From assembly GCA_944800085.1 (NCBI GenBank), contig CALYLO010000001.1:20001-84000 (forward strand): a DNA stretch of 64,000 nucleotides, in the 5' to 3' direction. Positions 1 through 64,000 of the stretch are shown here, piece after piece (position 1 is the first letter of the stretch; each line of letters starts with the position of its first letter). This stretch comes from Paenibacillus melissococcoides. Lineage in GTDB: Bacteria > Bacillota > Bacilli > Paenibacillales > Paenibacillaceae. A program made the translations under genes and the position numbers. Under the pieces are notes generated by a model. The model saw nothing but the letters and a program-made list of their open reading frames with translations, was not told the origin of the DNA and made no database searches.

Positions 1-1421
<1,421 letters not shown>

Positions 1422-1483
1422 ACTAAGATGATTTGATGATTTTTACTTTCGCATTCAGTTTTTAAGGTACAATACCTTATCTG

Positions 1484-1600
1484 TTTGGTGGCGATGGCGG
1501 AGGGGTTCCACGCGTACCCATCCCGAACACGACCGTTAAGCCCTCCAGCGCCGATGGTACTTGGACCGCAGGGTCCTGGGAGAGTAGGACGCTGCCAAGC
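1484..1600 (+). rRNA. 5S rRNA
   Basis: About 117 nt, starting tttggtggcgatggcgg and ending cgctgccaagc. The two ends pair (ttggtggcg with cgctgccaa). The internal cccatcccgaacacg and the ggagagtaggacg loop E/helix IV segment are typical of Gram-positive 5S rRNA. It lies about 60 bp after 23S and 65 bp before the first tRNA, so the rRNA and tRNA genes are probably one transcript. Confidence 0.96.
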
Positions 1601-1664
1601 AGACAGAGATGCGAGCGTGGATTTGTGCTGCAAGTCCACGCAGCGCGGAACTGTTCCTTACTGT

Positions 1665-1740
1665 TCCCTGATAGCTCAGTCGGTAGAGCACTCGGCTGTT
1701 AACCGAGTTGTCACAGGTTCGAGTCCTGTTCGGGGAGCCA
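1665..1740 (+). tRNA. tRNA-Asn(GTT)
   Basis: 76 nt with encoded CCA. The acceptor arms tccctga and tcgggga pair with one wobble; the anticodon GTT is at 1698-1700. First gene of the rRNA-linked tRNA array. Confidence 0.96.
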
Positions 1741-1744
1741 TCTT

Positions 1745-1820
1745 GCTCTCATAGCTCAGTAGGTAGAGTGCATCCATGGTAAGGATGAGGTCACCGGTTC
1801 GATCCCGGTTGAGAGCTCCA
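1745..1820 (+). tRNA. tRNA-Thr(GGT)
   Basis: 76 nt with encoded CCA. Acceptor gctctca/tgagagc. The anticodon loop atggtaa reads GGT. Only 4 bp after tRNA-Asn. Confidence 0.93.
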
Positions 1821-1858
1821 GTACTCTTTTTTTACAAATTATAGATAAGCTATCCTGA

Positions 1859-1933
1859 GGCCCGTTGGTCAAGCGGTTAAGACACCGCCCTTTCACGGCG
1901 GTAACACGGGTTCGAATCCCGTACGGGTCACCA
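1859..1933 (+). tRNA. tRNA-Glu(TTC)
   Basis: 75 nt with encoded CCA. Acceptor ggcccgt/acgggtc; anticodon loop ctttcac reads TTC. A short T-rich stretch precedes it (1821-1858). Confidence 0.95.
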
Positions 1934-1939
1934 CTTTGT

Positions 1940-2015
1940 GGACGCTTAGCTCAGCTGGGAGAGCATCTGCCTTACAAGCAGAGGGTCGGCGGTTCGATCC
2001 CGTCAGCGTCCACCA
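1940..2015 (+). tRNA. tRNA-Val(TAC)
   Basis: 76 nt with encoded CCA. Acceptor ggacgct/agcgtcc; anticodon loop cttacaa reads TAC. Confidence 0.95.
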
Positions 2016-2024
2016 TTCATGTAA

Positions 2025-2100
2025 GCCGGTGTAGCTCAGTTGGTAGAGCGGCTGACTTGTAATCAGTAGGTCGTGGGTTTGACTCCTATCGCCGGCACCA
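2025..2100 (+). tRNA. tRNA-Thr(TGT)
   Basis: 76 nt with encoded CCA. Acceptor gccggtg/cgccggc region; anticodon loop cttgtaa reads TGT. Second Thr tRNA of the array, reading a different codon set from the GGT gene. Confidence 0.94.
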
Positions 2101-2122
2101 TGACACTACATTTGAACATCGT

Positions 2123-2197
2123 TGGGGATTAGCCAAGCGGTAAGGCAACGGACTTTGACTCCGTCATGCATAGGTTCGAATCCTATATCCCCAGCCA
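2123..2197 (+). tRNA. tRNA-Gln(TTG)
   Basis: 75 nt with encoded CCA. Acceptor tggggat/atcccca; anticodon loop ctttgac reads TTG. Confidence 0.95.
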
Positions 2198-2204
2198 TTT
2201 ATGA

Positions 2205-2280
2205 GAGCCATTAGCTCAGTTGGTAGAGCACCTGACTTTTAATCAGGGTGTCGAAGGTTCGAGTCCTTCATGGCTCACCA
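2205..2280 (+). tRNA. tRNA-Lys(TTT)
   Basis: 76 nt with encoded CCA. Acceptor gagccat/atggctc; anticodon loop cttttaa reads TTT. Confidence 0.95.
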
Positions 2281-2295
2281 GTAATTTATAGGAAT

Positions 2296-2378
2296 GCGCG
2301 TGTGGCGGAATTGGCAGACGCACTAGACTTAGGATCTAGCGGGCAACCGTGGGGGTTCAAGTCCCTCCACGCGCACCA
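2296..2378 (+). tRNA. tRNA-Leu(TAG)
   Basis: 83 nt with encoded CCA and a variable arm, as expected for a class II tRNA. Acceptor gcgcgtg/cacgcgc; anticodon loop acttagg reads TAG. Last gene of the rRNA-linked array, followed 10 bp later by an intrinsic terminator. Confidence 0.95.
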
Positions 2379-2387
2379 GTATCATGG

Positions 2388-2412
2388 AACCCTTGTCGGA
2401 CAAGGGTTTTTT
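2388..2412 (+). terminator. Intrinsic terminator of the rRNA-tRNA operon
   Basis: Perfect 8 bp stem aacccttg/caagggtt with a 5 nt loop, followed by a run of T. It sits just after tRNA-Leu. Confidence 0.9.
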
Positions 2413-2462
2413 GCTGTTTAAGGAGAAAAGCCGGTCAAGATGGAATGTCAGGAGGGGAATGG

Positions 2463-3263
2463 ATGTCTCGAGAACTGTGGCCATGCTGGGATACGTTCCG
2501 TATTCGCGCTCTCCCTGACTGGGAGCGTGCTGCTGACTCTGGACGAATCGCTTTATCGAAGGAGGAGCTGCTCACCGAAGCAGGAATCCGCCGTCTGTTG
2601 CCGGAGGCGAAGCGCCTGTACCGATGTTCGGACGACAAGGTGGCTGCTTCGCTCTTTATAAAGCGGTATGCGCATCCCTTAGCCGGGGGAGGAATGCATG
2701 CTTTCTCCAGATTGGGACGGCTGCTGAATCCCGACAAATGGTCCTTTGCCCTTATACTCGACGCATCTGGAGATATCCATATCATAGGAGAGCCAGAGCT
2801 TGAGCCCGATATGGGGGAAGGCAGACAGCTTGCCCGGGATCGGCAGATACAGCTTTTGTTCAAGGAACATATTAACCGATTATTTCACCTGATGAACCAG
2901 GTATGCGGCCTTTTAATAAAAGTGCTCTGAACCAATGTTGCGAACGTGCTTGAGTATTATTACGATCTTTGGGCTGCAGAGGCGCAGACAACGACGCAGG
3001 AGCGGCTTTTGCAGGAAGATAGGAATTGGGTATTGCACGAGGCTGCAGGCGCCTTGTACGGCCAATACGAGGCCAATCCGTTGGCATTCAGCTACACGGT
3101 TATCCCGCATCCTGCACAGAAGGGCAATATGTTAAGGATTCGCGAAGTCTGCTGCCTTAAGTTCCGAAGCGACCAAGGGGTTCATTGCACGACCTGTCCG
3201 CATGTTACAGAGCAGGAGCGGGCCGATATTTGCAAAATTGTATCTCTAAACAAAAAAATATAA
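2463..3263 (+). pseudogene. FhuF-like ferric siderophore reductase, interrupted by in-frame TGA
   Basis: Two reading pieces in the same frame, 2463-2930 and 2931-3263, are separated only by a TGA at 2928-2930. Read through, they give about 266 residues, close to the FhuF family length. The C-terminal piece carries C-C-x10-C-x2-C (CC at 3150-3155), the 2Fe-2S signature of the FhuF family, which reduces siderophore-bound Fe(III) in the cytoplasm. At the TGA the context is KVL-stop-TNVANVLEYY, where family members usually have a tryptophan, so the likely change is TGG to TGA. The start at 2463 is chosen because aggagggg lies 6-13 bp upstream; an in-frame ATG at 2445 overlaps that site. The gene sits between two tRNA arrays. 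A sequencing error cannot be excluded. Confidence 0.72.
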
Positions 3264-3271
3264 ATTTCATA

Positions 3272-3300
3272 TTGCATTTATAATTGTTTTATGATATATT
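3272..3300 (+). promoter_or_regulatory. Sigma-A-type promoter of tRNA cassette 1
   Basis: TTGCAT (3272-3277), 17 bp spacer, TATATT (3295-3300), 42 bp before tRNA-Gly. The weakest of the three cassette promoters by match to consensus. Confidence 0.6.
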
Positions 3301-3342
3301 ATTACTTGTCGCTTCTGATAAAACTTGATGAAGAGATAAGCT

Positions 3343-3417
3343 GCGGACATAGCTCAGTGGTAGAGTATCGCCTTGCCAAGGCGAGGGTCGCGGGTTCGAA
3401 TCCCGTTGTCCGCTCCA
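3343..3417 (+). tRNA. tRNA-Gly(GCC), cassette copy 1
   Basis: 75 nt with encoded CCA. Acceptor gcggaca/tgtccgc; anticodon loop ttgccaa reads GCC. Appears identical to the genes at 4438 and 5007. Confidence 0.95.
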
Positions 3418-3425
3418 GAATATAT

Positions 3426-3502
3426 GCGCCCTTAGCTCAGCCGGATAGAGCGTTTGACTACGAATCAAAAGGTCGGGAGTTCGAATCTCTCAGGGCGCGC
3501 CA
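3426..3502 (+). tRNA. tRNA-Arg(ACG), cassette copy 1
   Basis: 77 nt with encoded CCA. Acceptor gcgccct/agggcgc; anticodon loop ctacgaa reads ACG (expected to be edited to ICG). Appears identical to the genes at 4521 and 5090. Confidence 0.95.
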
Positions 3503-3523
3503 CTTCAACAAATGGATACGCAT

Positions 3524-3600
3524 CGGGACGTAGCTCAGCTTGGTAGAGCACCTGGTTTGGGACCAGGGGGTCGCATGTTCAAATCGTGTCGTCCCGACCA
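3524..3600 (+). tRNA. tRNA-Pro(TGG), cassette copy 1
   Basis: 77 nt with encoded CCA. Acceptor cgggacg/cgtcccg; anticodon loop tttggga reads TGG. Appears identical to the genes at 4621 and 5191. Confidence 0.95.
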
Positions 3601-3608
3601 TTTATTTT

Positions 3609-3682
3609 GCGGGTGTAGTTCAATGGTAGAACTCCAGCCTTCCAAGCTGGTAGCGTGGGTTCGATTCCCATCACCCGCTCCA
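3609..3682 (+). tRNA. tRNA-Gly(TCC), cassette copy 1
   Basis: 74 nt with encoded CCA. Acceptor gcgggtg/cacccgc; anticodon loop cttccaa reads TCC. Appears identical to the genes at 4705 and 5275. Confidence 0.95.
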
Positions 3683-3696
3683 TAGTGACATCGATT

Positions 3697-3720
3697 AACC
3701 GCCGTAGGGCGGTTTTGTTT
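3697..3720 (+). terminator. Intrinsic terminator after tRNA cassette 1
   Basis: 7 bp stem aaccgcc/ggcggtt with a short loop, followed by tttgttt. Cassette copy 2 lacks an equivalent; its downstream DNA is instead the structured repeat at 4779-4930. Confidence 0.75.
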
Positions 3721-4366
3721 GCGTTTAAGGGCAGGTTGAACTGCTTAAGTAGCGGCTATGAATCCGTTTCGAGCCAAGGATGCTCCCTAAGCGAAGCAAA
3801 GCTGCAATTTTACAGTATTTATTTGGCTGCAGGCAGCTACTTAGGAGGGTTCCTGCAAATGTGCAGGATTTCACCCCGGTTAACCGCCATTATGAGCGAA
3901 ATAACCCGAAAATGATGCAGGTTTGCAGGAATTTCTTTTGCGGAAAAGGCGGGCGCCGGGAATACTGTAATGTTGCAGGAAATGCTAAGCAGTGGAACGT
4001 AATGAGAGGTCCTCATATATGCGAACATGAGAGCAGCACCGGCAGCGGACGGCCTTAGGCAATTCGTTATGTCGCGGGAGCCAGGCGCAGTTGTTTGACC
4101 ATCGTGACAAAACCCGAACAGAGGCATCATCGGATTCTGGAGGCGTATCCCGTCCTGAGGCGTCATCGTACCCTGAGGCATAGTCCCAACATGGAGCTCG
4201 ATTCAGGTTTTATGTTGTCCACGCTCTGCGATGCTATTCGGGAGTTCGTGACTTCTTTAGCAGTATGGTGAACTCTAGCTCCAGAATATATTCCTTCTCC
4301 GCTTGTTAGTTTCTGCCATTAATACGTCCGTACGATCTGCACTCAATAATTGGCATCAACTTCTTG
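3721..4366. other. Intergenic stretch between tRNA cassettes 1 and 2
   Basis: No supported gene; the open frames here have no convincing ribosome-binding site or recognisable protein. Between about 3850 and 3985 the motif tgcagg recurs several times, including the imperfect palindrome cctgcaaatgtgcagg. The rest shows nothing recognisable until the promoter at 4367. Confidence 0.5.
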
Positions 4367-4395
4367 TTGATACCCTCTAAGAAATGTGTTATTAT
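4367..4395 (+). promoter_or_regulatory. Sigma-A-type promoter of tRNA cassette 2
   Basis: TTGATA (4367-4372), 17 bp spacer, TATTAT (4390-4395), 42 bp before tRNA-Gly; the same distance as in cassette 1. Confidence 0.7.
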
Positions 4396-4437
4396 ATTTA
4401 CGTTGTGCAATAATATACAACATACAATGTACATCAT

Positions 4438-4512
4438 GCGGACATAGCTCAGTGGTAGAGTATCGCCTTGCCAAGGCGAGGGTCGCGGGTTCGAATCCCG
4501 TTGTCCGCTCCA
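4438..4512 (+). tRNA. tRNA-Gly(GCC), cassette copy 2
   Basis: 75 nt with encoded CCA. Same sequence by eye as 3343-3417. Confidence 0.95.
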
Positions 4513-4520
4513 GAATATAT

Positions 4521-4597
4521 GCGCCCTTAGCTCAGCCGGATAGAGCGTTTGACTACGAATCAAAAGGTCGGGAGTTCGAATCTCTCAGGGCGCGCCA
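4521..4597 (+). tRNA. tRNA-Arg(ACG), cassette copy 2
   Basis: 77 nt with encoded CCA. Same sequence by eye as 3426-3502. Confidence 0.95.
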
Positions 4598-4620
4598 TTT
4601 CAACAATCGGATACATACAT

Positions 4621-4697
4621 CGGGACGTAGCTCAGCTTGGTAGAGCACCTGGTTTGGGACCAGGGGGTCGCATGTTCAAATCGTGTCGTCCCGACCA
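4621..4697 (+). tRNA. tRNA-Pro(TGG), cassette copy 2
   Basis: 77 nt with encoded CCA. Same sequence by eye as 3524-3600, although the spacer before it has drifted. Confidence 0.95.
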
Positions 4698-4704
4698 TTT
4701 CTTT

Positions 4705-4778
4705 GCGGGTGTAGTTCAATGGTAGAACTCCAGCCTTCCAAGCTGGTAGCGTGGGTTCGATTCCCATCACCCGCTCCA
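4705..4778 (+). tRNA. tRNA-Gly(TCC), cassette copy 2
   Basis: 74 nt with encoded CCA. Same sequence by eye as 3609-3682. Its last 19 nt recur at 4912-4930. Confidence 0.95.
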
Positions 4779-4930
4779 ATAGCTTCTTGATGTGGGAAGT
4801 AACCCCAGGGTTCGACCGTTCGTGCATGCATCGGAGCGATGCGAATCAGGACGCGCGTCAACATGAACCGCCAGGCCTGCCGCAGGCAGACCGAATCGGA
4901 GCATGTTGAGTATTCCCATCACCCGCTCCA
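4779..4930 (+). repeat. Structured spacer repeat ending in a tRNA-Gly 3'-end duplicate, copy A
   Basis: About 150 bp, almost the same as 5349-5501. It contains perfect inverted repeats (gcatcg/cgatgc, gcctgc/gcaggc) enclosed by a longer-range caacatg/catgttg pair. It ends at 4912-4930 with attcccatcacccgctcca, an exact copy of the last 19 nt of tRNA-Gly(TCC). No protein is supported. It could be a relic of integration at the tRNA 3' end, or an untranslated structured RNA segment; the sequence does not decide. Confidence 0.75.
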
Positions 4931-4957
4931 TCATCTGCATTCTTGCGGGAAGCGATG

Positions 4958-4986
4958 TTGAAATTCAACGCAAGTTGTGGTATAAT
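4958..4986 (+). promoter_or_regulatory. Strong sigma-A promoter of tRNA cassette 3
   Basis: TTGAAA (4958-4963), exactly 17 bp spacer, perfect TATAAT (4981-4986). The strongest of the three cassette promoters, 20 bp before tRNA-Gly. Confidence 0.85.
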
Positions 4987-5006
4987 AATTAATGTTGAAA
5001 ATTAAT

Positions 5007-5081
5007 GCGGACATAGCTCAGTGGTAGAGTATCGCCTTGCCAAGGCGAGGGTCGCGGGTTCGAATCCCGTTGTCCGCTCCA
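5007..5081 (+). tRNA. tRNA-Gly(GCC), cassette copy 3
   Basis: 75 nt with encoded CCA. Same sequence by eye as the genes at 3343 and 4438. Confidence 0.95.
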
Positions 5082-5089
5082 GAATAAAT

Positions 5090-5166
5090 GCGCCCTTAGC
5101 TCAGCCGGATAGAGCGTTTGACTACGAATCAAAAGGTCGGGAGTTCGAATCTCTCAGGGCGCGCCA
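5090..5166 (+). tRNA. tRNA-Arg(ACG), cassette copy 3
   Basis: 77 nt with encoded CCA. Same sequence by eye as the genes at 3426 and 4521. Confidence 0.95.
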
Positions 5167-5190
5167 TTTCAAACAAACGGATACGTACAT

Positions 5191-5267
5191 CGGGACGTAG
5201 CTCAGCTTGGTAGAGCACCTGGTTTGGGACCAGGGGGTCGCATGTTCAAATCGTGTCGTCCCGACCA
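5191..5267 (+). tRNA. tRNA-Pro(TGG), cassette copy 3
   Basis: 77 nt with encoded CCA. Same sequence by eye as the genes at 3524 and 4621. Confidence 0.95.
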
Positions 5268-5274
5268 TTTCTTT

Positions 5275-5348
5275 GCGGGTGTAGTTCAATGGTAGAACTC
5301 CAGCCTTCCAAGCTGGTAGCGTGGGTTCGATTCCCATCACCCGCTCCA
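5275..5348 (+). tRNA. tRNA-Gly(TCC), cassette copy 3
   Basis: 74 nt with encoded CCA. Same sequence by eye as the genes at 3609 and 4705. Confidence 0.95.
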
Positions 5349-5501
5349 ATAGCTTCTTGATGTGGGAAGCGAACCCCAGGGTTCGACCGTCCGTGCATGC
5401 ATCGGAGCGATGCGAATCAGGACGCGCGTCAACATGAACCGCCAGGCCTGCCGCAGGCAGTCCGAATCGGAGCATGTTGAGTATTCCCTTCACCCGATCC
5501 A
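5349..5501 (+). repeat. Structured spacer repeat ending in a decayed tRNA-Gly 3'-end duplicate, copy B
   Basis: Second copy of the 4779-4930 repeat with only a few substitutions. The terminal tRNA-Gly 3'-end copy (5483-5501) has two mismatches, so it has decayed relative to copy A. The caacatg/catgttg and inner palindromes are retained. Confidence 0.75.
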
Positions 5502-5538
5502 TTTATAATCTCAAGACAGTACATATTTCGCACCGAAC

Positions 5539-5567
5539 GGACCTTCGATGAGAAGGTCCTTTTTTTA
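5539..5567 (+). terminator. Intrinsic terminator after tRNA cassette 3
   Basis: Perfect 8 bp stem ggaccttc/gaaggtcc, 5 nt loop, then seven T. Confidence 0.92.
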
Positions 5568-5721
5568 TTTCCAACTCCGAACTTCCGAACTAATGAGAAG
5601 ATGCACATAGGTAACGTCCGATTTTTTCATAATAAAGTAAAGATTTTCGAGTTATTTTGTAGTATGATGTTAGGAAAGCCAAAATCCGTTGGAACAGGAT
5701 TGGAGAGATAGGGGGAGACGA

Positions 5722-8514
5722 ATGACAGACCTTACGTTAACCGCGAGCAAAGCGAACTCCAACAACTTGTTGCGGAGGGACGTTCGTTTTCTGGGTAATA
5801 TCCTCGGTGAAGTGCTTGTCCATCAGGCCGGGAACGAGCTGCTTGACATTGTGGAGAAGATTCGGGAAATAAGCAAATCGTTGCGAGCTGTATTTCTGCC
5901 AGAATTATACGAAGAGTTCAAACAACTGATCAATACGTTGAACCCAGATATCCGGCATCAAGTGATACGTGCTTTTGCGATTTATTTTCAATTGGTGAAT
6001 ATCGCGGAACAGAATCACCGCATCCGGCGCAAGCGCGATTATGAACGTTCCGCCGGCGAGACGGTCCAGCCGGGCTCGATCGAGAGCGTCATTCTGGAAT
6101 TGAAGGAGCGCAATTGTCCGGAAGAGGAATTGCGCGAGATTCTGGAGAGCATCTCGCTGGAGCTTGTCATGACCGCCCATCCGACCGAGGCGATGCGCCG
6201 CGCGATTCTCGATATTCATAAGCGGATTGCGGAAGACATGATGCTGCTTGACAATCCTACGCTGACGTATCGGGAGCGCGAGCAGCTGCGCGACAAGCTA
6301 TTGAATGAAGTGATTACGCTGTGGCAGACGGATGAACTCCGGGATCGGAAGCCGACGGTATTGGATGAAGTCCGCAATGGACTGTATTACTTCAATGAGA
6401 CGTTATTCGATGTTCTGCCTGAGGTATATCAGGAACTGGAACGTTGCCTTGACAAATATTATCCGACGCAGAGCTGGCATGTGCCGACTTATCTGCGGTT
6501 CGGTTCCTGGATCGGAGGAGACCGGGACGGCAATCCGTCCGTCACCGCGGAAGTAACGTGGAAGACGCTGCAGATGCACCGGAAGCTTGCGATTCGCAAA
6601 TACGAAGAACGGCTGAAGGAATTGTTCCGCAGTCTGAGCTTCAGCACCAGCATTGTACAAGTATCCGATGAGCTGCTGCAATCGATTGCGGCCGATCGCG
6701 AGAATGTCCCGTTGAAGCGGGCCGAATTTTGGAATAATGAAAAAGAACCGTATCGCATCAAGTTAATCTATATGTTCGAGCGATTGAACAATATGATGGA
6801 CGAGTCTACGCGAGACACTTCTGCGCGTTACCGCGATCCTGTGGAATTCGTAGAGGATCTGCGCATTATTGATCGCAGTCTTCGCCACCATTATGCGGAT
6901 TATGTAGCCGATACGCTTGTCACGAAGCTGATTCGCCAAGTCGAATTGTTCGGCTTCTATATGGCCGCGCTTGATATTCGCCAGCACAGCAAAGAGCATG
7001 AGAGCGCCATGACCGAGATTTTGGCCAACATGAAGATTGTCGATAATTACGGCGCGCTCAGCGAGGAAGAAAAAATCGATTTGCTTCATAAGCTATTGCA
7101 GGACCCAAGACCATTGGTGTCGTCTTATATAGAGTACAGCGAGTCGACCCGGGAATGTCTGGACGTCTACCGTACGATCCAGCGCGCCCAGAAGGAGTTC
7201 GGCGAGAAATGCATCACCAGCTACTTGATTAGCATGGCGGAAGCGGCCAGCGATGTGCTGGAGGTCATGCTGCTTGCGAAGGAAGTCGGCCTGTTCCGTC
7301 AGGAAGCGAACGGCAAGGTTCACTGCACGCTTCAAGCCGTTCCGCTGTTCGAGACGATTGACGACCTCCATGCAGCGCCAGGCATCATGAAGCGGTTGTT
7401 CGACCTTCCGATTTACCGGAGCGCCGTCAGCGCGATGAACGAGGTCCAGGAGATTATGCTGGGGTACTCCGACAGCAACAAGGACGGAGGCGTATTTACG
7501 GCGAACTGGGAGCTGCGGATGGCGCTCAAGGAATTGACAGCAATGGCTCAAAACTATAATGTTAAAATTAAGTTCTTCCATGGACGGGGCGGAGCGCTCG
7601 GCCGCGGGGGAATGCCGCTGAACCGGAGCATTCTTGCCCAGCCGCCGCACACGATCGGGGGCGGCATCAAGATTACGGAGCAGGGCGAGGTTCTGTCCTC
7701 CCGTTATGCGATGCAGGGCATTGCCTACCGCAGTCTGGAGCAAGCGACCTCTGCGCTCATTCAAGCCGCTATGCTGGCACGGACAGACCATACGGATTTA
7801 TACGAATCCAAGTGGAAAGAGCTGATGGAGAGCATTTCCCAGACGTCGTTGGAGAAATATCAGGATTTGATTTTCCGGGATCCGGATTTCCTGACTTACT
7901 TCAAGGAATCGACGCCGCTGCCTGAAGTCGGCGAGCTGAACATCGGTTCCCGGCCTTCGAAACGGAAGAACAGCGACCGGTTTGAGGATTTGCGTGCCAT
8001 ACCATGGGTGTTTGCGTGGACGCAGAGCCGATATCTGCTGCCGGCGTGGTACGCGGCAGGAACAGGCCTGCAGAGCTTCTATCAGGGCAAGGAAGAGAAT
8101 CTGGCCGTGATGCGCGACATGTACCGCCATTATTCCTTCTTCCAGTCCATGATCGACAGTCTGCAGATGGCCTTGGCCAAGGCCGACTTGGTCATCGCCA
8201 AGGAGTATTCCGGCATGGTGAAGGATGACGCCGTGCGGGAACGCATCTTTAGCCTGATTGAAGAAGAGTACAAATTAACGTCGGATTTGATTCTGAAGAT
8301 TACGGGACAGCAGGAGATTCTCGACAATGTCCCGGTCATTCAGGAATCGATCCGGCTCCGCAATCCGTATGTGGATCCGCTCAGCTATATGCAGGTTGGT
8401 CTCGTATCCGAATTGCGTGAACTGCGTGAAGCGGGCAATGACAATCCGATTCTGCTTCGTGAGGTGCTATTGACCATCAATGGCATTGCGGCAGGACTTC
8501 GGAATACAGGTTGA
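5722..8514 (+). CDS. ppc: Phosphoenolpyruvate carboxylase
   Basis: Converts phosphoenolpyruvate and bicarbonate to oxaloacetate, an anaplerotic cytoplasmic reaction. The 930-residue product has the family landmarks: VMTAHPTEA with the catalytic His at about residue 153, GGDRDGNP for phosphoenolpyruvate binding, SDSNKDGG, the mobile-loop motif FHGRGGALGRGG with His 620 and Arg 622, and the invariant-type C-terminus ending LRNTG. The ATG at 5722 is chosen because aggggg lies 7-12 bp upstream; an in-frame TTG at 5689 has no such site. A TATGAT at 5663-5668 may be the -10 element, but no convincing -35 is seen. The gene is a single transcription unit, with a terminator at 8587. Length is normal for bacterial enzymes. 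Confidence 0.97.
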   Translation: MTDLTLTASKANSNNLLRRDVRFLGNILGEVLVHQAGNELLDIVEKIREISKSLRAVFLPELYEEFKQLINTLNPDIRHQVIRAFAIYFQLVNIAEQNHRIRRKRDYERSAGETVQPGSIESVILELKERNCPEEELREILESISLELVMTAHPTEAMRRAILDIHKRIAEDMMLLDNPTLTYREREQLRDKLLNEVITLWQTDELRDRKPTVLDEVRNGLYYFNETLFDVLPEVYQELERCLDKYYPTQSWHVPTYLRFGSWIGGDRDGNPSVTAEVTWKTLQMHRKLAIRKYEERLKELFRSLSFSTSIVQVSDELLQSIAADRENVPLKRAEFWNNEKEPYRIKLIYMFERLNNMMDESTRDTSARYRDPVEFVEDLRIIDRSLRHHYADYVADTLVTKLIRQVELFGFYMAALDIRQHSKEHESAMTEILANMKIVDNYGALSEEEKIDLLHKLLQDPRPLVSSYIEYSESTRECLDVYRTIQRAQKEFGEKCITSYLISMAEAASDVLEVMLLAKEVGLFRQEANGKVHCTLQAVPLFETIDDLHAAPGIMKRLFDLPIYRSAVSAMNEVQEIMLGYSDSNKDGGVFTANWELRMALKELTAMAQNYNVKIKFFHGRGGALGRGGMPLNRSILAQPPHTIGGGIKITEQGEVLSSRYAMQGIAYRSLEQATSALIQAAMLARTDHTDLYESKWKELMESISQTSLEKYQDLIFRDPDFLTYFKESTPLPEVGELNIGSRPSKRKNSDRFEDLRAIPWVFAWTQSRYLLPAWYAAGTGLQSFYQGKEENLAVMRDMYRHYSFFQSMIDSLQMALAKADLVIAKEYSGMVKDDAVRERIFSLIEEEYKLTSDLILKITGQQEILDNVPVIQESIRLRNPYVDPLSYMQVGLVSELRELREAGNDNPILLREVLLTINGIAAGLRNTG

Positions 8515-8586
8515 TGGCTGACAAGTAGGAATTCACCGTATATAGGATTCGTCGATTCGACCAGCATAGGAAGCAAGCGGCGATGC

Positions 8587-8620
8587 AGTCGAGTCTTGAG
8601 TATTCAAGACTCGACTTTTC
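8587..8620 (+). terminator. Intrinsic terminator of ppc
   Basis: Perfect 13 bp stem agtcgagtcttga/tcaagactcgact with a 4 nt loop and a short T run. Confidence 0.9.
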
Positions 8621-8885
8621 CTGTGTAGACGCAGGACAGGTTCAACGGGAGAGAAGGAATCGTGTGCCGGGGGGACGGGCCTTGAAGCGTGGAAGAGGGC
8701 ATAATGCCTGTGAGCCACGCATAGATTCGACGGCCATCGTGCAGCGTGATAAGTGGACGGATGGACAGAGTACAGGGGACGGTGCTCCATAGGTTCGGAT
8801 TCCTGCTTGCGATGTCCGGCATTGTCATTGTACCGCAATGATTGTAGACATCGGCATTAACGGGCAGTGAGGATGGAGGGAGACC
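8621..8885. other. Intergenic region upstream of sigW
   Basis: No gene is supported between the ppc terminator and sigW. No match to the SigW consensus TGAAAC-N16-CGTA was found here. A TTGTCA at 8822-8827 with a poor -10 at 17 bp is the only sigma-A-like candidate seen. Confidence 0.4.
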
Positions 8886-9452
8886 GTGAATACATTGGAG
8901 AAACGGCTCGCGAGATTGGCCCGCAAAGGAGACACACGGGCTTTCGCCGAGATTGTCGAATTATATAAAGATAAGATCTATCACCTGGCCTACCGCATGC
9001 TGAATAACCGGCATGAGGCGGAGGACGTGGTGCAGGATACCTTTTTGCGCGTATACCGCAATCTGGACCGCTACGACGAGAATCAAAAGTTCTCGACGTG
9101 GATCTACCGTATCGGGACGAACTTGTGTATCGATCGGCTTCGCAAGCGGAAGCCGAATTACTCTCTCGACGCCGAGATGACGGAGCAAGAGGGCGTGGAC
9201 GGATATGCCATGATTCCAAGCGACGACCGGACGCCGGAATCGTATCTGATTGTCAGCGAGACGCAGCGGATGGTGCAGGAAGCGATTAATAGCCTTCCGT
9301 CCAAATATAAATCGGTCATGGTGCTCCGGTATTTGCAGGATATGTCACTGCAGGAGATCAGCGATGTGCTGGATATGCCGGTCACGACCATCAAAACGCG
9401 CGTGCATCGGGGCAGGGAATTTTTGCGCAAAAAGCTGGAACGGAAATTATAG
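8886..9452 (+). CDS. sigW: ECF sigma factor SigW
   Basis: 188-residue extracytoplasmic-function sigma factor that redirects RNA polymerase to cell-envelope stress promoters. Region 2 is visible from about residue 20 to 90, with the region 2.2 core EAEDVVQDTFLRVYRN and the region 2.4 segment FSTWIYRIGTNLCIDRLRKR. Region 4.2 near the C-terminus reads LQEISDVLDMPVTTIKTRVH, a helix-turn-helix for -35 recognition. Start is GTG at 8886 with ggaggg just upstream. Length matches B. subtilis SigW (187). The order sigW-rsiW-cdaA-cdaR-glmM-glmS is the Bacillus arrangement, which is why the paralogue name is given. Unlike B. subtilis, no SigW site is seen upstream of the gene; one lies downstream at 9476. 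Confidence 0.92.
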   Translation: MNTLEKRLARLARKGDTRAFAEIVELYKDKIYHLAYRMLNNRHEAEDVVQDTFLRVYRNLDRYDENQKFSTWIYRIGTNLCIDRLRKRKPNYSLDAEMTEQEGVDGYAMIPSDDRTPESYLIVSETQRMVQEAINSLPSKYKSVMVLRYLQDMSLQEISDVLDMPVTTIKTRVHRGREFLRKKLERKL

Positions 9453-9475
9453 GAATAAATAACAGATTATTTGTT

Positions 9476-9501
9476 TGAAACTATTCGATTGCTGCAGCGT
9501 A
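9476..9501 (+). promoter_or_regulatory. SigW-type ECF promoter between sigW and rsiW
   Basis: TGAAAC (9476-9481), exactly 16 bp, CGTA (9498-9501): a full match to the published B. subtilis SigW consensus. It lies 24 bp after the sigW stop and about 100 bp before rsiW, so it would drive rsiW rather than sigW. Confidence 0.8.
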
Positions 9502-9602
9502 ACGTATAGGAGACCGGCAAATGTCCGACTTCTCTTCCGGCCGGATAGAGACTTTCGCATTTGCAGGTTATTTTATGAGACTTCAAGAAAGGACTGGCTC
9601 AA

Positions 9603-10220
9603 ATGGATTGCAAAGAAGCCGTCTCATTGATGCATGATCTTCTGGATGACGATTTGGACCGAGAATGTGCGGTGGAACTGAAAATGCATATGCTTGGGTG
9701 CCCGGCTTGCCATGAGCGATTCCGTGAGTTGGAGCAGACGGATCGTCTGCTGTACGGGTTCAATCATCGTTTGCAGCCCGTATCCGAGGATCTCACCGAC
9801 CGCATAATGAGTATCATTCCGAAGCCGAATCAGCGCAGCGCTTTTTCGGTATGGGTGAAGCGGCATCCCGCAATTACGGTGGCGGCCGTCTTTGTTTTGG
9901 TGATGATGACCAGTTGGCTCAGTATGTGGAATTCAGATAAACAGCTCGTCGTGAAAGGCTCGAATTTGAATGGCGTTGTCATTGAGAACAACGTCGTCAT
10001 TGTGCCTCCAGACAAGGAGGTTGCCGGGGATCTGACGATTCGCAATGGCGCAGCCGAAGTGTACGGCAAGGTGAAGGGAGACGTCACCGTCATCGACGGG
10101 AAGCTGTTCCAGGCATCCACCGCGAATATTTCGGGCTCGGTTCACCAGATCGACGAAGCCATCAGCTGGATATGGTACCAAATTACTAGTTTGTTCGGTA
10201 CAAGGCCGGACACCCCTTGA
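9603..10220 (+). CDS. rsiW: Anti-sigma-W factor RsiW, zinc-finger membrane protein
   Basis: 205 residues. The cytoplasmic N-terminus has the zinc-binding anti-sigma motif His29-x3-Cys33-x2-Cys36, with a further Cys3 as in the ZAS family; it would hold SigW inactive. One membrane segment is visible at about residues 90-108 (AITVAAVFVLVMMTSW). The outside part is short and valine/glycine-rich, resembling a polymer-forming (bactofilin-like) strand repeat; this is an impression only. In Bacillus the homologue is destroyed by regulated proteolysis under envelope stress. Separated from sigW by 150 bp that hold a SigW promoter, so it may be expressed from its own SigW-dependent transcript. A terminator follows at 10252. 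Confidence 0.88.
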   Translation: MDCKEAVSLMHDLLDDDLDRECAVELKMHMLGCPACHERFRELEQTDRLLYGFNHRLQPVSEDLTDRIMSIIPKPNQRSAFSVWVKRHPAITVAAVFVLVMMTSWLSMWNSDKQLVVKGSNLNGVVIENNVVIVPPDKEVAGDLTIRNGAAEVYGKVKGDVTVIDGKLFQASTANISGSVHQIDEAISWIWYQITSLFGTRPDTP

Positions 10221-10251
10221 GGGGCAACGCCCGGCCTCTAGACCGATATTA

Positions 10252-10285
10252 AGCTCTCCTGCGATGTCTGTAGGAGAGTTTTTTT
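10252..10285 (+). terminator. Intrinsic terminator after rsiW
   Basis: Arms ctctcctgc/gtaggagag (one G-T pair) followed by seven T. It separates rsiW from cdaA. Confidence 0.85.
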
Positions 10286-10301
10286 GGTTCAGACAGGAGT
10301 T

Positions 10302-10330
10302 TTGCGTCATGGCGGAGAAAAGTATATAGT
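10302..10330 (+). promoter_or_regulatory. Sigma-A-type promoter of cdaA
   Basis: TTGCGT (10302-10307), 17 bp spacer, TATAGT (10325-10330), about 60 bp before the cdaA start and just after the rsiW terminator. It makes cdaA-cdaR a separate unit from sigW-rsiW. Confidence 0.65.
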
Positions 10331-10391
10331 TAAGTTCATGAGAGAACGCTGTAGATGAATGATTTTATCAGGGAATGTTGGGGGTACCAGC

Positions 10392-11216
10392 ATGAATTAT
10401 TTTGCGGACATGACGTGGCCGAACATGCTCAAGGATGTTATTGATATTTTGGTCGTAAGCTATATTATATACCAATTGCTTGTCCTTATCCGTGGCACTC
10501 GCGCCATCCAGCTTTTGAAGGGGATTTTTGTCCTCGTCATCATCTGGGCGGTTAGTACATGGTTCAATCTATATACGCTGAAATGGTTAATGAATCAGAT
10601 GTTCACCTTCGGGGTGCTGGCGCTGGTCATCATTTTCCAGCCGGAGATGCGGCGCGCGCTGGAGCAGCTGGGCCGAGGGAAAATTTTGGGGCGCCGCACC
10701 GCCGTCGACGAGGACGAAACGGCTCGCATTATCGGGGAACTGATTAAGGCCGTAAATTATATGTCACGGCGGAAGATCGGGGCGCTCATCGTCTTTGAGC
10801 GCACAACGGGGCTCAATGAATATACCGAGTCGGGCATCGCTATGGAGTCGAGGCTTAGCTCCGAGCTGCTGATTAATATTTTCGTTCCGAATACGCCGCT
10901 GCATGACGGCGCGGTCATCGTGCGCGGCACCCAGATCGCCGCAGCGGCCTGTTATTTGCCATTATCGGAAAATCCGTTCATCAGCAAAGAACTCGGGACG
11001 AGACACCGCGCGGCGATTGGAATCAGTGAAGTGAGCGATGCCATCTCGGTGATCGTATCGGAAGAGACGGGGCAGGTGTCTCTGGCGATGAACGGGCAAG
11101 TGGTCCGGGACATCAAGGAAGAGTCGCTCATCTCGAAGCTGTTCGAGGAACTGAAGCCGCCTGCCAAAAAGGAACGCCGCTTGTTCTGGAAACGAAAAGG
11201 TGAGCATCATGGATAA
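10392..11216 (+). CDS. cdaA: Diadenylate cyclase CdaA (c-di-AMP synthase)
   Basis: Membrane enzyme joining two ATP to give cyclic di-AMP, which controls potassium and osmolyte balance and is tied to cell-wall growth. The 274-residue product has three N-terminal membrane segments (about residues 14-33, 40-58, 66-84) and a cytoplasmic DAC domain with the two diagnostic motifs: DGA (PLHDGAVIVRG, Asp near 173) and RHR (LGTRHRAAIG, near 204). ATG 10392 is chosen over an in-frame alternative at 10359 because tgggggt lies upstream and the membrane start fits homologues. The last codons overlap cdaR by 8 bp, implying coupled translation. Confidence 0.95.
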   Translation: MNYFADMTWPNMLKDVIDILVVSYIIYQLLVLIRGTRAIQLLKGIFVLVIIWAVSTWFNLYTLKWLMNQMFTFGVLALVIIFQPEMRRALEQLGRGKILGRRTAVDEDETARIIGELIKAVNYMSRRKIGALIVFERTTGLNEYTESGIAMESRLSSELLINIFVPNTPLHDGAVIVRGTQIAAAACYLPLSENPFISKELGTRHRAAIGISEVSDAISVIVSEETGQVSLAMNGQVVRDIKEESLISKLFEELKPPAKKERRLFWKRKGEHHG

Positions 11217-12633
11217 ATGGTTAATGAACAACACATCCGCCAAGATTATCGCGCTCCTCATCGGGGTGCTCCTGTTCATCGTCGTACACAAGGATGATCC
11301 GGCGAGTGTCTCGGTTCCTCCGCTTATGGAGACGCGATGGATTGACAATGTCCAGGTGCGGACCGTCGGCCTGGATACGAAGCAGGAGGTAATCAAGTCG
11401 ATTGCGCCGGATTCGGTGCGGATTCAAGTGCGCGGGAAGCGAACGACGATCGCGGCTGCGCTGCCGGAAAACTATAAGGTGATTTTGGACTTGACGGGCT
11501 ATGGACCGGGCAAGCACGTCGTTCAGCTGCAGCATGATTTCCCTCCGGGCATCGAGCTGCAGGAGATGCAGCCGTCGAGCGTTACGGTCGAGCTGGAGGA
11601 TGTGCAGACGAAGGAATTCGAGGTTCAGGTTCGCACCGAGGGAGCCGCTGCCCAAGGATATAAGCCGGGCACGCCGATTATCTCCCCGTCGAACCGGGTT
11701 CATGTGACGCTGCCGGCGTCGCGGATGACGGAGGTGGCCGCTGTCTCTGCCGCCGTCAATATCGAAGGGGCTAACGAGTCGGTCATCGCCAAGCGCGTGA
11801 AGCTAACGGCCTATAATGAACGCGGGCAGGAAATTGAGGATGCGGTCATTACCCCATCGGTCGTCGAGATTGAAGTTCCGATCACGAAGCCGTTCAAGAC
11901 CGTTCCGCTTCAATTGGATCTGGTCGGACAGCTTCCGGACGGGCTGGCCGTCTCTTCGCTGGTGCCAAGCGTCAACCAGATTACGCTGTATGGTCCTCAG
12001 GAAGTATTGAACAAGATTGAATTTTTCGACGGGGTTCAAGTGAATCTGAAGCAAATCGACCAGGCCGGACAATATAAGCTGAACGTAACATTGACGCCGC
12101 CGCCGAACATTGAGAAAATAGAACCGAGTGAGATCACGGTGGATGTCGTCGTATCCGCCGTGAAGCAAAAGGTGATTACCGGTGTTCCGATTACGCTCAC
12201 CGGGGAGAATGACCGACTGGAGACATCGATTGTGGAACCGGCTACCCGCAAGCTCGATGTCGCCGTCGTCGGTGCGCCGAACCTGATCGATGACATGACC
12301 GCCGGCGATGTTCAGCTTATCGCGAACGTGAATGATTTGCCGGCAGGCACGCATACGATCAACGTTCAGGTGAATCTGCCCCGCTTCGTAAGGCGAGCGG
12401 AACAGACTCCGCTCACGGTAACTGTCGAGATTCGGGATAAGGGGGAGCCCGCCACGACAGATCCCGTTCCGGATGGCGGCGGCGAGCCGGATAACGGAAC
12501 GCACGGCGGTACGGAAGGGAATCGCCCGGATACAGAACCAACCGAGCCGAACGGCTCGAGCCATGAGGAAGATCAGACGCCGGAAGAACAGACTTCTACC
12601 GATTCCGGCGATGACACGCTCACTCAGGAATGA
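11209..12633 (+). CDS. cdaR: CdaA regulator CdaR (YbbR-domain protein)
   Basis: 474 residues. A single N-terminal membrane anchor (about residues 11-28, KIIALLIGVLLFIVV) is followed by an extracellular region of several beta-rich YbbR-type repeats, roughly 50-420, and a low-complexity acidic Pro/Thr/Glu tail. In Bacillus and Listeria the homologue binds CdaA and adjusts its activity. Start: the ATG at 11209 has aaaggtgag directly upstream; a GTG at 11200 is possible. It overlaps the end of cdaA. No terminator is seen before glmM; instead a strong hairpin lies in the 117 bp gap. Confidence 0.92.
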   Translation: MDKWLMNNTSAKIIALLIGVLLFIVVHKDDPASVSVPPLMETRWIDNVQVRTVGLDTKQEVIKSIAPDSVRIQVRGKRTTIAAALPENYKVILDLTGYGPGKHVVQLQHDFPPGIELQEMQPSSVTVELEDVQTKEFEVQVRTEGAAAQGYKPGTPIISPSNRVHVTLPASRMTEVAAVSAAVNIEGANESVIAKRVKLTAYNERGQEIEDAVITPSVVEIEVPITKPFKTVPLQLDLVGQLPDGLAVSSLVPSVNQITLYGPQEVLNKIEFFDGVQVNLKQIDQAGQYKLNVTLTPPPNIEKIEPSEITVDVVVSAVKQKVITGVPITLTGENDRLETSIVEPATRKLDVAVVGAPNLIDDMTAGDVQLIANVNDLPAGTHTINVQVNLPRFVRRAEQTPLTVTVEIRDKGEPATTDPVPDGGGEPDNGTHGGTEGNRPDTEPTEPNGSSHEEDQTPEEQTSTDSGDDTLTQE

Positions 12634-12679
12634 ACGCATATAATCAGCAGGTGAACCTATATAACAAGTAATCGAGGAG

Positions 12680-12727
12680 CTGCCAACCCCATCCGTCCCG
12701 CCTGGCGCGGGCGGATGTAGGCGGCAG
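12680..12727 (+). promoter_or_regulatory. Hairpin in the cdaR-glmM gap
   Basis: Arms catccgtcccgc/gcgggcggatg (one bulge) extended outward by ctgcc/ggcag. There is no T run, so it is not a terminator. It stands immediately before the glmM ribosome-binding site (gaaggagag), so it could affect mRNA stability, processing or translation. Confidence 0.45.
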
Positions 12728-12750
12728 AATGAAGGAGAGCAGGATTTTTT

Positions 12751-14103
12751 ATGGGGAAATATTTCGGTACAGACGGCGTCCGCGGTATTGCCAATACGGA
12801 GCTTACTGCGGAGCTTGCTTATAAAATCGGCCGCTGCGGCGGTTATGTATTAACAGGGAAGGCTGCTACCAAGCCTAAGGTGGTTATCGGCATGGACACC
12901 CGGGTATCGGGACGCATGCTGGAGGCCTCGCTGACCGCCGGTCTGCTGTCCATTGGCGCGGACGTGGTCCAGCTCGGCGTCGTGACGACGCCGGCTGTCG
13001 CTTATCTGACCCGCGATCTGGGAGCGGATGCAGGCGTCATGATCTCCGCTTCCCATAATCCGGTGGAGGATAATGGAATCAAGTTCTTCGGCCGTGACGG
13101 CTTCAAGCTGCTGGATGAGACCGAGCTGGAGATCGAGCGCCTGATGGATGCGGAGAACGATAAGCTTCCTCGTCCGATTGGCCGCGATCTGGGAACGGTC
13201 ACCACTGACACCGAAGCGAAGTGGCGTTATGTCGAATATTTGAAATCAACGGTGAAGCATCGGTTCGACGGTCTGAAAATCGTGCTGGACTGCGCGAATG
13301 GAGCGGCGTATGAATTGGCTCCCCGCCTGTTCCGCGATCTGGGCGCCGAGGTTATTGCGATCGGCGCCGAGCCGAATGGCCTCAATATCAATGCCGAATG
13401 CGGATCGACTCATCCGGAGCATTTGAAGCGGGAGGTCGTGAAGCAAGGAGCGGATCTCGGATTGGCCTTCGACGGAGATGCCGATCGGCTGATTGCCATT
13501 GATGGAGCGGGCGAAGAAGTGGACGGCGACTTCGTGCTGCTCATCTGCGGCGAGGCGATGAAGAAGGAAGGCCGCTTGAAGCAGGATACGATCGTGACGA
13601 CCGTCATGAGCAATATCGGCTTCTTTAAGGCCGCAGACCGCCTTGGGCTCAACACGGCGAAAACGGCGGTCGGGGATCGCTACGTGATGGAAGAGATGTG
13701 CCGCGGGGACTATAACCTGGGCGGAGAGCAATCCGGCCACGTTATCTTCCTGGATTACAATACGACAGGCGACGGCATGCTGACCGGCATTCAATTGGTC
13801 GACACGCTGAAGGGCAGCGGCAAGAAGCTGGATGAAGCGCGGCAAGTGATGCGCAAGTTCCCGCAGGTGCTCGTGAACGTGCGGGTTGAGGATAAGAGCA
13901 AGTACAAAGACAATCCGGCTATCGAAGAAGCGATTGCTTCGGTGGAGCGGGAATTGGGGGACAACGGCCGCGTGCTGGTGCGTCCGTCGGGGACGGAATC
14001 ACTCATTCGCGTCATGGCCGAAGGCCCGGAAGTGGACGTTGTCGAAGGATATGTCAAGCAGATTGCAGACGTCATCTCTCAGGAATTGAGCGTATTGAAC
14101 TAG
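12751..14103 (+). CDS. glmM: Phosphoglucosamine mutase GlmM
   Basis: Interconverts glucosamine-6-phosphate and glucosamine-1-phosphate on the way to UDP-GlcNAc for peptidoglycan. The 450-residue protein starts [14 protein letters not shown], carries the phospho-serine loop ISASHNP (Ser 101, the residue phosphorylated in the active enzyme), the metal-binding DGDADR, the sugar-binding GGEQSGH and the phosphate-binding RPSGTE near the C-terminus. Length matches B. subtilis (448). The ribosome site gaaggagag precedes ATG 12751. The gene is followed by a terminator at 14111, which separates it from glmS. Confidence 0.97.
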
Positions 14104-14110
14104 GGGAGCA

Positions 14111-14145
14111 AGCCGTCTGTCCGTGTCGCCGGATGGGCGGCTTTT
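14111..14145 (+). terminator. Intrinsic terminator after glmM
   Basis: 13 bp stem agccgtctgtccg/cggatgggcggct with three G-U pairs, 6 nt loop, and a short T run. Confidence 0.75.
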
Positions 14146-14458
14146 GTCCTAACTTGCCGGGAGGCCGGTTGCCAACTGGATGCAACATGAATATAATTAA
14201 GAGCAGATTCCGCTGTGGCAGGATGGAAGGACAGCTTGCCGGGCTTCACGACATCACAGCAGTAGCCGGCTGACGCACGGAGTCGACAAGCATGCGCGGA
14301 ATACAAAGGTAGATTGTGTTCCAGCCGGTAAGGCTCTGGAGAGCGCTCGCGCGATTCGAAGAGCTTGCCGAACGGGAAGCATGCACAGTATCATTTGCAC
14401 GGTATACGATTCAATAAGGAAAGCGAGGGCAGCAGCATTTCGCAGGGAACTGCATCAT
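14146..14458. other. Leader region before the glmS ribozyme
   Basis: No supported gene. This should contain the glmS promoter; no convincing -35/-10 pair was identified. The sequence is otherwise unremarkable. Confidence 0.4.
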
Positions 14459-14605
14459 AAGCGCCAGCACTTGGCACCAGCGTTCGGATGCTGGACAAGT
14501 GGACGAGGTGGAGGTGTTCGGAATTGTTCGGCGGGGACCTCCCGGTGCGCCAACGGCACCGCAAGAGCATGACGGAAAGCGGCAAGGCGACTTGCCGGAC
14601 AACGC
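14459..14605 (+). promoter_or_regulatory. glmS ribozyme (glucosamine-6-phosphate riboswitch)
   Basis: Self-cleaving riboswitch that cuts the glmS mRNA leader when glucosamine-6-phosphate is plentiful. Visible conserved elements: the cleavage-site context a|gcgcc at 14460/14461; P1 (cacttg with caagtg) capped by a ccagc/gctgg extension; gtggacgaggtggaggt; attgttcggcgggg with acctcccgg; a P3-like ggtgc/gcacc; gcaagagcatgacggaaag; and a final stem ggcaag/cttgcc. Together these match the B. subtilis element in order and spacing. The 3' limit is approximate. It lies about 300 bp before the glmS ATG, which is longer than usual. Confidence 0.88.
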
Positions 14606-14902
14606 CTGCTTACGTTGACAGGATGATTATCGAATATACGGGAACGAAAAAATATACGAAATGGGCTGGCTCATGAATGGACGCGCACATCGGATTCGGA
14701 AGATCCTTCCGGACATGCTGCTGTGCATCGCTCATTCCTTGCACAACTGAATATCACGGCCTTCGGCTCTCCCTTGGCAGGAGGGAGTTCCTGGACGAGG
14801 GAGCCGGCCCTGAATGCCATGCATCGATGCATCGTTGCAGGCAGCATGGCTTCCGTGTGCGGCGTCCTTCGCGTACGCCGGCATAACGGAGGTTGGATTA
14901 GG
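14606..14902. other. Long leader between glmS ribozyme and glmS start
   Basis: About 300 bp of untranslated leader. An in-frame extension of glmS upstream to 14723 exists but lacks a ribosome site and does not resemble glutamine amidotransferase. No further structure is recognised. Confidence 0.4.
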
Positions 14903-16738
14903 ATGTGTGGTATTGTCGGATATATCGGTGCAAGAAATTCTCAAGCTGTATTGTTGGATGGATTGAGCAAGCTGGAGTACCGGGGCTATGATTCGGCCGG
15001 CATTGCGGTATTTACCCCGGATGGCCTTCAGGTCAGCAAGGCCCAAGGCCGCCTGGCGGTGCTCGCTTCCCGGCTGGAAGCGAAGCCGCTGGAGGGGAAC
15101 GTCGGCATCGGGCATACGCGTTGGGCGACGCACGGGAAGCCTTCGGATGAGAATTCTCATCCGCATACGGATGCTTCGCGGAAGTTCTCCGTCGTCCATA
15201 ACGGGATCGTGGAGAACTATATGGAATTGAAGGAAGAGCTGATCGCGGAAGGCGTTCAGTTCGTGTCCGATACGGATACGGAAGTGATCTCCCACCTGAT
15301 CGCCCGGGAGTACGATGGCGACATCGTCAAGGCGGTCCAGCGGGCGACTTCCCATATGCGCGGCGCCTTCGCGTTGGCTGTGCTGACGGAATACGAGCCG
15401 GATAAGCTGGTCGCGGTACGCTTTGCCAGCCCGCTTGTCATCGGCATCGGTAATGGCGAGAACTTTATCGGGTCGGATATACCGGCAATTTTACAGTATA
15501 CGCGTCGAGTCTATATTTTGAATGACGGAGAGATGGCGGTCCTCACCCGGGACGCTGTCGAATTGATGACACTGGAAGGGAATTTTATTTCTCGGGAAAT
15601 GATTGTTGTCGATTGGGACGCGGTCACTGCAGAAAAAGGCGGATATGACCATTTCATGCTCAAAGAAATTCATGAGCAGCCCAAGGCGTATCGGGATACG
15701 ATGCGCGGAAGAATTACAGAGAACCGCAGCGGGATCAAGCTGCCGGAACTGAACGTGCTCAGCGCGGAGAAGCTGCGGAGCATTCGCAATATTCACATTG
15801 TCGCTTGCGGCACCGCTTATCATGCGGGACTGGTCGGACGGACGCTCATCGAGCAGTGCACAGGCATTCCGGTCGAGACGGATGTCGCGTCGGAGTACCG
15901 GTACCGCTCGCCGATTATTACCCCGGAGACGTTGGTCATCGTGGTAAGCCAGTCGGGAGAGACGGCCGATACGCTCGCCGCTCTGCGCGAAGCGAAGCGC
16001 TGCGGCGCCGCGGTGCTGGCCATTACGAACGCGGTCGGCAGCTCGGTCGCCCGCGAAGCGGATGACACGATTATTACGTGGGCCGGTCCGGAGATCGCGG
16101 TCGCTTCGACGAAGGCGTATACGTCGCAGCTGATTGCCTTCATGCTGTTCAGCTTGTACGCTGCCCAGACGCTGGGCACGAAGGACCAAGCCTGGATCCG
16201 CGAGCAGCTTGCCGCGATGCAGGCCTTGCCTGAGCAGGTCGAGCGGATCCTGCAGCAGGCTGGCGAGCTGAAGCGGGTGGCCGAGGAGATGGCCCGCCAT
16301 GAGCATTTGTTCTTCATCGGACGCGGTCTCGATTATGCCGTCGCGCTCGAAGGCTCGCTCAAGCTAAAGGAGATCTCGTACATTCATTCCGAGGCCTATG
16401 CGGCCGGGGAATTGAAGCACGGTACGCTGGCCCTGATTGAAGAAGGCGTGCCTGTCATCGCGCTGGCGACCCAGTCTGCGCTCCTGGAGAAGACGGTGAG
16501 CAACATCAAGGAAGTGAAGGCGCGCGGCGGAGTCGTCTTCGCGGTCACCGACGAAGCGAACGCTCCGGCGCTGCAGAAGGCGGTCGACGGCACCTTTGTC
16601 GTCCCGGCTACGCTGCCTCTGCTCACGCCGGCCCTCGCGGTCGTGCCGCTGCAGCTTATCGCGTATTATGCGAGCCTGGCCCGCGGCAATGATGTTGACA
16701 AGCCGCGGAATCTGGCGAAGAGCGTGACGGTGGAGTAA
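14903..16738 (+). CDS. glmS: Glutamine-fructose-6-phosphate aminotransferase (isomerizing) GlmS
   Basis: Makes glucosamine-6-phosphate from fructose-6-phosphate and glutamine, the first committed step to UDP-GlcNAc. The 611-residue protein begins MCGIVGYIG, so Cys2 becomes the N-terminal nucleophile of the class II amidotransferase domain (about 2-240); YRGYDSAGIA and HTRWATHG follow. Two SIS sugar-isomerase domains follow (VACGTAYHAG, SQSGETADT, then FIGRG and EAYAAGELKHG), and the C-terminus ends LAKSVTVE as in the family. ATG 14903 is fixed by the need for Cys2; ggagg is at 14888-14892. Expression should fall when its product accumulates, through the ribozyme at 14459. Confidence 0.97.
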   Translation: MCGIVGYIGARNSQAVLLDGLSKLEYRGYDSAGIAVFTPDGLQVSKAQGRLAVLASRLEAKPLEGNVGIGHTRWATHGKPSDENSHPHTDASRKFSVVHNGIVENYMELKEELIAEGVQFVSDTDTEVISHLIAREYDGDIVKAVQRATSHMRGAFALAVLTEYEPDKLVAVRFASPLVIGIGNGENFIGSDIPAILQYTRRVYILNDGEMAVLTRDAVELMTLEGNFISREMIVVDWDAVTAEKGGYDHFMLKEIHEQPKAYRDTMRGRITENRSGIKLPELNVLSAEKLRSIRNIHIVACGTAYHAGLVGRTLIEQCTGIPVETDVASEYRYRSPIITPETLVIVVSQSGETADTLAALREAKRCGAAVLAITNAVGSSVAREADDTIITWAGPEIAVASTKAYTSQLIAFMLFSLYAAQTLGTKDQAWIREQLAAMQALPEQVERILQQAGELKRVAEEMARHEHLFFIGRGLDYAVALEGSLKLKEISYIHSEAYAAGELKHGTLALIEEGVPVIALATQSALLEKTVSNIKEVKARGGVVFAVTDEANAPALQKAVDGTFVVPATLPLLTPALAVVPLQLIAYYASLARGNDVDKPRNLAKSVTVE

Positions 16739-16780
16739 GTTAGGTTGTTATTTGCACTGTAACTGTCCCAGTATAAAAAA

Positions 16781-16811
16781 GTCGTGAACCAGTAAAAGAT
16801 GTCGTGAACCA
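16781..16811. repeat. Pair of 11 bp direct repeats (gtcgtgaacca)
   Basis: The repeats occur at 16781-16791 and 16801-16811, a 20 bp period or about two helical turns. They lie about 110 bp before the XRE gene. They could be operator half-sites or the remnant of an insertion-sequence end; neither is proven. Confidence 0.5.
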
Positions 16812-16839
16812 AATGCAAGATGAATGATTTTCAGCATCT

Positions 16840-16877
16840 AAAAGGGAGCCCGAGGGATTGATTCGTGGCTCCTTTTT
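16840..16877 (+). terminator. Intrinsic terminator downstream of glmS
   Basis: Arms aaagggagcc/ggctccttt with one G-T pair and a T run at 16873-16877. The A-rich 5' side means it could work in both directions. Confidence 0.75.
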
Positions 16878-16922
16878 AAAATGCTAAAAAACATTATACA
16901 TACTTCATAATTGGTGGTGAAA

Positions 16923-17276
16923 ATGTTGAATGACATTGGCCATAAAATAAAATGTATCCGTAAAGAAAACAATTTAAACCAAGTTCAATTTGCAAAAAGC
17001 ATAGGAATTTCTCAAGGGAACCTGAGTGAAATTGAGCTGGGAAATAGTAATCCATCTGCGGAAACATTAATATCTATTCGAACACAATATAATGTGAACT
17101 TAAATTGGCTATTAACCGGTGTGGCTGCAGAAGATGGGACGACATATGAAGATGAATTCGAGCGAAGGTTGATTGAAGTTTATAGAAATCTTGATGATTA
17201 TGATAAGAACGAAATAATTGAGTTTATACGAGTAAAAATAAAATTGAAATCAATAAAGTTGTTCAATGGAAAGTAA
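16923..17276 (+). CDS. XRE-family helix-turn-helix regulator
   Basis: 117 residues. The N-terminal Cro/CI-type helix-turn-helix spans about residues 2-60 (LNQVQFAKSIGISQGNLSEI contains helices 2 and 3), followed by LNWLLTG and a short acidic C-terminal tail. It resembles phage-type repressors such as those paired with ImmA peptidases, but no such partner follows. ATG 16923 is chosen for ggtggtga just upstream. Base composition is clearly more AT-rich than the flanking glmS and pmx genes, suggesting acquisition with the accessory stretch. Target genes are unknown; the gtcgtgaacca repeats upstream are candidate sites only. Confidence 0.8.
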   Translation: MLNDIGHKIKCIRKENNLNQVQFAKSIGISQGNLSEIELGNSNPSAETLISIRTQYNVNLNWLLTGVAAEDGTTYEDEFERRLIEVYRNLDDYDKNEIIEFIRVKIKLKSIKLFNGK

Positions 17277-17555
17277 GGTATTTCCTTATTGCTCAGTTTA
17301 AGATAAGGATCAAATGGAAGATAATGAAGAGGACGCAGCCAAGCGAAGAAGCGGGAGTTTCCTTTTTATTGATATAGTGGGCAGATTTGCCTAGTAAAAT
17401 ATATGAAAAATCAACGTCACAGTACCTCTAGCTTCTTCTAATGTTCACAGGCCGAAAGCTGTTTAAAATGATTGGTTTTCTCCGCAACTACTATCAGGTT
17501 CTAAATTGTGTAACAACGCACCATCATTATCTTGAAAAGCACGAATAACCATTAC
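17277..17555. other. AT-rich spacer between XRE gene and IS
   Basis: No supported gene. A 26-codon frame at 17314-17394 starts after a weak purine stretch but resembles nothing known. Confidence 0.4.
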
Positions 17556-19066
17556 TAACTTAGGGCTTGCTGAACATATTGCCTTTTAGGCCACAGAGGC
17601 TGACGGCACAGATTCAGCAGCAGTCTGAAAATCGGCAAAAAGAGAACGCGCAGCTTGCGTTCGAGATTCATAACAAGCAGTTGCAGAGCAATGACCGTTT
17701 CGCTTGTCTCTCGAAGGCGTGCTCGAATACGCCCCAGTCCGTAGGAGCGTTTGCCTTCTCCGAATTTTCCTTCGATCGCGTTACGCGTTGAAGCATCCTG
17801 TCTGGCCTGGTTCCGATCGGGTTCCGCTTCTTTCTTCGGACGTCCTAAGTTTGGACCACTCAGACGAATGCCGTGCTCCTTACAATAGCGAAGGTTCTCC
17901 CGGTTTCGGTAGATTTGGTCGGCTAGAATGGCTTCCGGATAACACCCATATCGCTGGACGAACGACTCCACGGAAGCTTTCAGTGTCATGCTTTCGTTGA
18001 AGTTATCCCAGGACAGCTTCTCCATCCGAGCGTAACCATCCACCAGACTGATCGCCAGCTTTGCTCCAAACTCGACGGGAGCATTCACTTTCCCGCGGAC
18101 AATCGGCCGTACATGCGGTTGGGAAAGACTGACGATTCGATCTTCCACCGAGTGTGTCCGTTTGTCGTACATCTCTTGCTGTTGACGATACAGCTCGGAA
18201 ATGACGAGCAATTGCCGATACTGCTGCGAACCCAGTTGATTCAAGCTGCTTTTCGCTGCCAGCATTTCGATGATGCGAAGATTACGCGAAACATAACGAA
18301 GCTGTTTGCCAACCGCTTTCCGGATGGCTTTGGCACCCGTTCGCCGTTTCTTGGCGATCTCGAGGTAGCGTTTGCGGGCGGTTTGACGATACGTTCTCGG
18401 TTTCTTGGCCTTCCCGACGAAAGGCTCGTGCAGAACATCGATGATCGCTTCGAGTTTTTCCCGCGCCTCGTTCAATAATTTCAAATCGGTCGGATACGAG
18501 ATGTCGGCCGGTGCGCAGGTCGCGTCGAGCATCAAGGTGCCTTTGTTGCATGGTTTCTCTTTGCTTTTGCCGTCTTCATTAACGGATGTTCCATCAGAGC
18601 CATGGCCGCTGCCTGGAGGATCTTGAGGATCGCTCTTGTTTTGTTCCTGCTTCTTTCGCTCTGCGTCCTCTTCCAAAATCCAATCGTTGATTCGTTCAAT
18701 GACATCCGCACCCAATCGCTTGCGGAAATGGGTCAACAGCGAGTGATGGAACGGAGGCTTATCTTGGAACGCCGGCAGCCCAAGGAAGTACTGGTAGTAC
18801 GGATTTTCGGCGATCTGCTGGACCGTCTCTCGATCATCGAGCTGCATACGTTCCTGAATGTACAGCGCTCCCAAAGCCATACGAACAGACAAAGGGATCT
18901 GACCGCGCATTGATTTCTTGAACGACTTCGCGTAGAGTTCTTCTGCCCGCCACCACGGGATGATAGCGGCCAGTTGCACCCAACGGTTCTCCTTATTTAA
19001 TTTACCGCCAAACGGCAAGTAGAAATCTTCGAACAACTGAAGCTGGCTTTCGGTTCTACGATACAT
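17555..19066 (-). CDS. DDE transposase of the IS5/IS1182 type
   Basis: 503 residues. An N-terminal DUF772-like region (about 1-130, with LYAKSFKKSMRGQIPLSVRMA) is followed by an insertion rich in charged residues. The catalytic core shows Asp at about 180 (LMLDATCAP), Asp at about 382 (ILADQIYRN) and Glu at about 431 (IEGKFGEGKRSYGLGR), the usual DDE arrangement. The stop codon lies at the extreme left end of the element, overlapping the target duplication by one or two bases, so the 3' end of the gene is effectively the IS end. It should catalyse cut-and-paste or copy transposition of this element only. Family assignment is by motif style, not by search. Confidence 0.88.
   Translation of the reverse strand: MYRRTESQLQLFEDFYLPFGGKLNKENRWVQLAAIIPWWRAEELYAKSFKKSMRGQIPLSVRMALGALYIQERMQLDDRETVQQIAENPYYQYFLGLPAFQDKPPFHHSLLTHFRKRLGADVIERINDWILEEDAERKKQEQNKSDPQDPPGSGHGSDGTSVNEDGKSKEKPCNKGTLMLDATCAPADISYPTDLKLLNEAREKLEAIIDVLHEPFVGKAKKPRTYRQTARKRYLEIAKKRRTGAKAIRKAVGKQLRYVSRNLRIIEMLAAKSSLNQLGSQQYRQLLVISELYRQQQEMYDKRTHSVEDRIVSLSQPHVRPIVRGKVNAPVEFGAKLAISLVDGYARMEKLSWDNFNESMTLKASVESFVQRYGCYPEAILADQIYRNRENLRYCKEHGIRLSGPNLGRPKKEAEPDRNQARQDASTRNAIEGKFGEGKRSYGLGRIRARLRETSETVIALQLLVMNLERKLRVLFLPIFRLLLNLCRQPLWPKRQYVQQALS
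17556..17562. repeat. Target-site duplication, left copy
   Basis: TAACTTA directly before the IS left end; the same 7 bp follow the right end at 19187-19193. Confidence 0.75.
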
Positions 19067-19186
19067 GTCGGCTCACTCCACGTGCACGATTTTTTGCAAG
19101 AAATTCGCATTCTCCTTGCATTTTATTTCGAGTTAGAGTCCAGAAATCCTTGTAAAACCTTTGAAAAATGATTGTTCAGCAAGCCC
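17563..19186 (-). mobile_element. Complete insertion sequence, IS5/IS1182-type, 1624 bp
   Basis: The ends are perfect 14 bp inverted repeats, GGGCTTGCTGAACA at 17563-17576 and its complement at 19173-19186. A 7 bp direct repeat TAACTTA flanks both sides. One long transposase gene fills the element on the minus strand with no frameshift, so the element looks intact and recently inserted. The ttaggg/ccctaa symmetry makes the exact boundary uncertain by up to 3 bp. Confidence 0.85.
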
Positions 19187-19193
19187 TAACTTA
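19187..19193. repeat. Target-site duplication, right copy
   Basis: TAACTTA directly after the IS right end; pairs with 17556-17562. Confidence 0.75.
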
Positions 19194-19501
19194 AAAGGGA
19201 GATGTCCCTTCAAATCGCCCCTAGTAACCTACGTTTTACTAAACGAGCATGTAAACGTCAACGTTTGCGCTCTCACGAATACCTCTTGCATTTTCCTACT
19301 AATCTAAAATATACATTCTCTAGCCACTTATTATCGAAATTCGGTGTAAGCAAAATAAGGTACTTAAGCAACTTTTTCTTGTTAGTCCGTAGTATGTACA
19401 TAGTTAGAACGTTTGTTTGAGAGCAAGCTAGTTTCAAGATTTTTTGGTATGATAAGGTTAAGAGATACTATTTATCCTGAACTTTAAGTGGGTGTACAAA
19501 T
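19194..19501. other. Spacer between IS and broken TOPRIM-like gene
   Basis: AT-rich, no supported gene. It was continuous with the DNA at 17277-17562 before the IS inserted. Confidence 0.4.
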
Positions 19502-20039
19502 TTGCGAGATGCTCTTGAATCAATTATTACTAAGTACCGCCAACAATTTACGATTCGTCAACTTGAAAACGATATAATGTCCCATTTTGGAAGTATCGAA
19601 CAATATGAAAAGGCGGGTAGATACCCAGCATTTTATCGTGCCGTTAGGAGCTTCAGAAGGATGGCGAGATCCTTCCGATCCGTTCTACCACATTGAACGC
19701 AGTTTGCCGTATGTGGAGGAAATATCTATCCCGACCACGATTTATTACGTAGGTGATTTGGATCCCCACGGCATCTCTATATACTTGCGCCTGCGGGAGA
19801 AGTACCCGCAGTATCCGATGATGCCCGCAGAAACACTTTACCGTGCAATGATTCGGAATCACATCCAAACTACAGATGCCCATGGGGAGTTTCGGAAAGA
19901 ATACCTCGAACGTTTTCTTTCCGAGTTGAGTACGGACTGGGCAAACGAACAGAAGATTCGTGGGCTATGGGAAGAGAAACGGCGCATTCCTCAGGAAGCG
20001 GTGTCTTACGCAACAATTGTGAAGGAGCAAGAAATATGA
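19502..20039 (+). pseudogene. Broken gene with a TOPRIM-like GDLDPHG motif (JetD-like?)
   Basis: Two overlapping pieces in different frames. The first (TTG at 19502 to about 19640) reads MRDALESIITKYRQQFTIRQ and continues to YEKAGRYPAFYRAV. The second (about 19587-20039) reads DPFYHIERSLPYVEEISIP, then IYYVGDLDPHGISIYLRLRE and onward to a stop at 20039. The D-x-D-x-x-G in a YYVGDLDPHG context resembles TOPRIM nuclease folds, including the DUF2220 domain of Wadjet JetD proteins; this is a motif resemblance only. The frame change near 19590-19650 breaks the gene, probably by a small deletion. The stop overlaps the next ATG by 4 bp (ATGA at 20036-20039), so it was once the upstream member of a coupled pair. 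Confidence 0.5.
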
Positions 20040-20464
20040 CGCCTATATACGATGAAATCTTCGACCGATACCACGAACGGAAACGGATGCTCAACCCTAA
20101 GGTGAAAAAGCAACCGATGATGAACATCTATGCTTTTCACAAGGACAAATCGATCCAGTCGTTTAAGGACACCATTCGAGCCCGAACGCACAGACGAATT
20201 CCGCCCACCGTCTTTGAACTCATTGACTCCATCAACCCTGTTATACGGGGATGGGGCAACTACTTCCGTAAAGCCCACGTAAGAAAGCTCTTCAATCGAA
20301 TCCAACGCTGGATTATTCGGCGAATATGGAGTCACCGTTTTAAACGCTGGCGCAACATGGGATGGAAAAAGTTGCATGAATCCGTCTTCTACTCCAAGTA
20401 CAAATTGGTAAACCTCCTGTCGTTATTACCAGACTTGAACCTACGGACGGCACCCGGAGGGTGA
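20036..20464 (+). pseudogene. Chimeric frame: unknown N-terminus joined to group II intron maturase tail
   Basis: 142 codons. The first ~35 residues (MTPIYDEIFDRYHERKRMLN) are unrecognised and begin at an ATG that overlaps the preceding stop by 4 bp. From about codon 36 the sequence is the maturase (X) domain of group II intron proteins: SIQSFKDTIRARTHRR, LIDSINPVIRGWGNYFR and the basic FNRIQRWIIRRIW. The reverse transcriptase domain with YADD and the start of the intron are absent. This looks like a deletion that fused a host gene start to the end of an intron protein; it is unlikely to work as a maturase. The intron's domain V follows at 20473. Confidence 0.7.
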
Positions 20465-20515
20465 CATGAAGGAAAGCGGATTGCGGGAAAACTGCATAAT
20501 CCGTTTGAACGAGCG
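20130..20515 (+). mobile_element. 3' remnant of a group II intron, including domain V
   Basis: Maturase tail (to 20464) followed by a domain V-like hairpin at about 20473-20506: a cggatt/aatccg lower stem with the AGC triad at 20475-20477, then gcgg-gaaa-actgc, i.e. a GAAA-type tetraloop on a GC stem, then tttgaacgagcgg. This is the standard layout of bacterial group II domain V. The 5' part of the intron is missing, so the element is dead. Exact 3' end not determined. Confidence 0.68.
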
Positions 20516-20969
20516 GACGGAGCGCAAGGATTCGGAGCACCGGCAGAGAATGTATACAGGTAATATCCCCCAAATTGGCCGCCCCCCTGAATGTCGACAC
20601 GCGTCGAATTCCTCGATTGATGGCAAATCATTCCCAGCGTTTCTTCTTTATTCGCTCTTTTTAGGCAAAATATTTACACCTTATGTTGGAAAGACCAAAT
20701 TTAACTAAAGCTTTACTGTACATTATTAGAAATATTGATATAATTATACTTGGCTCACCTTTCCTATTATGCTAGAACATAGAATTGTAGGGTCTTTATA
20801 CCTATTCAAGCTGTGCGCGAGAGACCAGTCCACTGGCTACCCAGAAAGCCGGCATGCGGGGACCGACAATTGTGGAAAATGACAGCCGAGAATATGTTGC
20901 TCCATGACGTCAGAAGGTTCAGAAAGGATGAAGCCAACCTTATCCCAATTCCGATGGAGGATGAAGCGC
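20516..20969. other. AT-rich region upstream of the aminotransferase gene
   Basis: No supported gene. It may contain the promoter for the polymyxin locus: a TATAAT lies at 20739-20744 and a TATACT at 20745-20750, but neither has a good -35 at 16-18 bp. Confidence 0.4.
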
Positions 20970-22253
20970 GTGAGCATTTTTGAAAAGCTGGAATCCAACG
21001 TAAGATCTTACTGCAGAAGCTTTCCGGTGGTATTCGACCTGGCCAAGGGGGACCTGTTATATTCTGAGGACGGAAGAGCATATATTGATTTTTTTGCAGG
21101 TGCTGGGGCACTGAATTACGGTCATAACAACGATTATATCAAGGACCGGGTTCTCGATTACTTGACCTCCGACCGGATTATGCACGGTCTGGATATGTAT
21201 ACAATGGCCAAGCGCGAATTCATCCAGAGCTTCTCGGAGCGGATCCTGGAGCCGAAGAAGCTGAATTACAAGCTTCAATTCTGCGGTCCGACGGGGACGA
21301 ACGCGGTGGAAGCGGCCCTGAAGCTCGCACGCAAGGCGAAGAAGAGAACCGGGATATTCGCATTCATGGGCGGCTTCCACGGCATGTCGCTCGGCAGCCT
21401 GTCGGCGACAAGCTCCAAGTCCATGAGGGAAGGGGCGGGGCTTCCTCTGGGCGGAGTTACGTTCATGCCGCACCCGAGTGGGGCTTTCGCAGAAATGGAT
21501 ACGCTCGGCTATATCGAGAATATCCTGACTGATTCGCACTCCGGAATCGACAAGCCGGCCGCCATCCTGCTTGAAACGGTACAAGCCGAAGGCGGAATTC
21601 ACGTCGTCGACGCGCAGTGGCTGCGAGGGCTGCAGCAGCTTTGCCGCAGGCACGATATCCTGCTCATTACCGACGAGATTCAAGTCGGCTGCGGCCGGAC
21701 AGGCGAATTCTTCTCCTTCGAACGTGCGGGGATCGAGCCGGATCTCATTACCCTGTCGAAGTCGATCAGCGGGTACGTCCTGCCAATGTCCCTCCTGCTG
21801 CTGAAGCCTGAACTGGATCTCTGGACGCCGGGCGAGCACAACGGCACCTTCCGCGGCAACCAGCTCGCTTTTGTGGCCGCCAAGGCCGCTCTCGAGTTCC
21901 GGGACAGAGCCGCCCTGGAAGCCGAGGTGAAGCAGAAGGAAGAGTTTGTGCGCTCGTTCCTTGACAAAGAAATCAAGCCTCTGCATCCGTCGATCGCGAT
22001 CCGCGGACTCGGCCTGATCTGGGGCATTGACGTCTCGGGCTTCACGGATGAAGCCGGGGCGAAGCGGATGACGGAGATCAGCTTCGAGAACGGGCTCATC
22101 ATTGAAAGAGCCGGCAGAGGAGACCGCGTGCTGAAGATCATGCCTCCGCTGACCGTCTCGATGGAGCATCTTGCCGCCGGCTGCGACATTATCAAGTCCA
22201 GTATACAGCAGGTGATCTCTCAGGAGACCCAGGATTTGCTGGTAACGACCTAA
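20970..22253 (+). CDS. ectB: L-2,4-diaminobutyrate:2-oxoglutarate aminotransferase
   Basis: Class III pyridoxal-phosphate aminotransferase expected to turn aspartate-4-semialdehyde and glutamate into L-2,4-diaminobutyrate (Dab), the residue that makes up most of polymyxin. The 427-residue protein starts VSIFEKLESNVRSYCRSFP, the EctB-type N-terminus; CGPTGTNAVEAALKLAR and TDEIQVGCGRTG are cofactor-site motifs; Lys264 in TLSKSISGYVLPM is the Schiff-base lysine. GTG 20970 is chosen because ggagg lies 9 bp upstream; the ATG at 20961 abuts that site. Six of ten residues in the predicted peptide are Dab, so its position just before pmxA fits precursor supply. The 784 bp gap to pmxA leaves open whether they share a transcript. 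Confidence 0.88.
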   Translation: MSIFEKLESNVRSYCRSFPVVFDLAKGDLLYSEDGRAYIDFFAGAGALNYGHNNDYIKDRVLDYLTSDRIMHGLDMYTMAKREFIQSFSERILEPKKLNYKLQFCGPTGTNAVEAALKLARKAKKRTGIFAFMGGFHGMSLGSLSATSSKSMREGAGLPLGGVTFMPHPSGAFAEMDTLGYIENILTDSHSGIDKPAAILLETVQAEGGIHVVDAQWLRGLQQLCRRHDILLITDEIQVGCGRTGEFFSFERAGIEPDLITLSKSISGYVLPMSLLLLKPELDLWTPGEHNGTFRGNQLAFVAAKAALEFRDRAALEAEVKQKEEFVRSFLDKEIKPLHPSIAIRGLGLIWGIDVSGFTDEAGAKRMTEISFENGLIIERAGRGDRVLKIMPPLTVSMEHLAAGCDIIKSSIQQVISQETQDLLVTT

Positions 22254-23037
22254 GCTCGGCCAAGCCGGTGACCGCCCCGGCAAGAGGCACGGAAGTGCCT
22301 TCCGGGGGCCGTGTGGCCCTGATGTTAAGATAACGTTTTTACCCCATTGGAAGATTTTCTCCCAATGCTGCCTGCGGTACCGTCAGTCAGCATGGAATTC
22401 ACCGCTAATCCAAGGGATGTCCAGTTCATGCCATACGGAGCATTCTTTGAGCCTCATGCAGCGCCATCGTCACATCTAATCGTCAGGAAAAGCTCACTAC
22501 CCCGCAGCCGGATCTTTACTTATCCACACCAGGGCTGCGGGGGAATACACAAATCGTACATAGAGTGTATCAATACCCCTTAAACATAGGCTTCGACAAA
22601 GGCAGCTCCGGTGCCGAATCCGGAGGTACGGCCGACTTCCTGCTGGCCGGCCGGAACCCTACAGCAAGCCTTACATCGATGGAAGGAACATCCCTTGTCC
22701 ATCCCCAAATCCAATTCCGAACCCAATATTAAACCAAAGCCCGTCTTCGGGCGGCTCGTCCGCAGCAAGCATATGAAGCAGAGGAGCCGGAAGTAGCCGC
22801 ATCTCTTGCGTAGAACGATGCTCTTTGTTGTCTTTCACGCATGGGAGCCGAGTGGGACACCTGCTAGGCAGAGGATTGCCGCATGCGATCAACTGGGCAA
22901 GCGAAGCGGTGACCTGGCGCGAAAGCCCTTGATATTGTAGTCACATGTTTGAAAAGGCGGGGAGCAAGGCTGTAGCGTTGCTGCGGCATATGCTCCGCCG
23001 GATTGCTTTTACCGATGTAGAGAGGGGGACGATCCAG
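22254..23037. other. 784 bp non-coding region between aminotransferase gene and pmxA
   Basis: A GC-rich hairpin at 22274-22309 (gccccgg/ccgggggc enclosing ggcac/gtgcc) follows the aminotransferase stop but lacks a T run. A second perfect hairpin, cccgcagcc/ggctgcggg, is at 22501-22541. Small frames on both strands (for example 22580-22768 minus, Cys-rich, and 22347-22583 plus) lack ribosome sites and recognisable relatives. The pmxA promoter was not identified. Confidence 0.45.
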
Positions 23038-26000
23038 GTGGCTTTTGAAAAAGAAACGTTGTTTTGGAACGAAAAATTCGGTAGCGACAATTATACCTTG
23101 ACGCGGCTGCCTTACAGCAAAGCTCCAAGCTCCCAGGCGCCCATTATGACAACCGTCGGCGGTTCGCTTTCGGAGAAAGCGGCGCAGCGCGTCCTTCAAA
23201 TGAGCAAGGGCGCTCCGCTGGCCGCTTTTATGATTTTGCTTGCCGGTGTTCAGTCACTCTTGCATAAATATACAGGCGCTTCTGACATTCTGGTCGGTAT
23301 GCCGGTTGTACGGAAACCGACGGAGACGCGCCGATCCGTTAATCATACGGTCATTTTGAAAAACTTGCTTTCGGCGGGTGCGACTTTTAAAACGCTTCTG
23401 AGCGACCTGAGGACTTCCTTGCCGGAAACGATTCAGCATCAACATATTCCGTTCTTGAAAATGACGGAGAAGCTGGACCTGCAATATGCAGACGGGATAC
23501 CCGTCATCCATACGCTAGTATCCCTTAAGGAGCTGCATCTGGACGAAATTGGGCAAAACGTGGTCACGGATTGTTCCTTTGAATTCAGCTTAACCGGCGG
23601 GACGATACAGCTAGCGCTGTCATATAACGAGCACTTATATGACTCCAAGTTCATGACTCGGGTCGTCGGCCATCTGAATCGCCTGCTGGCCGTGGGGCTT
23701 CACGAGTTGGAGCTGGACATCGTGCGGGTGGACATGCTGTCGGAGGACGAGAAATTTCAATTGCTGCAAAGCTTTAACGATACCGAGAAGGACTATCCCC
23801 GTGATCGGACGATTCATCAGCTCGTGGAGGAGCAGGTGAAGCGGGTGCCCGAAGCAACGGCGGTTGTCTTTGAGGGGCGGCGGCTTTCGTACGCGGAGCT
23901 GAACGAACGGGCGAACCGGCTGGCGCGGACGCTGCGATCGGTCGGCGTGCTGCCCAATCAACTGGTAGGCTTGATGGCCAGGAGATCGCTGGAGACGGTC
24001 GTTGGCATTCTGGCGGTTCTGAAAGCTGGCGGTGCCTACGTGCCGATCGACCCGGAATACCCGGAAGAACGCATCCGCTACATTCTGGAGAACTCGAACG
24101 CGCAGTTGCTGCTGACTCAAAGGGAGCTGCAGCAGCAGGTGCCGTTCGAAGGGACCGTGTTGACGCTGGATGACGAGCAGGCCTACAGCGACGATGGAAC
24201 GAACCTGGAGCCGGCCAGCGGTCCGAATGATCTGGCTTATGTCATCTATACGTCAGGTACGACGGGCAAACCCAAAGGGGTCATGCTGGAGCATCGCGGT
24301 TTGGTCAGCTTGAAGCTGATGTTCGCGGACAGGCTGGGCATCACGGAGCATGACCGGATCGTTCAATTCGCCAGCCTGTCGTTCGACGCGTCCTGCTGGG
24401 AAGTGTTCAACGCGCTCTATTTTGGCGCGGCTTTGTACATCCCGATGGCCGAGACGATTCTCGACAACCGCCTGTTCGAGAGTTATATGAACGAGCATGC
24501 GATTACGGCGGCGATTTTGCCTCCGACGTACAGCGCTTATTTGAACCCGGACCGCCTTCCCAGCTTAACGAAGCTCGTAACGGGAGGCTCGGCGGTATCG
24601 GCCGAATTCGTGCAGCAGTGGAAACCGAAGGTCCACTATTTCAATGCTTACGGCCCTACCGAAGCTTCGATTGTTACGACGCTTTGGGATGCGGATGAGG
24701 AGCAGCCGGAGCGCAGAGTCATTCCGATCGGGCGCCCGCTGGCCAATCACCGGATTTTTATTTTGGATGCCCACCTGCAGCTTGTGCCTCCGGGAGTGGA
24801 CGGCGAGCTGTGCGTGGCAGGCGTGGGGCTTGCGAGAGGTTACCTGAACCATCCGGAGCTGACGGCAGAGAAGTTCGTGGAACATCCGTTTGCGCCGGGA
24901 GAACGCCTTTACCGGACGGGAGATCTCGCCCGCTGGCTGCCGGACGGAAATATTGAGTACTTGGGCCGCATCGACCATCAGGTGAAAATCCGTGGATTTC
25001 GGATCGAGATCGGCGAGATTGAAGAGCAGCTTCTGAAGATCGAATCCGTGCAGGAGACGATGGTAATCGCGCGGGAAGGCAAAAGCGGGCAAGAATTGTG
25101 CGCTTACCTGGTCGCGGGCCGCCCGCTTACGCTCGGCGAGCTGAGAAGCGCGCTGGCGCAAAAATTGCCGAATTACATGATTCCGGCGCATTTTGTTCAG
25201 CTTCCGCGGATGCCGCTCACGCCGAACGACAAAATCGACCGCAAGGCTTTGCCCGCCCCAGAAGGAAACGCGCTGACCGGCGGCGCGTACGTAGCTCCCC
25301 GCAATGAAGCCGAGCGGACGCTTGCCGATGTGTGGCAGGCGGTATTGAACGCCGATCGCGTTGGGGTAACGGATCATTTCTTCGAGCTGGGCGGAGACTC
25401 GATCAAGTCCATTCAAGTATCTTCGCGGCTTCATCAAGCCGGGTACAAGCTGGAAATCCGGGATTTGTTCAAATATCCGACTATTTCACAGCTCAGCCTG
25501 CATGTGAAACCGATCGGACATACCATCGATCAAGGCGAAGTAACGGGTGAAACGGCGCTGACACCGATTCAGCATTGGTTTTTCGAGAGCTCCTTTGCGG
25601 ACCCGCATCATTTCAACCAGTCGGTGATGCTGTACCGGAAGGAACGCTTCGACGAAGAGACGGTGCGTCAGGTGCTGCAAAAGCTGGCCGAGCATCATGA
25701 CGCCTTGCGGATGGTGTTCCGCAAAACGGAACAAGGGTTTAGCCTACGGAACCGCGCGATTCAGGAAGGCGGGCTGTTCACGCTGGACGTGTTCGACTTC
25801 AAGGGGGCGGAGAATACCGCACAGGCTGTGGAAGCGAAGGCAACGGATATTCAAGCGGGCATCGATCTGGAGAAAGGGCCCCTCGTGAAGGCGGGACTGT
25901 TCCGGTGCGCGGACGGCGATCATTTACTGCTCGCGGTTCATCATGCCGTGGTGGACGGCGTGTCTTGGCGCATTTTGATGGAGGATTTCGCTCTGGGTTA

Positions 26001-29000
26001 CGAGCAGGCCGGCAAAAGCGAGGAAATTCGTTTCCCGGCGAAAACGGATGCGTACCGCACTTGGTCCGAGCAGCTGGCCGCTTACGCGCAAAGCCCGGAG
26101 ATGGCAAAGGAACGGGCTTATTGGCAGGCCGTGGAACAAATTGCGGTTCCGGCCTTGCCGAAGGATCTGGAGGCGGACGTTACGACGCAGCAGGACAGCG
26201 AATCGCTGTTCGTCCGTTTGACTCCCGAAGAAACGGAGCTGCTGCTGAAGCGGGTTCACCGGGCCTACAACACCGAAATGAACGATATTTTGGTAACGGC
26301 GCTCGGCATAGCCGTTCGCAAGTGGACGGGACACGAACGGGTGCGGATCAATCTCGAAGGACACGGACGCGAATCGATCGGAACGGATATCGACATCACG
26401 CGCACAGTCGGCTGGTTTACGACCAAGTTTCCGGTCGTCCTGGAGCCGGGAACCAACCGGGATTTGGCCTATCAGATTAAACACGTCAAGGAAAGCTTGC
26501 GCCGCATTCCGAATAAGGGGCTTGGGTACGGTGTATGCCGCTATCTCTCCAAATCGGAGGATGGCTTTGTTTGGGGCGCAGAGCCGGAAATTAATTTTAA
26601 CTACCTCGGCCAGTTCGACGATGATGTCAATCAGGACGAGCTCGGCATATCTTCTTATTCCAACGGAAACCCGGCCAGCGACCGGCAGGCCCGCAGCTTT
26701 GTGCTGGATATCAACGGCATGGTGCTGGACGGCGCTCTATCGCTCGATCTCAGCTACAGCCGGAAGCAGTATCGCAAGGAAACGATGGAAGCCTTCGCTC
26801 AGCGGCTTGAGCAAAGTCTCCGAGAGCTCATTACCCACTGCGCAGGCAAAGAACACACCGAATTGACGCCGAGCGATGTGCAATTTAAAGGCTTGACCAT
26901 CGCGGAATTGGAGCAAATCGGCCAGCGCTCGGGCCATGTCGGGGAAATCGAAAATATTTACTCGCTTACGCCGATGCAGAAGGGCATGTGGTTCCACAGC
27001 GCGCTTGACCGGCAAACGGCCGCTTACTTCGAGCAGACGCGGTTTACGATGCGGGGAGCGCTTGACGTCCAGCTTTTCGAGAGGAGCTGGATGGAGCTTG
27101 CGAAACGTCATCTGGTGCTGCGGGCGAATTTTGTGAAAGGACCGGCGGGCGAGCCGCTGCAAATCATATACCGCGACAAGCCGGTCGGCTTTGAATATGA
27201 AGAGCTGCTTCACTTGCAGTCGGACGAGAAACAAGCGTATTTGGATAAAAAGGCCGAGGATGACAAGCTTCGCGGCTTCGACATGGAACATGACGCGCTC
27301 GTTCGGGTTACGATCCTGCGCACCGAAGAGCAGAGCTATCATGTGCTGTGGAGTTTCCAGCATATTTTGATGGACGGCTGGTGCCTGCCGCAACTGACGC
27401 AGGAGCTGTTTGAGACGTACTCGGCCTTGGCATCCGGCAAGCAGCCAGCGGGAGATAAGGGATCGGATTATGGCGCCTATATCGAATGGTTGGAGAAACA
27501 GGACAATCAGGCGGCATCCGGCTATTGGACGGCGTTCCTGGCAGGTTATGAAGGGCAAACCGTACTCCCGGGACAAAAGGAACCGGCGCCGAACGGCAGA
27601 TTTACGGCTGATCACGTCACCGCCGAGCTGGGCAATGACTTGAGCGAGCGGATGGACCGGGTGGCGAAAGAGCGTCTGGTTACGGTCAATACGCTGCTGC
27701 AAGCCGCTTGGGGCGTGATGCTCCAAAAATATAACGGAACAAACGATGCCGTATTCGGCAGCGTCGTGGCCGGAAGACCGGCGGAAATCCCGGGCATTGA
27801 GTCCATGATCGGGCTGTTCATCAATACGGTGCCGGTCCGCGTCACGAGCGAAGGGGACACCGTGTTCGTCGACCTGATGGCGAAGCTCCAAGAGCGGGCG
27901 CTGGAGTCCGGGCGTTATGATTACTATCCGCTGTATGAAATTCAAGCCCGCAGCGTGCAAAAGCAAAACCTGATCAACCATATCATCGCTTTCGAGAACT
28001 ATCCGGTGGACGAGCAGATGGAGCAGGCGGGCGACCAGCAGCACGGCGACCTGACGATCACTGACTTTCAGATGGAGGAGCAGACGAACTATAACTTCAA
28101 CGTGACCGTGGTGCCGGGAGCCGAGATCGAAATTCGGTTCGACTTTAACGCCGAAGTGTTCGATAAAGACAGCATCGAACGGCTCAAGGGGCATCTCGTC
28201 CATCTGCTGGAGCAGGTGACGGATAACCCGGAAATTACCGTGGGTGAGCTGGAACTTGTGACGGAGGCGGAAAAGGCCGACCTTCTCGGACGTTTTAACG
28301 ACACCACCACGGAATTTCCCCGCGGGAAGACGCTCATTCAATTGTTCGAAGAGCAGGCGGAGCTTTACCCGGACAACGTGGCCGCCGTCATGAACGAGCG
28401 GCAGCTGACCTACCGCGAGCTGAACGAGCGATCCAACCGCCTTGCGCGGAAGCTGCGGGAGACGGGAGTAGAAGCGGACCAACTGGTAGCGATTCTGGCC
28501 GAACGCTCGCTCGATATGGTCGTCGGCATTCTGGCGATTCTCAAAGCGGGCGGAGCCTACGTGCCTGTCGATCCCGACTACCCGGAGGAGCGCATCCAGT
28601 TCATGATTGAGGATTCGGGCGCGCCGTTATTGCTGATTCAAAAGCATCTGCACGAGAAGACCGACTTCGCAGGAACGCGCCTCGAATTGGATGATTTCGT
28701 TTGGGGCGACAGAGGGGCGGACTCCGAAGGTGCGCTGGACGCTTTGAACCTGGAGCCGATTTCCGGGCCGGGCAACCTGGCTTATGTCATCTACACGTCG
28801 GGAACGACCGGCAGACCGAAGGGAACGCTGATCGAGCATAAGAACGTCGTGCGCCTTTTGTTCAACGACAAGAACCTGTTCGACTTCGGGCCGTCCGACA
28901 CGTGGACGCTGTTCCACTCGTTCTGCTTCGATTTCTCCGTCTGGGAAATGTACGGAGCGCTGCTGTATGGAGGCAAGCTGGTCATCGTACCGCCGCTCAC

Positions 29001-32000
29001 GGCGAAAAATCCGGCCGATTTCCTGGCGCTGCTGGGCCGCGAACAGGTCACGATTTTGAATCAGACGCCAACGTACTTCTACCAGCTGCTGCGTGAGGTC
29101 TTGGCGGACCATCCGTACGATCTGCGGATTCGCAACGTCATCTTCGGGGGCGAAGCGCTCAGTCCGCTGCTGCTCAAGGGCTTCAAGACGAAGTACCCGG
29201 AGACGAAGCTGATCAATATGTACGGCATTACCGAGACGACGGTTCACGTGACGTATAAGGAAATTACGTGGGTCGAGATTGAGGCGGCGAAGAGCAATAT
29301 CGGCAAGCCGATCCCGACGCAGAGCGTGTACATCCTTGATGAAAATCGCCGCCCTGTGCCGATCGGCGTAGCGGGCGAAATGTACGTGGCCGGGGAAGGC
29401 CTGGCGAGAGGATACCTGAACCGTCCGGATCTGACGGCGGAGAAGTTCGTCGATTCCCCGTTTGCGGAGGGGGAGAAGCTGTACCGCTCTGGCGACTTGG
29501 CGGCTTGGCTGCCGGACGGCAACATCGAATACCTGGGCCGGATCGACCACCAGGTGAAAATCCGCGGGTACCGGATCGAGCTGGACGAAATCGAGACGCA
29601 GCTTCTGAACGTCGAGGGCGTGGAAGAAGCGGTGGTGCTCGCCCGTCAGGACGGCGGGGGCGAGAAGGCGCTTGTCGCCTACTTTGTGGCGGACCGGACG
29701 CTGACGGTCAGCGAAATGAGAACCTCGCTGGCCCAGGGAATTCCGGGGTACATGATCCCGTCGTACTTCGTGCAGCTGGAGCGCATGCCGCTGACGACCA
29801 ACGGCAAAGTGGACCGCAAAGCGCTGCCGGAGCCGCAAGGCGGCATACAAACGGGCGTCGAATACGTAGCGCCGCGTAACTGGACGGAGTCCCAGCTTGT
29901 GAAGATCTGGGAGGAAGTGCTGGGCTACTCCGGCATTGGAGTCCTGGACAATTTCTTCGAGCTCGGAGGCCACTCCTTGCGGGCGACGAACCTTGTCAGC
30001 AAGATTCAGAAGGAAATGAACGTCGAACTTCCGCTGCGCGACGTATTCTGCTACTCGACGATCGAAGAGATGGCCCTCGCCATCTCCCGGATCGGAGAGC
30101 AGTCGTTCTCGTCGATTCCCCTGGCAGGCGCAAGAGCATATTATCCGCTTTCCTCAGCTCAGAAGCGGCTGTTTATCCTGAATCAGCTGGAAGGAGCCGA
30201 TCAGAGCTACAACATGCCGGGCGTGCTGCTGCTGGAAGGATCGATTGACCGGAGCCTGCTGGAGAAGGCTTTCCGCGGACTGATCGCACGGCATGAAACG
30301 CTGCGAACCGGCTTTGAGATCGTACAAGGCGAAGCAGTACAGCGCATTTACGAGAGCGTCGATTTTGCCGTCGAGTACCGTCATGCGAACGAGGAAGAAG
30401 CGCCTGAAGTCGTGCAGGACTTCATCCGGCCTTTCGACTTGGCGAAGCCTCCGCTGCTGCGGGCGGAGCTCGTAGAGCTGGCAGCCGAACGTTATTTGCT
30501 GATGTTCGACATGCACCATATCGTCTCCGACGGGGTTTCAATGGACGTGTTAGTCGAGGAACTCGTTCTCCTGTACGGCGGTGAGTCGTTAGAGCCTTTG
30601 CGCATTCAATACAAGGACTATGCGGTATGGCAACAGTCGGACGAACAAAAAGCGCAGTTGAAACGCGAGGAAGCTTACTGGCTGGACCATTACCGGGGCG
30701 AACTGCCGGTTCTGGAAATGCCGACGGACTATAAGCGTCCTGCCGTGCAGAGCTTTGAGGGACAAACGCTGACGTCCTTCGTGAACGAGGCAACGAACGA
30801 AGGTTTGAAGCAGCTGGCCGCTCAAAGAGGAGCGACGCTGTACATGGTGCTGCTTGCGGCATATACCGTGCTTTTGCATAAATATACAGGTCAGGACGAT
30901 TTGATCGTCGGAACGTCGATTGCGGGCAGAACACATGGAGACACGCAGCCTTTGATCGGAATGTTTGTCAATACGTTGGCGCTCCGCAATTATCCAGCTT
31001 CGGAGAAGACCTTCCTGTCGTATCTGGAAGAAGTGAAGGAAACGACCTTAGGCGCTTACGAGCATCAGAATTATCCGTTCGAAGAGCTCATCGATAAAGT
31101 GCAGGTCAGCCGGGATTTGAGCCGTAACCCGCTGTTTGACACGATGTTCTCCCTGCAAAACCTGGAGGATAAAGAGTTTGAGCTGGAAGGGCTGCAATTG
31201 TCCCCGTACCCTAGCGAATACGGTATGGCCAAGTTCGACCTGAGTGTGGATGTTACGGAAGAAAACGGCGGCCTGGAGTGCAGCTTTGAATTCGCAACGG
31301 CTCTTTATAAAGAAAGCACGATCCGGCGGCTGTCGACTCATTTTGGTCATTTGCTTGCGGCGATCGTAAGCCGTCCGGATGCGAAGATTGCCGAGCTGAA
31401 TTTGCTGACGGCAGAGGAAAAAGAGCAAATTCTCGGCGCGTTCCACCCGGCGCAGCCGGAAGCGGCTCCTGCGGCCGTGTTCCACCGGCTGTTCGAGGAA
31501 CAGGCGGAGCGCACGCCGGAAGCGGAGGCCGTCGTGTACGAGAACGACCGGCTGACGTATGCGGAGCTGAACGAGCGGGCGAACCGCTTGGCGGCCACGC
31601 TGCGCGCAAGCGGCATCGGCCGGGAGTCGATCGTCGGCATTCTCGCCGAGCGTTCGGTGGACTTGCTGGTGGCCGTGCTGGCCGTCTGGAAAGCGGGCGG
31701 GGCGTATGTGCCGCTCGACCCGGATTATCCGGCGGACCGCGTGCGGTTCATGCTTGAAGACAGCGGAGCGAAGGTGCTGCTGACGCAAACGCCGCTGCAA
31801 GAGCGTGCCGAAGCCTGGCTTGGCGAAGAGGAGCTGGCGCTGGCAGCGGTGCTGTACCTGGACGACGAAGCGTCGTACAGCGAGGAGCGGGCGAATGCGG
31901 CGATTGGCTCCGGCATTGTTTCCGGCAAGCTGACGGATGCTGTGGACGACGGCGATGAGAGCCATCAGCATGTCGGCACCGACAGCTTCCATGAAGCCCG

Positions 32001-35000
32001 TCCGGAGGATCTGGCGTACGTGATCTATACGTCGGGAACGACGGGCAAGCCGAAGGGCGTGATGATCGAGCACCGCAGCCTGGTGAACACGGCGGCGGGC
32101 TACCGGCGGGAATACCGGTTGGATCAGTTCCCGGTGCGCCTGCTGCAGCTCGCCAGCTTCTCGTTCGACGTGTTCGTGGGAGATATCGCCCGGACGCTGT
32201 ACAACGGAGGCACGATGGTGATTGTGCCGAAGGACGACCGGATCGATCCGTCTCGTCTGCACTACTGGATGGAGCGGGAGCGGGTCACCATCTTCGAATC
32301 GACGCCGGCGCTGATCGTGCCGTTCCTGGAGTACGTGCACGAGCAGGGGCTGGATATGAGCTGGATGGAGCTGTTGATCACGAGCTCGGACAGCTGCAGC
32401 GTGGCGGATTACCGGACCTTGCAGGAACGCTTCGGCTCGTTGTTCCGGATCATCAACGCATACGGCGTGACGGAAGCGGCAATCGACTCCAGCTTCTACG
32501 ACGAGGAGCTGACGAAGCTGCCGCAGACAGGCCATGTGCCGATCGGCAAAGCGTGGCTGAATGCGAAATTCTACATCTTGGACGCGCATTTGAATCCGGT
32601 GCCGGTCGGGGTGCTGGGCGAGCTGGTGATCGGCGGAGTCGGCGTGGCGCGCGGGTACTTGAACCGTCCGGAGCTGACGGAAGAGAAGTTCATAGACAGT
32701 CCGTTCGCCGCGGGCGAGCGGCTGTACCGCACGGGCGACTTGGCGCGGTGGATGGAGGACGGGAACGTGGACTTCATCGGCCGGATCGACAACCAGGCGA
32801 AAATCCGGGGGTACCGGATTGAGACGGGCGAGATCGAGTCGCAGCTGCTGCGGGTGGAAGGCGTGCGCGAAGCGGTGGTGCTGGTTCGAAGTGACGCGAA
32901 CGGGCAGAAGGCGCTATGCGCGTATTACACGCTGGATACCGGAGCGGAACTGGCAGTGAACGATCTGCGCGGCGCGCTGGCGCAGGAGCTGCCGGGCTAC
33001 ATGATCCCGTCGTACTTCGTGGAGCTGGAGCGCCTGCCTCTGACGCCGAACGGAAAGATTGACCGGAAGGCGCTGCCAGCGCCGGAAGGGGAAGCGGGAA
33101 GCGGAACGGAGTACGTCGCACCGCGCAATGAGCTGGAAACGAAGCTGGCGGCGATTTGGCAGGAGGTGCTGGAGCTTGCGAAGGAGATTGGCGTTCACGA
33201 CAACTTCTTCGACATCGGCGGCCACTCCCTGCGGGCGACGACGCTGGTCAGCAAGGTGCACAAGGAACTGAGCGTGGATCTGCCGCTGCGCGACGTGTTC
33301 CGCCATTCCACGATCGAGAGCATGGCGGCCGCCATTTCCCGGCTGGATGAGCAGACATTCGTTGCCATTCCGGTGGCGGATGACCGGGAGGTGTACCCGC
33401 AATCTTTTGCTCAAAAACGTCTCTTTATCCTGAATCAACTGGAAGACGCGGAGCTTAGCTACAACATGCCGGAGGCGATGCTGCTGGAGGGGGCTTTGGA
33501 CCGGGCAAGGTTCGAAGAAGCGTTCCGTAAGCTCATGGCGCGGCATGAAATGCTGCGCACCGGGTTCGAAATGGTGGATGGCGAAGCATCGCAGCGGGTT
33601 TACCAGGACTTGAATTTTGCCGTGGAGTTCTATCGAGTAGATGAGCAAGAGGCCGAAGAGACGGTTCGCCGTTTTGTCCGTCCGTTTGACTTGGCGAAGC
33701 CTCCGCTGCTGAGGGTAGGCCTTGTCGAGCTGGCTCCGGAACGCCATATTCTAATGTACGACATGCATCATATTATTTCCGACGGTGTCTCCATGGAAAT
33801 CTTTGTTGAAGAATTCGTCCGCTTGTACGGCGGCGAGCAATTGGAGCCTCTGCGCATTCAGTACAAAGACTACGCCGTTTGGCAGCATTCGCAGGAGCAG
33901 AAGGAACGGCTTCAGCGTCAGGAGGCGTACTGGCTGAACATGTTCCAAGGCGAGCTTCCGGTGCTGGAAATGCCAACCGACTATCCGCGTCCGGCCGTGC
34001 AGAGCTACGAAGGCCAAACGCTGGAGTTTTTCTTCGACGCTTCGAAAACTGACGGCCTAAGGCAACTGGCCTCGGAAACGGGCACGACGCTGTTTATGGT
34101 GTTGCTTGCGGCATATAATGTCCTTCTGCATAAATATTCAGGTCAGGAAGATGTGATCGTTGGTACGCCGATTGCCGGAAGGAATCATGGAGATGTGCAG
34201 CCGTTAATCGGGATGTTCTTAAACACGCTGGCGATCCGCAGTTATCCGGCTTCGGAGAAGACATTCCTGTCATACCTGAACGAAGTCAAAGAAACGACCC
34301 TCCACGCCTTCGAGCATCAAAACTATCCGTTCGAAGAATTGGTGGAAAAGGTGCAAGTCACCCGTGATTTAAGCCGCAATCCGCTCTTCGACACGCTGTT
34401 TACGATGCAGAATACGGAGAATGAGGAATTTGAGCTGGAAGGGCTTCGCCTGATTCCTTATCCGAGCGCACTGGATACCGCAAAGTTTGATATCAGCTTG
34501 GATGTGGGCGAGGAGAACGGCGGCTTGGATTACAGCTTCGAATATGCGACGGCTCTCTACAAAAGGGAGACGATTGAACGGCTGGCGAAGCATTACGAGC
34601 AGCTGCTCGTGACGATCATAAGCCGTCCAGATGCGAAGATCGCCGAGCTGAACTTGTTGACGGCAGAGGAAAAAGAACAAATTCTCGGCACGTTCAACCC
34701 CGCGCAGCCGGAAGCGGCTCCTGCGGCCGCGTTCTACCGGCTGTTCGAGGAACAGGCGGAGCGCACGCCGGAAGTGGAGGCCGTCGTGTACGAGAACGAC
34801 CGGCTGACGTATGCGGAGCTGAACGAGCGGGCGAACCGCTTGGCGGCCACGCTGCGCGCAAGCGGCATCGGCCGGGAGTCGATCGTCGGCATTCTCGCCG
34901 AGCGTTCGGTGGACTTGCTGGTGGCCGTGCTGGCCGTCTGGAAAGCGGGCGGGGCGTATGTGCCGCTCGACCCGGATTATCCGGCGGACCGCGTGCGGTT

Positions 35001-37977
35001 CATGCTTGAAGACAGCGGAGCGAAGGTACTGCTGACGCAAACGCCGCTGCAAGAGCGTGCCGAAGCCTGGCTTGGCGAAGAGGAGCTGGCGCTGGCAGCG
35101 GTGCTGTACCTGGACGACGAAGCGTCGTACAGCGAGGAGCGGGCGAATGCGGCGATTGGCTCCGGCATTGTTTCCGGCAAGCTGACGGATGCTGTGGACG
35201 ACGGCGATGAGAGCCATCAGCATGTCGGCACCGACAGCTTCCATGAAGCCCGTCCGGAGGATCTGGCGTACGTGATCTATACGTCGGGAACGACGGGCAA
35301 GCCGAAGGGCGTGATGATCGAGCACCGCAGCCTGGTGAACACGGCGGCGGGCTACCGGCGGGAATACCGGTTGGATCAGTTCCCGGTGCGCCTGCTGCAG
35401 CTCGCCAGCTTCTCGTTCGACGTGTTCGTGGGAGATATCGCCCGGACGCTGTACAACGGAGGCACGATGGTGATTGTGCCGAAGGACGATCGGATCGATC
35501 CGTCTCGTCTGCACTACTGGATGGAGCGGGAGCGGGTCACCATCTTCGAATCGACGCCGGCGCTGATCGTACCGTTCCTGGAGTACGTGCACGAGAAGGG
35601 GCTGGATATGAGCGGGATGGAGCTGTTGATCACAAGCTCGGACAGCTGCAGCGTGGCGGATTACCGAACCTTGCAGGAACGCTTCGGCTCGTTGTTCCGG
35701 ATCATCAACGCCTACGGCGTGACGGAAGCGGCGATCGACTCCAGCTTCTACGACGAGGAGCTGACGAAGCTGCCGCAGACAGGCCATGTGCCGATCGGCA
35801 AAGCGTGGCTGAATGCGAAATTCTACATCTTGGACGCGCATCTGAACCCGGTGCCGGTCGGGGTGCTGGGCGAGCTGGTTATCGGCGGAGTCGGCGTGGC
35901 GCGCGGGTACTTGAACCGTCCGGAGCTGACGGAAGAGAAGTTCGTAGACAGCCCGTTCGCCGCGGGCGAGCGGCTGTACCGCACGGGCGACTTGGCGCGG
36001 TGGATGGAGGACGGGAACGTGGACTTCATCGGCCGGATCGACAACCAGGCGAAAATCCGGGGGTACCGGATTGAGACGGGCGAGATCGAGTCGCAGCTGC
36101 TGCGGGTGGAAGGCGTGCGCGAAGCGGTGGTGCTGGTTCGAAGTGACGCGAACGGGCAGAAGGCGCTATGCGCGTATTACACGCTGGATACCGGAGCGGA
36201 ACTGGCAGTGAACGATCTGCGCGGCGCGCTGGCGCAGGAGCTGCCGGGCTACATGATCCCGTCGTACTTCGTGGAGCTGGAGCGCCTGCCTCTGACGCCG
36301 AACGGAAAGATTGACCGGAAGGCGCTGCCAGCGCCGGAAGGAGAAGCGGGAAGCGGAACGGAGTACGTCGCACCGCGCAATGAGCTGGAAACGAAGCTGG
36401 CGGCGATTTGGCAGGAGGTGCTGGGGCTTGCGAAGGAGATTGGCGTTCACGACAACTTCTTCGACATCGGCGGCCACTCCCTGCGGGCGACGGCGCTGGC
36501 GGGCAAGGTATTTAAGGAGTTAAACGTCAACCTGCCGCTGCGCGACGTATTCCGTCACTCGACGATTGCGGCGATGGCCGAGGCGATCGCCCGGATGGAA
36601 CGGCGGGAGCATGAGGTCATTCCTCAAGCGGAGGAGAGAGAGTACTACCCTCTGTCCTCTGCACAAAAACGGCTGTTCATTCAGCACACGCTGGATGGAG
36701 CGGATCAGCTTTACAACATGCCGGAGTTGGTGCAGGTGGAAGGCGAGTTTGATTTAGACCGGTTGGAAGCCGCCTTGCGGAAATTGATAACACGGCACGA
36801 ATCGCTGCGCACCGGTTTTGAAATCGTGAAGGGCGAAGCGGTTCAGCGGATTTACCCGCAGGTGGATTTTGCTATCGAGCATCATGAAGCGGATAAAGCG
36901 GATGCGGCTCAAATCGAGCAGATCGTTCGCAGCTTTGTTCGTCCGTTTGATCTCGGCAAGCCGCCGCTGTTGCGAGCCGGGATCATCGGGCTGGAGCCGA
37001 ACCTGCATATTCTCCTTTTCGACATGCACCATATCGTGTCCGACGGCGTATCGATGGAGATTGTGATCGATGAGTTATCGAGTTTCTACGCCGGGGAAGA
37101 ACTGCCGCCACTGCGCATTCAATACAAGGATTATGCCGTTTGGCAGCAGTCGAAGGCCCACCGAGATCGGATCGGGCGGCAGGAAGCGTACTGGCTGCAA
37201 ACCTTCGAAGGCGAGCTGCCGACGGCGGACCTGCCGATGGATTACGAACGGTCTGCGGTTCGCAGCTACGAAGGCGCGCATCTGGAGTTCGACGTTGAAG
37301 CTTCTCTCTCTGCGCGGGTGCGCGAATTGGCGGCCGAGCGTGAAAGCACGTTGTTCATGGTGCTGCTTGCGGCTTATACCGTGCTGCTGTCCAAGTACAG
37401 CGGGCAGGAGGACTTGGTCGTGGGCACCCCGGTGGCGGGAAGAACAAACGACGATTTGGAACCGGTCATCGGGATGTTTGTCAATACGCTGGCGATCCGC
37501 AATCGTCCGTCGGGCGACAAAACGTTCTTGTCCTACCTGGAAGAAGTGAAGGAAACGGCTTTGGGCGCTTTCGAGAACCAGGATTATCCATTCGAGGAAC
37601 TCGTGGAGCGTTTGAATGTGAAGCGGGAGCCGGGCCGCTTCCCGCTGTTCGATGCCGTTTTCGACTTGCAAAATATTGAAGAACGAGACGCCGAACTGGA
37701 AGGGGTCAGCCTGAAGACTTACGAGCTTGACCATTTGGAAGAAGCGAAGTTCGATCTGACGCTGTTTATGTATGAAAACAACGGGGCGCTGAGCGGGGGC
37801 TTCTTCTACGCCGCCAAGCTGTTCAAAGAAGCGATGATCCGCACCTTGACTGAGGATTACCTGCGGGTACTGTCTCAAATTGTGGAAAATCCGCAACTCG
37901 AGCTAAGCCGGATTGAATGTCACAAACCGTCGGCAGGCGCAAAGAGTGCCGTCGATACGATCGAATTCGCGTTTTAA
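23038..37977 (+). CDS. pmxA: Polymyxin synthetase PmxA, four-module NRPS (residues 6-9)
   Basis: 4979 residues. Domain order (rough residues): C-terminal half of a condensation domain 1-245, with no HHxxxDG; A 255-738, PCP 750-820 (Ser788), epimerization 830-1290 (HHAVVDGVSW); C 1298-1745 (QHILMDG, the type that follows epimerization), A 1755-2265, PCP (Ser2313); C 2364-2795, A 2800-3345, PCP (Ser3397); C 3449-3880, A 3884-4430, PCP (Ser4481); a final complete C 4534-4965. Specificity residues read by hand: DAWIVGAIVK (aliphatic/aromatic), DFWNIGMVHK (Thr), DVGEISAIDK twice (Dab). So it adds D-X6, Thr7, Dab8, Dab9, then presents a C domain for module 10. GTG 23038 is chosen because agaggggg lies upstream and because VAFEKETLFWNEKF aligns with the PmxB start; the frame is open from ATG 22945. 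Confidence 0.93.
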   Translation: MAFEKETLFWNEKFGSDNYTLTRLPYSKAPSSQAPIMTTVGGSLSEKAAQRVLQMSKGAPLAAFMILLAGVQSLLHKYTGASDILVGMPVVRKPTETRRSVNHTVILKNLLSAGATFKTLLSDLRTSLPETIQHQHIPFLKMTEKLDLQYADGIPVIHTLVSLKELHLDEIGQNVVTDCSFEFSLTGGTIQLALSYNEHLYDSKFMTRVVGHLNRLLAVGLHELELDIVRVDMLSEDEKFQLLQSFNDTEKDYPRDRTIHQLVEEQVKRVPEATAVVFEGRRLSYAELNERANRLARTLRSVGVLPNQLVGLMARRSLETVVGILAVLKAGGAYVPIDPEYPEERIRYILENSNAQLLLTQRELQQQVPFEGTVLTLDDEQAYSDDGTNLEPASGPNDLAYVIYTSGTTGKPKGVMLEHRGLVSLKLMFADRLGITEHDRIVQFASLSFDASCWEVFNALYFGAALYIPMAETILDNRLFESYMNEHAITAAILPPTYSAYLNPDRLPSLTKLVTGGSAVSAEFVQQWKPKVHYFNAYGPTEASIVTTLWDADEEQPERRVIPIGRPLANHRIFILDAHLQLVPPGVDGELCVAGVGLARGYLNHPELTAEKFVEHPFAPGERLYRTGDLARWLPDGNIEYLGRIDHQVKIRGFRIEIGEIEEQLLKIESVQETMVIAREGKSGQELCAYLVAGRPLTLGELRSALAQKLPNYMIPAHFVQLPRMPLTPNDKIDRKALPAPEGNALTGGAYVAPRNEAERTLADVWQAVLNADRVGVTDHFFELGGDSIKSIQVSSRLHQAGYKLEIRDLFKYPTISQLSLHVKPIGHTIDQGEVTGETALTPIQHWFFESSFADPHHFNQSVMLYRKERFDEETVRQVLQKLAEHHDALRMVFRKTEQGFSLRNRAIQEGGLFTLDVFDFKGAENTAQAVEAKATDIQAGIDLEKGPLVKAGLFRCADGDHLLLAVHHAVVDGVSWRILMEDFALGYEQAGKSEEIRFPAKTDAYRTWSEQLAAYAQSPEMAKERAYWQAVEQIAVPALPKDLEADVTTQQDSESLFVRLTPEETELLLKRVHRAYNTEMNDILVTALGIAVRKWTGHERVRINLEGHGRESIGTDIDITRTVGWFTTKFPVVLEPGTNRDLAYQIKHVKESLRRIPNKGLGYGVCRYLSKSEDGFVWGAEPEINFNYLGQFDDDVNQDELGISSYSNGNPASDRQARSFVLDINGMVLDGALSLDLSYSRKQYRKETMEAFAQRLEQSLRELITHCAGKEHTELTPSDVQFKGLTIAELEQIGQRSGHVGEIENIYSLTPMQKGMWFHSALDRQTAAYFEQTRFTMRGALDVQLFERSWMELAKRHLVLRANFVKGPAGEPLQIIYRDKPVGFEYEELLHLQSDEKQAYLDKKAEDDKLRGFDMEHDALVRVTILRTEEQSYHVLWSFQHILMDGWCLPQLTQELFETYSALASGKQPAGDKGSDYGAYIEWLEKQDNQAASGYWTAFLAGYEGQTVLPGQKEPAPNGRFTADHVTAELGNDLSERMDRVAKERLVTVNTLLQAAWGVMLQKYNGTNDAVFGSVVAGRPAEIPGIESMIGLFINTVPVRVTSEGDTVFVDLMAKLQERALESGRYDYYPLYEIQARSVQKQNLINHIIAFENYPVDEQMEQAGDQQHGDLTITDFQMEEQTNYNFNVTVVPGAEIEIRFDFNAEVFDKDSIERLKGHLVHLLEQVTDNPEITVGELELVTEAEKADLLGRFNDTTTEFPRGKTLIQLFEEQAELYPDNVAAVMNERQLTYRELNERSNRLARKLRETGVEADQLVAILAERSLDMVVGILAILKAGGAYVPVDPDYPEERIQFMIEDSGAPLLLIQKHLHEKTDFAGTRLELDDFVWGDRGADSEGALDALNLEPISGPGNLAYVIYTSGTTGRPKGTLIEHKNVVRLLFNDKNLFDFGPSDTWTLFHSFCFDFSVWEMYGALLYGGKLVIVPPLTAKNPADFLALLGREQVTILNQTPTYFYQLLREVLADHPYDLRIRNVIFGGEALSPLLLKGFKTKYPETKLINMYGITETTVHVTYKEITWVEIEAAKSNIGKPIPTQSVYILDENRRPVPIGVAGEMYVAGEGLARGYLNRPDLTAEKFVDSPFAEGEKLYRSGDLAAWLPDGNIEYLGRIDHQVKIRGYRIELDEIETQLLNVEGVEEAVVLARQDGGGEKALVAYFVADRTLTVSEMRTSLAQGIPGYMIPSYFVQLERMPLTTNGKVDRKALPEPQGGIQTGVEYVAPRNWTESQLVKIWEEVLGYSGIGVLDNFFELGGHSLRATNLVSKIQKEMNVELPLRDVFCYSTIEEMALAISRIGEQSFSSIPLAGARAYYPLSSAQKRLFILNQLEGADQSYNMPGVLLLEGSIDRSLLEKAFRGLIARHETLRTGFEIVQGEAVQRIYESVDFAVEYRHANEEEAPEVVQDFIRPFDLAKPPLLRAELVELAAERYLLMFDMHHIVSDGVSMDVLVEELVLLYGGESLEPLRIQYKDYAVWQQSDEQKAQLKREEAYWLDHYRGELPVLEMPTDYKRPAVQSFEGQTLTSFVNEATNEGLKQLAAQRGATLYMVLLAAYTVLLHKYTGQDDLIVGTSIAGRTHGDTQPLIGMFVNTLALRNYPASEKTFLSYLEEVKETTLGAYEHQNYPFEELIDKVQVSRDLSRNPLFDTMFSLQNLEDKEFELEGLQLSPYPSEYGMAKFDLSVDVTEENGGLECSFEFATALYKESTIRRLSTHFGHLLAAIVSRPDAKIAELNLLTAEEKEQILGAFHPAQPEAAPAAVFHRLFEEQAERTPEAEAVVYENDRLTYAELNERANRLAATLRASGIGRESIVGILAERSVDLLVAVLAVWKAGGAYVPLDPDYPADRVRFMLEDSGAKVLLTQTPLQERAEAWLGEEELALAAVLYLDDEASYSEERANAAIGSGIVSGKLTDAVDDGDESHQHVGTDSFHEARPEDLAYVIYTSGTTGKPKGVMIEHRSLVNTAAGYRREYRLDQFPVRLLQLASFSFDVFVGDIARTLYNGGTMVIVPKDDRIDPSRLHYWMERERVTIFESTPALIVPFLEYVHEQGLDMSWMELLITSSDSCSVADYRTLQERFGSLFRIINAYGVTEAAIDSSFYDEELTKLPQTGHVPIGKAWLNAKFYILDAHLNPVPVGVLGELVIGGVGVARGYLNRPELTEEKFIDSPFAAGERLYRTGDLARWMEDGNVDFIGRIDNQAKIRGYRIETGEIESQLLRVEGVREAVVLVRSDANGQKALCAYYTLDTGAELAVNDLRGALAQELPGYMIPSYFVELERLPLTPNGKIDRKALPAPEGEAGSGTEYVAPRNELETKLAAIWQEVLELAKEIGVHDNFFDIGGHSLRATTLVSKVHKELSVDLPLRDVFRHSTIESMAAAISRLDEQTFVAIPVADDREVYPQSFAQKRLFILNQLEDAELSYNMPEAMLLEGALDRARFEEAFRKLMARHEMLRTGFEMVDGEASQRVYQDLNFAVEFYRVDEQEAEETVRRFVRPFDLAKPPLLRVGLVELAPERHILMYDMHHIISDGVSMEIFVEEFVRLYGGEQLEPLRIQYKDYAVWQHSQEQKERLQRQEAYWLNMFQGELPVLEMPTDYPRPAVQSYEGQTLEFFFDASKTDGLRQLASETGTTLFMVLLAAYNVLLHKYSGQEDVIVGTPIAGRNHGDVQPLIGMFLNTLAIRSYPASEKTFLSYLNEVKETTLHAFEHQNYPFEELVEKVQVTRDLSRNPLFDTLFTMQNTENEEFELEGLRLIPYPSALDTAKFDISLDVGEENGGLDYSFEYATALYKRETIERLAKHYEQLLVTIISRPDAKIAELNLLTAEEKEQILGTFNPAQPEAAPAAAFYRLFEEQAERTPEVEAVVYENDRLTYAELNERANRLAATLRASGIGRESIVGILAERSVDLLVAVLAVWKAGGAYVPLDPDYPADRVRFMLEDSGAKVLLTQTPLQERAEAWLGEEELALAAVLYLDDEASYSEERANAAIGSGIVSGKLTDAVDDGDESHQHVGTDSFHEARPEDLAYVIYTSGTTGKPKGVMIEHRSLVNTAAGYRREYRLDQFPVRLLQLASFSFDVFVGDIARTLYNGGTMVIVPKDDRIDPSRLHYWMERERVTIFESTPALIVPFLEYVHEKGLDMSGMELLITSSDSCSVADYRTLQERFGSLFRIINAYGVTEAAIDSSFYDEELTKLPQTGHVPIGKAWLNAKFYILDAHLNPVPVGVLGELVIGGVGVARGYLNRPELTEEKFVDSPFAAGERLYRTGDLARWMEDGNVDFIGRIDNQAKIRGYRIETGEIESQLLRVEGVREAVVLVRSDANGQKALCAYYTLDTGAELAVNDLRGALAQELPGYMIPSYFVELERLPLTPNGKIDRKALPAPEGEAGSGTEYVAPRNELETKLAAIWQEVLGLAKEIGVHDNFFDIGGHSLRATALAGKVFKELNVNLPLRDVFRHSTIAAMAEAIARMERREHEVIPQAEEREYYPLSSAQKRLFIQHTLDGADQLYNMPELVQVEGEFDLDRLEAALRKLITRHESLRTGFEIVKGEAVQRIYPQVDFAIEHHEADKADAAQIEQIVRSFVRPFDLGKPPLLRAGIIGLEPNLHILLFDMHHIVSDGVSMEIVIDELSSFYAGEELPPLRIQYKDYAVWQQSKAHRDRIGRQEAYWLQTFEGELPTADLPMDYERSAVRSYEGAHLEFDVEASLSARVRELAAERESTLFMVLLAAYTVLLSKYSGQEDLVVGTPVAGRTNDDLEPVIGMFVNTLAIRNRPSGDKTFLSYLEEVKETALGAFENQDYPFEELVERLNVKREPGRFPLFDAVFDLQNIEERDAELEGVSLKTYELDHLEEAKFDLTLFMYENNGALSGGFFYAAKLFKEAMIRTLTEDYLRVLSQIVENPQLELSRIECHKPSAGAKSAVDTIEFAF
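28330..29640 (+). repeat. Near-identical Thr A-domain repeat, copy in pmxA module 7
   Basis: The adenylation DNA here is almost the same as about 38940-40200 (pmxB) and 49580-50890 (pmxE module 2), with only scattered differences. The flanking condensation domains differ strongly. Confidence 0.85.
31440..33330 (+). repeat. Near-identical Dab A-PCP repeat, unit 1 (PmxA module 8)
   Basis: Almost identical DNA recurs 3252 bp downstream at about 34690-36580, and its adenylation part again at about 57390-58780 and 60640-62040 in pmxE. The differences seen are scattered single bases. This is far more alike than the condensation domains between the copies. Confidence 0.85.
34690..36580 (+). repeat. 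Near-identical Dab A-PCP repeat, unit 2 (PmxA module 9)
   Basis: Second copy of the unit at 31440-33330, offset by 3252 bp (1084 codons). The similarity ends within the PCP, where unit 1 reads STIESMAAAI and unit 2 reads STIAAMAEAI. Confidence 0.85.
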
Positions 37978-38058
37978 TCTTACAAGCGCGCCTCCGCCGT
38001 CAAGCGAAAGCGGCGCGCATCCCAAGGAAGACGGCGAACAACGTCCAAGCCCGTAAAC

Positions 38059-38093
38059 GCGCAGGCCGAAAGCAAGCTTTTTCGGACCTGCGC
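38059..38093 (+). other. Strong hairpin in the pmxA-pmxB gap
   Basis: Arms gcgcaggccgaaa/tttcggacctgcgc with a single bulged base, about 38 bp before pmxB. No T run follows, so it is not a standard terminator; it may cause partial attenuation or mark an mRNA processing site. Confidence 0.5.
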
Positions 38094-38131
38094 CTGGGCA
38101 AGGGGTTACTTCATTTTTAGGGGAGGTACGA

Positions 38132-41100
38132 ATGAAATCTTTATTTGAAAAGGAAGAACGGTACTGGAGCGGCAAGTTTGACGCCGATGACAGCCTGAGC
38201 TTCCTTCCCTACAGTCAATCCTCCAAATTATCCGCCGACGGGGAAGCTTCGGCCGAGCCGGGCTTGCTTCACCGTACTCTGCCGAGCGAACTCTCGGAGA
38301 GAATCATTCGCCTCGCCAACGGTTCGGATTTGGCTTTGTACATGATTGTTTTGGCAGGAGTAAAAAGCCTGCTGTTCAAATATACCGGACAGGACCAAGT
38401 GCTGGTCGGCATGCCTTCTTATAGCGCAGACCCCGACGGGACTCCGCCGCCGCATGACATCTTGGTGATCAAGACGTCCGTAAGCCGCCAGACTACGCTG
38501 AAAACGCTCCTCGGGGGCATCAAAGCTTCCATCGGCGAGGCGCTGGAGCATCAGCATCTGCCTTTTCGAAAAATGGTGGAGCCGCTCCATCTGGACTATA
38601 CGGGGGACGGCCTCCCGGTCGTCAACACCGTCGCATCTTTCGCCCCGATTCATCCGGTACCGCTGGGTAACCGGGTGGCGGCCGATACGGTTTTTCAATT
38701 TGACCGCCAAAACCACTCCATCAAGCTGGAAATAAGCTTTGACGGGCAGCGGTACGAGCGGGCATTTGTGGAACAGGCGGCCGACCATCTTGTTCGGCTG
38801 CTGTCCGTGCTTTTATTTCAGCCGGATCTGGAGCTTGGACAAGCCGATGTGCTGTCCCCAGACGAGAGGGAGACGCTGCTGAAGCGATTTAATGACACCG
38901 AAACCGGGTTCGAGCAGGGGAAAACGATTCACGGCTTGTTCGAAGAGCAGGCGGAGCTTTACCCGGACCACGTGGCCGCCGTCATGAATGAGCGGCAGCT
39001 GACCTACCGCGAGCTGAACGAGCGATCCAACCGCCTTGCACGGAAGCTGCGGGAGACGGGAGCAGAAGCGGACCAACTGGTAGCGATTCTGGCCGAACGC
39101 TCCCTTGATATGGTCGTCGGCATTCTGGCGATTCTCAAAGCGGGCGGAGCCTACGTGCCTGTCGATCCCGACTACCCGGAGGAGCGCATCCGCTTCATGA
39201 TTGAGGATTCGGGCGCGCCGTTATTGCTGATTCAAAAGCATCTGCACGAGAAGACCGACTTCGCAGGAACGCGCCTCGAATTGGATGATTTTGTTTGGGG
39301 CGACAGAGGGGCGGACTCCGAAGGTGCGCTGGACACTTTGAACCTGGAGCCGATTTCCGGGCCGGGCAACCTGGCTTATGTCATCTACACGTCGGGAACG
39401 ACCGGCAGGCCGAAAGGAACGCTGATCGAGCATAAGAACGTCGTGCGCCTCCTGTTCAACGACAAGAACCTGTTCGACTTCGGGCCGTCCGACACGTGGA
39501 CGCTGTTTCACTCGTTCTGCTTCGATTTCTCCGTCTGGGAAATGTACGGAGCGCTGCTGTACGGAGGCAAGCTGGTCATCGTACCGCCGCTCACGGCGAA
39601 AAATCCGGCCGATTTCTTGGCGCTGTTAGGCCGCGAACAGGTTACGATTTTGAATCAGACGCCAACGTACTTCTACCAGCTGCTGCGTAAGGTCTTGGCG
39701 GACCATCCGTACGATCTGCGGATTCGCAACGTCATCTTCGGGGGCGAAGCGCTGAGTCCGCTGCTGCTCAAGGGCTTCAAGACGAAGTACCCGGAGACGA
39801 AGCTGATCAATATGTACGGCATTACCGAGACGACGGTTCACGTGACGTATAAGGAAATTACGTGGGTCGAAATGGAGGCGGCGAAGAGCAATATCGGCAA
39901 GCCGATCCCGACGCTGAGGGTGTACATCCTTGATGAAAACCGCCGCCCAGTGCCGATCGGCGTAGCGGGCGAAATGTACGTGGCCGGGGAAGGCCTGGCG
40001 AGAGGATACCTGAACCGTCCGGATCTGACGGCGGAGAAGTTCGTCGATTCCCCGTTTGCGGAGGGGGAGAAGCTGTACCGCTCGGGCGACTTGGCGGCTT
40101 GGCTGCCGGACGGCAACATCGAATACCTGGGCCGGATCGACCATCAGGTGAAAATCCGCGGGTACCGGATCGAGCTGGACGAAATCGAGACGCAGCTGCT
40201 GAAGATCGCCGCCGTGCAAGAAGCCAAGGTGCTCGACCGCGACGATGCGAACGGTCAAAAGCAGCTTGTCGCTTACTACGTCGCGGAAACGAGGCTGGCG
40301 GCGAATGAACTCAAGGAGGAGCTCGCCAAGCAGCTTCCGGGGTATATGATTCCTTCGCACCTTGTGCAGCTTTCGCGGATGCCGCTGACCCCCAACGGGA
40401 AAATCGACCGCAAAGCGCTGCCCGCGCCGGAGGAAGCCGCGGCCGGAGGAGCGGAATATGTCGCGCCGAGAACGTTGCTCGAAATGAAGATCGCCCGCGT
40501 CTGGCAGGATACGCTTGGCGTTCCGCAGGTCGGCGTAAAGGATAACTTTTTTGAGTTGGGTGGCAATTCGTTAAGTCTGATGAGGCTCGTTCAAGCCGTT
40601 TACGATGAAACGGGCATCGAGATACCGCTGAACCGCCAATTCCATCATGTAACCGTTGAAGCCATGGCTTTCGGAGAGGGGGATCTGGGCCTGGATAAAG
40701 GGGGAGACTCCTTCATTAAGCTGAATAAAGCAGGAGATCTGAGCGTGTTCTGCTTCCCTCCGGGCAGCGGCTTCGGCATCGGTTACCGGGAGCTCGCGAG
40801 CAGGCTCGACGGCCGGTTCGTTCTCTACGGCATTGATTTTATCGACGATGCCGCCGATTACGAGGCCATGCTGAACCGTTATGTGGACGAGATTGTCTGC
40901 ATCCAGCCGGAAGGACCTTACGTGCTGCTCGGCTACTGCTTTGGAGGCAATCTCACGTTCGAGGTAGCCAGAACGATGGAGAAAAGAGGGTATTCCGTAA
41001 CGGACGTGCTCATGGTGGATTCGTGGATTAAGGACACGCTGACGCCTCCCGAAACGTCGGAGAAAGAGCTTGAAGAAACGCTTGCCGATTTCGACGAAGA

Positions 41101-41440
41101 AGAGAAGGAATTAATGAGCAATCCGCTCGTGCGGGAGCGGGTTCATCGGAAGGTCAAAGCGACCTTGACGTACGAAGCGCAGCTTATTAATTCCGGCACG
41201 ATCCCGGCCCGGATTTACGAGCTGATTGCGAAAGACAGCGAAGCGTTCCGCCTGGAGCACCAATTGCCGTCCTGGCGGGGGGCAACGACGCAAGCTTACG
41301 CCGATTACCGGCTGGAGGGCGCACACGAGGAATTGCTGGAACTCGCGCGCGTGGACGAAACGGCCGTTGTCATCCGGGACATCTTAGAGCAAGTCAAGCG
41401 GCAGATCGAAGCGGAGGCCGGGGTACTGCATGGAAGCTGA
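38132..41440 (+). CDS. pmxB: Polymyxin synthetase PmxB, terminal module 10 with thioesterase
   Basis: 1102 residues. It begins with a half condensation domain (about 1-245) that lacks the HHxxxDG catalytic half; then A (about 255-765, pocket DFWNIGMVHK, Thr), PCP (ELGGNSL, Ser813), and a type I thioesterase (about 860-1095). The thioesterase should release the decapeptide and close the ring from Thr10 onto the Dab4 side chain. Its nucleophile elbow reads GYCFGG, placing Cys936 where most NRPS thioesterases have Ser; the Asp in LMVDSW and the His in EGAHEEL complete a possible Cys-Asp-His triad. ATG 38132 follows ggggagg. The end overlaps pmxC by 11 bp. Length is typical of PmxB. Confidence 0.94.
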   Translation: MKSLFEKEERYWSGKFDADDSLSFLPYSQSSKLSADGEASAEPGLLHRTLPSELSERIIRLANGSDLALYMIVLAGVKSLLFKYTGQDQVLVGMPSYSADPDGTPPPHDILVIKTSVSRQTTLKTLLGGIKASIGEALEHQHLPFRKMVEPLHLDYTGDGLPVVNTVASFAPIHPVPLGNRVAADTVFQFDRQNHSIKLEISFDGQRYERAFVEQAADHLVRLLSVLLFQPDLELGQADVLSPDERETLLKRFNDTETGFEQGKTIHGLFEEQAELYPDHVAAVMNERQLTYRELNERSNRLARKLRETGAEADQLVAILAERSLDMVVGILAILKAGGAYVPVDPDYPEERIRFMIEDSGAPLLLIQKHLHEKTDFAGTRLELDDFVWGDRGADSEGALDTLNLEPISGPGNLAYVIYTSGTTGRPKGTLIEHKNVVRLLFNDKNLFDFGPSDTWTLFHSFCFDFSVWEMYGALLYGGKLVIVPPLTAKNPADFLALLGREQVTILNQTPTYFYQLLRKVLADHPYDLRIRNVIFGGEALSPLLLKGFKTKYPETKLINMYGITETTVHVTYKEITWVEMEAAKSNIGKPIPTLRVYILDENRRPVPIGVAGEMYVAGEGLARGYLNRPDLTAEKFVDSPFAEGEKLYRSGDLAAWLPDGNIEYLGRIDHQVKIRGYRIELDEIETQLLKIAAVQEAKVLDRDDANGQKQLVAYYVAETRLAANELKEELAKQLPGYMIPSHLVQLSRMPLTPNGKIDRKALPAPEEAAAGGAEYVAPRTLLEMKIARVWQDTLGVPQVGVKDNFFELGGNSLSLMRLVQAVYDETGIEIPLNRQFHHVTVEAMAFGEGDLGLDKGGDSFIKLNKAGDLSVFCFPPGSGFGIGYRELASRLDGRFVLYGIDFIDDAADYEAMLNRYVDEIVCIQPEGPYVLLGYCFGGNLTFEVARTMEKRGYSVTDVLMVDSWIKDTLTPPETSEKELEETLADFDEEEKELMSNPLVRERVHRKVKATLTYEAQLINSGTIPARIYELIAKDSEAFRLEHQLPSWRGATTQAYADYRLEGAHEELLELARVDETAVVIRDILEQVKRQIEAEAGVLHGS
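38940..40200 (+). repeat. Near-identical Thr A-domain repeat, copy in pmxB
   Basis: Copy of 28330-29640; similarity falls away after the ELDEIETQLL segment, where pmxB reads KIAAVQEAKV. Confidence 0.85.
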
Positions 41441-43256
41441 CCGGCAGCAGTCTGTTCAAGAACAAGGCACAGCGGCGCCTTCCAAGCGCCAAACCGCTTA
41501 CGCCACCTGGAAAGCGTTCCGCTGGCTGATGTCCTATGTAAGCCGTCACAAAGCCTGGATGATCGTCGGTACCTTGTCCGCAATTGCAGCCGCCGTTATT
41601 GAGATATGGACGGGAAGTTTGATCGAGCAGCTGACCACCCAGGCCGAGAAGGGAGCGGGGCCAATCGTTCTGCAAATCGTGTACACGGTCTTTGCGGTCA
41701 TCTTGATCGGTGTGCCGGCGAAGTATTTCATGAGCTTCGGCGTGGAGCGAAGCAGCGCCTCTGCGGTGCAGGATATCCGCAACCATGTCATGCGTCATAT
41801 CGGCAAACTCCCGGTCTCCTATTTGGAAAAGCAGCACTCCGGCGACGTGTTGTCGCGGATCAACAACGACCTGCAGCTCATCCAGCAGTTTATGATTCGG
41901 GACCTTGCCCAGTGGTTTTATCATCCGCTATTGTTCATTGGCTGTTTCGCTTATTTGATCTACCTCCAATGGGAGCTGATGCTGTACAGCCTGCTGTTAT
42001 TTCCTGTAGCGCTGCTGGTTTCCCAATGGATCGGCAAGCAGTTGGAGCGGTTGACGGAGGAAGCCCAGGCGAACATGGGCCGAATGAACGTCAACCTCCA
42101 GGATACGCTTGGGGGTATGCCTATTGTAAAAAGCTACCTGCTATCCGGCATGTTATCTCGCTCCTACCAAGTGCTGCTGCAATTGACGGCCCAAAAAAAG
42201 CTGGCCGTGAAAAAGCGGGAAGCCTGGGTCAATCCGTTGCTTTCCACGCTGATGATCAGCCCGATCATTTTCGCCGTCAGTTACGGAAGCTATTTGATCT
42301 ACCAAGGGCAGCTAGGCGCGGGGGAGCTGGTCGCCTTCCTGTACTTGCTGAATCTGTGTCTGGAGCCGCTGGAGCATATTCCCGAGCTCATCACACGGAC
42401 GTTCGAAATGGCCGGTGCCCTCAGAAGGGTCTCCGAAATCGTCGAGCAGCCGACCGAAACGGAAAATGGCCATTCGCTTCCGAAAGCGAGCGCCGCCCCC
42501 ATCGAGTTTCAGAAGGTAACCTTCGGGTATGAGGAGAGCTCCCCGATCCTGCGGAATGTTAGCTTTTCGGTGCCGGAAGGGAAGACGATCGCGCTTGTCG
42601 GAGCGAGCGGCGGAGGGAAGAGCACGGTGTTTAAGCTTGTATACGGCTTTTATCCGCTTCCGGAGGACCAGGGTGAGATCCGCGTGTTCGGCAGCCTGAT
42701 CCACGGTGCTGATCCGGAGCAGCTTCGGTCGCATTTTTCCGTGGTAACCCAGGATTCATATTTGTTTAGCGGCACGATCGCCGAAAATATCGGCTACGGG
42801 CGGGAAGAAGCGTCGATGGACGAGATTATCGAAGCCGCCAAAGCCGCTCAGGCGCATTCCTTCATTATGCAGCTTGCGGACGGCTACCAGACGTACGTCG
42901 GAGAGCGCGGAGGCTTTTTGTCCGGCGGGCAGCGCCAGCGCATTGCAATGGCCCGGGCTTTTCTGAAGGATGCTCCCGTTCTGCTGCTGGACGAGCCAAC
43001 GTCGGCTCTTGATCCGGAGTCGGAAAGCGCGGTTCAGGAAGCGCTCAACGTATTGATGAAGAATAGAACGACCATGGTTATTGCCCACCGGCTTTCTACT
43101 GTTCAAAACGCCGACGAAATTTGGGTCATGGAACAGGGGAATATTGTTGAAAAGGGCACTCATGAACAATTGCTGGAGAGGAAGGGACTGTACGCCCAGT
43201 CGTACTACCAGGAATTTACCGATTCTGCCGAACGCAGGGAGGTGGCGTACACATGA
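41430..43256 (+). CDS. pmxC: ABC transporter PmxC, fused membrane and ATPase domains
   Basis: 608 residues. About six membrane spans lie in residues 30-300 (for example MIVGTLSAIAAAVIEIW and LLFIGCFAYLIYLQWELML), followed by an ATP-binding domain with Walker A GASGGGKST (near residue 390), signature LSGGQRQRIAM (near 497) and Walker B VLLLDEPTSALD. This is the half-transporter type IV exporter layout; it probably forms a heterodimer with PmxD to export polymyxin or give self-protection, as proposed for the P. polymyxa homologues. The start ATG overlaps the pmxB end and the stop overlaps pmxD by 4 bp (ATGA), so the three are translationally coupled. Confidence 0.92.
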   Translation: MEADRQQSVQEQGTAAPSKRQTAYATWKAFRWLMSYVSRHKAWMIVGTLSAIAAAVIEIWTGSLIEQLTTQAEKGAGPIVLQIVYTVFAVILIGVPAKYFMSFGVERSSASAVQDIRNHVMRHIGKLPVSYLEKQHSGDVLSRINNDLQLIQQFMIRDLAQWFYHPLLFIGCFAYLIYLQWELMLYSLLLFPVALLVSQWIGKQLERLTEEAQANMGRMNVNLQDTLGGMPIVKSYLLSGMLSRSYQVLLQLTAQKKLAVKKREAWVNPLLSTLMISPIIFAVSYGSYLIYQGQLGAGELVAFLYLLNLCLEPLEHIPELITRTFEMAGALRRVSEIVEQPTETENGHSLPKASAAPIEFQKVTFGYEESSPILRNVSFSVPEGKTIALVGASGGGKSTVFKLVYGFYPLPEDQGEIRVFGSLIHGADPEQLRSHFSVVTQDSYLFSGTIAENIGYGREEASMDEIIEAAKAAQAHSFIMQLADGYQTYVGERGGFLSGGQRQRIAMARAFLKDAPVLLLDEPTSALDPESESAVQEALNVLMKNRTTMVIAHRLSTVQNADEIWVMEQGNIVEKGTHEQLLERKGLYAQSYYQEFTDSAERREVAYT

Positions 43257-44986
43257 AAAAGGGCGGATGGCTCTCGCAAGTGAAAGAACTCGGCTACTTG
43301 CTGACCTTTATGAACCGCAAGCGCAAAACCCAGTACGCCATTGGCCTGGCCGTGACGGCGCTCACCCAGACATTGTTCCTGATCGCCTTCAGTTTGGTCG
43401 TACATAACTTGGTTGATTTCGCCGTGTCTCGAGATACGTCCCTGATGGTGGAAGCCTTTATTATTTTGGGTGCGGCGCTGTTCCTGGAAAATGTGATTTC
43501 TCCCGGGTTCATTTACTTATACCAGCGCAGTGTCGAGCTGACTGTGCTGAATATCCGCGAACGTCTTTACGACAAGCTGTGCCGGGTGCGGCCGAGATTT
43601 CTGGAACAGACGCACCATGGGGACTTGCTGTCGCGGGTGAACAACGACGTAACGACCGTTGAGTTTACATTTTCGCAGGCTTACTTCGTTTTGCTGCTTC
43701 AAATTGTTTTTTGCATCGGCTCCATTGTCTTCATGGTGTTGATCGATTGGCGGTTTGCCGGCGTATCCTTCGTCATTCTGCTGCTGTCCTCCGTGGTCAG
43801 CCTGAAATTTGCGCGGGATATTCGAGCCTTGTCCGAACAAGGCTTGCAAACGCTCGGTAAAATGACCGAAAAATTCAAAGATTTTATGGGCGGCATTCAA
43901 ATTGTGAAGCTGTTCCGCATCCGTACGATTTACAACCAGTACGAAGCGTTGAACGAACAAATGACGCAGACGCTTCGGCAAACTGCGCAGAAGAATGGCA
44001 TGCAGGCTGCGGTGAACCATTTTATCAGCTACGTCACGTTCTGCGGCATCATCGTCATCGGCAGTCTTCTTTATGCCTACGGACTGATGGGAATGGGAAG
44101 CGTCGCCGCCCTGGCGGTTCTGCAAGTGAATCTGACGCACGCCTTGTTGAACTTGGGGATGGTTCTGTCGATGACCCAAAATTCGCTCGCGGGCGCTCAC
44201 CGGATTCAAGAGGTACTTAGAGAGGAAGAGGAGCCGGAGCGTTTGGGATCTCCTCACAGCGAGCTCATGTCAGAGGCTGCGGTGGAGTTTCGCGATGTGG
44301 AATTTTCCTATCAGGCAGATAAAAAGGTGCTTGTCGACATGTCCATGCAGGTGTTTCCCGGCCAGGTCGCCGCTATCGTGGGGGCCAGCGGCAGCGGCAA
44401 AAGTACGCTGATCAAGCTGCTGCTCGGCTTTTATCCTGTGGACAGCGGAGAAATCCTGCTCCAAGGCAAACCGTTCGGCCATTACACGCTGGACGAAATC
44501 CGCAGGCAGATTGCATACGTTCCGCAGGAGCCGTTCTTATTTACCGGCACGATTGAGGAAAACATCCGCTACGGCAACCCGGATGCAACGGATGAAGAAG
44601 TGATTGAAGCGGCCAAAGCGGCGTATGCTCACCATTTCATTCATGAACTTCCGGAACAGTATAAAACGCCGGTGGGAGAGAGAGGAGCGTCGTTGTCGGG
44701 CGGACAAAGGCAACGAATTGCGATTGCCCGGGCGATTCTCAAAAACGCCCCGATTCTGCTGCTGGACGAAGCGACTTCCGCGCTGGATAACGAATCCCAG
44801 CATTGGGTGCAGCAGGCCTTGAACGTTTTGATGAAGGGGCGCACCACCATTCTGATCGCGCACCGTCTCAGCACCGTGGAACTTGCGGATTTGATTACCG
44901 TCATGAATCAAGGCACGGTCGTCGAGCGGGGCCGCCATCAGGATCTGCTGGCGCTCGGGGGTTATTACGCCCGGCTGTACGGTTAG
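43253..44986 (+). CDS. pmxD: ABC transporter PmxD, fused membrane and ATPase domains
   Basis: 577 residues. An N-terminal membrane domain (spans near residues 25-45, 60-85, 140-180 and 255-285) precedes an ATPase domain with Walker A GASGSGKST near residue 378, signature LSGGQRQRIAIARAIL and Walker B ILLLDEATSALD. Both ATP sites look complete in this and in PmxC, so there is no obvious degenerate site. Likely partner of PmxC in exporting the lipopeptide. The start overlaps the pmxC stop by 4 bp; pmxE begins 39 bp after its end. Confidence 0.92.
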   Translation: MKKGGWLSQVKELGYLLTFMNRKRKTQYAIGLAVTALTQTLFLIAFSLVVHNLVDFAVSRDTSLMVEAFIILGAALFLENVISPGFIYLYQRSVELTVLNIRERLYDKLCRVRPRFLEQTHHGDLLSRVNNDVTTVEFTFSQAYFVLLLQIVFCIGSIVFMVLIDWRFAGVSFVILLLSSVVSLKFARDIRALSEQGLQTLGKMTEKFKDFMGGIQIVKLFRIRTIYNQYEALNEQMTQTLRQTAQKNGMQAAVNHFISYVTFCGIIVIGSLLYAYGLMGMGSVAALAVLQVNLTHALLNLGMVLSMTQNSLAGAHRIQEVLREEEEPERLGSPHSELMSEAAVEFRDVEFSYQADKKVLVDMSMQVFPGQVAAIVGASGSGKSTLIKLLLGFYPVDSGEILLQGKPFGHYTLDEIRRQIAYVPQEPFLFTGTIEENIRYGNPDATDEEVIEAAKAAYAHHFIHELPEQYKTPVGERGASLSGGQRQRIAIARAILKNAPILLLDEATSALDNESQHWVQQALNVLMKGRTTILIAHRLSTVELADLITVMNQGTVVERGRHQDLLALGGYYARLYG

Positions 44987-45025
44987 CCTATCTACAAACA
45001 ATCTCTAAAACGGGAGTGTGTCGAT

Positions 45026-48000
45026 GTGAGAGAGAATACCAACGAGCAATATGGATTAACGCAAGCCCAGCGCCGAATATGGTTCATGGAAATTATGAAT
45101 CCGGGAACGTCCATCACGATGCTTTCCGCAACCTACCAAATTATGGGCGAGATCGACACACAGCTTCTGGAGCAAGCGGCGGCAGAGATCGTCAAAACCT
45201 ATGACGCTTTCCGAATCCGCATTAGCGGGGATTTGCAAAATCCAACGCAGTGGTTCGAAGATCCGGAGAATGTCCAAGCCAGGATAAGCCGCCTCGAATT
45301 AAGCACAACCGAACAATTCTATGCTTGGGTGAAAGAAGTAAGCGAAAAACCGGCCAGCGTGTTTGACGAATACCTCCACCAATTTACGATTATCCATTTC
45401 GCGAACGGCCAGGTATGGCTCAATTTGACGATAAATCATATTATCGCCGACGGTTTGTCCGTCACTGCCTTGCTGCATGCGGTGATGGAAAAATACCTGG
45501 AACTGCGCAAAGGCATCTCCAGCAGTTACCAGGCCCCTTCCTATCTGGATTATATTTCCGCGGAGCGTGAATATGAGCAATCGCAGCGTTATCAAAAAGG
45601 CAAGGAATACTGGCTGAAGAAGTACAGCACTTTGCCTGAAACGACCGGCATTAAATCGTATCCGCCATTCGCGATCGGCAGCGAAGCCAATAAACGGGCC
45701 ATCACTTTGGACGGTTCCTGGTATGAACGCATTCTGGCCTTCAGCGAACAATATCAGGTCAGCTTATATACGTTATTTTTGTCCGCTATGTATGCCTTAT
45801 TGTACAAGCTGACCGACAGCACCGATATTCCGGTCGGCACGGTTTTCGCCAATCGCACCAGCAAAAAGGAAAAAGAAACGATCGGCATGTTCGTCAGCAC
45901 CGTGGCCACGCGGATTCGTCTGAATCCAGACGGGCACGTGCTTTCCTTGATCCAAACGGTTTCCAAGGAAAATACGGCGGATCTGCGGTATCAGAAATAC
46001 CCTTATAACCAATTGATTCAGGATTTACGCGAACAACACGGCCGCAACGATCTTTCGGGGCTGTTCCGCACGTCTCTGGAATATCTGCCTTTGAAAATCG
46101 TGGAGTACGAAGAAATCAAGGTGCGTCTGGAGGCTCACTTCGCTAGGCACGAGATGGACGATTTGCTGCTGCGCTTCGACCATATGCTGAGTGAAGGCCA
46201 TGTCATTCTCCATGCTTCCTATCGTACCGGCCTGTTCGAGACGGCCGAGATTGATCGGATTATGGAACAGTATGTAACTGTTCTGGACCAGTTTCTTCAG
46301 ACTCCCGAACTGCCAGTACGCGAGATTTCTCTGCTGAGCGATGAGGAGAGACACCGCATTCTCAACGTGTTTAACCCGCCTGTGGCAGGGCTGAGCGAGG
46401 GAGAAGCGTTTCATCGGTATGTTGAAAAGTTGGCCCGGGAAATTCCGGATCATCCGGCAGTCGTCTACATGGACAAACAGCTGACCTACGGTGAATTGAA
46501 CGAACGCGCTGAGCGGCTGGCTTCTCTCCTTCGTGAACAGGGCGTGGGAAGAGAGACGATTACGGGGATCTGGGCGGAGCGTTCGGTGGAACTGCTGGTC
46601 GGGGCGCTCGCCGTTTGGAAAGCCGGCGGAGCCTATGTACCGCTGGACCCCGATTATCCGGCGGAGCGGATTGAATACATGCTCAGCGATAGCGAAGCAT
46701 CGGTGTTGCTTACGCAGCGTCATCTGTTGGAGCGGGCCGGAGGTTGGTTGGCCGATGACCGGCTGAAGCTTCAAGCTGTCTATGCCATGGACGATGAACA
46801 GATTTATAAGGGGGATGCCTTAGCCGTGGAATTTGAATCTGCCGGCAGCGCCCCGCAAGACTTGGCTTATGTGATTTACACCTCGGGTACGACGGGACGC
46901 CCGAAAGGCGTCATGATCGAGCACGGTAGTCTCGTGAATACGGCGGATGCGTACCGTCGCGAGTACCGGTTGGATCAGTTCCCGGTGCGGCTGCTGCAGC
47001 TGGCCAGCTTCTCGTTTGACGTGTTCGTCGGAGACATCGCGCGGACGCTGTATAACGGAGGCACGATGGTGATTGTGCCGAAGGACGACCGGATTGATCC
47101 GAACCGCTTATACGGCTGGATTCGGGAGCAAGACATTACGGTATTCGAATCGACGCCTGCGCTCATCCTGCCGTTCATGCAGCATCTTTATGAAGAAGGG
47201 CTGGACGTCAGCTCCATGCAGTTGCTGATTACCAGCTCGGATGCTTGCAGTGTCACCGATTACCGATTGCTGCAGGAAAGATTCGGCGGACAATTTCGCA
47301 TCATCAACAGCTATGGCGTTACCGAAGCGGCCATTGACAGCAGCTTTTACGATGAGCCGCTGGACAAGCTGCCGCCGTCGGGTCATGTGCCGATCGGCAA
47401 AGCTTGGCTGAACGCCCGGTTTTACATTGTCGATGCCGCGTTAAAGCCGGTTCCTGTAGGGGTTCCGGGCGAGCTTGTCATCGGCGGCGCCGGGGTGGCG
47501 CGCGGGTACTGGAACCGTCCGGACCTAACCGCCGAGAAGTTTGCGGACAGCCCGTTTGTGCCGGGTGAACGTCTGTACCGGACAGGCGATTTGGCCCGCT
47601 GGCTGGAAGACGGCAACGTCGACTTCATCGGCCGGATCGACTATCAGGTGAAAATTCGCGGGTTCCGGATCGAACTCGGCGAAATTGAAACGGCCCTGCT
47701 GGGTTTTCCGGGCGTCAAGCAGGCTGTGGTGACCGACCGTATGGACGAGCAGGGGCAAAAGTATTTGTGCGGCTACGTGGCGGCGGATGCTTCCTTGCAG
47801 CTGAGCGATCTGCTGTCCCAATTGAAGCAAGAGCTGCCGGCGCATATGGTCCCGGCCCGGCTGGTGTCTCTTGATAAGCTTCCGCTCACGCCGAACGGCA
47901 AAATTGACCGTAAAGCGCTGCCTGAACCGACCGGAGAGATAGAAGCAGGACGTGAGCATGTGGCTCCTCGCACAACGCTGGAAACAAGACTTGCTCTCAT

Positions 48001-51000
48001 TTGGCAGCAGGTGCTGGGGATTGCGCGAGTTGGAGTCCAAGACGATTTCTTTGACTTGGGTGGTCATTCCTTGCGGGCTTCCACGCTGGTTTCCAAGATT
48101 CGGAAAGAACTGCAAGTCGAGGTTCCGCTGCGGGACGTTTTCCGCTACACCACGATTGAACAGCTGGCCCAAAGAATTGGCGGTTTAAGGAAGCAGGAGG
48201 CGTATGAGATTACAAAGGCGGCTGAGGCCGAGTACTATCCGGTTTCATCCGAGCAAAAGCGTCTGTACGTCCTGCGCCAGCTTGACGGGGCCGAGCGCAG
48301 CTACAATATGTCGGCGGCGCTTCTTCTCGAAGGCAAGCTGGACCGCATGCGCGCCGAGCACGCGTTCCGGGCGCTGATTCAGCGCCATGAGACGCTGCGT
48401 ACCGGGATCGAGCAGGTTCAAGGCGAGCTTGTACAGCGCATCTATGACGAGGTGGAGTTTGCTGTGGATTATTTCCATGCAAGCGAGCGGGAAGCGGAAC
48501 AAGTGGTGGAAGCTTACTATCGCCCGTTTGATCTGACCAAGCCGCCGCTTCTCCGCATCGGCCTGATCGAAGTCGCCGAGGATCGCCACATTCTGCTGTT
48601 CGATATGCACCATATCGTCTCGGACGGCATTTCGACAGCGCTGCTCTTCGACGAGTTCAGCCGCCTGTATCGGGGCGAGGAGCTGGCTCCGCTGCGCATT
48701 CAATACAAAGATTATGCCGTTTGGCAGCATTCCGAAGCCTACGGGCAGATGCTCCAGCCGCAGAAGGAGTACTGGCTGGAACAGCTGTCGGGCGAGCTGC
48801 CGGTCTTGGAGCTGCCGACGGACTTCCCGCGGCCTGCGGTGCAAAGCTTTGACGGACGGACCGTGAAGTTTTATATCGGGAAAGAGAGGACGGAGAAGCT
48901 GAAAGAGCTGGCGGCACGGACGGGGACGACCCTGTACATGGTGCTGCTGTCGGCTTACTCCATCCTTATGCATAAATATTCGGGTCAGGAAGATCTGATC
49001 GTGGGAACGCCGATTGCCGGAAGAACGCAGGATGAAGTGCAGCCGATCGTAGGGATGTTTATCAACACGCTGGCCATTCGCAGCCGTCCAGAGCGTTCCA
49101 AACCTTACCTTTCGTACCTGGAAGAAATCAAGGACATCACGCTCGGGGCTTTCGAACACCAAAATTATTTGTTCGAAGACTTGGTGGAAAGTCTTTACAT
49201 TCCGCGCGCGACCGGCCGGAATCCGCTCTTTGATACGTTCTTCTCCCTGCAAAATACGGAGAACGAGCAAATTGTCATCGAGGGGCTGGAGCAATCGTTT
49301 TATCTGCTGGAGAACCGAACATCCAAGTTCGAGCTGCTCATGGATATTTCGGAATTGGACGGTCAGCTCGAATGCCGGTTGGAGTACGCTACGGCTTTGT
49401 ATAAACAGGAGACCGCGGAGCGGTTCGCCAGACATTATGACAAACTGCTCGAAACCATCGCAGCAGCGCCGGACGGGGATATTGCCTCGCTGGAAATGCT
49501 CACGGAGGAGGAAATCCGCTTGCTGGTGCGCGGTTTCAACGATTCGGAGGCGGACTACCCGCGGCAGCAGACGATTCACGGCTTGTTCGAAGAGCAGGCG
49601 GAGCTTTACCCGGACAACGTGGCCTCCGTCATGAACGAGCGGCAGATGACCTACCGCGAGCTGAACGAGCGATCCAACCGCCTTGCGCGGAAGCTGCGGG
49701 AGACGGGAGCAGAAGCGGACCAACTGGTAGCGATTCTGGCCGAACGCTCGCTCGATATGGTCGTCGGCATTCTGGCGATTCTCAAAGCGGGCGGAGCATA
49801 TGTGCCTGTCGATCCCGACTACCCGGAGGAGCGCATCCGCTTCATGATCGAGGATTCGGGCGCGCCGTTATTGCTGATTCAAAAGCATCTGCACGAGAAG
49901 ACCGACTTCGCAGGAACGCGCCTCGAACTGGATGATTTCGTTTGGGGCGACAGAGGGGCGGACTCCGAAGGTGCGCTGGACGCTTTGAACCTGGAGCCGA
50001 TTTCCGGGCCGGGCAACCTGGCTTATGTCATCTACACGTCGGGAACGACCGGCAGACCGAAGGGAACGCTGATCGAGCATAAGAACGTCGTGCGCCTTTT
50101 GTTCAACGACAAGAACCTGTTCGACTTCGGGCCGTCCGACACGTGGACGCTGTTCCACTCGTTCTGCTTCGATTTCTCCGTCTGGGAAATGTACGGAGCG
50201 CTGCTGTATGGAGGCAAGCTGGTCATCGTACCGCCGCTCACGGCGAAAAATCCGGCCGATTTCCTGGCGCTGCTGGGCCGCGAACAGGTCACGATTTTGA
50301 ACCAGACGCCAACGTACTTCTACCAACTGCTGCGTGAGGTCTTGGCGGACCATCCGTACGATCTGCGGATTCGCAATGTCATCTTCGGGGGCGAAGCGCT
50401 CAGTCCGCTGCTGCTCAAGGGCTTCAAGACGAAGTACCCGGAGACGAAGCTGATCAATATGTACGGCATTACCGAGACGACGGTTCACGTGACGTATAAG
50501 GAAATTACGTGGGTCGAGATTGAGGCGGCGAAGAGCAATATCGGCAAGCCGATTCCGACGCTGAGCGTGTACATCCTGGATGAAAATCGCCGCCCTGTGC
50601 CGATCGGCGTAGCAGGTGAAATGTACGTGGCCGGGGAAGGCCTGGCGAGAGGATACCTGAACCGTCCGGATCTGACGGCGGAGAAGTTCGTCGATTCCCC
50701 GTTTGCGGAGGGGGAGAAGCTGTACCGCTCGGGCGACTTGGCGGCTTGGCTGCCGGACGGCAACATCGAATACCTGGGCCGGATCGACCACCAGGTGAAA
50801 ATCCGCGGGTACCGGATCGAGCTGGACGAAATCGAGACGCAGCTTCTGAACGTCGAGGGCGTGGAAGAAGCGGTGGTGCTCGCCTGTCAGGACGGCGGGG
50901 GCGAGAAGGCGCTTGTCGCCTACTTTGTGGCGGACCGGACGCTGACGGTCAGTGAAATGAGAACCTTGCTGGCCCAGGGAATGCCGGGGTACATGATCCC

Positions 51001-54000
51001 GTCGTACTTCGTGCAGCTGGAGCGCATGCCGCTGACGTCCAACGGCAAAGTGGACCGCAAAGCGCTGCCGGAGCCGCAAGGCGGCTTGCAAACGGGCGTC
51101 GAATACGTAGCGCCGCGTAACCGGACGGAGTCCCAGCTTGTGAAGATCTGGGGGGAAGTGCTGGGTTACTCCGGCATTGGAGTCCTGGACAATTTCTTTG
51201 AGCTCGGAGGCCACTCCTTGCGGGCGACGAACCTTGTCAGCAAGATTCGGAAGGAAATGAACGTCGAACTTCCGCTGCGCGATGTGTTCCGCTATACGAC
51301 GGTAGAGTCGATGGCCGGGGTTATTGCCAGCTTGGAAGAAACGCAGCACAGCTCGATTCCGAAAGCGGAAGAGAAAGCGTACTATCCGGTTTCCTCCGCA
51401 CAAAAAAGGCTGTACGTCCTGCACCAGCTGGATGACTCGGAGCTGAATTACAACCTCCCAAGCGCCTTGCAATTGGAGGGGGCTTTGAACGAGGCCAAAT
51501 TGGAAAAGGCGCTGACTACTTTGGTGGCCCGGCACGATATGCTGCGCACCGGTTTTGAAATTGTGAATGGGGAGCCGGTTCAGCGTATTCATCCGTTCGC
51601 AGCTTTTAAGGTCCAGAAGCTTCAAGCAAGCGAAGATCAGGTTGCGGCCATTCTTGAAGGCTTCATTCAGCCTTTTGACTTGACCCAGCCGCCTTTGCTG
51701 CGCGCCCTGCTGATCGAACTGGAGAAAGAGAAATTCCTGCTCGCGCTGGATATTCATCATATTGGTTCGGACGGCCTTTCCATGGACGTGCTGCTGCGCG
51801 AATTCGTGCGGCTTTACAATGGAGAAGAATTGCCGGAGCTGCGGATTCAATACAAGGATTACGCCGTTTGGCAGCAATCCGAGGAGCAGCGCCAGCGCAT
51901 CAGACGGCAGGAGGAATACTGGCGCGGGGTATTCAGCTCCGAGCTTCCGGTTCTTGAGCTGCCTCTCGACTTCTCCCGCCCGGCCGTCCAGCAGTTTGAC
52001 GGTCAGACGCTCACGTTTACGCTGGATGCGGAGAAAAGCGAAGCTCTCAAACGGCTTGCCGGCGATTCGGGGGCGACGCTGTACATGCTTTTGCTGGCTG
52101 CGTACTCCGTATTGCTTCATAAATACGCGGGACAGGAAGATATCGTGGTCGGCACTCCGATTGCCGCCCGTTCTCACGCCGACCTGCAGCCGATTATCGG
52201 CATGTTCGTCAATACACTGGCCCTACGCTTGAATCCGGCGGCGGAGCGGACGTTCCTGGATTACTTGCAGGAAGTGAAGGAAACGACGCTTGGAGCCTAT
52301 GAGCACCAGGACTATCCGTTCGAGGAGCTGGTGGAAGCTCTTCAGGTGAGACGGGATTTAAGCCGGAATCCGCTGTTTGACACCATGTTTTCTTTGCAAA
52401 AGCACGAAAGCTTGGATTTATCCCTGGAAGGCTTGCAATGGTCGCTGTTCGACATCGAGGAAAAGACGGCAAAGTTTGATCTTAGCTTAGATATCGTGGA
52501 AGCCGATAACGAGCTGGTTTGCAAGATCGAGTATGCTACCTCGTTGTTTAGACAGGAAACGATGGTACGGCTGGCGGCTCATTACGAGCAGCTTTTGGCG
52601 TCGATCCTGGCTCAGCCGGGTGCGCGTATTGCGGATTTGGATATTTTGACGGACAGCGAAAAGCATGATTTGCTGGTCGGGTTTGACGTGTCGTCTTCGG
52701 TTCTTGCGAAGCAACCCGCCGCAGAGGGTACAGGCTTGGAAGCGGATGAGTCGTGGAGAGAGAGAACGTTCCACGAGCTGTTCGAGGAGCAGGCGGAGCG
52801 CACTCCGGGAGCGCTGGCGGTTGTCTATGAAGACAGCAAGCTGACGTATGCGGAGCTGAACGCCAAAGCGAATCGTCTGGCGTATGCGCTGCGGGCGCGC
52901 GGGGTGAAGCCGGAGCAGGTGGTCGGCATTCTGGCCGGCCGTTCGGCGGAGCTGTTGATCGGGGTGCTCGCCGTATGGAAAGCGGGCGGCGCTTATGTGC
53001 CGCTCGACCCGGACTATCCGGCGGAACGGATCGAGTATATGCTCGCGGACAGCGGAGCGTCGGTGCTGCTCACGCAGACCCGCCTGCTGGAGCAGGTGGA
53101 TGCTTGGCGCAGCGACGGAGCTCTAGTGCTGCAAACGGTGCTTGCGCTTGACGATGCCGCGACGTACAGCCTCGGAACGGCGGAAGCGGCTGCTGCCGAA
53201 ACGCCCGCTACGGCAGAAGCCGAGAAGAACGTACAAGCGACTGATCTCGCATCGAATCCGGCGAATGTGAACAAGCCGCACGATTTGGCTTACGTCATCT
53301 ACACCTCCGGTACGACGGGCCGTCCGAAGGGCGTGGCGGTGGAACACCGCAGCCTGGTGAACACGGCGGCGGGCTACCGGCGGGAATACCGGTTGGATCA
53401 GTTCCCGGTGCGGCTGCTGCAGCTCGCCAGCTTCTCATTCGACGTGTTCGTCGGCGACATTGCGCGGACGCTGTACAACGGCGGCACCATGGTCATCGTG
53501 CCGAAGGACGACCGGATTGATCCAACCCGACTCTACGGCTGGATTCGCGACTATGCCGTGACGGTGTTCGAATCGACTCCGGCGCTGATCGTGCCGTTCA
53601 TGGAGCATGTGTATGCCGAGGGTCTGGATCTCAGCTCGATGCAGTTGCTGATCACAAGCTCGGATGCGTGCAGCGTAGCGGATTACCGCACCTTGCAGGA
53701 GCGCTTCGGCTCGCAGTTCCGTATTATTAACAGCTACGGCGTAACGGAAGCGGCGATTGACTCCAGCTTCTATGACGAGCCGCTGGAGAAGCTGCCGAAG
53801 ACGGGCAGCGTGCCGATCGGGAAAGCGTGGCTGAACGCCAAGTTCTACATCGTGGATGCGAATCTGAAGCCGGTAGCGGTCGGGGTGTTGGGCGAGCTGA
53901 TTATCGGCGGAGCGGGTGTGGCCCGCGGTTACTTGAACCGTCCGGATTTGACGGCGGAGAAATTCGTAGACAGCCCGTTCGCCGCTGGGGAGCGGCTGTA

Positions 54001-57000
54001 CCGTACGGGCGACCTGGCGCGCTGGATGCCGGACGGCAACGTGGACTTCATCGGCCGGATCGACAATCAGGTGAAAATTCACGGCTATCGGATCGAGCTT
54101 GGAGAAATTGAAGCGGCCATGCAAAATGTTGCCGGCGTGCGTCAAGCGCTTGTCATCGATCGGACGGACGAGCGGGGGCAGAAATATTTGTGCGGGTATG
54201 TCGTAGCGGATTCCAGCTTCGATCTGGAAGGGCTTGTGGCCCATCTGGACGCCGCGCTGCCTTCCCATATGGTGCCTTCGCGCATCATGCGCCTGGATCA
54301 AATGCCGCTTACGCCGAACGGGAAGATCGACCGTAAAGCGCTGCCTGTGCCGGAAGGAAGCATTCGTGCCGAGGCTGCATACACGGCGCCTCGTACTCCT
54401 GCCGAGCAAGCACTTGCGTCGGTCTGGCAGTCGGTGCTGGGCGTGGATCAGGTCGGCACGATGGACAATTTCTTTGCGCTCGGCGGCGATTCGATCAAGG
54501 CCTTGCAGGTATCGTCCCGTCTTTTGCAAACGGGGTACAAGCTGGTCATGAAAGATTTGTTCCATTACCCGACGATTTCCGCCCTTAGTTTGCAGCTGCA
54601 AACGGCGGAGAGAACGGCAAGCCAGGCCGAAGTGACGGGAGAGGTCATCTTGACCCCGATTCAGCGCTGGTTCTTTGAACAAAATCCGGCCGACGTGCAT
54701 CACAGCAACCAGGCGTTCACGCAGTTCTCCAAGCAAGGCTTTGACGAAGAAGCTTTACGCCAAGCGGTGCGTCAGCTTGTCGTGCATCACGATGCTCTCC
54801 GTACGGTTTACCGCCAAACCGAGAACGGCTATACCGCCTGGAACCGCGGCGCCGGGGAGAACGAAGCGCTGTTCGATCTGGAAGTGGTCGATTGCAAGGG
54901 AGCCCGCGACGTGAAAGAAGCGGTAGAGGCAAAGGCAAATGACATTCAAGCGAGCATCGATCTGGAAAACGGCCCGCTGGTGAAGCTTGGCTTGTTCCGC
55001 TGCGACGACGGCGACCACCTGCTCATCGCGATCCATCACTTGGTCGTAGACGGCGTATCCTGGCGGATTCTGCTTGAGGATTTTGCTGCCGGCTATGAGC
55101 AGGCGCTGCAAGGGCAGCCGATCCGTCTGCCGCTCAAAACGGATTCATTCCAAACGTGGGCGAAACAGCTCGCTGATTATGCGAACGGTCCGGCGATGGA
55201 AAGCGAGAGAGAGTATTGGCAGCATATCGAGCAATTGAGCTATGAGCCGCTTCCAAAAGATTTTGAACAAGGCAGATCCAAGCTGAAGGACAGCGGTCTC
55301 GTGACCGTTCGCTGGACAGCGGAGGAAACCGAACAGCTGCTGAAGCAGGCACACCGTGCTTACTGTACGGAAATGAACGATTTGCTGCTTGCCGCGCTTG
55401 GCCTCGCGGTACAAGCTTGGAGCGGCCGGGGACGCGTGCTGGTGAATCTTGAAGGCCACGGCCGGGAAGATATTTTGCCGGATGTGGACATTACGCGCAC
55501 GGTAGGCTGGTTTACAAGCCAATTCCCTGTCGTTCTGGAGCCGGGTCACGCCCAGGCGCTCGGTCATCAGGTGAAACAGGTTAAAGAAAGCTTGCGCCGC
55601 ATTCCGAGCAAAGGAATCGGCTACGGCATCCTGCGTTATTTGTCGGTGCCGCGTCACGGCGAGCGCTTCGCTTTGGAGCCGGAGATCAGCTTTAACTATT
55701 TGGGTCAGTTCGACCAGGATTACGAAAGCAGCGGCTCGCAGCCGTCTCCGTTCAGCCCGGGCTCCGATTCAAGCCCGAATGCAGTGATGGATTTTGTCCT
55801 CGATATCAACGGTATGGTCTCGGAAGGAGTGCTGGAACTCACGATCCGTTATGGGGAAATCCAGTATAAACGGGAAACGGTAGAGCGCCTGGGCACCCTG
55901 CTTCAATCGAGCTTGCGCGAAGTCATCAGCCATTGCGTATCGAAAGAGCGGCCGGAGCTTACGCCTAGCGACGTTCTGCTTCAAGATGTGACGGTGGAGG
56001 AACTGGAGCGGCTGGCTGAACATACGGCGGCGCTCGGCGAACTGGAGAATGTTTACACCCTGACTCCGCTGCAAAAAGGGATGTTGTTCCACAGCCTGCT
56101 GGATGCCGGTTCGGAAGCTTACTTCGAACAGGTGACCTTCGATCTGTACGGAAGCCTGAATGTCGAAGCCTTCACCCAAGGATTGGATACGCTGGTGCAG
56201 CGGAATGAGGCGCTGCGGACCAACTTTATTACCGGCTGGAGAGACGAGCCGATTCAAGTGGTATTCCGCGAGCGGAAGTGTGAAGTGTACTTCGAGGATA
56301 TTCGCTCGGTAAGTGATGAAGACCCGGCGAAGACGATAGCCGATTTCGTCAGCGCGGATAAAGCGAACAAGTTCGATTTGGCCCGAGGCTCTCTTATGCG
56401 CGTGACAGTTTTGCGCACGGGCGACGAGTCCTATCATGTGATCTGGAGTCATCATCATATTTTGATGGACGGCTGGTGCATGTCCTTCATGATCAAGGAA
56501 GTGTTCGACACCTACTTCGCGTATCAGGAGAAGCGGACGCCGGAGCTTCCTCCGGTTACCTCGTACTCCCGATATATCGAATGGCTAGAAGCTCAAGATG
56601 CCGCGAAAGCTTCGCGTTACTGGTCCGAGTATTTGGCGGGTTACGATCAGCAGACCAGGCTGCCCCAGGAGAAAACGCAGCTGAAGCAGGGCTCTTTTGA
56701 AGCGGCTGAAATCGATGTGGAACTCAGCAAGGAACTGACCGGGCAAATCGAGCGGGTTGCGCGTCAGCAGCAGGTGACGCTCAATACGTTCATGCAGACC
56801 GTATGGGGACTGGTTCTACAGATATACAACAACAGCGAGGATGTCGTATTCGGCTCCGTTGTATCCGGGCGTCCGGCGGAAATTCCGGGCATCGAAAGCA
56901 TGATCGGCCTGTTTATTAATACGATCCCGGTCCGTATTCAAGGCAAAGCTGAGGAGACGGTAGCCGATATCTTGAGAAAAACCCAGGATCAAGCGCTGGC

Positions 57001-60000
57001 ATCGGGAGCTTACGAAACGTTCCCGCTGTTCGAAATTCAGTCGCTGAGCGAGCAAAAGCGCGACTTGATCAATCATATTATGGTCTTTGAAAATTATCCG
57101 ATGGAAGAACAGATTGAGCAGGTGGTCGGCGGAGACAAAGAAGCGCTGAAAATCGCTAATATCCAGTCGCCGGAGCAAACGAACTACGACCTGGACATTA
57201 CCGTCATTCCGGAAGAGCATATTATGCTGCGGTTTACGTACAATGCGCTGACGTACAGAGAGGAAGACATCAGGCAGATCCACGGTCACTTTGCCCGGGC
57301 ACTGGAGAAGGTTGCGGCTAACCCGAACATCCGCGTGAATCAGTTGGAGCTTTTGACACCAGCGGAAAAAGACCAAATTCTCGGCGCGTTTAACCCGGCG
57401 CAGCCGGAAGCGGCTCCTGCGGCCGCGTTCCACCGGCTGTTCGAGGAACAGGCGAAACGCACGCCGGAAGCGGAGGCCGTTGTGTACGAAAACGACCGGC
57501 TGACGTATGCGGAGCTGAACGAGCGGGCGAACCGCTTGGCGGCCACGCTGCGCGCAAGCGGCATCGGCCGGGAGACGATCGTCGGCATTCTCGCCGAGCG
57601 TTCGGTGGACTTGCTGGTGGCCGTGCTGGCCGTCTGGAAAGCGGGCGGGGCGTATGTGCCGCTCGACCCGGATTATCCGGCGGACCGCGTGCGGTTCATG
57701 CTTGAAGATAGCGGAGCGAAGGTACTGCTGACGCAAACGCCGCTGCGAGAGCGTGCCGAAGCCTGGCTCGGCGAAGAGGAGCTGGCGCTGGCGGCGGTGC
57801 TGTATCTCGACGACGAAGCGTCGTACAGCGAGGAGCGGGCGAATGCGCCGATTGGCTCCGGCATGGTCTCCGGCAAGCTGACGGATGCTGTGGACGACGG
57901 CGATGAGAGCCATCAGCATGTCGGCACCGACAGCTTCCATGAAGCCCGTCCGGAGGATCTGGCGTACGTGATCTATACGTCGGGAACGACGGGCAAGCCG
58001 AAGGGCGTGATGATCGAGCACCGCAGCCTGGTGAACACGGCGGCGGGCTACCGGCGGGAATACCGGTTGGATCAGTTCCCGGTGCGCCTGCTGCAGCTCG
58101 CCAGCTTCTCGTTCGACGTGTTCGTGGGAGATATCGCGCGGACGCTGTACAACGGAGGCACGATGGTGATTGTGCCGAAGGACGATCGGATCGATCCGTC
58201 TCGTCTCCACCACTGGATGGAGCGGGAGCGGGTCACCATCTTCGAATCGACGCCGGCGCTGATCGTGCCGTTCCTGGAGTACGTGCACGAGCAGCGGCTG
58301 GATATGAGCGGGATGGAGCTGTTGATCACGAGTTCGGACAGCTGCAGCGTGGCGGATTACCGGACCTTGCACGAGCGCTTCGGCTCGTTGTTCCGGATCA
58401 TCAACGCATACGGAGTGACGGAAGCGGCGATCGACTCCAGCTTCTACGACGAGGAGCTGGCGAAGCTGCCGCAGACAGGCCATGTGCCGATCGGCAAAGC
58501 GTGGCTGAATGCGAAATTCTACATCGTGGATGCGCATCTGAACCCGGTGCCGGTCGGGGTGCTGGGCGAGCTGGTGATCGGCGGAGTCGGCGTGGCGCGC
58601 GGGTACTTGAACCGTCCGGAGCTGACGGAAGAGAAGTTCGTAGACAGTCCGTTCGCCGCGGGCGAGCGGCTGTACCGCACGGGCGACTTGGCGCGGTGGA
58701 TGGAGGACGGGAACGTGGACTTCATCGGCCGGATCGACAACCAGGCGAAAATCCGGGGGTACCGGATCGAGACGGGTGAAGTCGAAGCGAAGCTGCTGAG
58801 TGTAGGTGGCGTGAAGGAAGCGGTCGTCGTCGTCAGGGAAGATCAAGAAGGTCAGAAAGCTTTGTGCGCTTATTATACAGCAGAAGAAGGCTTGACGGCG
58901 GCGGACCTGAAGCGGGCGATTGCCAGCGAGCTGCCGGGGTACATGATCCCGTCGTACTTCGTGGAGCTGGAGCGCCTGCCTCTGACGCCGAACGGAAAGA
59001 TCGACCGGAAGGCGCTGCCGGCACCGGAAGGGGGAGCAGGCGGAGGCCGCGAATACGTGGCGCCGCGCACCGAACTGGAGGCGAAGCTGGCCGCCATTTG
59101 GCAGGAGGTGCTTGTTCGGGAGAAGACGGTAGGCGTAACGGACAACTTCTTCGACCTCGGCGGACACTCCCTGCGGGCGACGACGCTTGTCAGCAAAATG
59201 CATAAGGAGCTAGGCGTTGAATTCCCGCTTCGCGACGTATTCCGCTACTCGACGGTTGAGGAAATGGCCGCGGCTATGGAGCGGCTGGAGATCGGCTCGT
59301 TCACGGCTATTCCGGCTGCGGAACCTAGCGAGTATTATCCGCTGTCTTCCGCTCAGAAACGTCTCTATATCTTGAACCAGCTGGAAGGAGGCGAGCTGAG
59401 CTACAACATACCGGGAGCAATGCTGCTCGAAGGGGAGCTCGACCGGCAGCGGTTTGAAGAAGCGTTCCGCGGGCTCGTAGCTCGTCATGAAACGCTGCGT
59501 ACCGGCTTTGAGATGGTAAAAGGCGAAGCGGTTCAGCGGATTTACGAAGAAGCTGCCTTCCAGGTGGAATATGTGCAGATTAGCGGGGAGCAGGCGGAAG
59601 AAACGGTGCGCCAATTCGTTCGTCCGTTTGATCTGGCGAAGCCGCCACTTCTGCGGGTAGGCCTTGCCGAACTGGCGCCGGACCGGCACATTCTGATGTT
59701 CGATACGCATCATATCGTATCTGACGGCGTTTCGATGGACGTACTGATCGAAGAGTTCGTCCGCTTGTACAGCGGGGAGCCGTTGGAGCCGCTCCGCATC
59801 CAGTACAAAGATTATGCGGTATGGCAGCAATCGGACGAGCAGAAAGCTCAGCTTGCCAAGCAGGAAGCCTACTGGCTCGACATGTTCCGCGGAGAGCTGT
59901 CGGTTTTGGAATTGCCGACGGACTATCCGCGCCCGGCTATGCAGAGCTACGAGGGCCGCACGCTGCAATTGTTTATGCATAAGGAGAAAAGCGAGGGTCT

Positions 60001-63000
60001 GAAACGGCTTGCAGCCGAGAACGGCGCAACGCTTTACATGGTTCTGCTTGCGGCGTATAACGTGCTTCTGCATAAATATTCAGGCCAGGAAGACGTGGTG
60101 GTCGGTACACCGATTGCGGGAAGAAATCACAGCGACGTTCAGCAGCTGATCGGGATGTTCGTTAATTCCCTGGCTATCCGCAGTTATCCGGCTGCCGGTA
60201 AGACGTTCCTTGACTACTTAAAGGAAATCAAGGAGACGACGCTGGGCGCTTTTGAACATCAAAATTATCCGTTTGAGGAACTGGTGGATAAGGTGAATGT
60301 GGCTCGCGATTTAAGCCGCAATCCGCTGTTCGATACGATGTTTGCTTTGCAGAATACAGAGAATTTGGAAATCGAGCTTCCTGGACTGCATTTGTCAACG
60401 TATACCAGCGAGGAGATTGTTTCTAAATTCGATCTCAGCTTGGACGTCACGGAGATCGAGGAAGGCTTGGAATATTTGTTTGAATACGCCACTGCTCTTT
60501 ATAAAACCGAAACGGTGGAGAAATTGGCCGCTCACTACTTGCAGCTGCTTGAATCCATTCTCCGCAACCCGTCGGCGACTATTGCCGAGCTGGGCATTTT
60601 GACACCGGCGGAAAAAGAGCAAATTCTCGGCGCGTTTAACCCGGCGCAGCCGGAAGCGGCTCCTGCGGCGGCGTTCCACCGGCTGTTCGAGGAACAGGCG
60701 GAACGCACGCCGGAAGCGGCGGCCGTCGTGTACGAGAACGACCGGCTGACGTATGCGGAGCTGAACGAGCGGGCGAACCGCTTGGCGGCCACGCTGCGCG
60801 CAAGCGGCATCGGCCGGGAGTCAATCGTCGGCATTCTCGCCGAGCGTTCGGTGGACTTGCTGGTGGCCGTGCTGGCCGTCTGGAAAGCGGGCGGGGCGTA
60901 TGTGCCGCTCGATCCCGATTATCCGGCAGACCGCGTGCGGTTCATGCTCGAAGATAGCGGAGTGAAGGTGCTGCTGACGCAAACGCCGCTGCAAGAGCGT
61001 GCCGAAGCCTGGCTCGGCGAAGAGGAGCTGGCGCTGGCAGCGGTGCTGTACCTAGACGACGAAGCGTCGTACAGCGAGGAGCGGGCGAATGCGGCGATTG
61101 GCTCCGGCATTGTTTCCGGCAAGCTGACGGATGCTGTGGACGACGGCGATGAGAGCCATCAGCATGTCGGCACCGACAGCTTCCATGAAGCCCGTCCGGA
61201 GGATCTGGCGTACGTGATCTATACGTCGGGAACGACGGGCAAGCCGAAGGGCGTGATGATTGAGCACCGCAGCCTGGTGAACACGGCGGCGGGCTACCGG
61301 CGGGAATACCGGTTGGATCAGTTCCCGGTGCGCCTGCTGCAGCTCGCAAGCTTCTCGTTCGACGTGTTCGTGGGAGATATCGCGCGGACGTTGTACAACG
61401 GAGGCACGATGGTGATTGTGCCGAAGGACGACCGGATCGATCCGTCTCGTCTCCACCACTGGATGGAGCGGGAGCGGGTCACCATCTTCGAATCGACGCC
61501 GGCGCTGATCGTGCCGTTCCTGGAGTACGTGCACGAGCAGGGGCTGGATATGAGCGGGATGGAGCTGTTGATCACGAGCTCGGACAGCTGCAGCGTGGCG
61601 GATTACCGGACCTTGCAGGAACGCTTCGGCTCGTTGTTCCGGATCATCAACGCCTACGGCGTGACGGAAGCGGCGATCGACTCCAGCTTCTACGACGAGG
61701 AGCTGACGAAGCTGCCGCAGACAGGCCATGTGCCGATCGGCAAAGCGTGGCTGAATGCGAAATTCTACATCGTGGACGCGCATCTGAACCCGGTGCCGAT
61801 CGGGGTGCTGGGCGAGCTGGTTATCGGCGGAGTCGGCGTGGCGCGCGGGTACTTGAACCGTCCGGAGCTGACGGAAGAGAAGTTCATAGACAGTCCGTTC
61901 GCCGCGGGCGAGCGGCTGTACCGCACGGGCGACTTGGCGCGGTGGATGGAGGACGGGAACGTGGACTTCATCGGCCGGATCGACAACCAGGCGAAAATCC
62001 GGGGCTACCGGATTGAGACGGGCGAAGTCGAAGCGAAGATGCTGAGTGTAGGTGGCGTGAAGGAAGCGGTCGTTGTCGTCAGGGAAGATCAAGAAGGTCA
62101 GAAAGCTTTGTGCGCTTATTATACAGCGGAAGAAGGCTTGACGGCGGCGGACCTGAAGCGGGCGATTGCCAGCGAGCTGCCGGGGTACATGATCCCGTCG
62201 TACTTCGTGGAGCTGGAGCGCCTGCCTCTGACACCGAACGGAAAGATCGATCGGAAGGCGCTGCCTGCGCCGGAAGGGGGAGCAAGCGCAGGCCGCGAAT
62301 ACGTGGCGCCGCGCACCGAACTGGAGGCGAAGCTGGCCGCCATTTGGCAGGATGTGCTTGTTCGGGAGAAGGCGGTAGGCGTAACGGACAACTTCTTCGA
62401 CCTCGGCGGGCACTCCCTGCGGGCGACGACGCTGGTCAGCAAGGTGCACAAGGAGCTGAGCGTGGACCTGCCGCTGCGCGATGTGTTCCGGCACTCGACC
62501 ATCGAAGCGATGGCCGAAGCGATCAGCCAATTGGAGCGGCAAGAACACCTCTCCATTCCGGTTCTGGATAAGAGGGATTACTATCCGCTTTCCTCCGTGC
62601 AAAAACGGCTGTACATCCAGCAGCAGATGGAAGGCGCCGAGCTTAGCTACAACATGTCCGGCATGACGGTTCTCGTCGGGCGCTTGGAACGAAATCAATT
62701 CGAGGCGGCGCTCAAAGGATTGATCGCTCGTCACGAAATTTTGCGAACCGGCTTCGAAATGGTCGACGGTGAACCGGTACAACGGATTTATCCGGACTTG
62801 AAGTTTGCCGTCGAGTATACGAAAGCGACGGAAAGTGAAACGAAGAGCATCGCAGACGGCTTTGTGCGCGTCTTTGATTTGGAGCGGCCGCCGCTGCTGC
62901 GTGTGGGCTTAGTCGAATGGGAAGCGGAGCGGCATCTGCTCATGCTGGACATTCATCATATCGTCACGGATGGCATGTCGATGGGCATCTTCGTCGAAGA

Positions 63001-63901
63001 GCTGCTGCGCCTGTATAACGGCGAGACGCTGGAACCGCTTCGGATTCATTACAAGGAATTCGCCGCTTGGCAGCAGTCCGAACCTGTAAAAGAGCGGCTG
63101 AAACGTCAGGAAGCCTACTGGCTGGACATGCTGGAAGGCGAACTCCCGACGCTTGAACTGCCTACGGACTTTATCAGACCTGCCGCTCGCAGCTTTGAGG
63201 GAGATGTGCTGCCTTTCAGCATCGACAAGCAGATGACCGACAGCTTGCAGCGCATCGCCGATGAGAACGGTGCCACCCTTTATATGGTGTTATCGGCGGT
63301 CTATTCGATCCTGCTCAGCAAGTACTCGGGACAAGAAGACTTCATTGTAGGCACGCCGGTTTCGGGCCGCACACATGCCGACCTGGAGCCGCTCATCGGA
63401 ATGTTTGTCAACACTTTGGCGATTCGCCATTATCCGTCCGGGGAGAAGACGTTCCTCGCCTACTTGAACGAAGTTAAAGAAACGATGCTGGGGGCCTACG
63501 ACCACCAGGATTATCCGTTCGAGGAGCTAGTGAAAAAGCTGCAGGCGCCGCGAGATCAAAGCCGCAATCCTGTATTCGATGTTATGTTTGCTCTGGAAAC
63601 GAAGGAAGATAACGTTCACAGCTTCGGAGATATCAAGATCGAATCATATCCGGAAACCCATACGGTTTCCCAATTTGATCTTACCTTGGTCATTTCGTTG
63701 CTGGATGAGGGAATGAACGGGCAGTTTGAATATGCGACCAAGTTGTTTACGCGCAATCTGATCGATAATTTCGCTCAGGACCTGCTCGTGATCATCACCC
63801 AAATTTGCGAACAGCCTTCGGTGCTGTTGAAGGATATTTCCCTGAACGGGCAATCCGAACAGGAGCAAGATGTGCTAGAGGCCATTGATATTATTTTCTA
63901 A
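45026..63901 (+). CDS. pmxE: Polymyxin synthetase PmxE, five-module NRPS (residues 1-5)
   Basis: 6291 residues; starts the assembly line. Domain order: starter condensation domain for fatty acylation (nt ~45050-46360, motif NHIIADG); A1, PCP Ser1015; C, A2, PCP Ser2064; C, A3, PCP Ser3156, epimerization (~54640-56010, HHLVVDGVSW); C (HHILMDG), A4, PCP Ser4715; C, A5, PCP Ser5797; terminal C (~62575-63860). Pockets read by hand: A1 DVGEISSIDK (Dab), A2 DFWNIGMVHK (Thr), A3 DVGEISSIDK (Dab), A4 and A5 DVGEISAIDK (Dab). Expected product: acyl-Dab-Thr-D-Dab-Dab-Dab held for PmxA. GTG 45026 is the only start fitting the gggag site at 45012-45016. Although placed last on the DNA it acts first, as in P. 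polymyxa. It ends EAIDIIF, similar to the PmxA end. Confidence 0.94.
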   Translation: MRENTNEQYGLTQAQRRIWFMEIMNPGTSITMLSATYQIMGEIDTQLLEQAAAEIVKTYDAFRIRISGDLQNPTQWFEDPENVQARISRLELSTTEQFYAWVKEVSEKPASVFDEYLHQFTIIHFANGQVWLNLTINHIIADGLSVTALLHAVMEKYLELRKGISSSYQAPSYLDYISAEREYEQSQRYQKGKEYWLKKYSTLPETTGIKSYPPFAIGSEANKRAITLDGSWYERILAFSEQYQVSLYTLFLSAMYALLYKLTDSTDIPVGTVFANRTSKKEKETIGMFVSTVATRIRLNPDGHVLSLIQTVSKENTADLRYQKYPYNQLIQDLREQHGRNDLSGLFRTSLEYLPLKIVEYEEIKVRLEAHFARHEMDDLLLRFDHMLSEGHVILHASYRTGLFETAEIDRIMEQYVTVLDQFLQTPELPVREISLLSDEERHRILNVFNPPVAGLSEGEAFHRYVEKLAREIPDHPAVVYMDKQLTYGELNERAERLASLLREQGVGRETITGIWAERSVELLVGALAVWKAGGAYVPLDPDYPAERIEYMLSDSEASVLLTQRHLLERAGGWLADDRLKLQAVYAMDDEQIYKGDALAVEFESAGSAPQDLAYVIYTSGTTGRPKGVMIEHGSLVNTADAYRREYRLDQFPVRLLQLASFSFDVFVGDIARTLYNGGTMVIVPKDDRIDPNRLYGWIREQDITVFESTPALILPFMQHLYEEGLDVSSMQLLITSSDACSVTDYRLLQERFGGQFRIINSYGVTEAAIDSSFYDEPLDKLPPSGHVPIGKAWLNARFYIVDAALKPVPVGVPGELVIGGAGVARGYWNRPDLTAEKFADSPFVPGERLYRTGDLARWLEDGNVDFIGRIDYQVKIRGFRIELGEIETALLGFPGVKQAVVTDRMDEQGQKYLCGYVAADASLQLSDLLSQLKQELPAHMVPARLVSLDKLPLTPNGKIDRKALPEPTGEIEAGREHVAPRTTLETRLALIWQQVLGIARVGVQDDFFDLGGHSLRASTLVSKIRKELQVEVPLRDVFRYTTIEQLAQRIGGLRKQEAYEITKAAEAEYYPVSSEQKRLYVLRQLDGAERSYNMSAALLLEGKLDRMRAEHAFRALIQRHETLRTGIEQVQGELVQRIYDEVEFAVDYFHASEREAEQVVEAYYRPFDLTKPPLLRIGLIEVAEDRHILLFDMHHIVSDGISTALLFDEFSRLYRGEELAPLRIQYKDYAVWQHSEAYGQMLQPQKEYWLEQLSGELPVLELPTDFPRPAVQSFDGRTVKFYIGKERTEKLKELAARTGTTLYMVLLSAYSILMHKYSGQEDLIVGTPIAGRTQDEVQPIVGMFINTLAIRSRPERSKPYLSYLEEIKDITLGAFEHQNYLFEDLVESLYIPRATGRNPLFDTFFSLQNTENEQIVIEGLEQSFYLLENRTSKFELLMDISELDGQLECRLEYATALYKQETAERFARHYDKLLETIAAAPDGDIASLEMLTEEEIRLLVRGFNDSEADYPRQQTIHGLFEEQAELYPDNVASVMNERQMTYRELNERSNRLARKLRETGAEADQLVAILAERSLDMVVGILAILKAGGAYVPVDPDYPEERIRFMIEDSGAPLLLIQKHLHEKTDFAGTRLELDDFVWGDRGADSEGALDALNLEPISGPGNLAYVIYTSGTTGRPKGTLIEHKNVVRLLFNDKNLFDFGPSDTWTLFHSFCFDFSVWEMYGALLYGGKLVIVPPLTAKNPADFLALLGREQVTILNQTPTYFYQLLREVLADHPYDLRIRNVIFGGEALSPLLLKGFKTKYPETKLINMYGITETTVHVTYKEITWVEIEAAKSNIGKPIPTLSVYILDENRRPVPIGVAGEMYVAGEGLARGYLNRPDLTAEKFVDSPFAEGEKLYRSGDLAAWLPDGNIEYLGRIDHQVKIRGYRIELDEIETQLLNVEGVEEAVVLACQDGGGEKALVAYFVADRTLTVSEMRTLLAQGMPGYMIPSYFVQLERMPLTSNGKVDRKALPEPQGGLQTGVEYVAPRNRTESQLVKIWGEVLGYSGIGVLDNFFELGGHSLRATNLVSKIRKEMNVELPLRDVFRYTTVESMAGVIASLEETQHSSIPKAEEKAYYPVSSAQKRLYVLHQLDDSELNYNLPSALQLEGALNEAKLEKALTTLVARHDMLRTGFEIVNGEPVQRIHPFAAFKVQKLQASEDQVAAILEGFIQPFDLTQPPLLRALLIELEKEKFLLALDIHHIGSDGLSMDVLLREFVRLYNGEELPELRIQYKDYAVWQQSEEQRQRIRRQEEYWRGVFSSELPVLELPLDFSRPAVQQFDGQTLTFTLDAEKSEALKRLAGDSGATLYMLLLAAYSVLLHKYAGQEDIVVGTPIAARSHADLQPIIGMFVNTLALRLNPAAERTFLDYLQEVKETTLGAYEHQDYPFEELVEALQVRRDLSRNPLFDTMFSLQKHESLDLSLEGLQWSLFDIEEKTAKFDLSLDIVEADNELVCKIEYATSLFRQETMVRLAAHYEQLLASILAQPGARIADLDILTDSEKHDLLVGFDVSSSVLAKQPAAEGTGLEADESWRERTFHELFEEQAERTPGALAVVYEDSKLTYAELNAKANRLAYALRARGVKPEQVVGILAGRSAELLIGVLAVWKAGGAYVPLDPDYPAERIEYMLADSGASVLLTQTRLLEQVDAWRSDGALVLQTVLALDDAATYSLGTAEAAAAETPATAEAEKNVQATDLASNPANVNKPHDLAYVIYTSGTTGRPKGVAVEHRSLVNTAAGYRREYRLDQFPVRLLQLASFSFDVFVGDIARTLYNGGTMVIVPKDDRIDPTRLYGWIRDYAVTVFESTPALIVPFMEHVYAEGLDLSSMQLLITSSDACSVADYRTLQERFGSQFRIINSYGVTEAAIDSSFYDEPLEKLPKTGSVPIGKAWLNAKFYIVDANLKPVAVGVLGELIIGGAGVARGYLNRPDLTAEKFVDSPFAAGERLYRTGDLARWMPDGNVDFIGRIDNQVKIHGYRIELGEIEAAMQNVAGVRQALVIDRTDERGQKYLCGYVVADSSFDLEGLVAHLDAALPSHMVPSRIMRLDQMPLTPNGKIDRKALPVPEGSIRAEAAYTAPRTPAEQALASVWQSVLGVDQVGTMDNFFALGGDSIKALQVSSRLLQTGYKLVMKDLFHYPTISALSLQLQTAERTASQAEVTGEVILTPIQRWFFEQNPADVHHSNQAFTQFSKQGFDEEALRQAVRQLVVHHDALRTVYRQTENGYTAWNRGAGENEALFDLEVVDCKGARDVKEAVEAKANDIQASIDLENGPLVKLGLFRCDDGDHLLIAIHHLVVDGVSWRILLEDFAAGYEQALQGQPIRLPLKTDSFQTWAKQLADYANGPAMESEREYWQHIEQLSYEPLPKDFEQGRSKLKDSGLVTVRWTAEETEQLLKQAHRAYCTEMNDLLLAALGLAVQAWSGRGRVLVNLEGHGREDILPDVDITRTVGWFTSQFPVVLEPGHAQALGHQVKQVKESLRRIPSKGIGYGILRYLSVPRHGERFALEPEISFNYLGQFDQDYESSGSQPSPFSPGSDSSPNAVMDFVLDINGMVSEGVLELTIRYGEIQYKRETVERLGTLLQSSLREVISHCVSKERPELTPSDVLLQDVTVEELERLAEHTAALGELENVYTLTPLQKGMLFHSLLDAGSEAYFEQVTFDLYGSLNVEAFTQGLDTLVQRNEALRTNFITGWRDEPIQVVFRERKCEVYFEDIRSVSDEDPAKTIADFVSADKANKFDLARGSLMRVTVLRTGDESYHVIWSHHHILMDGWCMSFMIKEVFDTYFAYQEKRTPELPPVTSYSRYIEWLEAQDAAKASRYWSEYLAGYDQQTRLPQEKTQLKQGSFEAAEIDVELSKELTGQIERVARQQQVTLNTFMQTVWGLVLQIYNNSEDVVFGSVVSGRPAEIPGIESMIGLFINTIPVRIQGKAEETVADILRKTQDQALASGAYETFPLFEIQSLSEQKRDLINHIMVFENYPMEEQIEQVVGGDKEALKIANIQSPEQTNYDLDITVIPEEHIMLRFTYNALTYREEDIRQIHGHFARALEKVAANPNIRVNQLELLTPAEKDQILGAFNPAQPEAAPAAAFHRLFEEQAKRTPEAEAVVYENDRLTYAELNERANRLAATLRASGIGRETIVGILAERSVDLLVAVLAVWKAGGAYVPLDPDYPADRVRFMLEDSGAKVLLTQTPLRERAEAWLGEEELALAAVLYLDDEASYSEERANAPIGSGMVSGKLTDAVDDGDESHQHVGTDSFHEARPEDLAYVIYTSGTTGKPKGVMIEHRSLVNTAAGYRREYRLDQFPVRLLQLASFSFDVFVGDIARTLYNGGTMVIVPKDDRIDPSRLHHWMERERVTIFESTPALIVPFLEYVHEQRLDMSGMELLITSSDSCSVADYRTLHERFGSLFRIINAYGVTEAAIDSSFYDEELAKLPQTGHVPIGKAWLNAKFYIVDAHLNPVPVGVLGELVIGGVGVARGYLNRPELTEEKFVDSPFAAGERLYRTGDLARWMEDGNVDFIGRIDNQAKIRGYRIETGEVEAKLLSVGGVKEAVVVVREDQEGQKALCAYYTAEEGLTAADLKRAIASELPGYMIPSYFVELERLPLTPNGKIDRKALPAPEGGAGGGREYVAPRTELEAKLAAIWQEVLVREKTVGVTDNFFDLGGHSLRATTLVSKMHKELGVEFPLRDVFRYSTVEEMAAAMERLEIGSFTAIPAAEPSEYYPLSSAQKRLYILNQLEGGELSYNIPGAMLLEGELDRQRFEEAFRGLVARHETLRTGFEMVKGEAVQRIYEEAAFQVEYVQISGEQAEETVRQFVRPFDLAKPPLLRVGLAELAPDRHILMFDTHHIVSDGVSMDVLIEEFVRLYSGEPLEPLRIQYKDYAVWQQSDEQKAQLAKQEAYWLDMFRGELSVLELPTDYPRPAMQSYEGRTLQLFMHKEKSEGLKRLAAENGATLYMVLLAAYNVLLHKYSGQEDVVVGTPIAGRNHSDVQQLIGMFVNSLAIRSYPAAGKTFLDYLKEIKETTLGAFEHQNYPFEELVDKVNVARDLSRNPLFDTMFALQNTENLEIELPGLHLSTYTSEEIVSKFDLSLDVTEIEEGLEYLFEYATALYKTETVEKLAAHYLQLLESILRNPSATIAELGILTPAEKEQILGAFNPAQPEAAPAAAFHRLFEEQAERTPEAAAVVYENDRLTYAELNERANRLAATLRASGIGRESIVGILAERSVDLLVAVLAVWKAGGAYVPLDPDYPADRVRFMLEDSGVKVLLTQTPLQERAEAWLGEEELALAAVLYLDDEASYSEERANAAIGSGIVSGKLTDAVDDGDESHQHVGTDSFHEARPEDLAYVIYTSGTTGKPKGVMIEHRSLVNTAAGYRREYRLDQFPVRLLQLASFSFDVFVGDIARTLYNGGTMVIVPKDDRIDPSRLHHWMERERVTIFESTPALIVPFLEYVHEQGLDMSGMELLITSSDSCSVADYRTLQERFGSLFRIINAYGVTEAAIDSSFYDEELTKLPQTGHVPIGKAWLNAKFYIVDAHLNPVPIGVLGELVIGGVGVARGYLNRPELTEEKFIDSPFAAGERLYRTGDLARWMEDGNVDFIGRIDNQAKIRGYRIETGEVEAKMLSVGGVKEAVVVVREDQEGQKALCAYYTAEEGLTAADLKRAIASELPGYMIPSYFVELERLPLTPNGKIDRKALPAPEGGASAGREYVAPRTELEAKLAAIWQDVLVREKAVGVTDNFFDLGGHSLRATTLVSKVHKELSVDLPLRDVFRHSTIEAMAEAISQLERQEHLSIPVLDKRDYYPLSSVQKRLYIQQQMEGAELSYNMSGMTVLVGRLERNQFEAALKGLIARHEILRTGFEMVDGEPVQRIYPDLKFAVEYTKATESETKSIADGFVRVFDLERPPLLRVGLVEWEAERHLLMLDIHHIVTDGMSMGIFVEELLRLYNGETLEPLRIHYKEFAAWQQSEPVKERLKRQEAYWLDMLEGELPTLELPTDFIRPAARSFEGDVLPFSIDKQMTDSLQRIADENGATLYMVLSAVYSILLSKYSGQEDFIVGTPVSGRTHADLEPLIGMFVNTLAIRHYPSGEKTFLAYLNEVKETMLGAYDHQDYPFEELVKKLQAPRDQSRNPVFDVMFALETKEDNVHSFGDIKIESYPETHTVSQFDLTLVISLLDEGMNGQFEYATKLFTRNLIDNFAQDLLVIITQICEQPSVLLKDISLNGQSEQEQDVLEAIDIIF
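49580..50890 (+). repeat. Near-identical Thr A-domain repeat, copy in pmxE module 2
   Basis: Copy of 28330-29640; here similarity continues into the PCP (to about 51280), matching pmxA module 7 more closely than pmxB. Confidence 0.85.
57390..58780 (+). repeat. Near-identical Dab A-domain repeat, pmxE module 4
   Basis: Copy of the 31440 unit up to GYRIETGE; after that it follows a pmxE-specific sequence (VEAKLLSVGGVKEAVV) shared with module 5. Confidence 0.85.
60640..62040 (+). repeat. Near-identical Dab A-domain repeat, pmxE module 5
   Basis: Copy of the 31440 and 57390 units. The whole A-PCP of modules 4 and 5 (to about 62450) is nearly the same. Confidence 0.85.
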
Positions 63902-63907
63902 TCCCTT

Positions 63908-63965
63908 ACCCGGCTTGGGTGTATGCCGTATTTCTCTCGGCACGCATCCTGCCGGGTGTTTTTTT
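63908..63965 (+). terminator. Intrinsic terminator of the polymyxin gene cluster
   Basis: Long stem with outer arms acccggc/gccgggt and an imperfect inner stem, followed by gttttttt. It starts 7 bp after the pmxE stop. Confidence 0.85.
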
Positions 63966-64000
63966 CCAAATGAAAGGGAAAAATCCACCACAGGAATCTG

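Follow-up and report, generated by a model that had tools for sequence, protein, structure and literature searches.

How are successive synthetase subunits joined when the downstream one begins with only half of a condensation (C) domain? The question is raised by a 64,000-nucleotide stretch of Paenibacillus melissococcoides DNA (hereafter the window), which encodes the nonribosomal peptide synthetases (NRPSs) PmxE, PmxA and PmxB of a polymyxin-type assembly line. In the described cluster these follow the order PmxE-PmxA-PmxB and comprise ten modules, PmxA and PmxB being the downstream ones (PMC3708778). A first-pass annotation had noted that PmxA and PmxB both start with about 245 residues resembling only the second half of a C domain (half-C), that PmxE and PmxA each end in a complete C domain and a short similar tail, and that the arrangement may be either a docking pair distinct from COM helices or an evolutionary scar of module splitting. 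The features concerned, in window coordinates, are as follows.

22945..37977, + strand: PmxA, NRPS of 5010 aa, starting with half-C and A and ending with a terminal C and tail
23035..23766, + strand: half-C of PmxA, residues 31-274 (PF00668 positions 188-456 only), predicted to receive the PmxE tail
36622..37938, + strand: terminal complete C domain of PmxA, residues 4560-4998
37954..37974, + strand: C-terminal tail of PmxA, DTIEFAF, supported by the motif statistics; stop codon at 37975-37977
38132..41440, + strand: PmxB, NRPS of 1102 aa, half-C, A, T and TE
38138..38881, + strand: half-C of PmxB, residues 3-250 (PF00668 positions 189-456 only), predicted to receive the PmxA tail
45026..63901, + strand: PmxE, NRPS of 6291 aa, with a terminal C and tail at its end
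62558..63874, + strand: terminal complete C domain of PmxE, residues 5845-6283
63878..63898, + strand: C-terminal tail of PmxE, EAIDIIF

The Pfam data confirmed this layout. The half-C matches of PmxA (71.8 bits) and PmxB (59.7 bits) both lay above the PF00668 gathering score, indicating homology to the C-terminal lobe, and the first half of the domain was absent from both starts in the same search. The motif scan also agreed with the original description: HQHIPF was found at residue 165 of PmxA and HQHLPF at residue 140 of PmxB, and HHxxxDG was missing from both half-Cs, the first HHxxxD of PmxA occurring at residue 999 and none being present anywhere in PmxB. A catalytic condensation domain was rejected for these positions, since the N-terminal lobe with HHxxxDG is missing from the PmxA start and from all of PmxB. 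A full C domain was detected in the C-terminal pieces of PmxE (429.7 bits, HHIVTDG) and PmxA (419.6 bits, HHIVSDG), and the C-A linker motif NDT...TIHxLFEEQ was kept behind the half-C. The range 36640-38880, originally given for both hand-overs, contains that from PmxA to PmxB, whereas the parts of the PmxE-to-PmxA hand-over lie outside it, at 62558-63898 and 23035-23766.

We then considered how often this pairing recurs. The source genome contains 48 PF00668 matches, four of which represent an entire half-C at the beginning of a reading frame (profile positions 185-192 to 452-456), and all four have a partner that ends in a terminal C domain: PmxE and PmxA for two of them and, for the other two, which lie at other loci, the product of the gene directly upstream; the architecture common to the two hand-overs thus exceeds chance. 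The other two frames that end C-like near their C-terminus bear the TPSD tail of E/COM junctions. The comparison with other NRPSs starting in a lone C-lobe, as proposed in the first-pass annotation, was made on 133 different N-terminal half-Cs found in related genomes; 23 of them are PmxA orthologues whose partner PmxE is encoded elsewhere rather than adjacently. With these set aside, 104 of the remaining 110 had directly upstream a gene whose product ends in a C domain.

Within the arrangement, the tail proved the most highly conserved element. The pattern [DEQ][FILV]x[FLI] stood at the very C-terminus of 97 of the 104 adjacent upstream partners. Thinning for redundancy (<80% half-C identity) left 59 pairs, of which 55 matched; relaxing the pattern raised this to 58. 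Among 372 other closed frames from the same loci (150 aa or longer), many of which are not real genes, one had the same ending, as did 1.9% of shuffled last-20-residue sequences. All 55 tails of the named Paenibacillus loci, a set that overlaps with the remaining related-genome sample, matched as well, and 10/10 PmxE orthologues ended in AIDIIF, AIDIFF or AIEIMF. Asp versus Glu/Gln separated the tails of the two junctions in 20 of the 21 genomes checked; an analysis of covariation between tail and half-C positions found no co-change on the same tree branch.

These data bear directly on the suggestion of a scar, in which each half-C would have been left behind, without function, when a C domain was split or recombined internally. 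The break does lie near the lobe boundary, the CAsub/CDsub fusion site used by engineers (PMC11546977). However, all 37 half-C representatives formed one clade in the tree (support 0.995), apart from the 98 full C domains, and they have two internal deletions in common, of 4 and 16 alignment columns; because of this single clade and these shared deletions, the half-Cs are, as judged from their sequences, one specialised family rather than repeated scars. Independent splits would instead place each half-C beside its own partner's C domain, which argues against a scar as the main account. Nor was a half-C found inside a longer frame among the 133, all of which lie within 83 residues of the frame start, and of 19 genomes sampled from the genus at least 17 retain the half-C (matches of at least 192 bits). 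We consider the scar the least probable of the explanations weighed here.

Structure prediction gave a further indication of what the half-C may do. In an AlphaFold2 model the core of half-C and A superposed on McyB-C1A1 at 2.7 Å over 614 residues, with the two predicted to be seated like a normal C-A platform. The tails were modelled with AlphaFold2 in two tethered single chains, with the stop codon read as serine. In the chain joining the PmxA tail to the PmxB start, residues 16-27 (SAVDTIEFAFSS) were ordered between stretches with pLDDT <50 (1-15 and 28-76), and the block 21-30 had a mean pLDDT of 71. In the second system, which lacked the A domain and consisted of tail, linker and half-C, order within the first 60 residues was confined to positions 26-30 (IDFAF), and the block 21-30 reached a weak mean of 54. 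The tail motif is thus predicted to be ordered between disordered flanks, clearly in one system and weakly in the other. From this order alone we infer a contact between tail and half-C, and a conserved column may raise pLDDT by itself. Since the clearer prediction included the A core and the weaker one did not, the tail might instead bind the A domain, or else the downstream T domain or its own C domain; yet the motif was still the sole ordered stretch among those first 60 residues, and the special feature of these junctions is the half-C, not the A domain, making another binding target quite improbable.

A more serious rival, though still an unlikely one, is that the half-C is a structural placeholder serving only the stability and activity of the A domain, with the tail a remnant of the C-A linker or in some other role and the hand-over made through other contacts. 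The overlay on normal C-A platforms and the retained linker motif fit this explanation, as do the half-Cs L051 and L108, for which no partner was found in the surrounding DNA examined. Lone C-lobes also exist where no docking is expected. Both half-Cs of the window are matched near the beginning of the TIGR03443 profile (PmxA with 42 bits at profile positions 7-222); this profile describes the Lys2-type aminoadipate reductase, a single-module A-T-R enzyme for which, to our knowledge, neither an upstream synthetase partner nor a C-terminal tail is expected. The starter module of ThdA likewise has a lone truncated C ahead of its A domain (PMC7253712). A placeholder nevertheless leaves unexplained the common end motif of the upstream proteins, the predicted order of that motif, and its absence from the two frames of this genome that end in an E domain.

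We therefore favor docking, and the half-C is probably a non-catalytic acceptor-side lobe that keeps the first A domain seated and is the predicted dock for the upstream tail. The synthetase is cut at the junction of a C domain with the A domain that belongs to it, such that the upstream protein retains the working C domain and, placed where the C-A linker would begin, a peptide ending in hydrophobic-[Asp/Glu]-Phe-x-Phe, while the downstream A domain retains a stripped-down C-lobe. This lobe would likely hold the first A domain as in a normal C-A platform and is predicted to receive the short tail of the upstream synthetase; the docked tail would hold the upstream C domain beside the A-T unit of the next subunit, whose carrier protein could then reach this C domain, in trans, from its acceptor side. 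The earlier proposal of a docking pair distinct from COM helices is thus supported, as far as the tail is concerned, by recurrence, the conserved tail and the two predictions, with the binding itself, its part in the hand-over and its specificity being what we infer. Whether this amounts to a new class of NRPS docking, with a trimmed lone acceptor C-lobe receiving the hydrophobic-[D/E]-F-x-F peptide of the upstream C at the C/A boundary and the Asp-versus-Glu choice helping to separate successive junctions, we regard as evenly balanced.

Full-text searches of an open-access collection found no description of such a tail/half-C pair, and the docking elements covered in the relevant part of one review are COM, PAX and betaHD, none of them listed there at the C/A boundary (PMC9113145). 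If the pair docks as predicted, it would add a further class to these and would explain subunit order in polymyxin and related Paenibacillus lipopeptide synthetases. It would also offer a natural, portable cut site between C and A, at which tail/half-C swaps could re-order subunits, a tool that engineered assembly lines need.

The closest known systems include the beta-hairpin docking (betaHD) pairs of NRPSs and hybrid PKS-NRPSs, in which a folded N-terminal domain binds a short unstructured C-terminal motif (SLiM) of the preceding subunit (PMC9113145), as is predicted for the tails here. The receptor, however, is a C-lobe of about 245 residues rather than a small alpha-beta-beta-alpha-alpha domain, the motif lies behind a C domain, not behind a carrier protein, and the junction is C/A rather than T/C; at the start of the downstream subunit a general Pfam search and the model showed only the C-lobe followed by A, and no small betaHD domain. 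COM domains (helix-hand) have the same task of pairing NRPS subunits through their ends, but their donors follow an E domain and carry the TPSD sequence and their acceptor is a complete C domain (PMC11546977). Both COM identities were rejected, since the PmxE and PmxA tails follow HHxxxDG C domains and end in EAIDIIF and DTIEFAF, and PmxA and PmxB start with a half-C followed by A. The thermoactinoamide synthetase ThdA resembles them in its lone C-terminal part of a C domain ahead of A, annotated as 'C*, probably inactive' (PMC7253712). ThdA, however, starts its line without an upstream partner, and a starter-type truncated C was rejected here on the PmxE-PmxA-PmxB order and the adjacent terminal-C partners of most half-Cs. 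Finally, XUC exchange units (CAsub-A-T-CDsub) also cut the C domain between its two lobes (PMC11546977), but these are engineered fusions, whereas here a natural half-lobe stands at the subunit start and the complete C domain lies in its partner.

The polymyxin-type cluster in the window contains the following nonribosomal peptide synthetase (NRPS) genes and neighbors.

22945-37977, PmxA, an NRPS that starts with a half-C, the N-terminal region of about 245 residues that matches only the second half of a condensation (C) domain
38132-41440, PmxB, an NRPS that likewise starts with a half-C
41430-44986, two more genes, assigned by their position and earlier naming only
45026-63901, PmxE, an NRPS that ends in a complete C domain

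For the P. polymyxa cluster, an excerpt of PMC3708778 gives the module order as PmxE, PmxA, PmxB, with ten modules. Pfam placed the second half of a C domain at the start of both PmxA and PmxB, the first half being entirely absent, and a complete C domain at the end of both PmxE and PmxA, with 8-12 residues beyond the profile match (LEAIDIIF in PmxE and AKSAVDTIEFAF in PmxA). The first-pass annotation had described both hand-overs as half-C starts facing ends made of a terminal C domain and a short tail; this was borne out, and the arrangement recurs well beyond the window. In the same genome, four of the 48 matches to PF00668 are whole half-Cs that open a frame, two of them being those of PmxA and PmxB. 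The frame preceding the half-C at locus L001 ends in a C domain followed by TVEFDF, while at L002 the preceding NRPS ends in QGEFGL. Two other frames in this genome, among those that could be judged, end shortly past a C-like domain, and both carry TPSD, which an excerpt of PMC11546977 gives as a sign of an E/COM end. The tailed frame at L001 (1933-5598 of the locus, G000:C1; 1221 amino acids) has a ketosynthase-like start, as judged by eye, and ends in its C domain and tail, indicating that the junction type is not confined to pure NRPS subunits. It was also observed that NRPS frames at L246 (G000:C17:52000-61500) and L003 (G000:C1:841001-860000) are broken inside C domains, either by mutation or by assembly.

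Across genomes, 133 half-Cs were left once identical ones had been removed, and all of them lie at most 83 residues from the start of their frame. PmxA orthologues account for 23 of them, their partner PmxE being encoded elsewhere in the cluster; the PmxE orthologues end in AIDIIF, AIDIFF or AIEIMF in all ten examined. Of the other 110 half-Cs, 104 are found directly downstream of a frame with a C domain at its end. The tail of that upstream frame carries [DEQ][FILV]x[FLI] at the extreme C-terminus in 97 of the 104 cases; six of the seven tails that miss this strict pattern are a variant with one extra residue (EVDFF type). When the pairs were thinned to below 80% identity, 55 of 59 matched the strict pattern and 58 a looser one, compared to 1 of 372 other closed frames of the loci and 1.9% of shuffled tails. 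The named loci, all from Paenibacillus, matched in 55 of 55 cases, although they overlap with the other genomes and so are not independent.

Six of these 110 half-Cs have no adjacent terminal C domain. The half-C of L092 is at a contig end and that of L107 follows a broken upstream frame, with a tail seen in both (EIDFIF in L107); L104 has a terminal C domain ending in EYTGFDF about 3.5 kb upstream, and the cluster of L109 has a second tail, NAIEFHF. For L051 (G012:C1, 3695164) and L108 (G102:C26, 58468), no tailed terminal C domain was found in the flanking DNA fetched, and these NRPSs are possibly starter modules like ThdA, for which an excerpt of PMC7253712 describes a lone C-lobe ahead of the A domain and no partner. 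Directly upstream of the L104 half-C gene there is a 596-amino-acid protein without a C domain (L104:1357-3145; G132:C1, ~6066284-6068072), whose end, DGDWNFD, has a faint likeness to the docking tails. In the cluster containing L106, L109 and L254 (G039:C1), two half-C proteins occur with two terminal C domains that carry tails (NLELMF, NAIEFHF). Their arrangement is out of step with gene order, and position cannot tell which tail belongs to which half-C.

At locus L058 the end of a PmxA-type gene and the start of a PmxB-type gene share one frame, so that the junction could be folded as a tethered chain (25 tail residues, the stop as serine, 51 residues translated from the intergenic region, the half-C and the A core), with 84 rows in the alignment. 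Mean pLDDT was 86 and pTM 0.83, and the half-C and A core of the model overlay the C-A didomains of McyB-C1A1 (614 residues, 2.7 Å) and EntF (630 residues, 3.2 Å), which suggests that the half-C is seated on the A domain like a normal C-lobe. The pLDDT fell below 50 at residues 1-15 and 28-76 but not at 16-27, SAVDTIEFAFSS, and block 21-30 averaged 71. In the divergent L080 chain (tail, linker and half-C only; mean pLDDT 80), the only residues among the first 60 to exceed 50 were 26-30, IDFAF, and the tail block averaged 54. The linkers of both chains serve as an internal negative control for the order of the tail. In the structural overlays, donor-state LgrA structures (9be4, 9be3, 9meh, 6mfy and 6mfz for model 1) align from model residue 13-18 onward, corresponding to LgrA residues ~732-747 in the carrier protein ahead of the C domain, whereas the alignment of the thiolation-state 6mg0 does not begin before residue 79 or 68. 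A hint, which is a lead and not evidence, is that the tail might occupy the place of the donor carrier protein: the overlay ranges give only first and last residues, many other rows begin at 1-12 (noise), and this region is weakly predicted in model 2.

The tails of the two junctions mostly differ by Asp versus Glu or Gln. Counted over every locus that maps to a genome, all 12 genomes with PmxA-like and PmxB-like half-Cs and adjacent partners, assigned by closest halves, show I-D-F at the first and I-E-F or I-Q-F at the second; one of them, G016, has a third, distant half-C that pairs a B-like half with an Asp tail. Both tails were available for nine polymyxin-type genomes, eight of which show Asp versus Glu, the exception being G020, with Glu in both (AIEIMF and TIEFAF), and the combined agreement for Asp versus Glu/Gln is 20 of 21 genomes. 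The difference would fit a specificity code without proving one, since the two half-C clades are old and the residue is mostly inherited with them (8 changes on the tree). Covariation gave high scores to half-C positions 3, 5, 8, 9, 113, 127, 148 and 149. Five tree-based covariation tests found no changes of tail and half-C on the same branch, and the scores are thus explained by shared ancestry; they were set aside as a guide to the docking site.

A profile built from the four half-Cs of this genome gave 52 matches that reach 192 bits or higher, spread over 17 of the 19 genomes searched in the genus, the next match below being a full C domain at 162.6 bits. At the family level, a search at 1e-50, with up to eight candidates scored per large genome, matched at least 59 of 295 genomes and at least 10 of 19 genera. 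Matches to a 37-row profile extend to further families within the order. Among 398 genomes drawn from across the phylum, the profile matched genome G748 (304 and 286 bits) and, with a weak score, G574 from another order of the class; the tails in these distant matches are DSIQLNF, SEIELNF and a degenerate ELDDLKI. Full-C lobes score up to 175.6 with the broader profile, and one at L165, later dropped, reached 182, compared to 178 bits for the most distant half-C, L143, so that there is no clean score border far out, and the 129 of 296 genomes matched include full C domains and are not a half-C count.

The first-pass annotation had also offered the half-C and tail as a possible evolutionary scar of module splitting. 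In a tree of 237 alignment columns, the 37 half-C representatives formed a single clade (support 0.995) against 98 full C domains; its closest full C domains were two starter C domains, with an uncertain placement due to long branches. Of the columns filled in 80% or more of full C domains, 20 are missing in 85% or more of half-Cs; four of these lie just ahead of the IGMFVNT motif and 16 between the LQN and FDLTL strands. By position, we equate these stretches with the floor loop and the latch, which an excerpt of PMC11546977 describes as the C-lobe stretches reaching over to the N-lobe. The single clade and the two shared deletions led us to reject a scar as the main account, and the half-C looks adapted rather than decaying, since it lost parts that served the missing N-lobe while retaining its fold and the linker that leads into the A domain. 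Another alternative is that the half-C is only a placeholder beside the A domain. The half-Cs at 23035-23766 and 38138-38881 match the N-terminal region (7-222 and 43-222) of TIGR03443, the Lys2-type aminoadipate reductase (length 1390), so that, outside NRPSs, a lone C-lobe ahead of an A domain may be an arrangement of long standing. Since such lobes occur with no partner in ThdA and, by this profile match, in the Lys2-type reductases, the placeholder role is likely general, and the tail receptor would be the new part.

We consider docking of the upstream tail on the downstream half-C to be the best supported reading, and a fairly probable one. The C domain joining residue n to n+1 belongs to the upstream protein, and the next protein carries the A-T unit that handles n+1. 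The terminal C domain must be met by a carrier protein of another chain. The half-C would provide the A domain with its usual neighbor and, at the same time, a holding place for the tail, which would leave the upstream C domain where the C-A linker usually starts. Holding the tail would place the upstream C domain close to the module from which a carrier protein has to reach it. We infer the binding from the order of the tail in the predictions, and binding would, by extension, have a role in the hand-over.

In the open-access literature that was searched, with subscription papers and preprints mostly outside the search, we found no description of the pairing between a tail and a half-C. Unlike a catalytic C domain, the half-C lacks HHxxxDG, and the junctions are not of the betaHD type, whose receptor is a different one. 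The suggestion that such a pair would be distinct from COM docking holds, as the junctions lack an E domain, a complete acceptor C domain and TPSD, and there is a fair chance that they deserve a class of their own within subunit docking.
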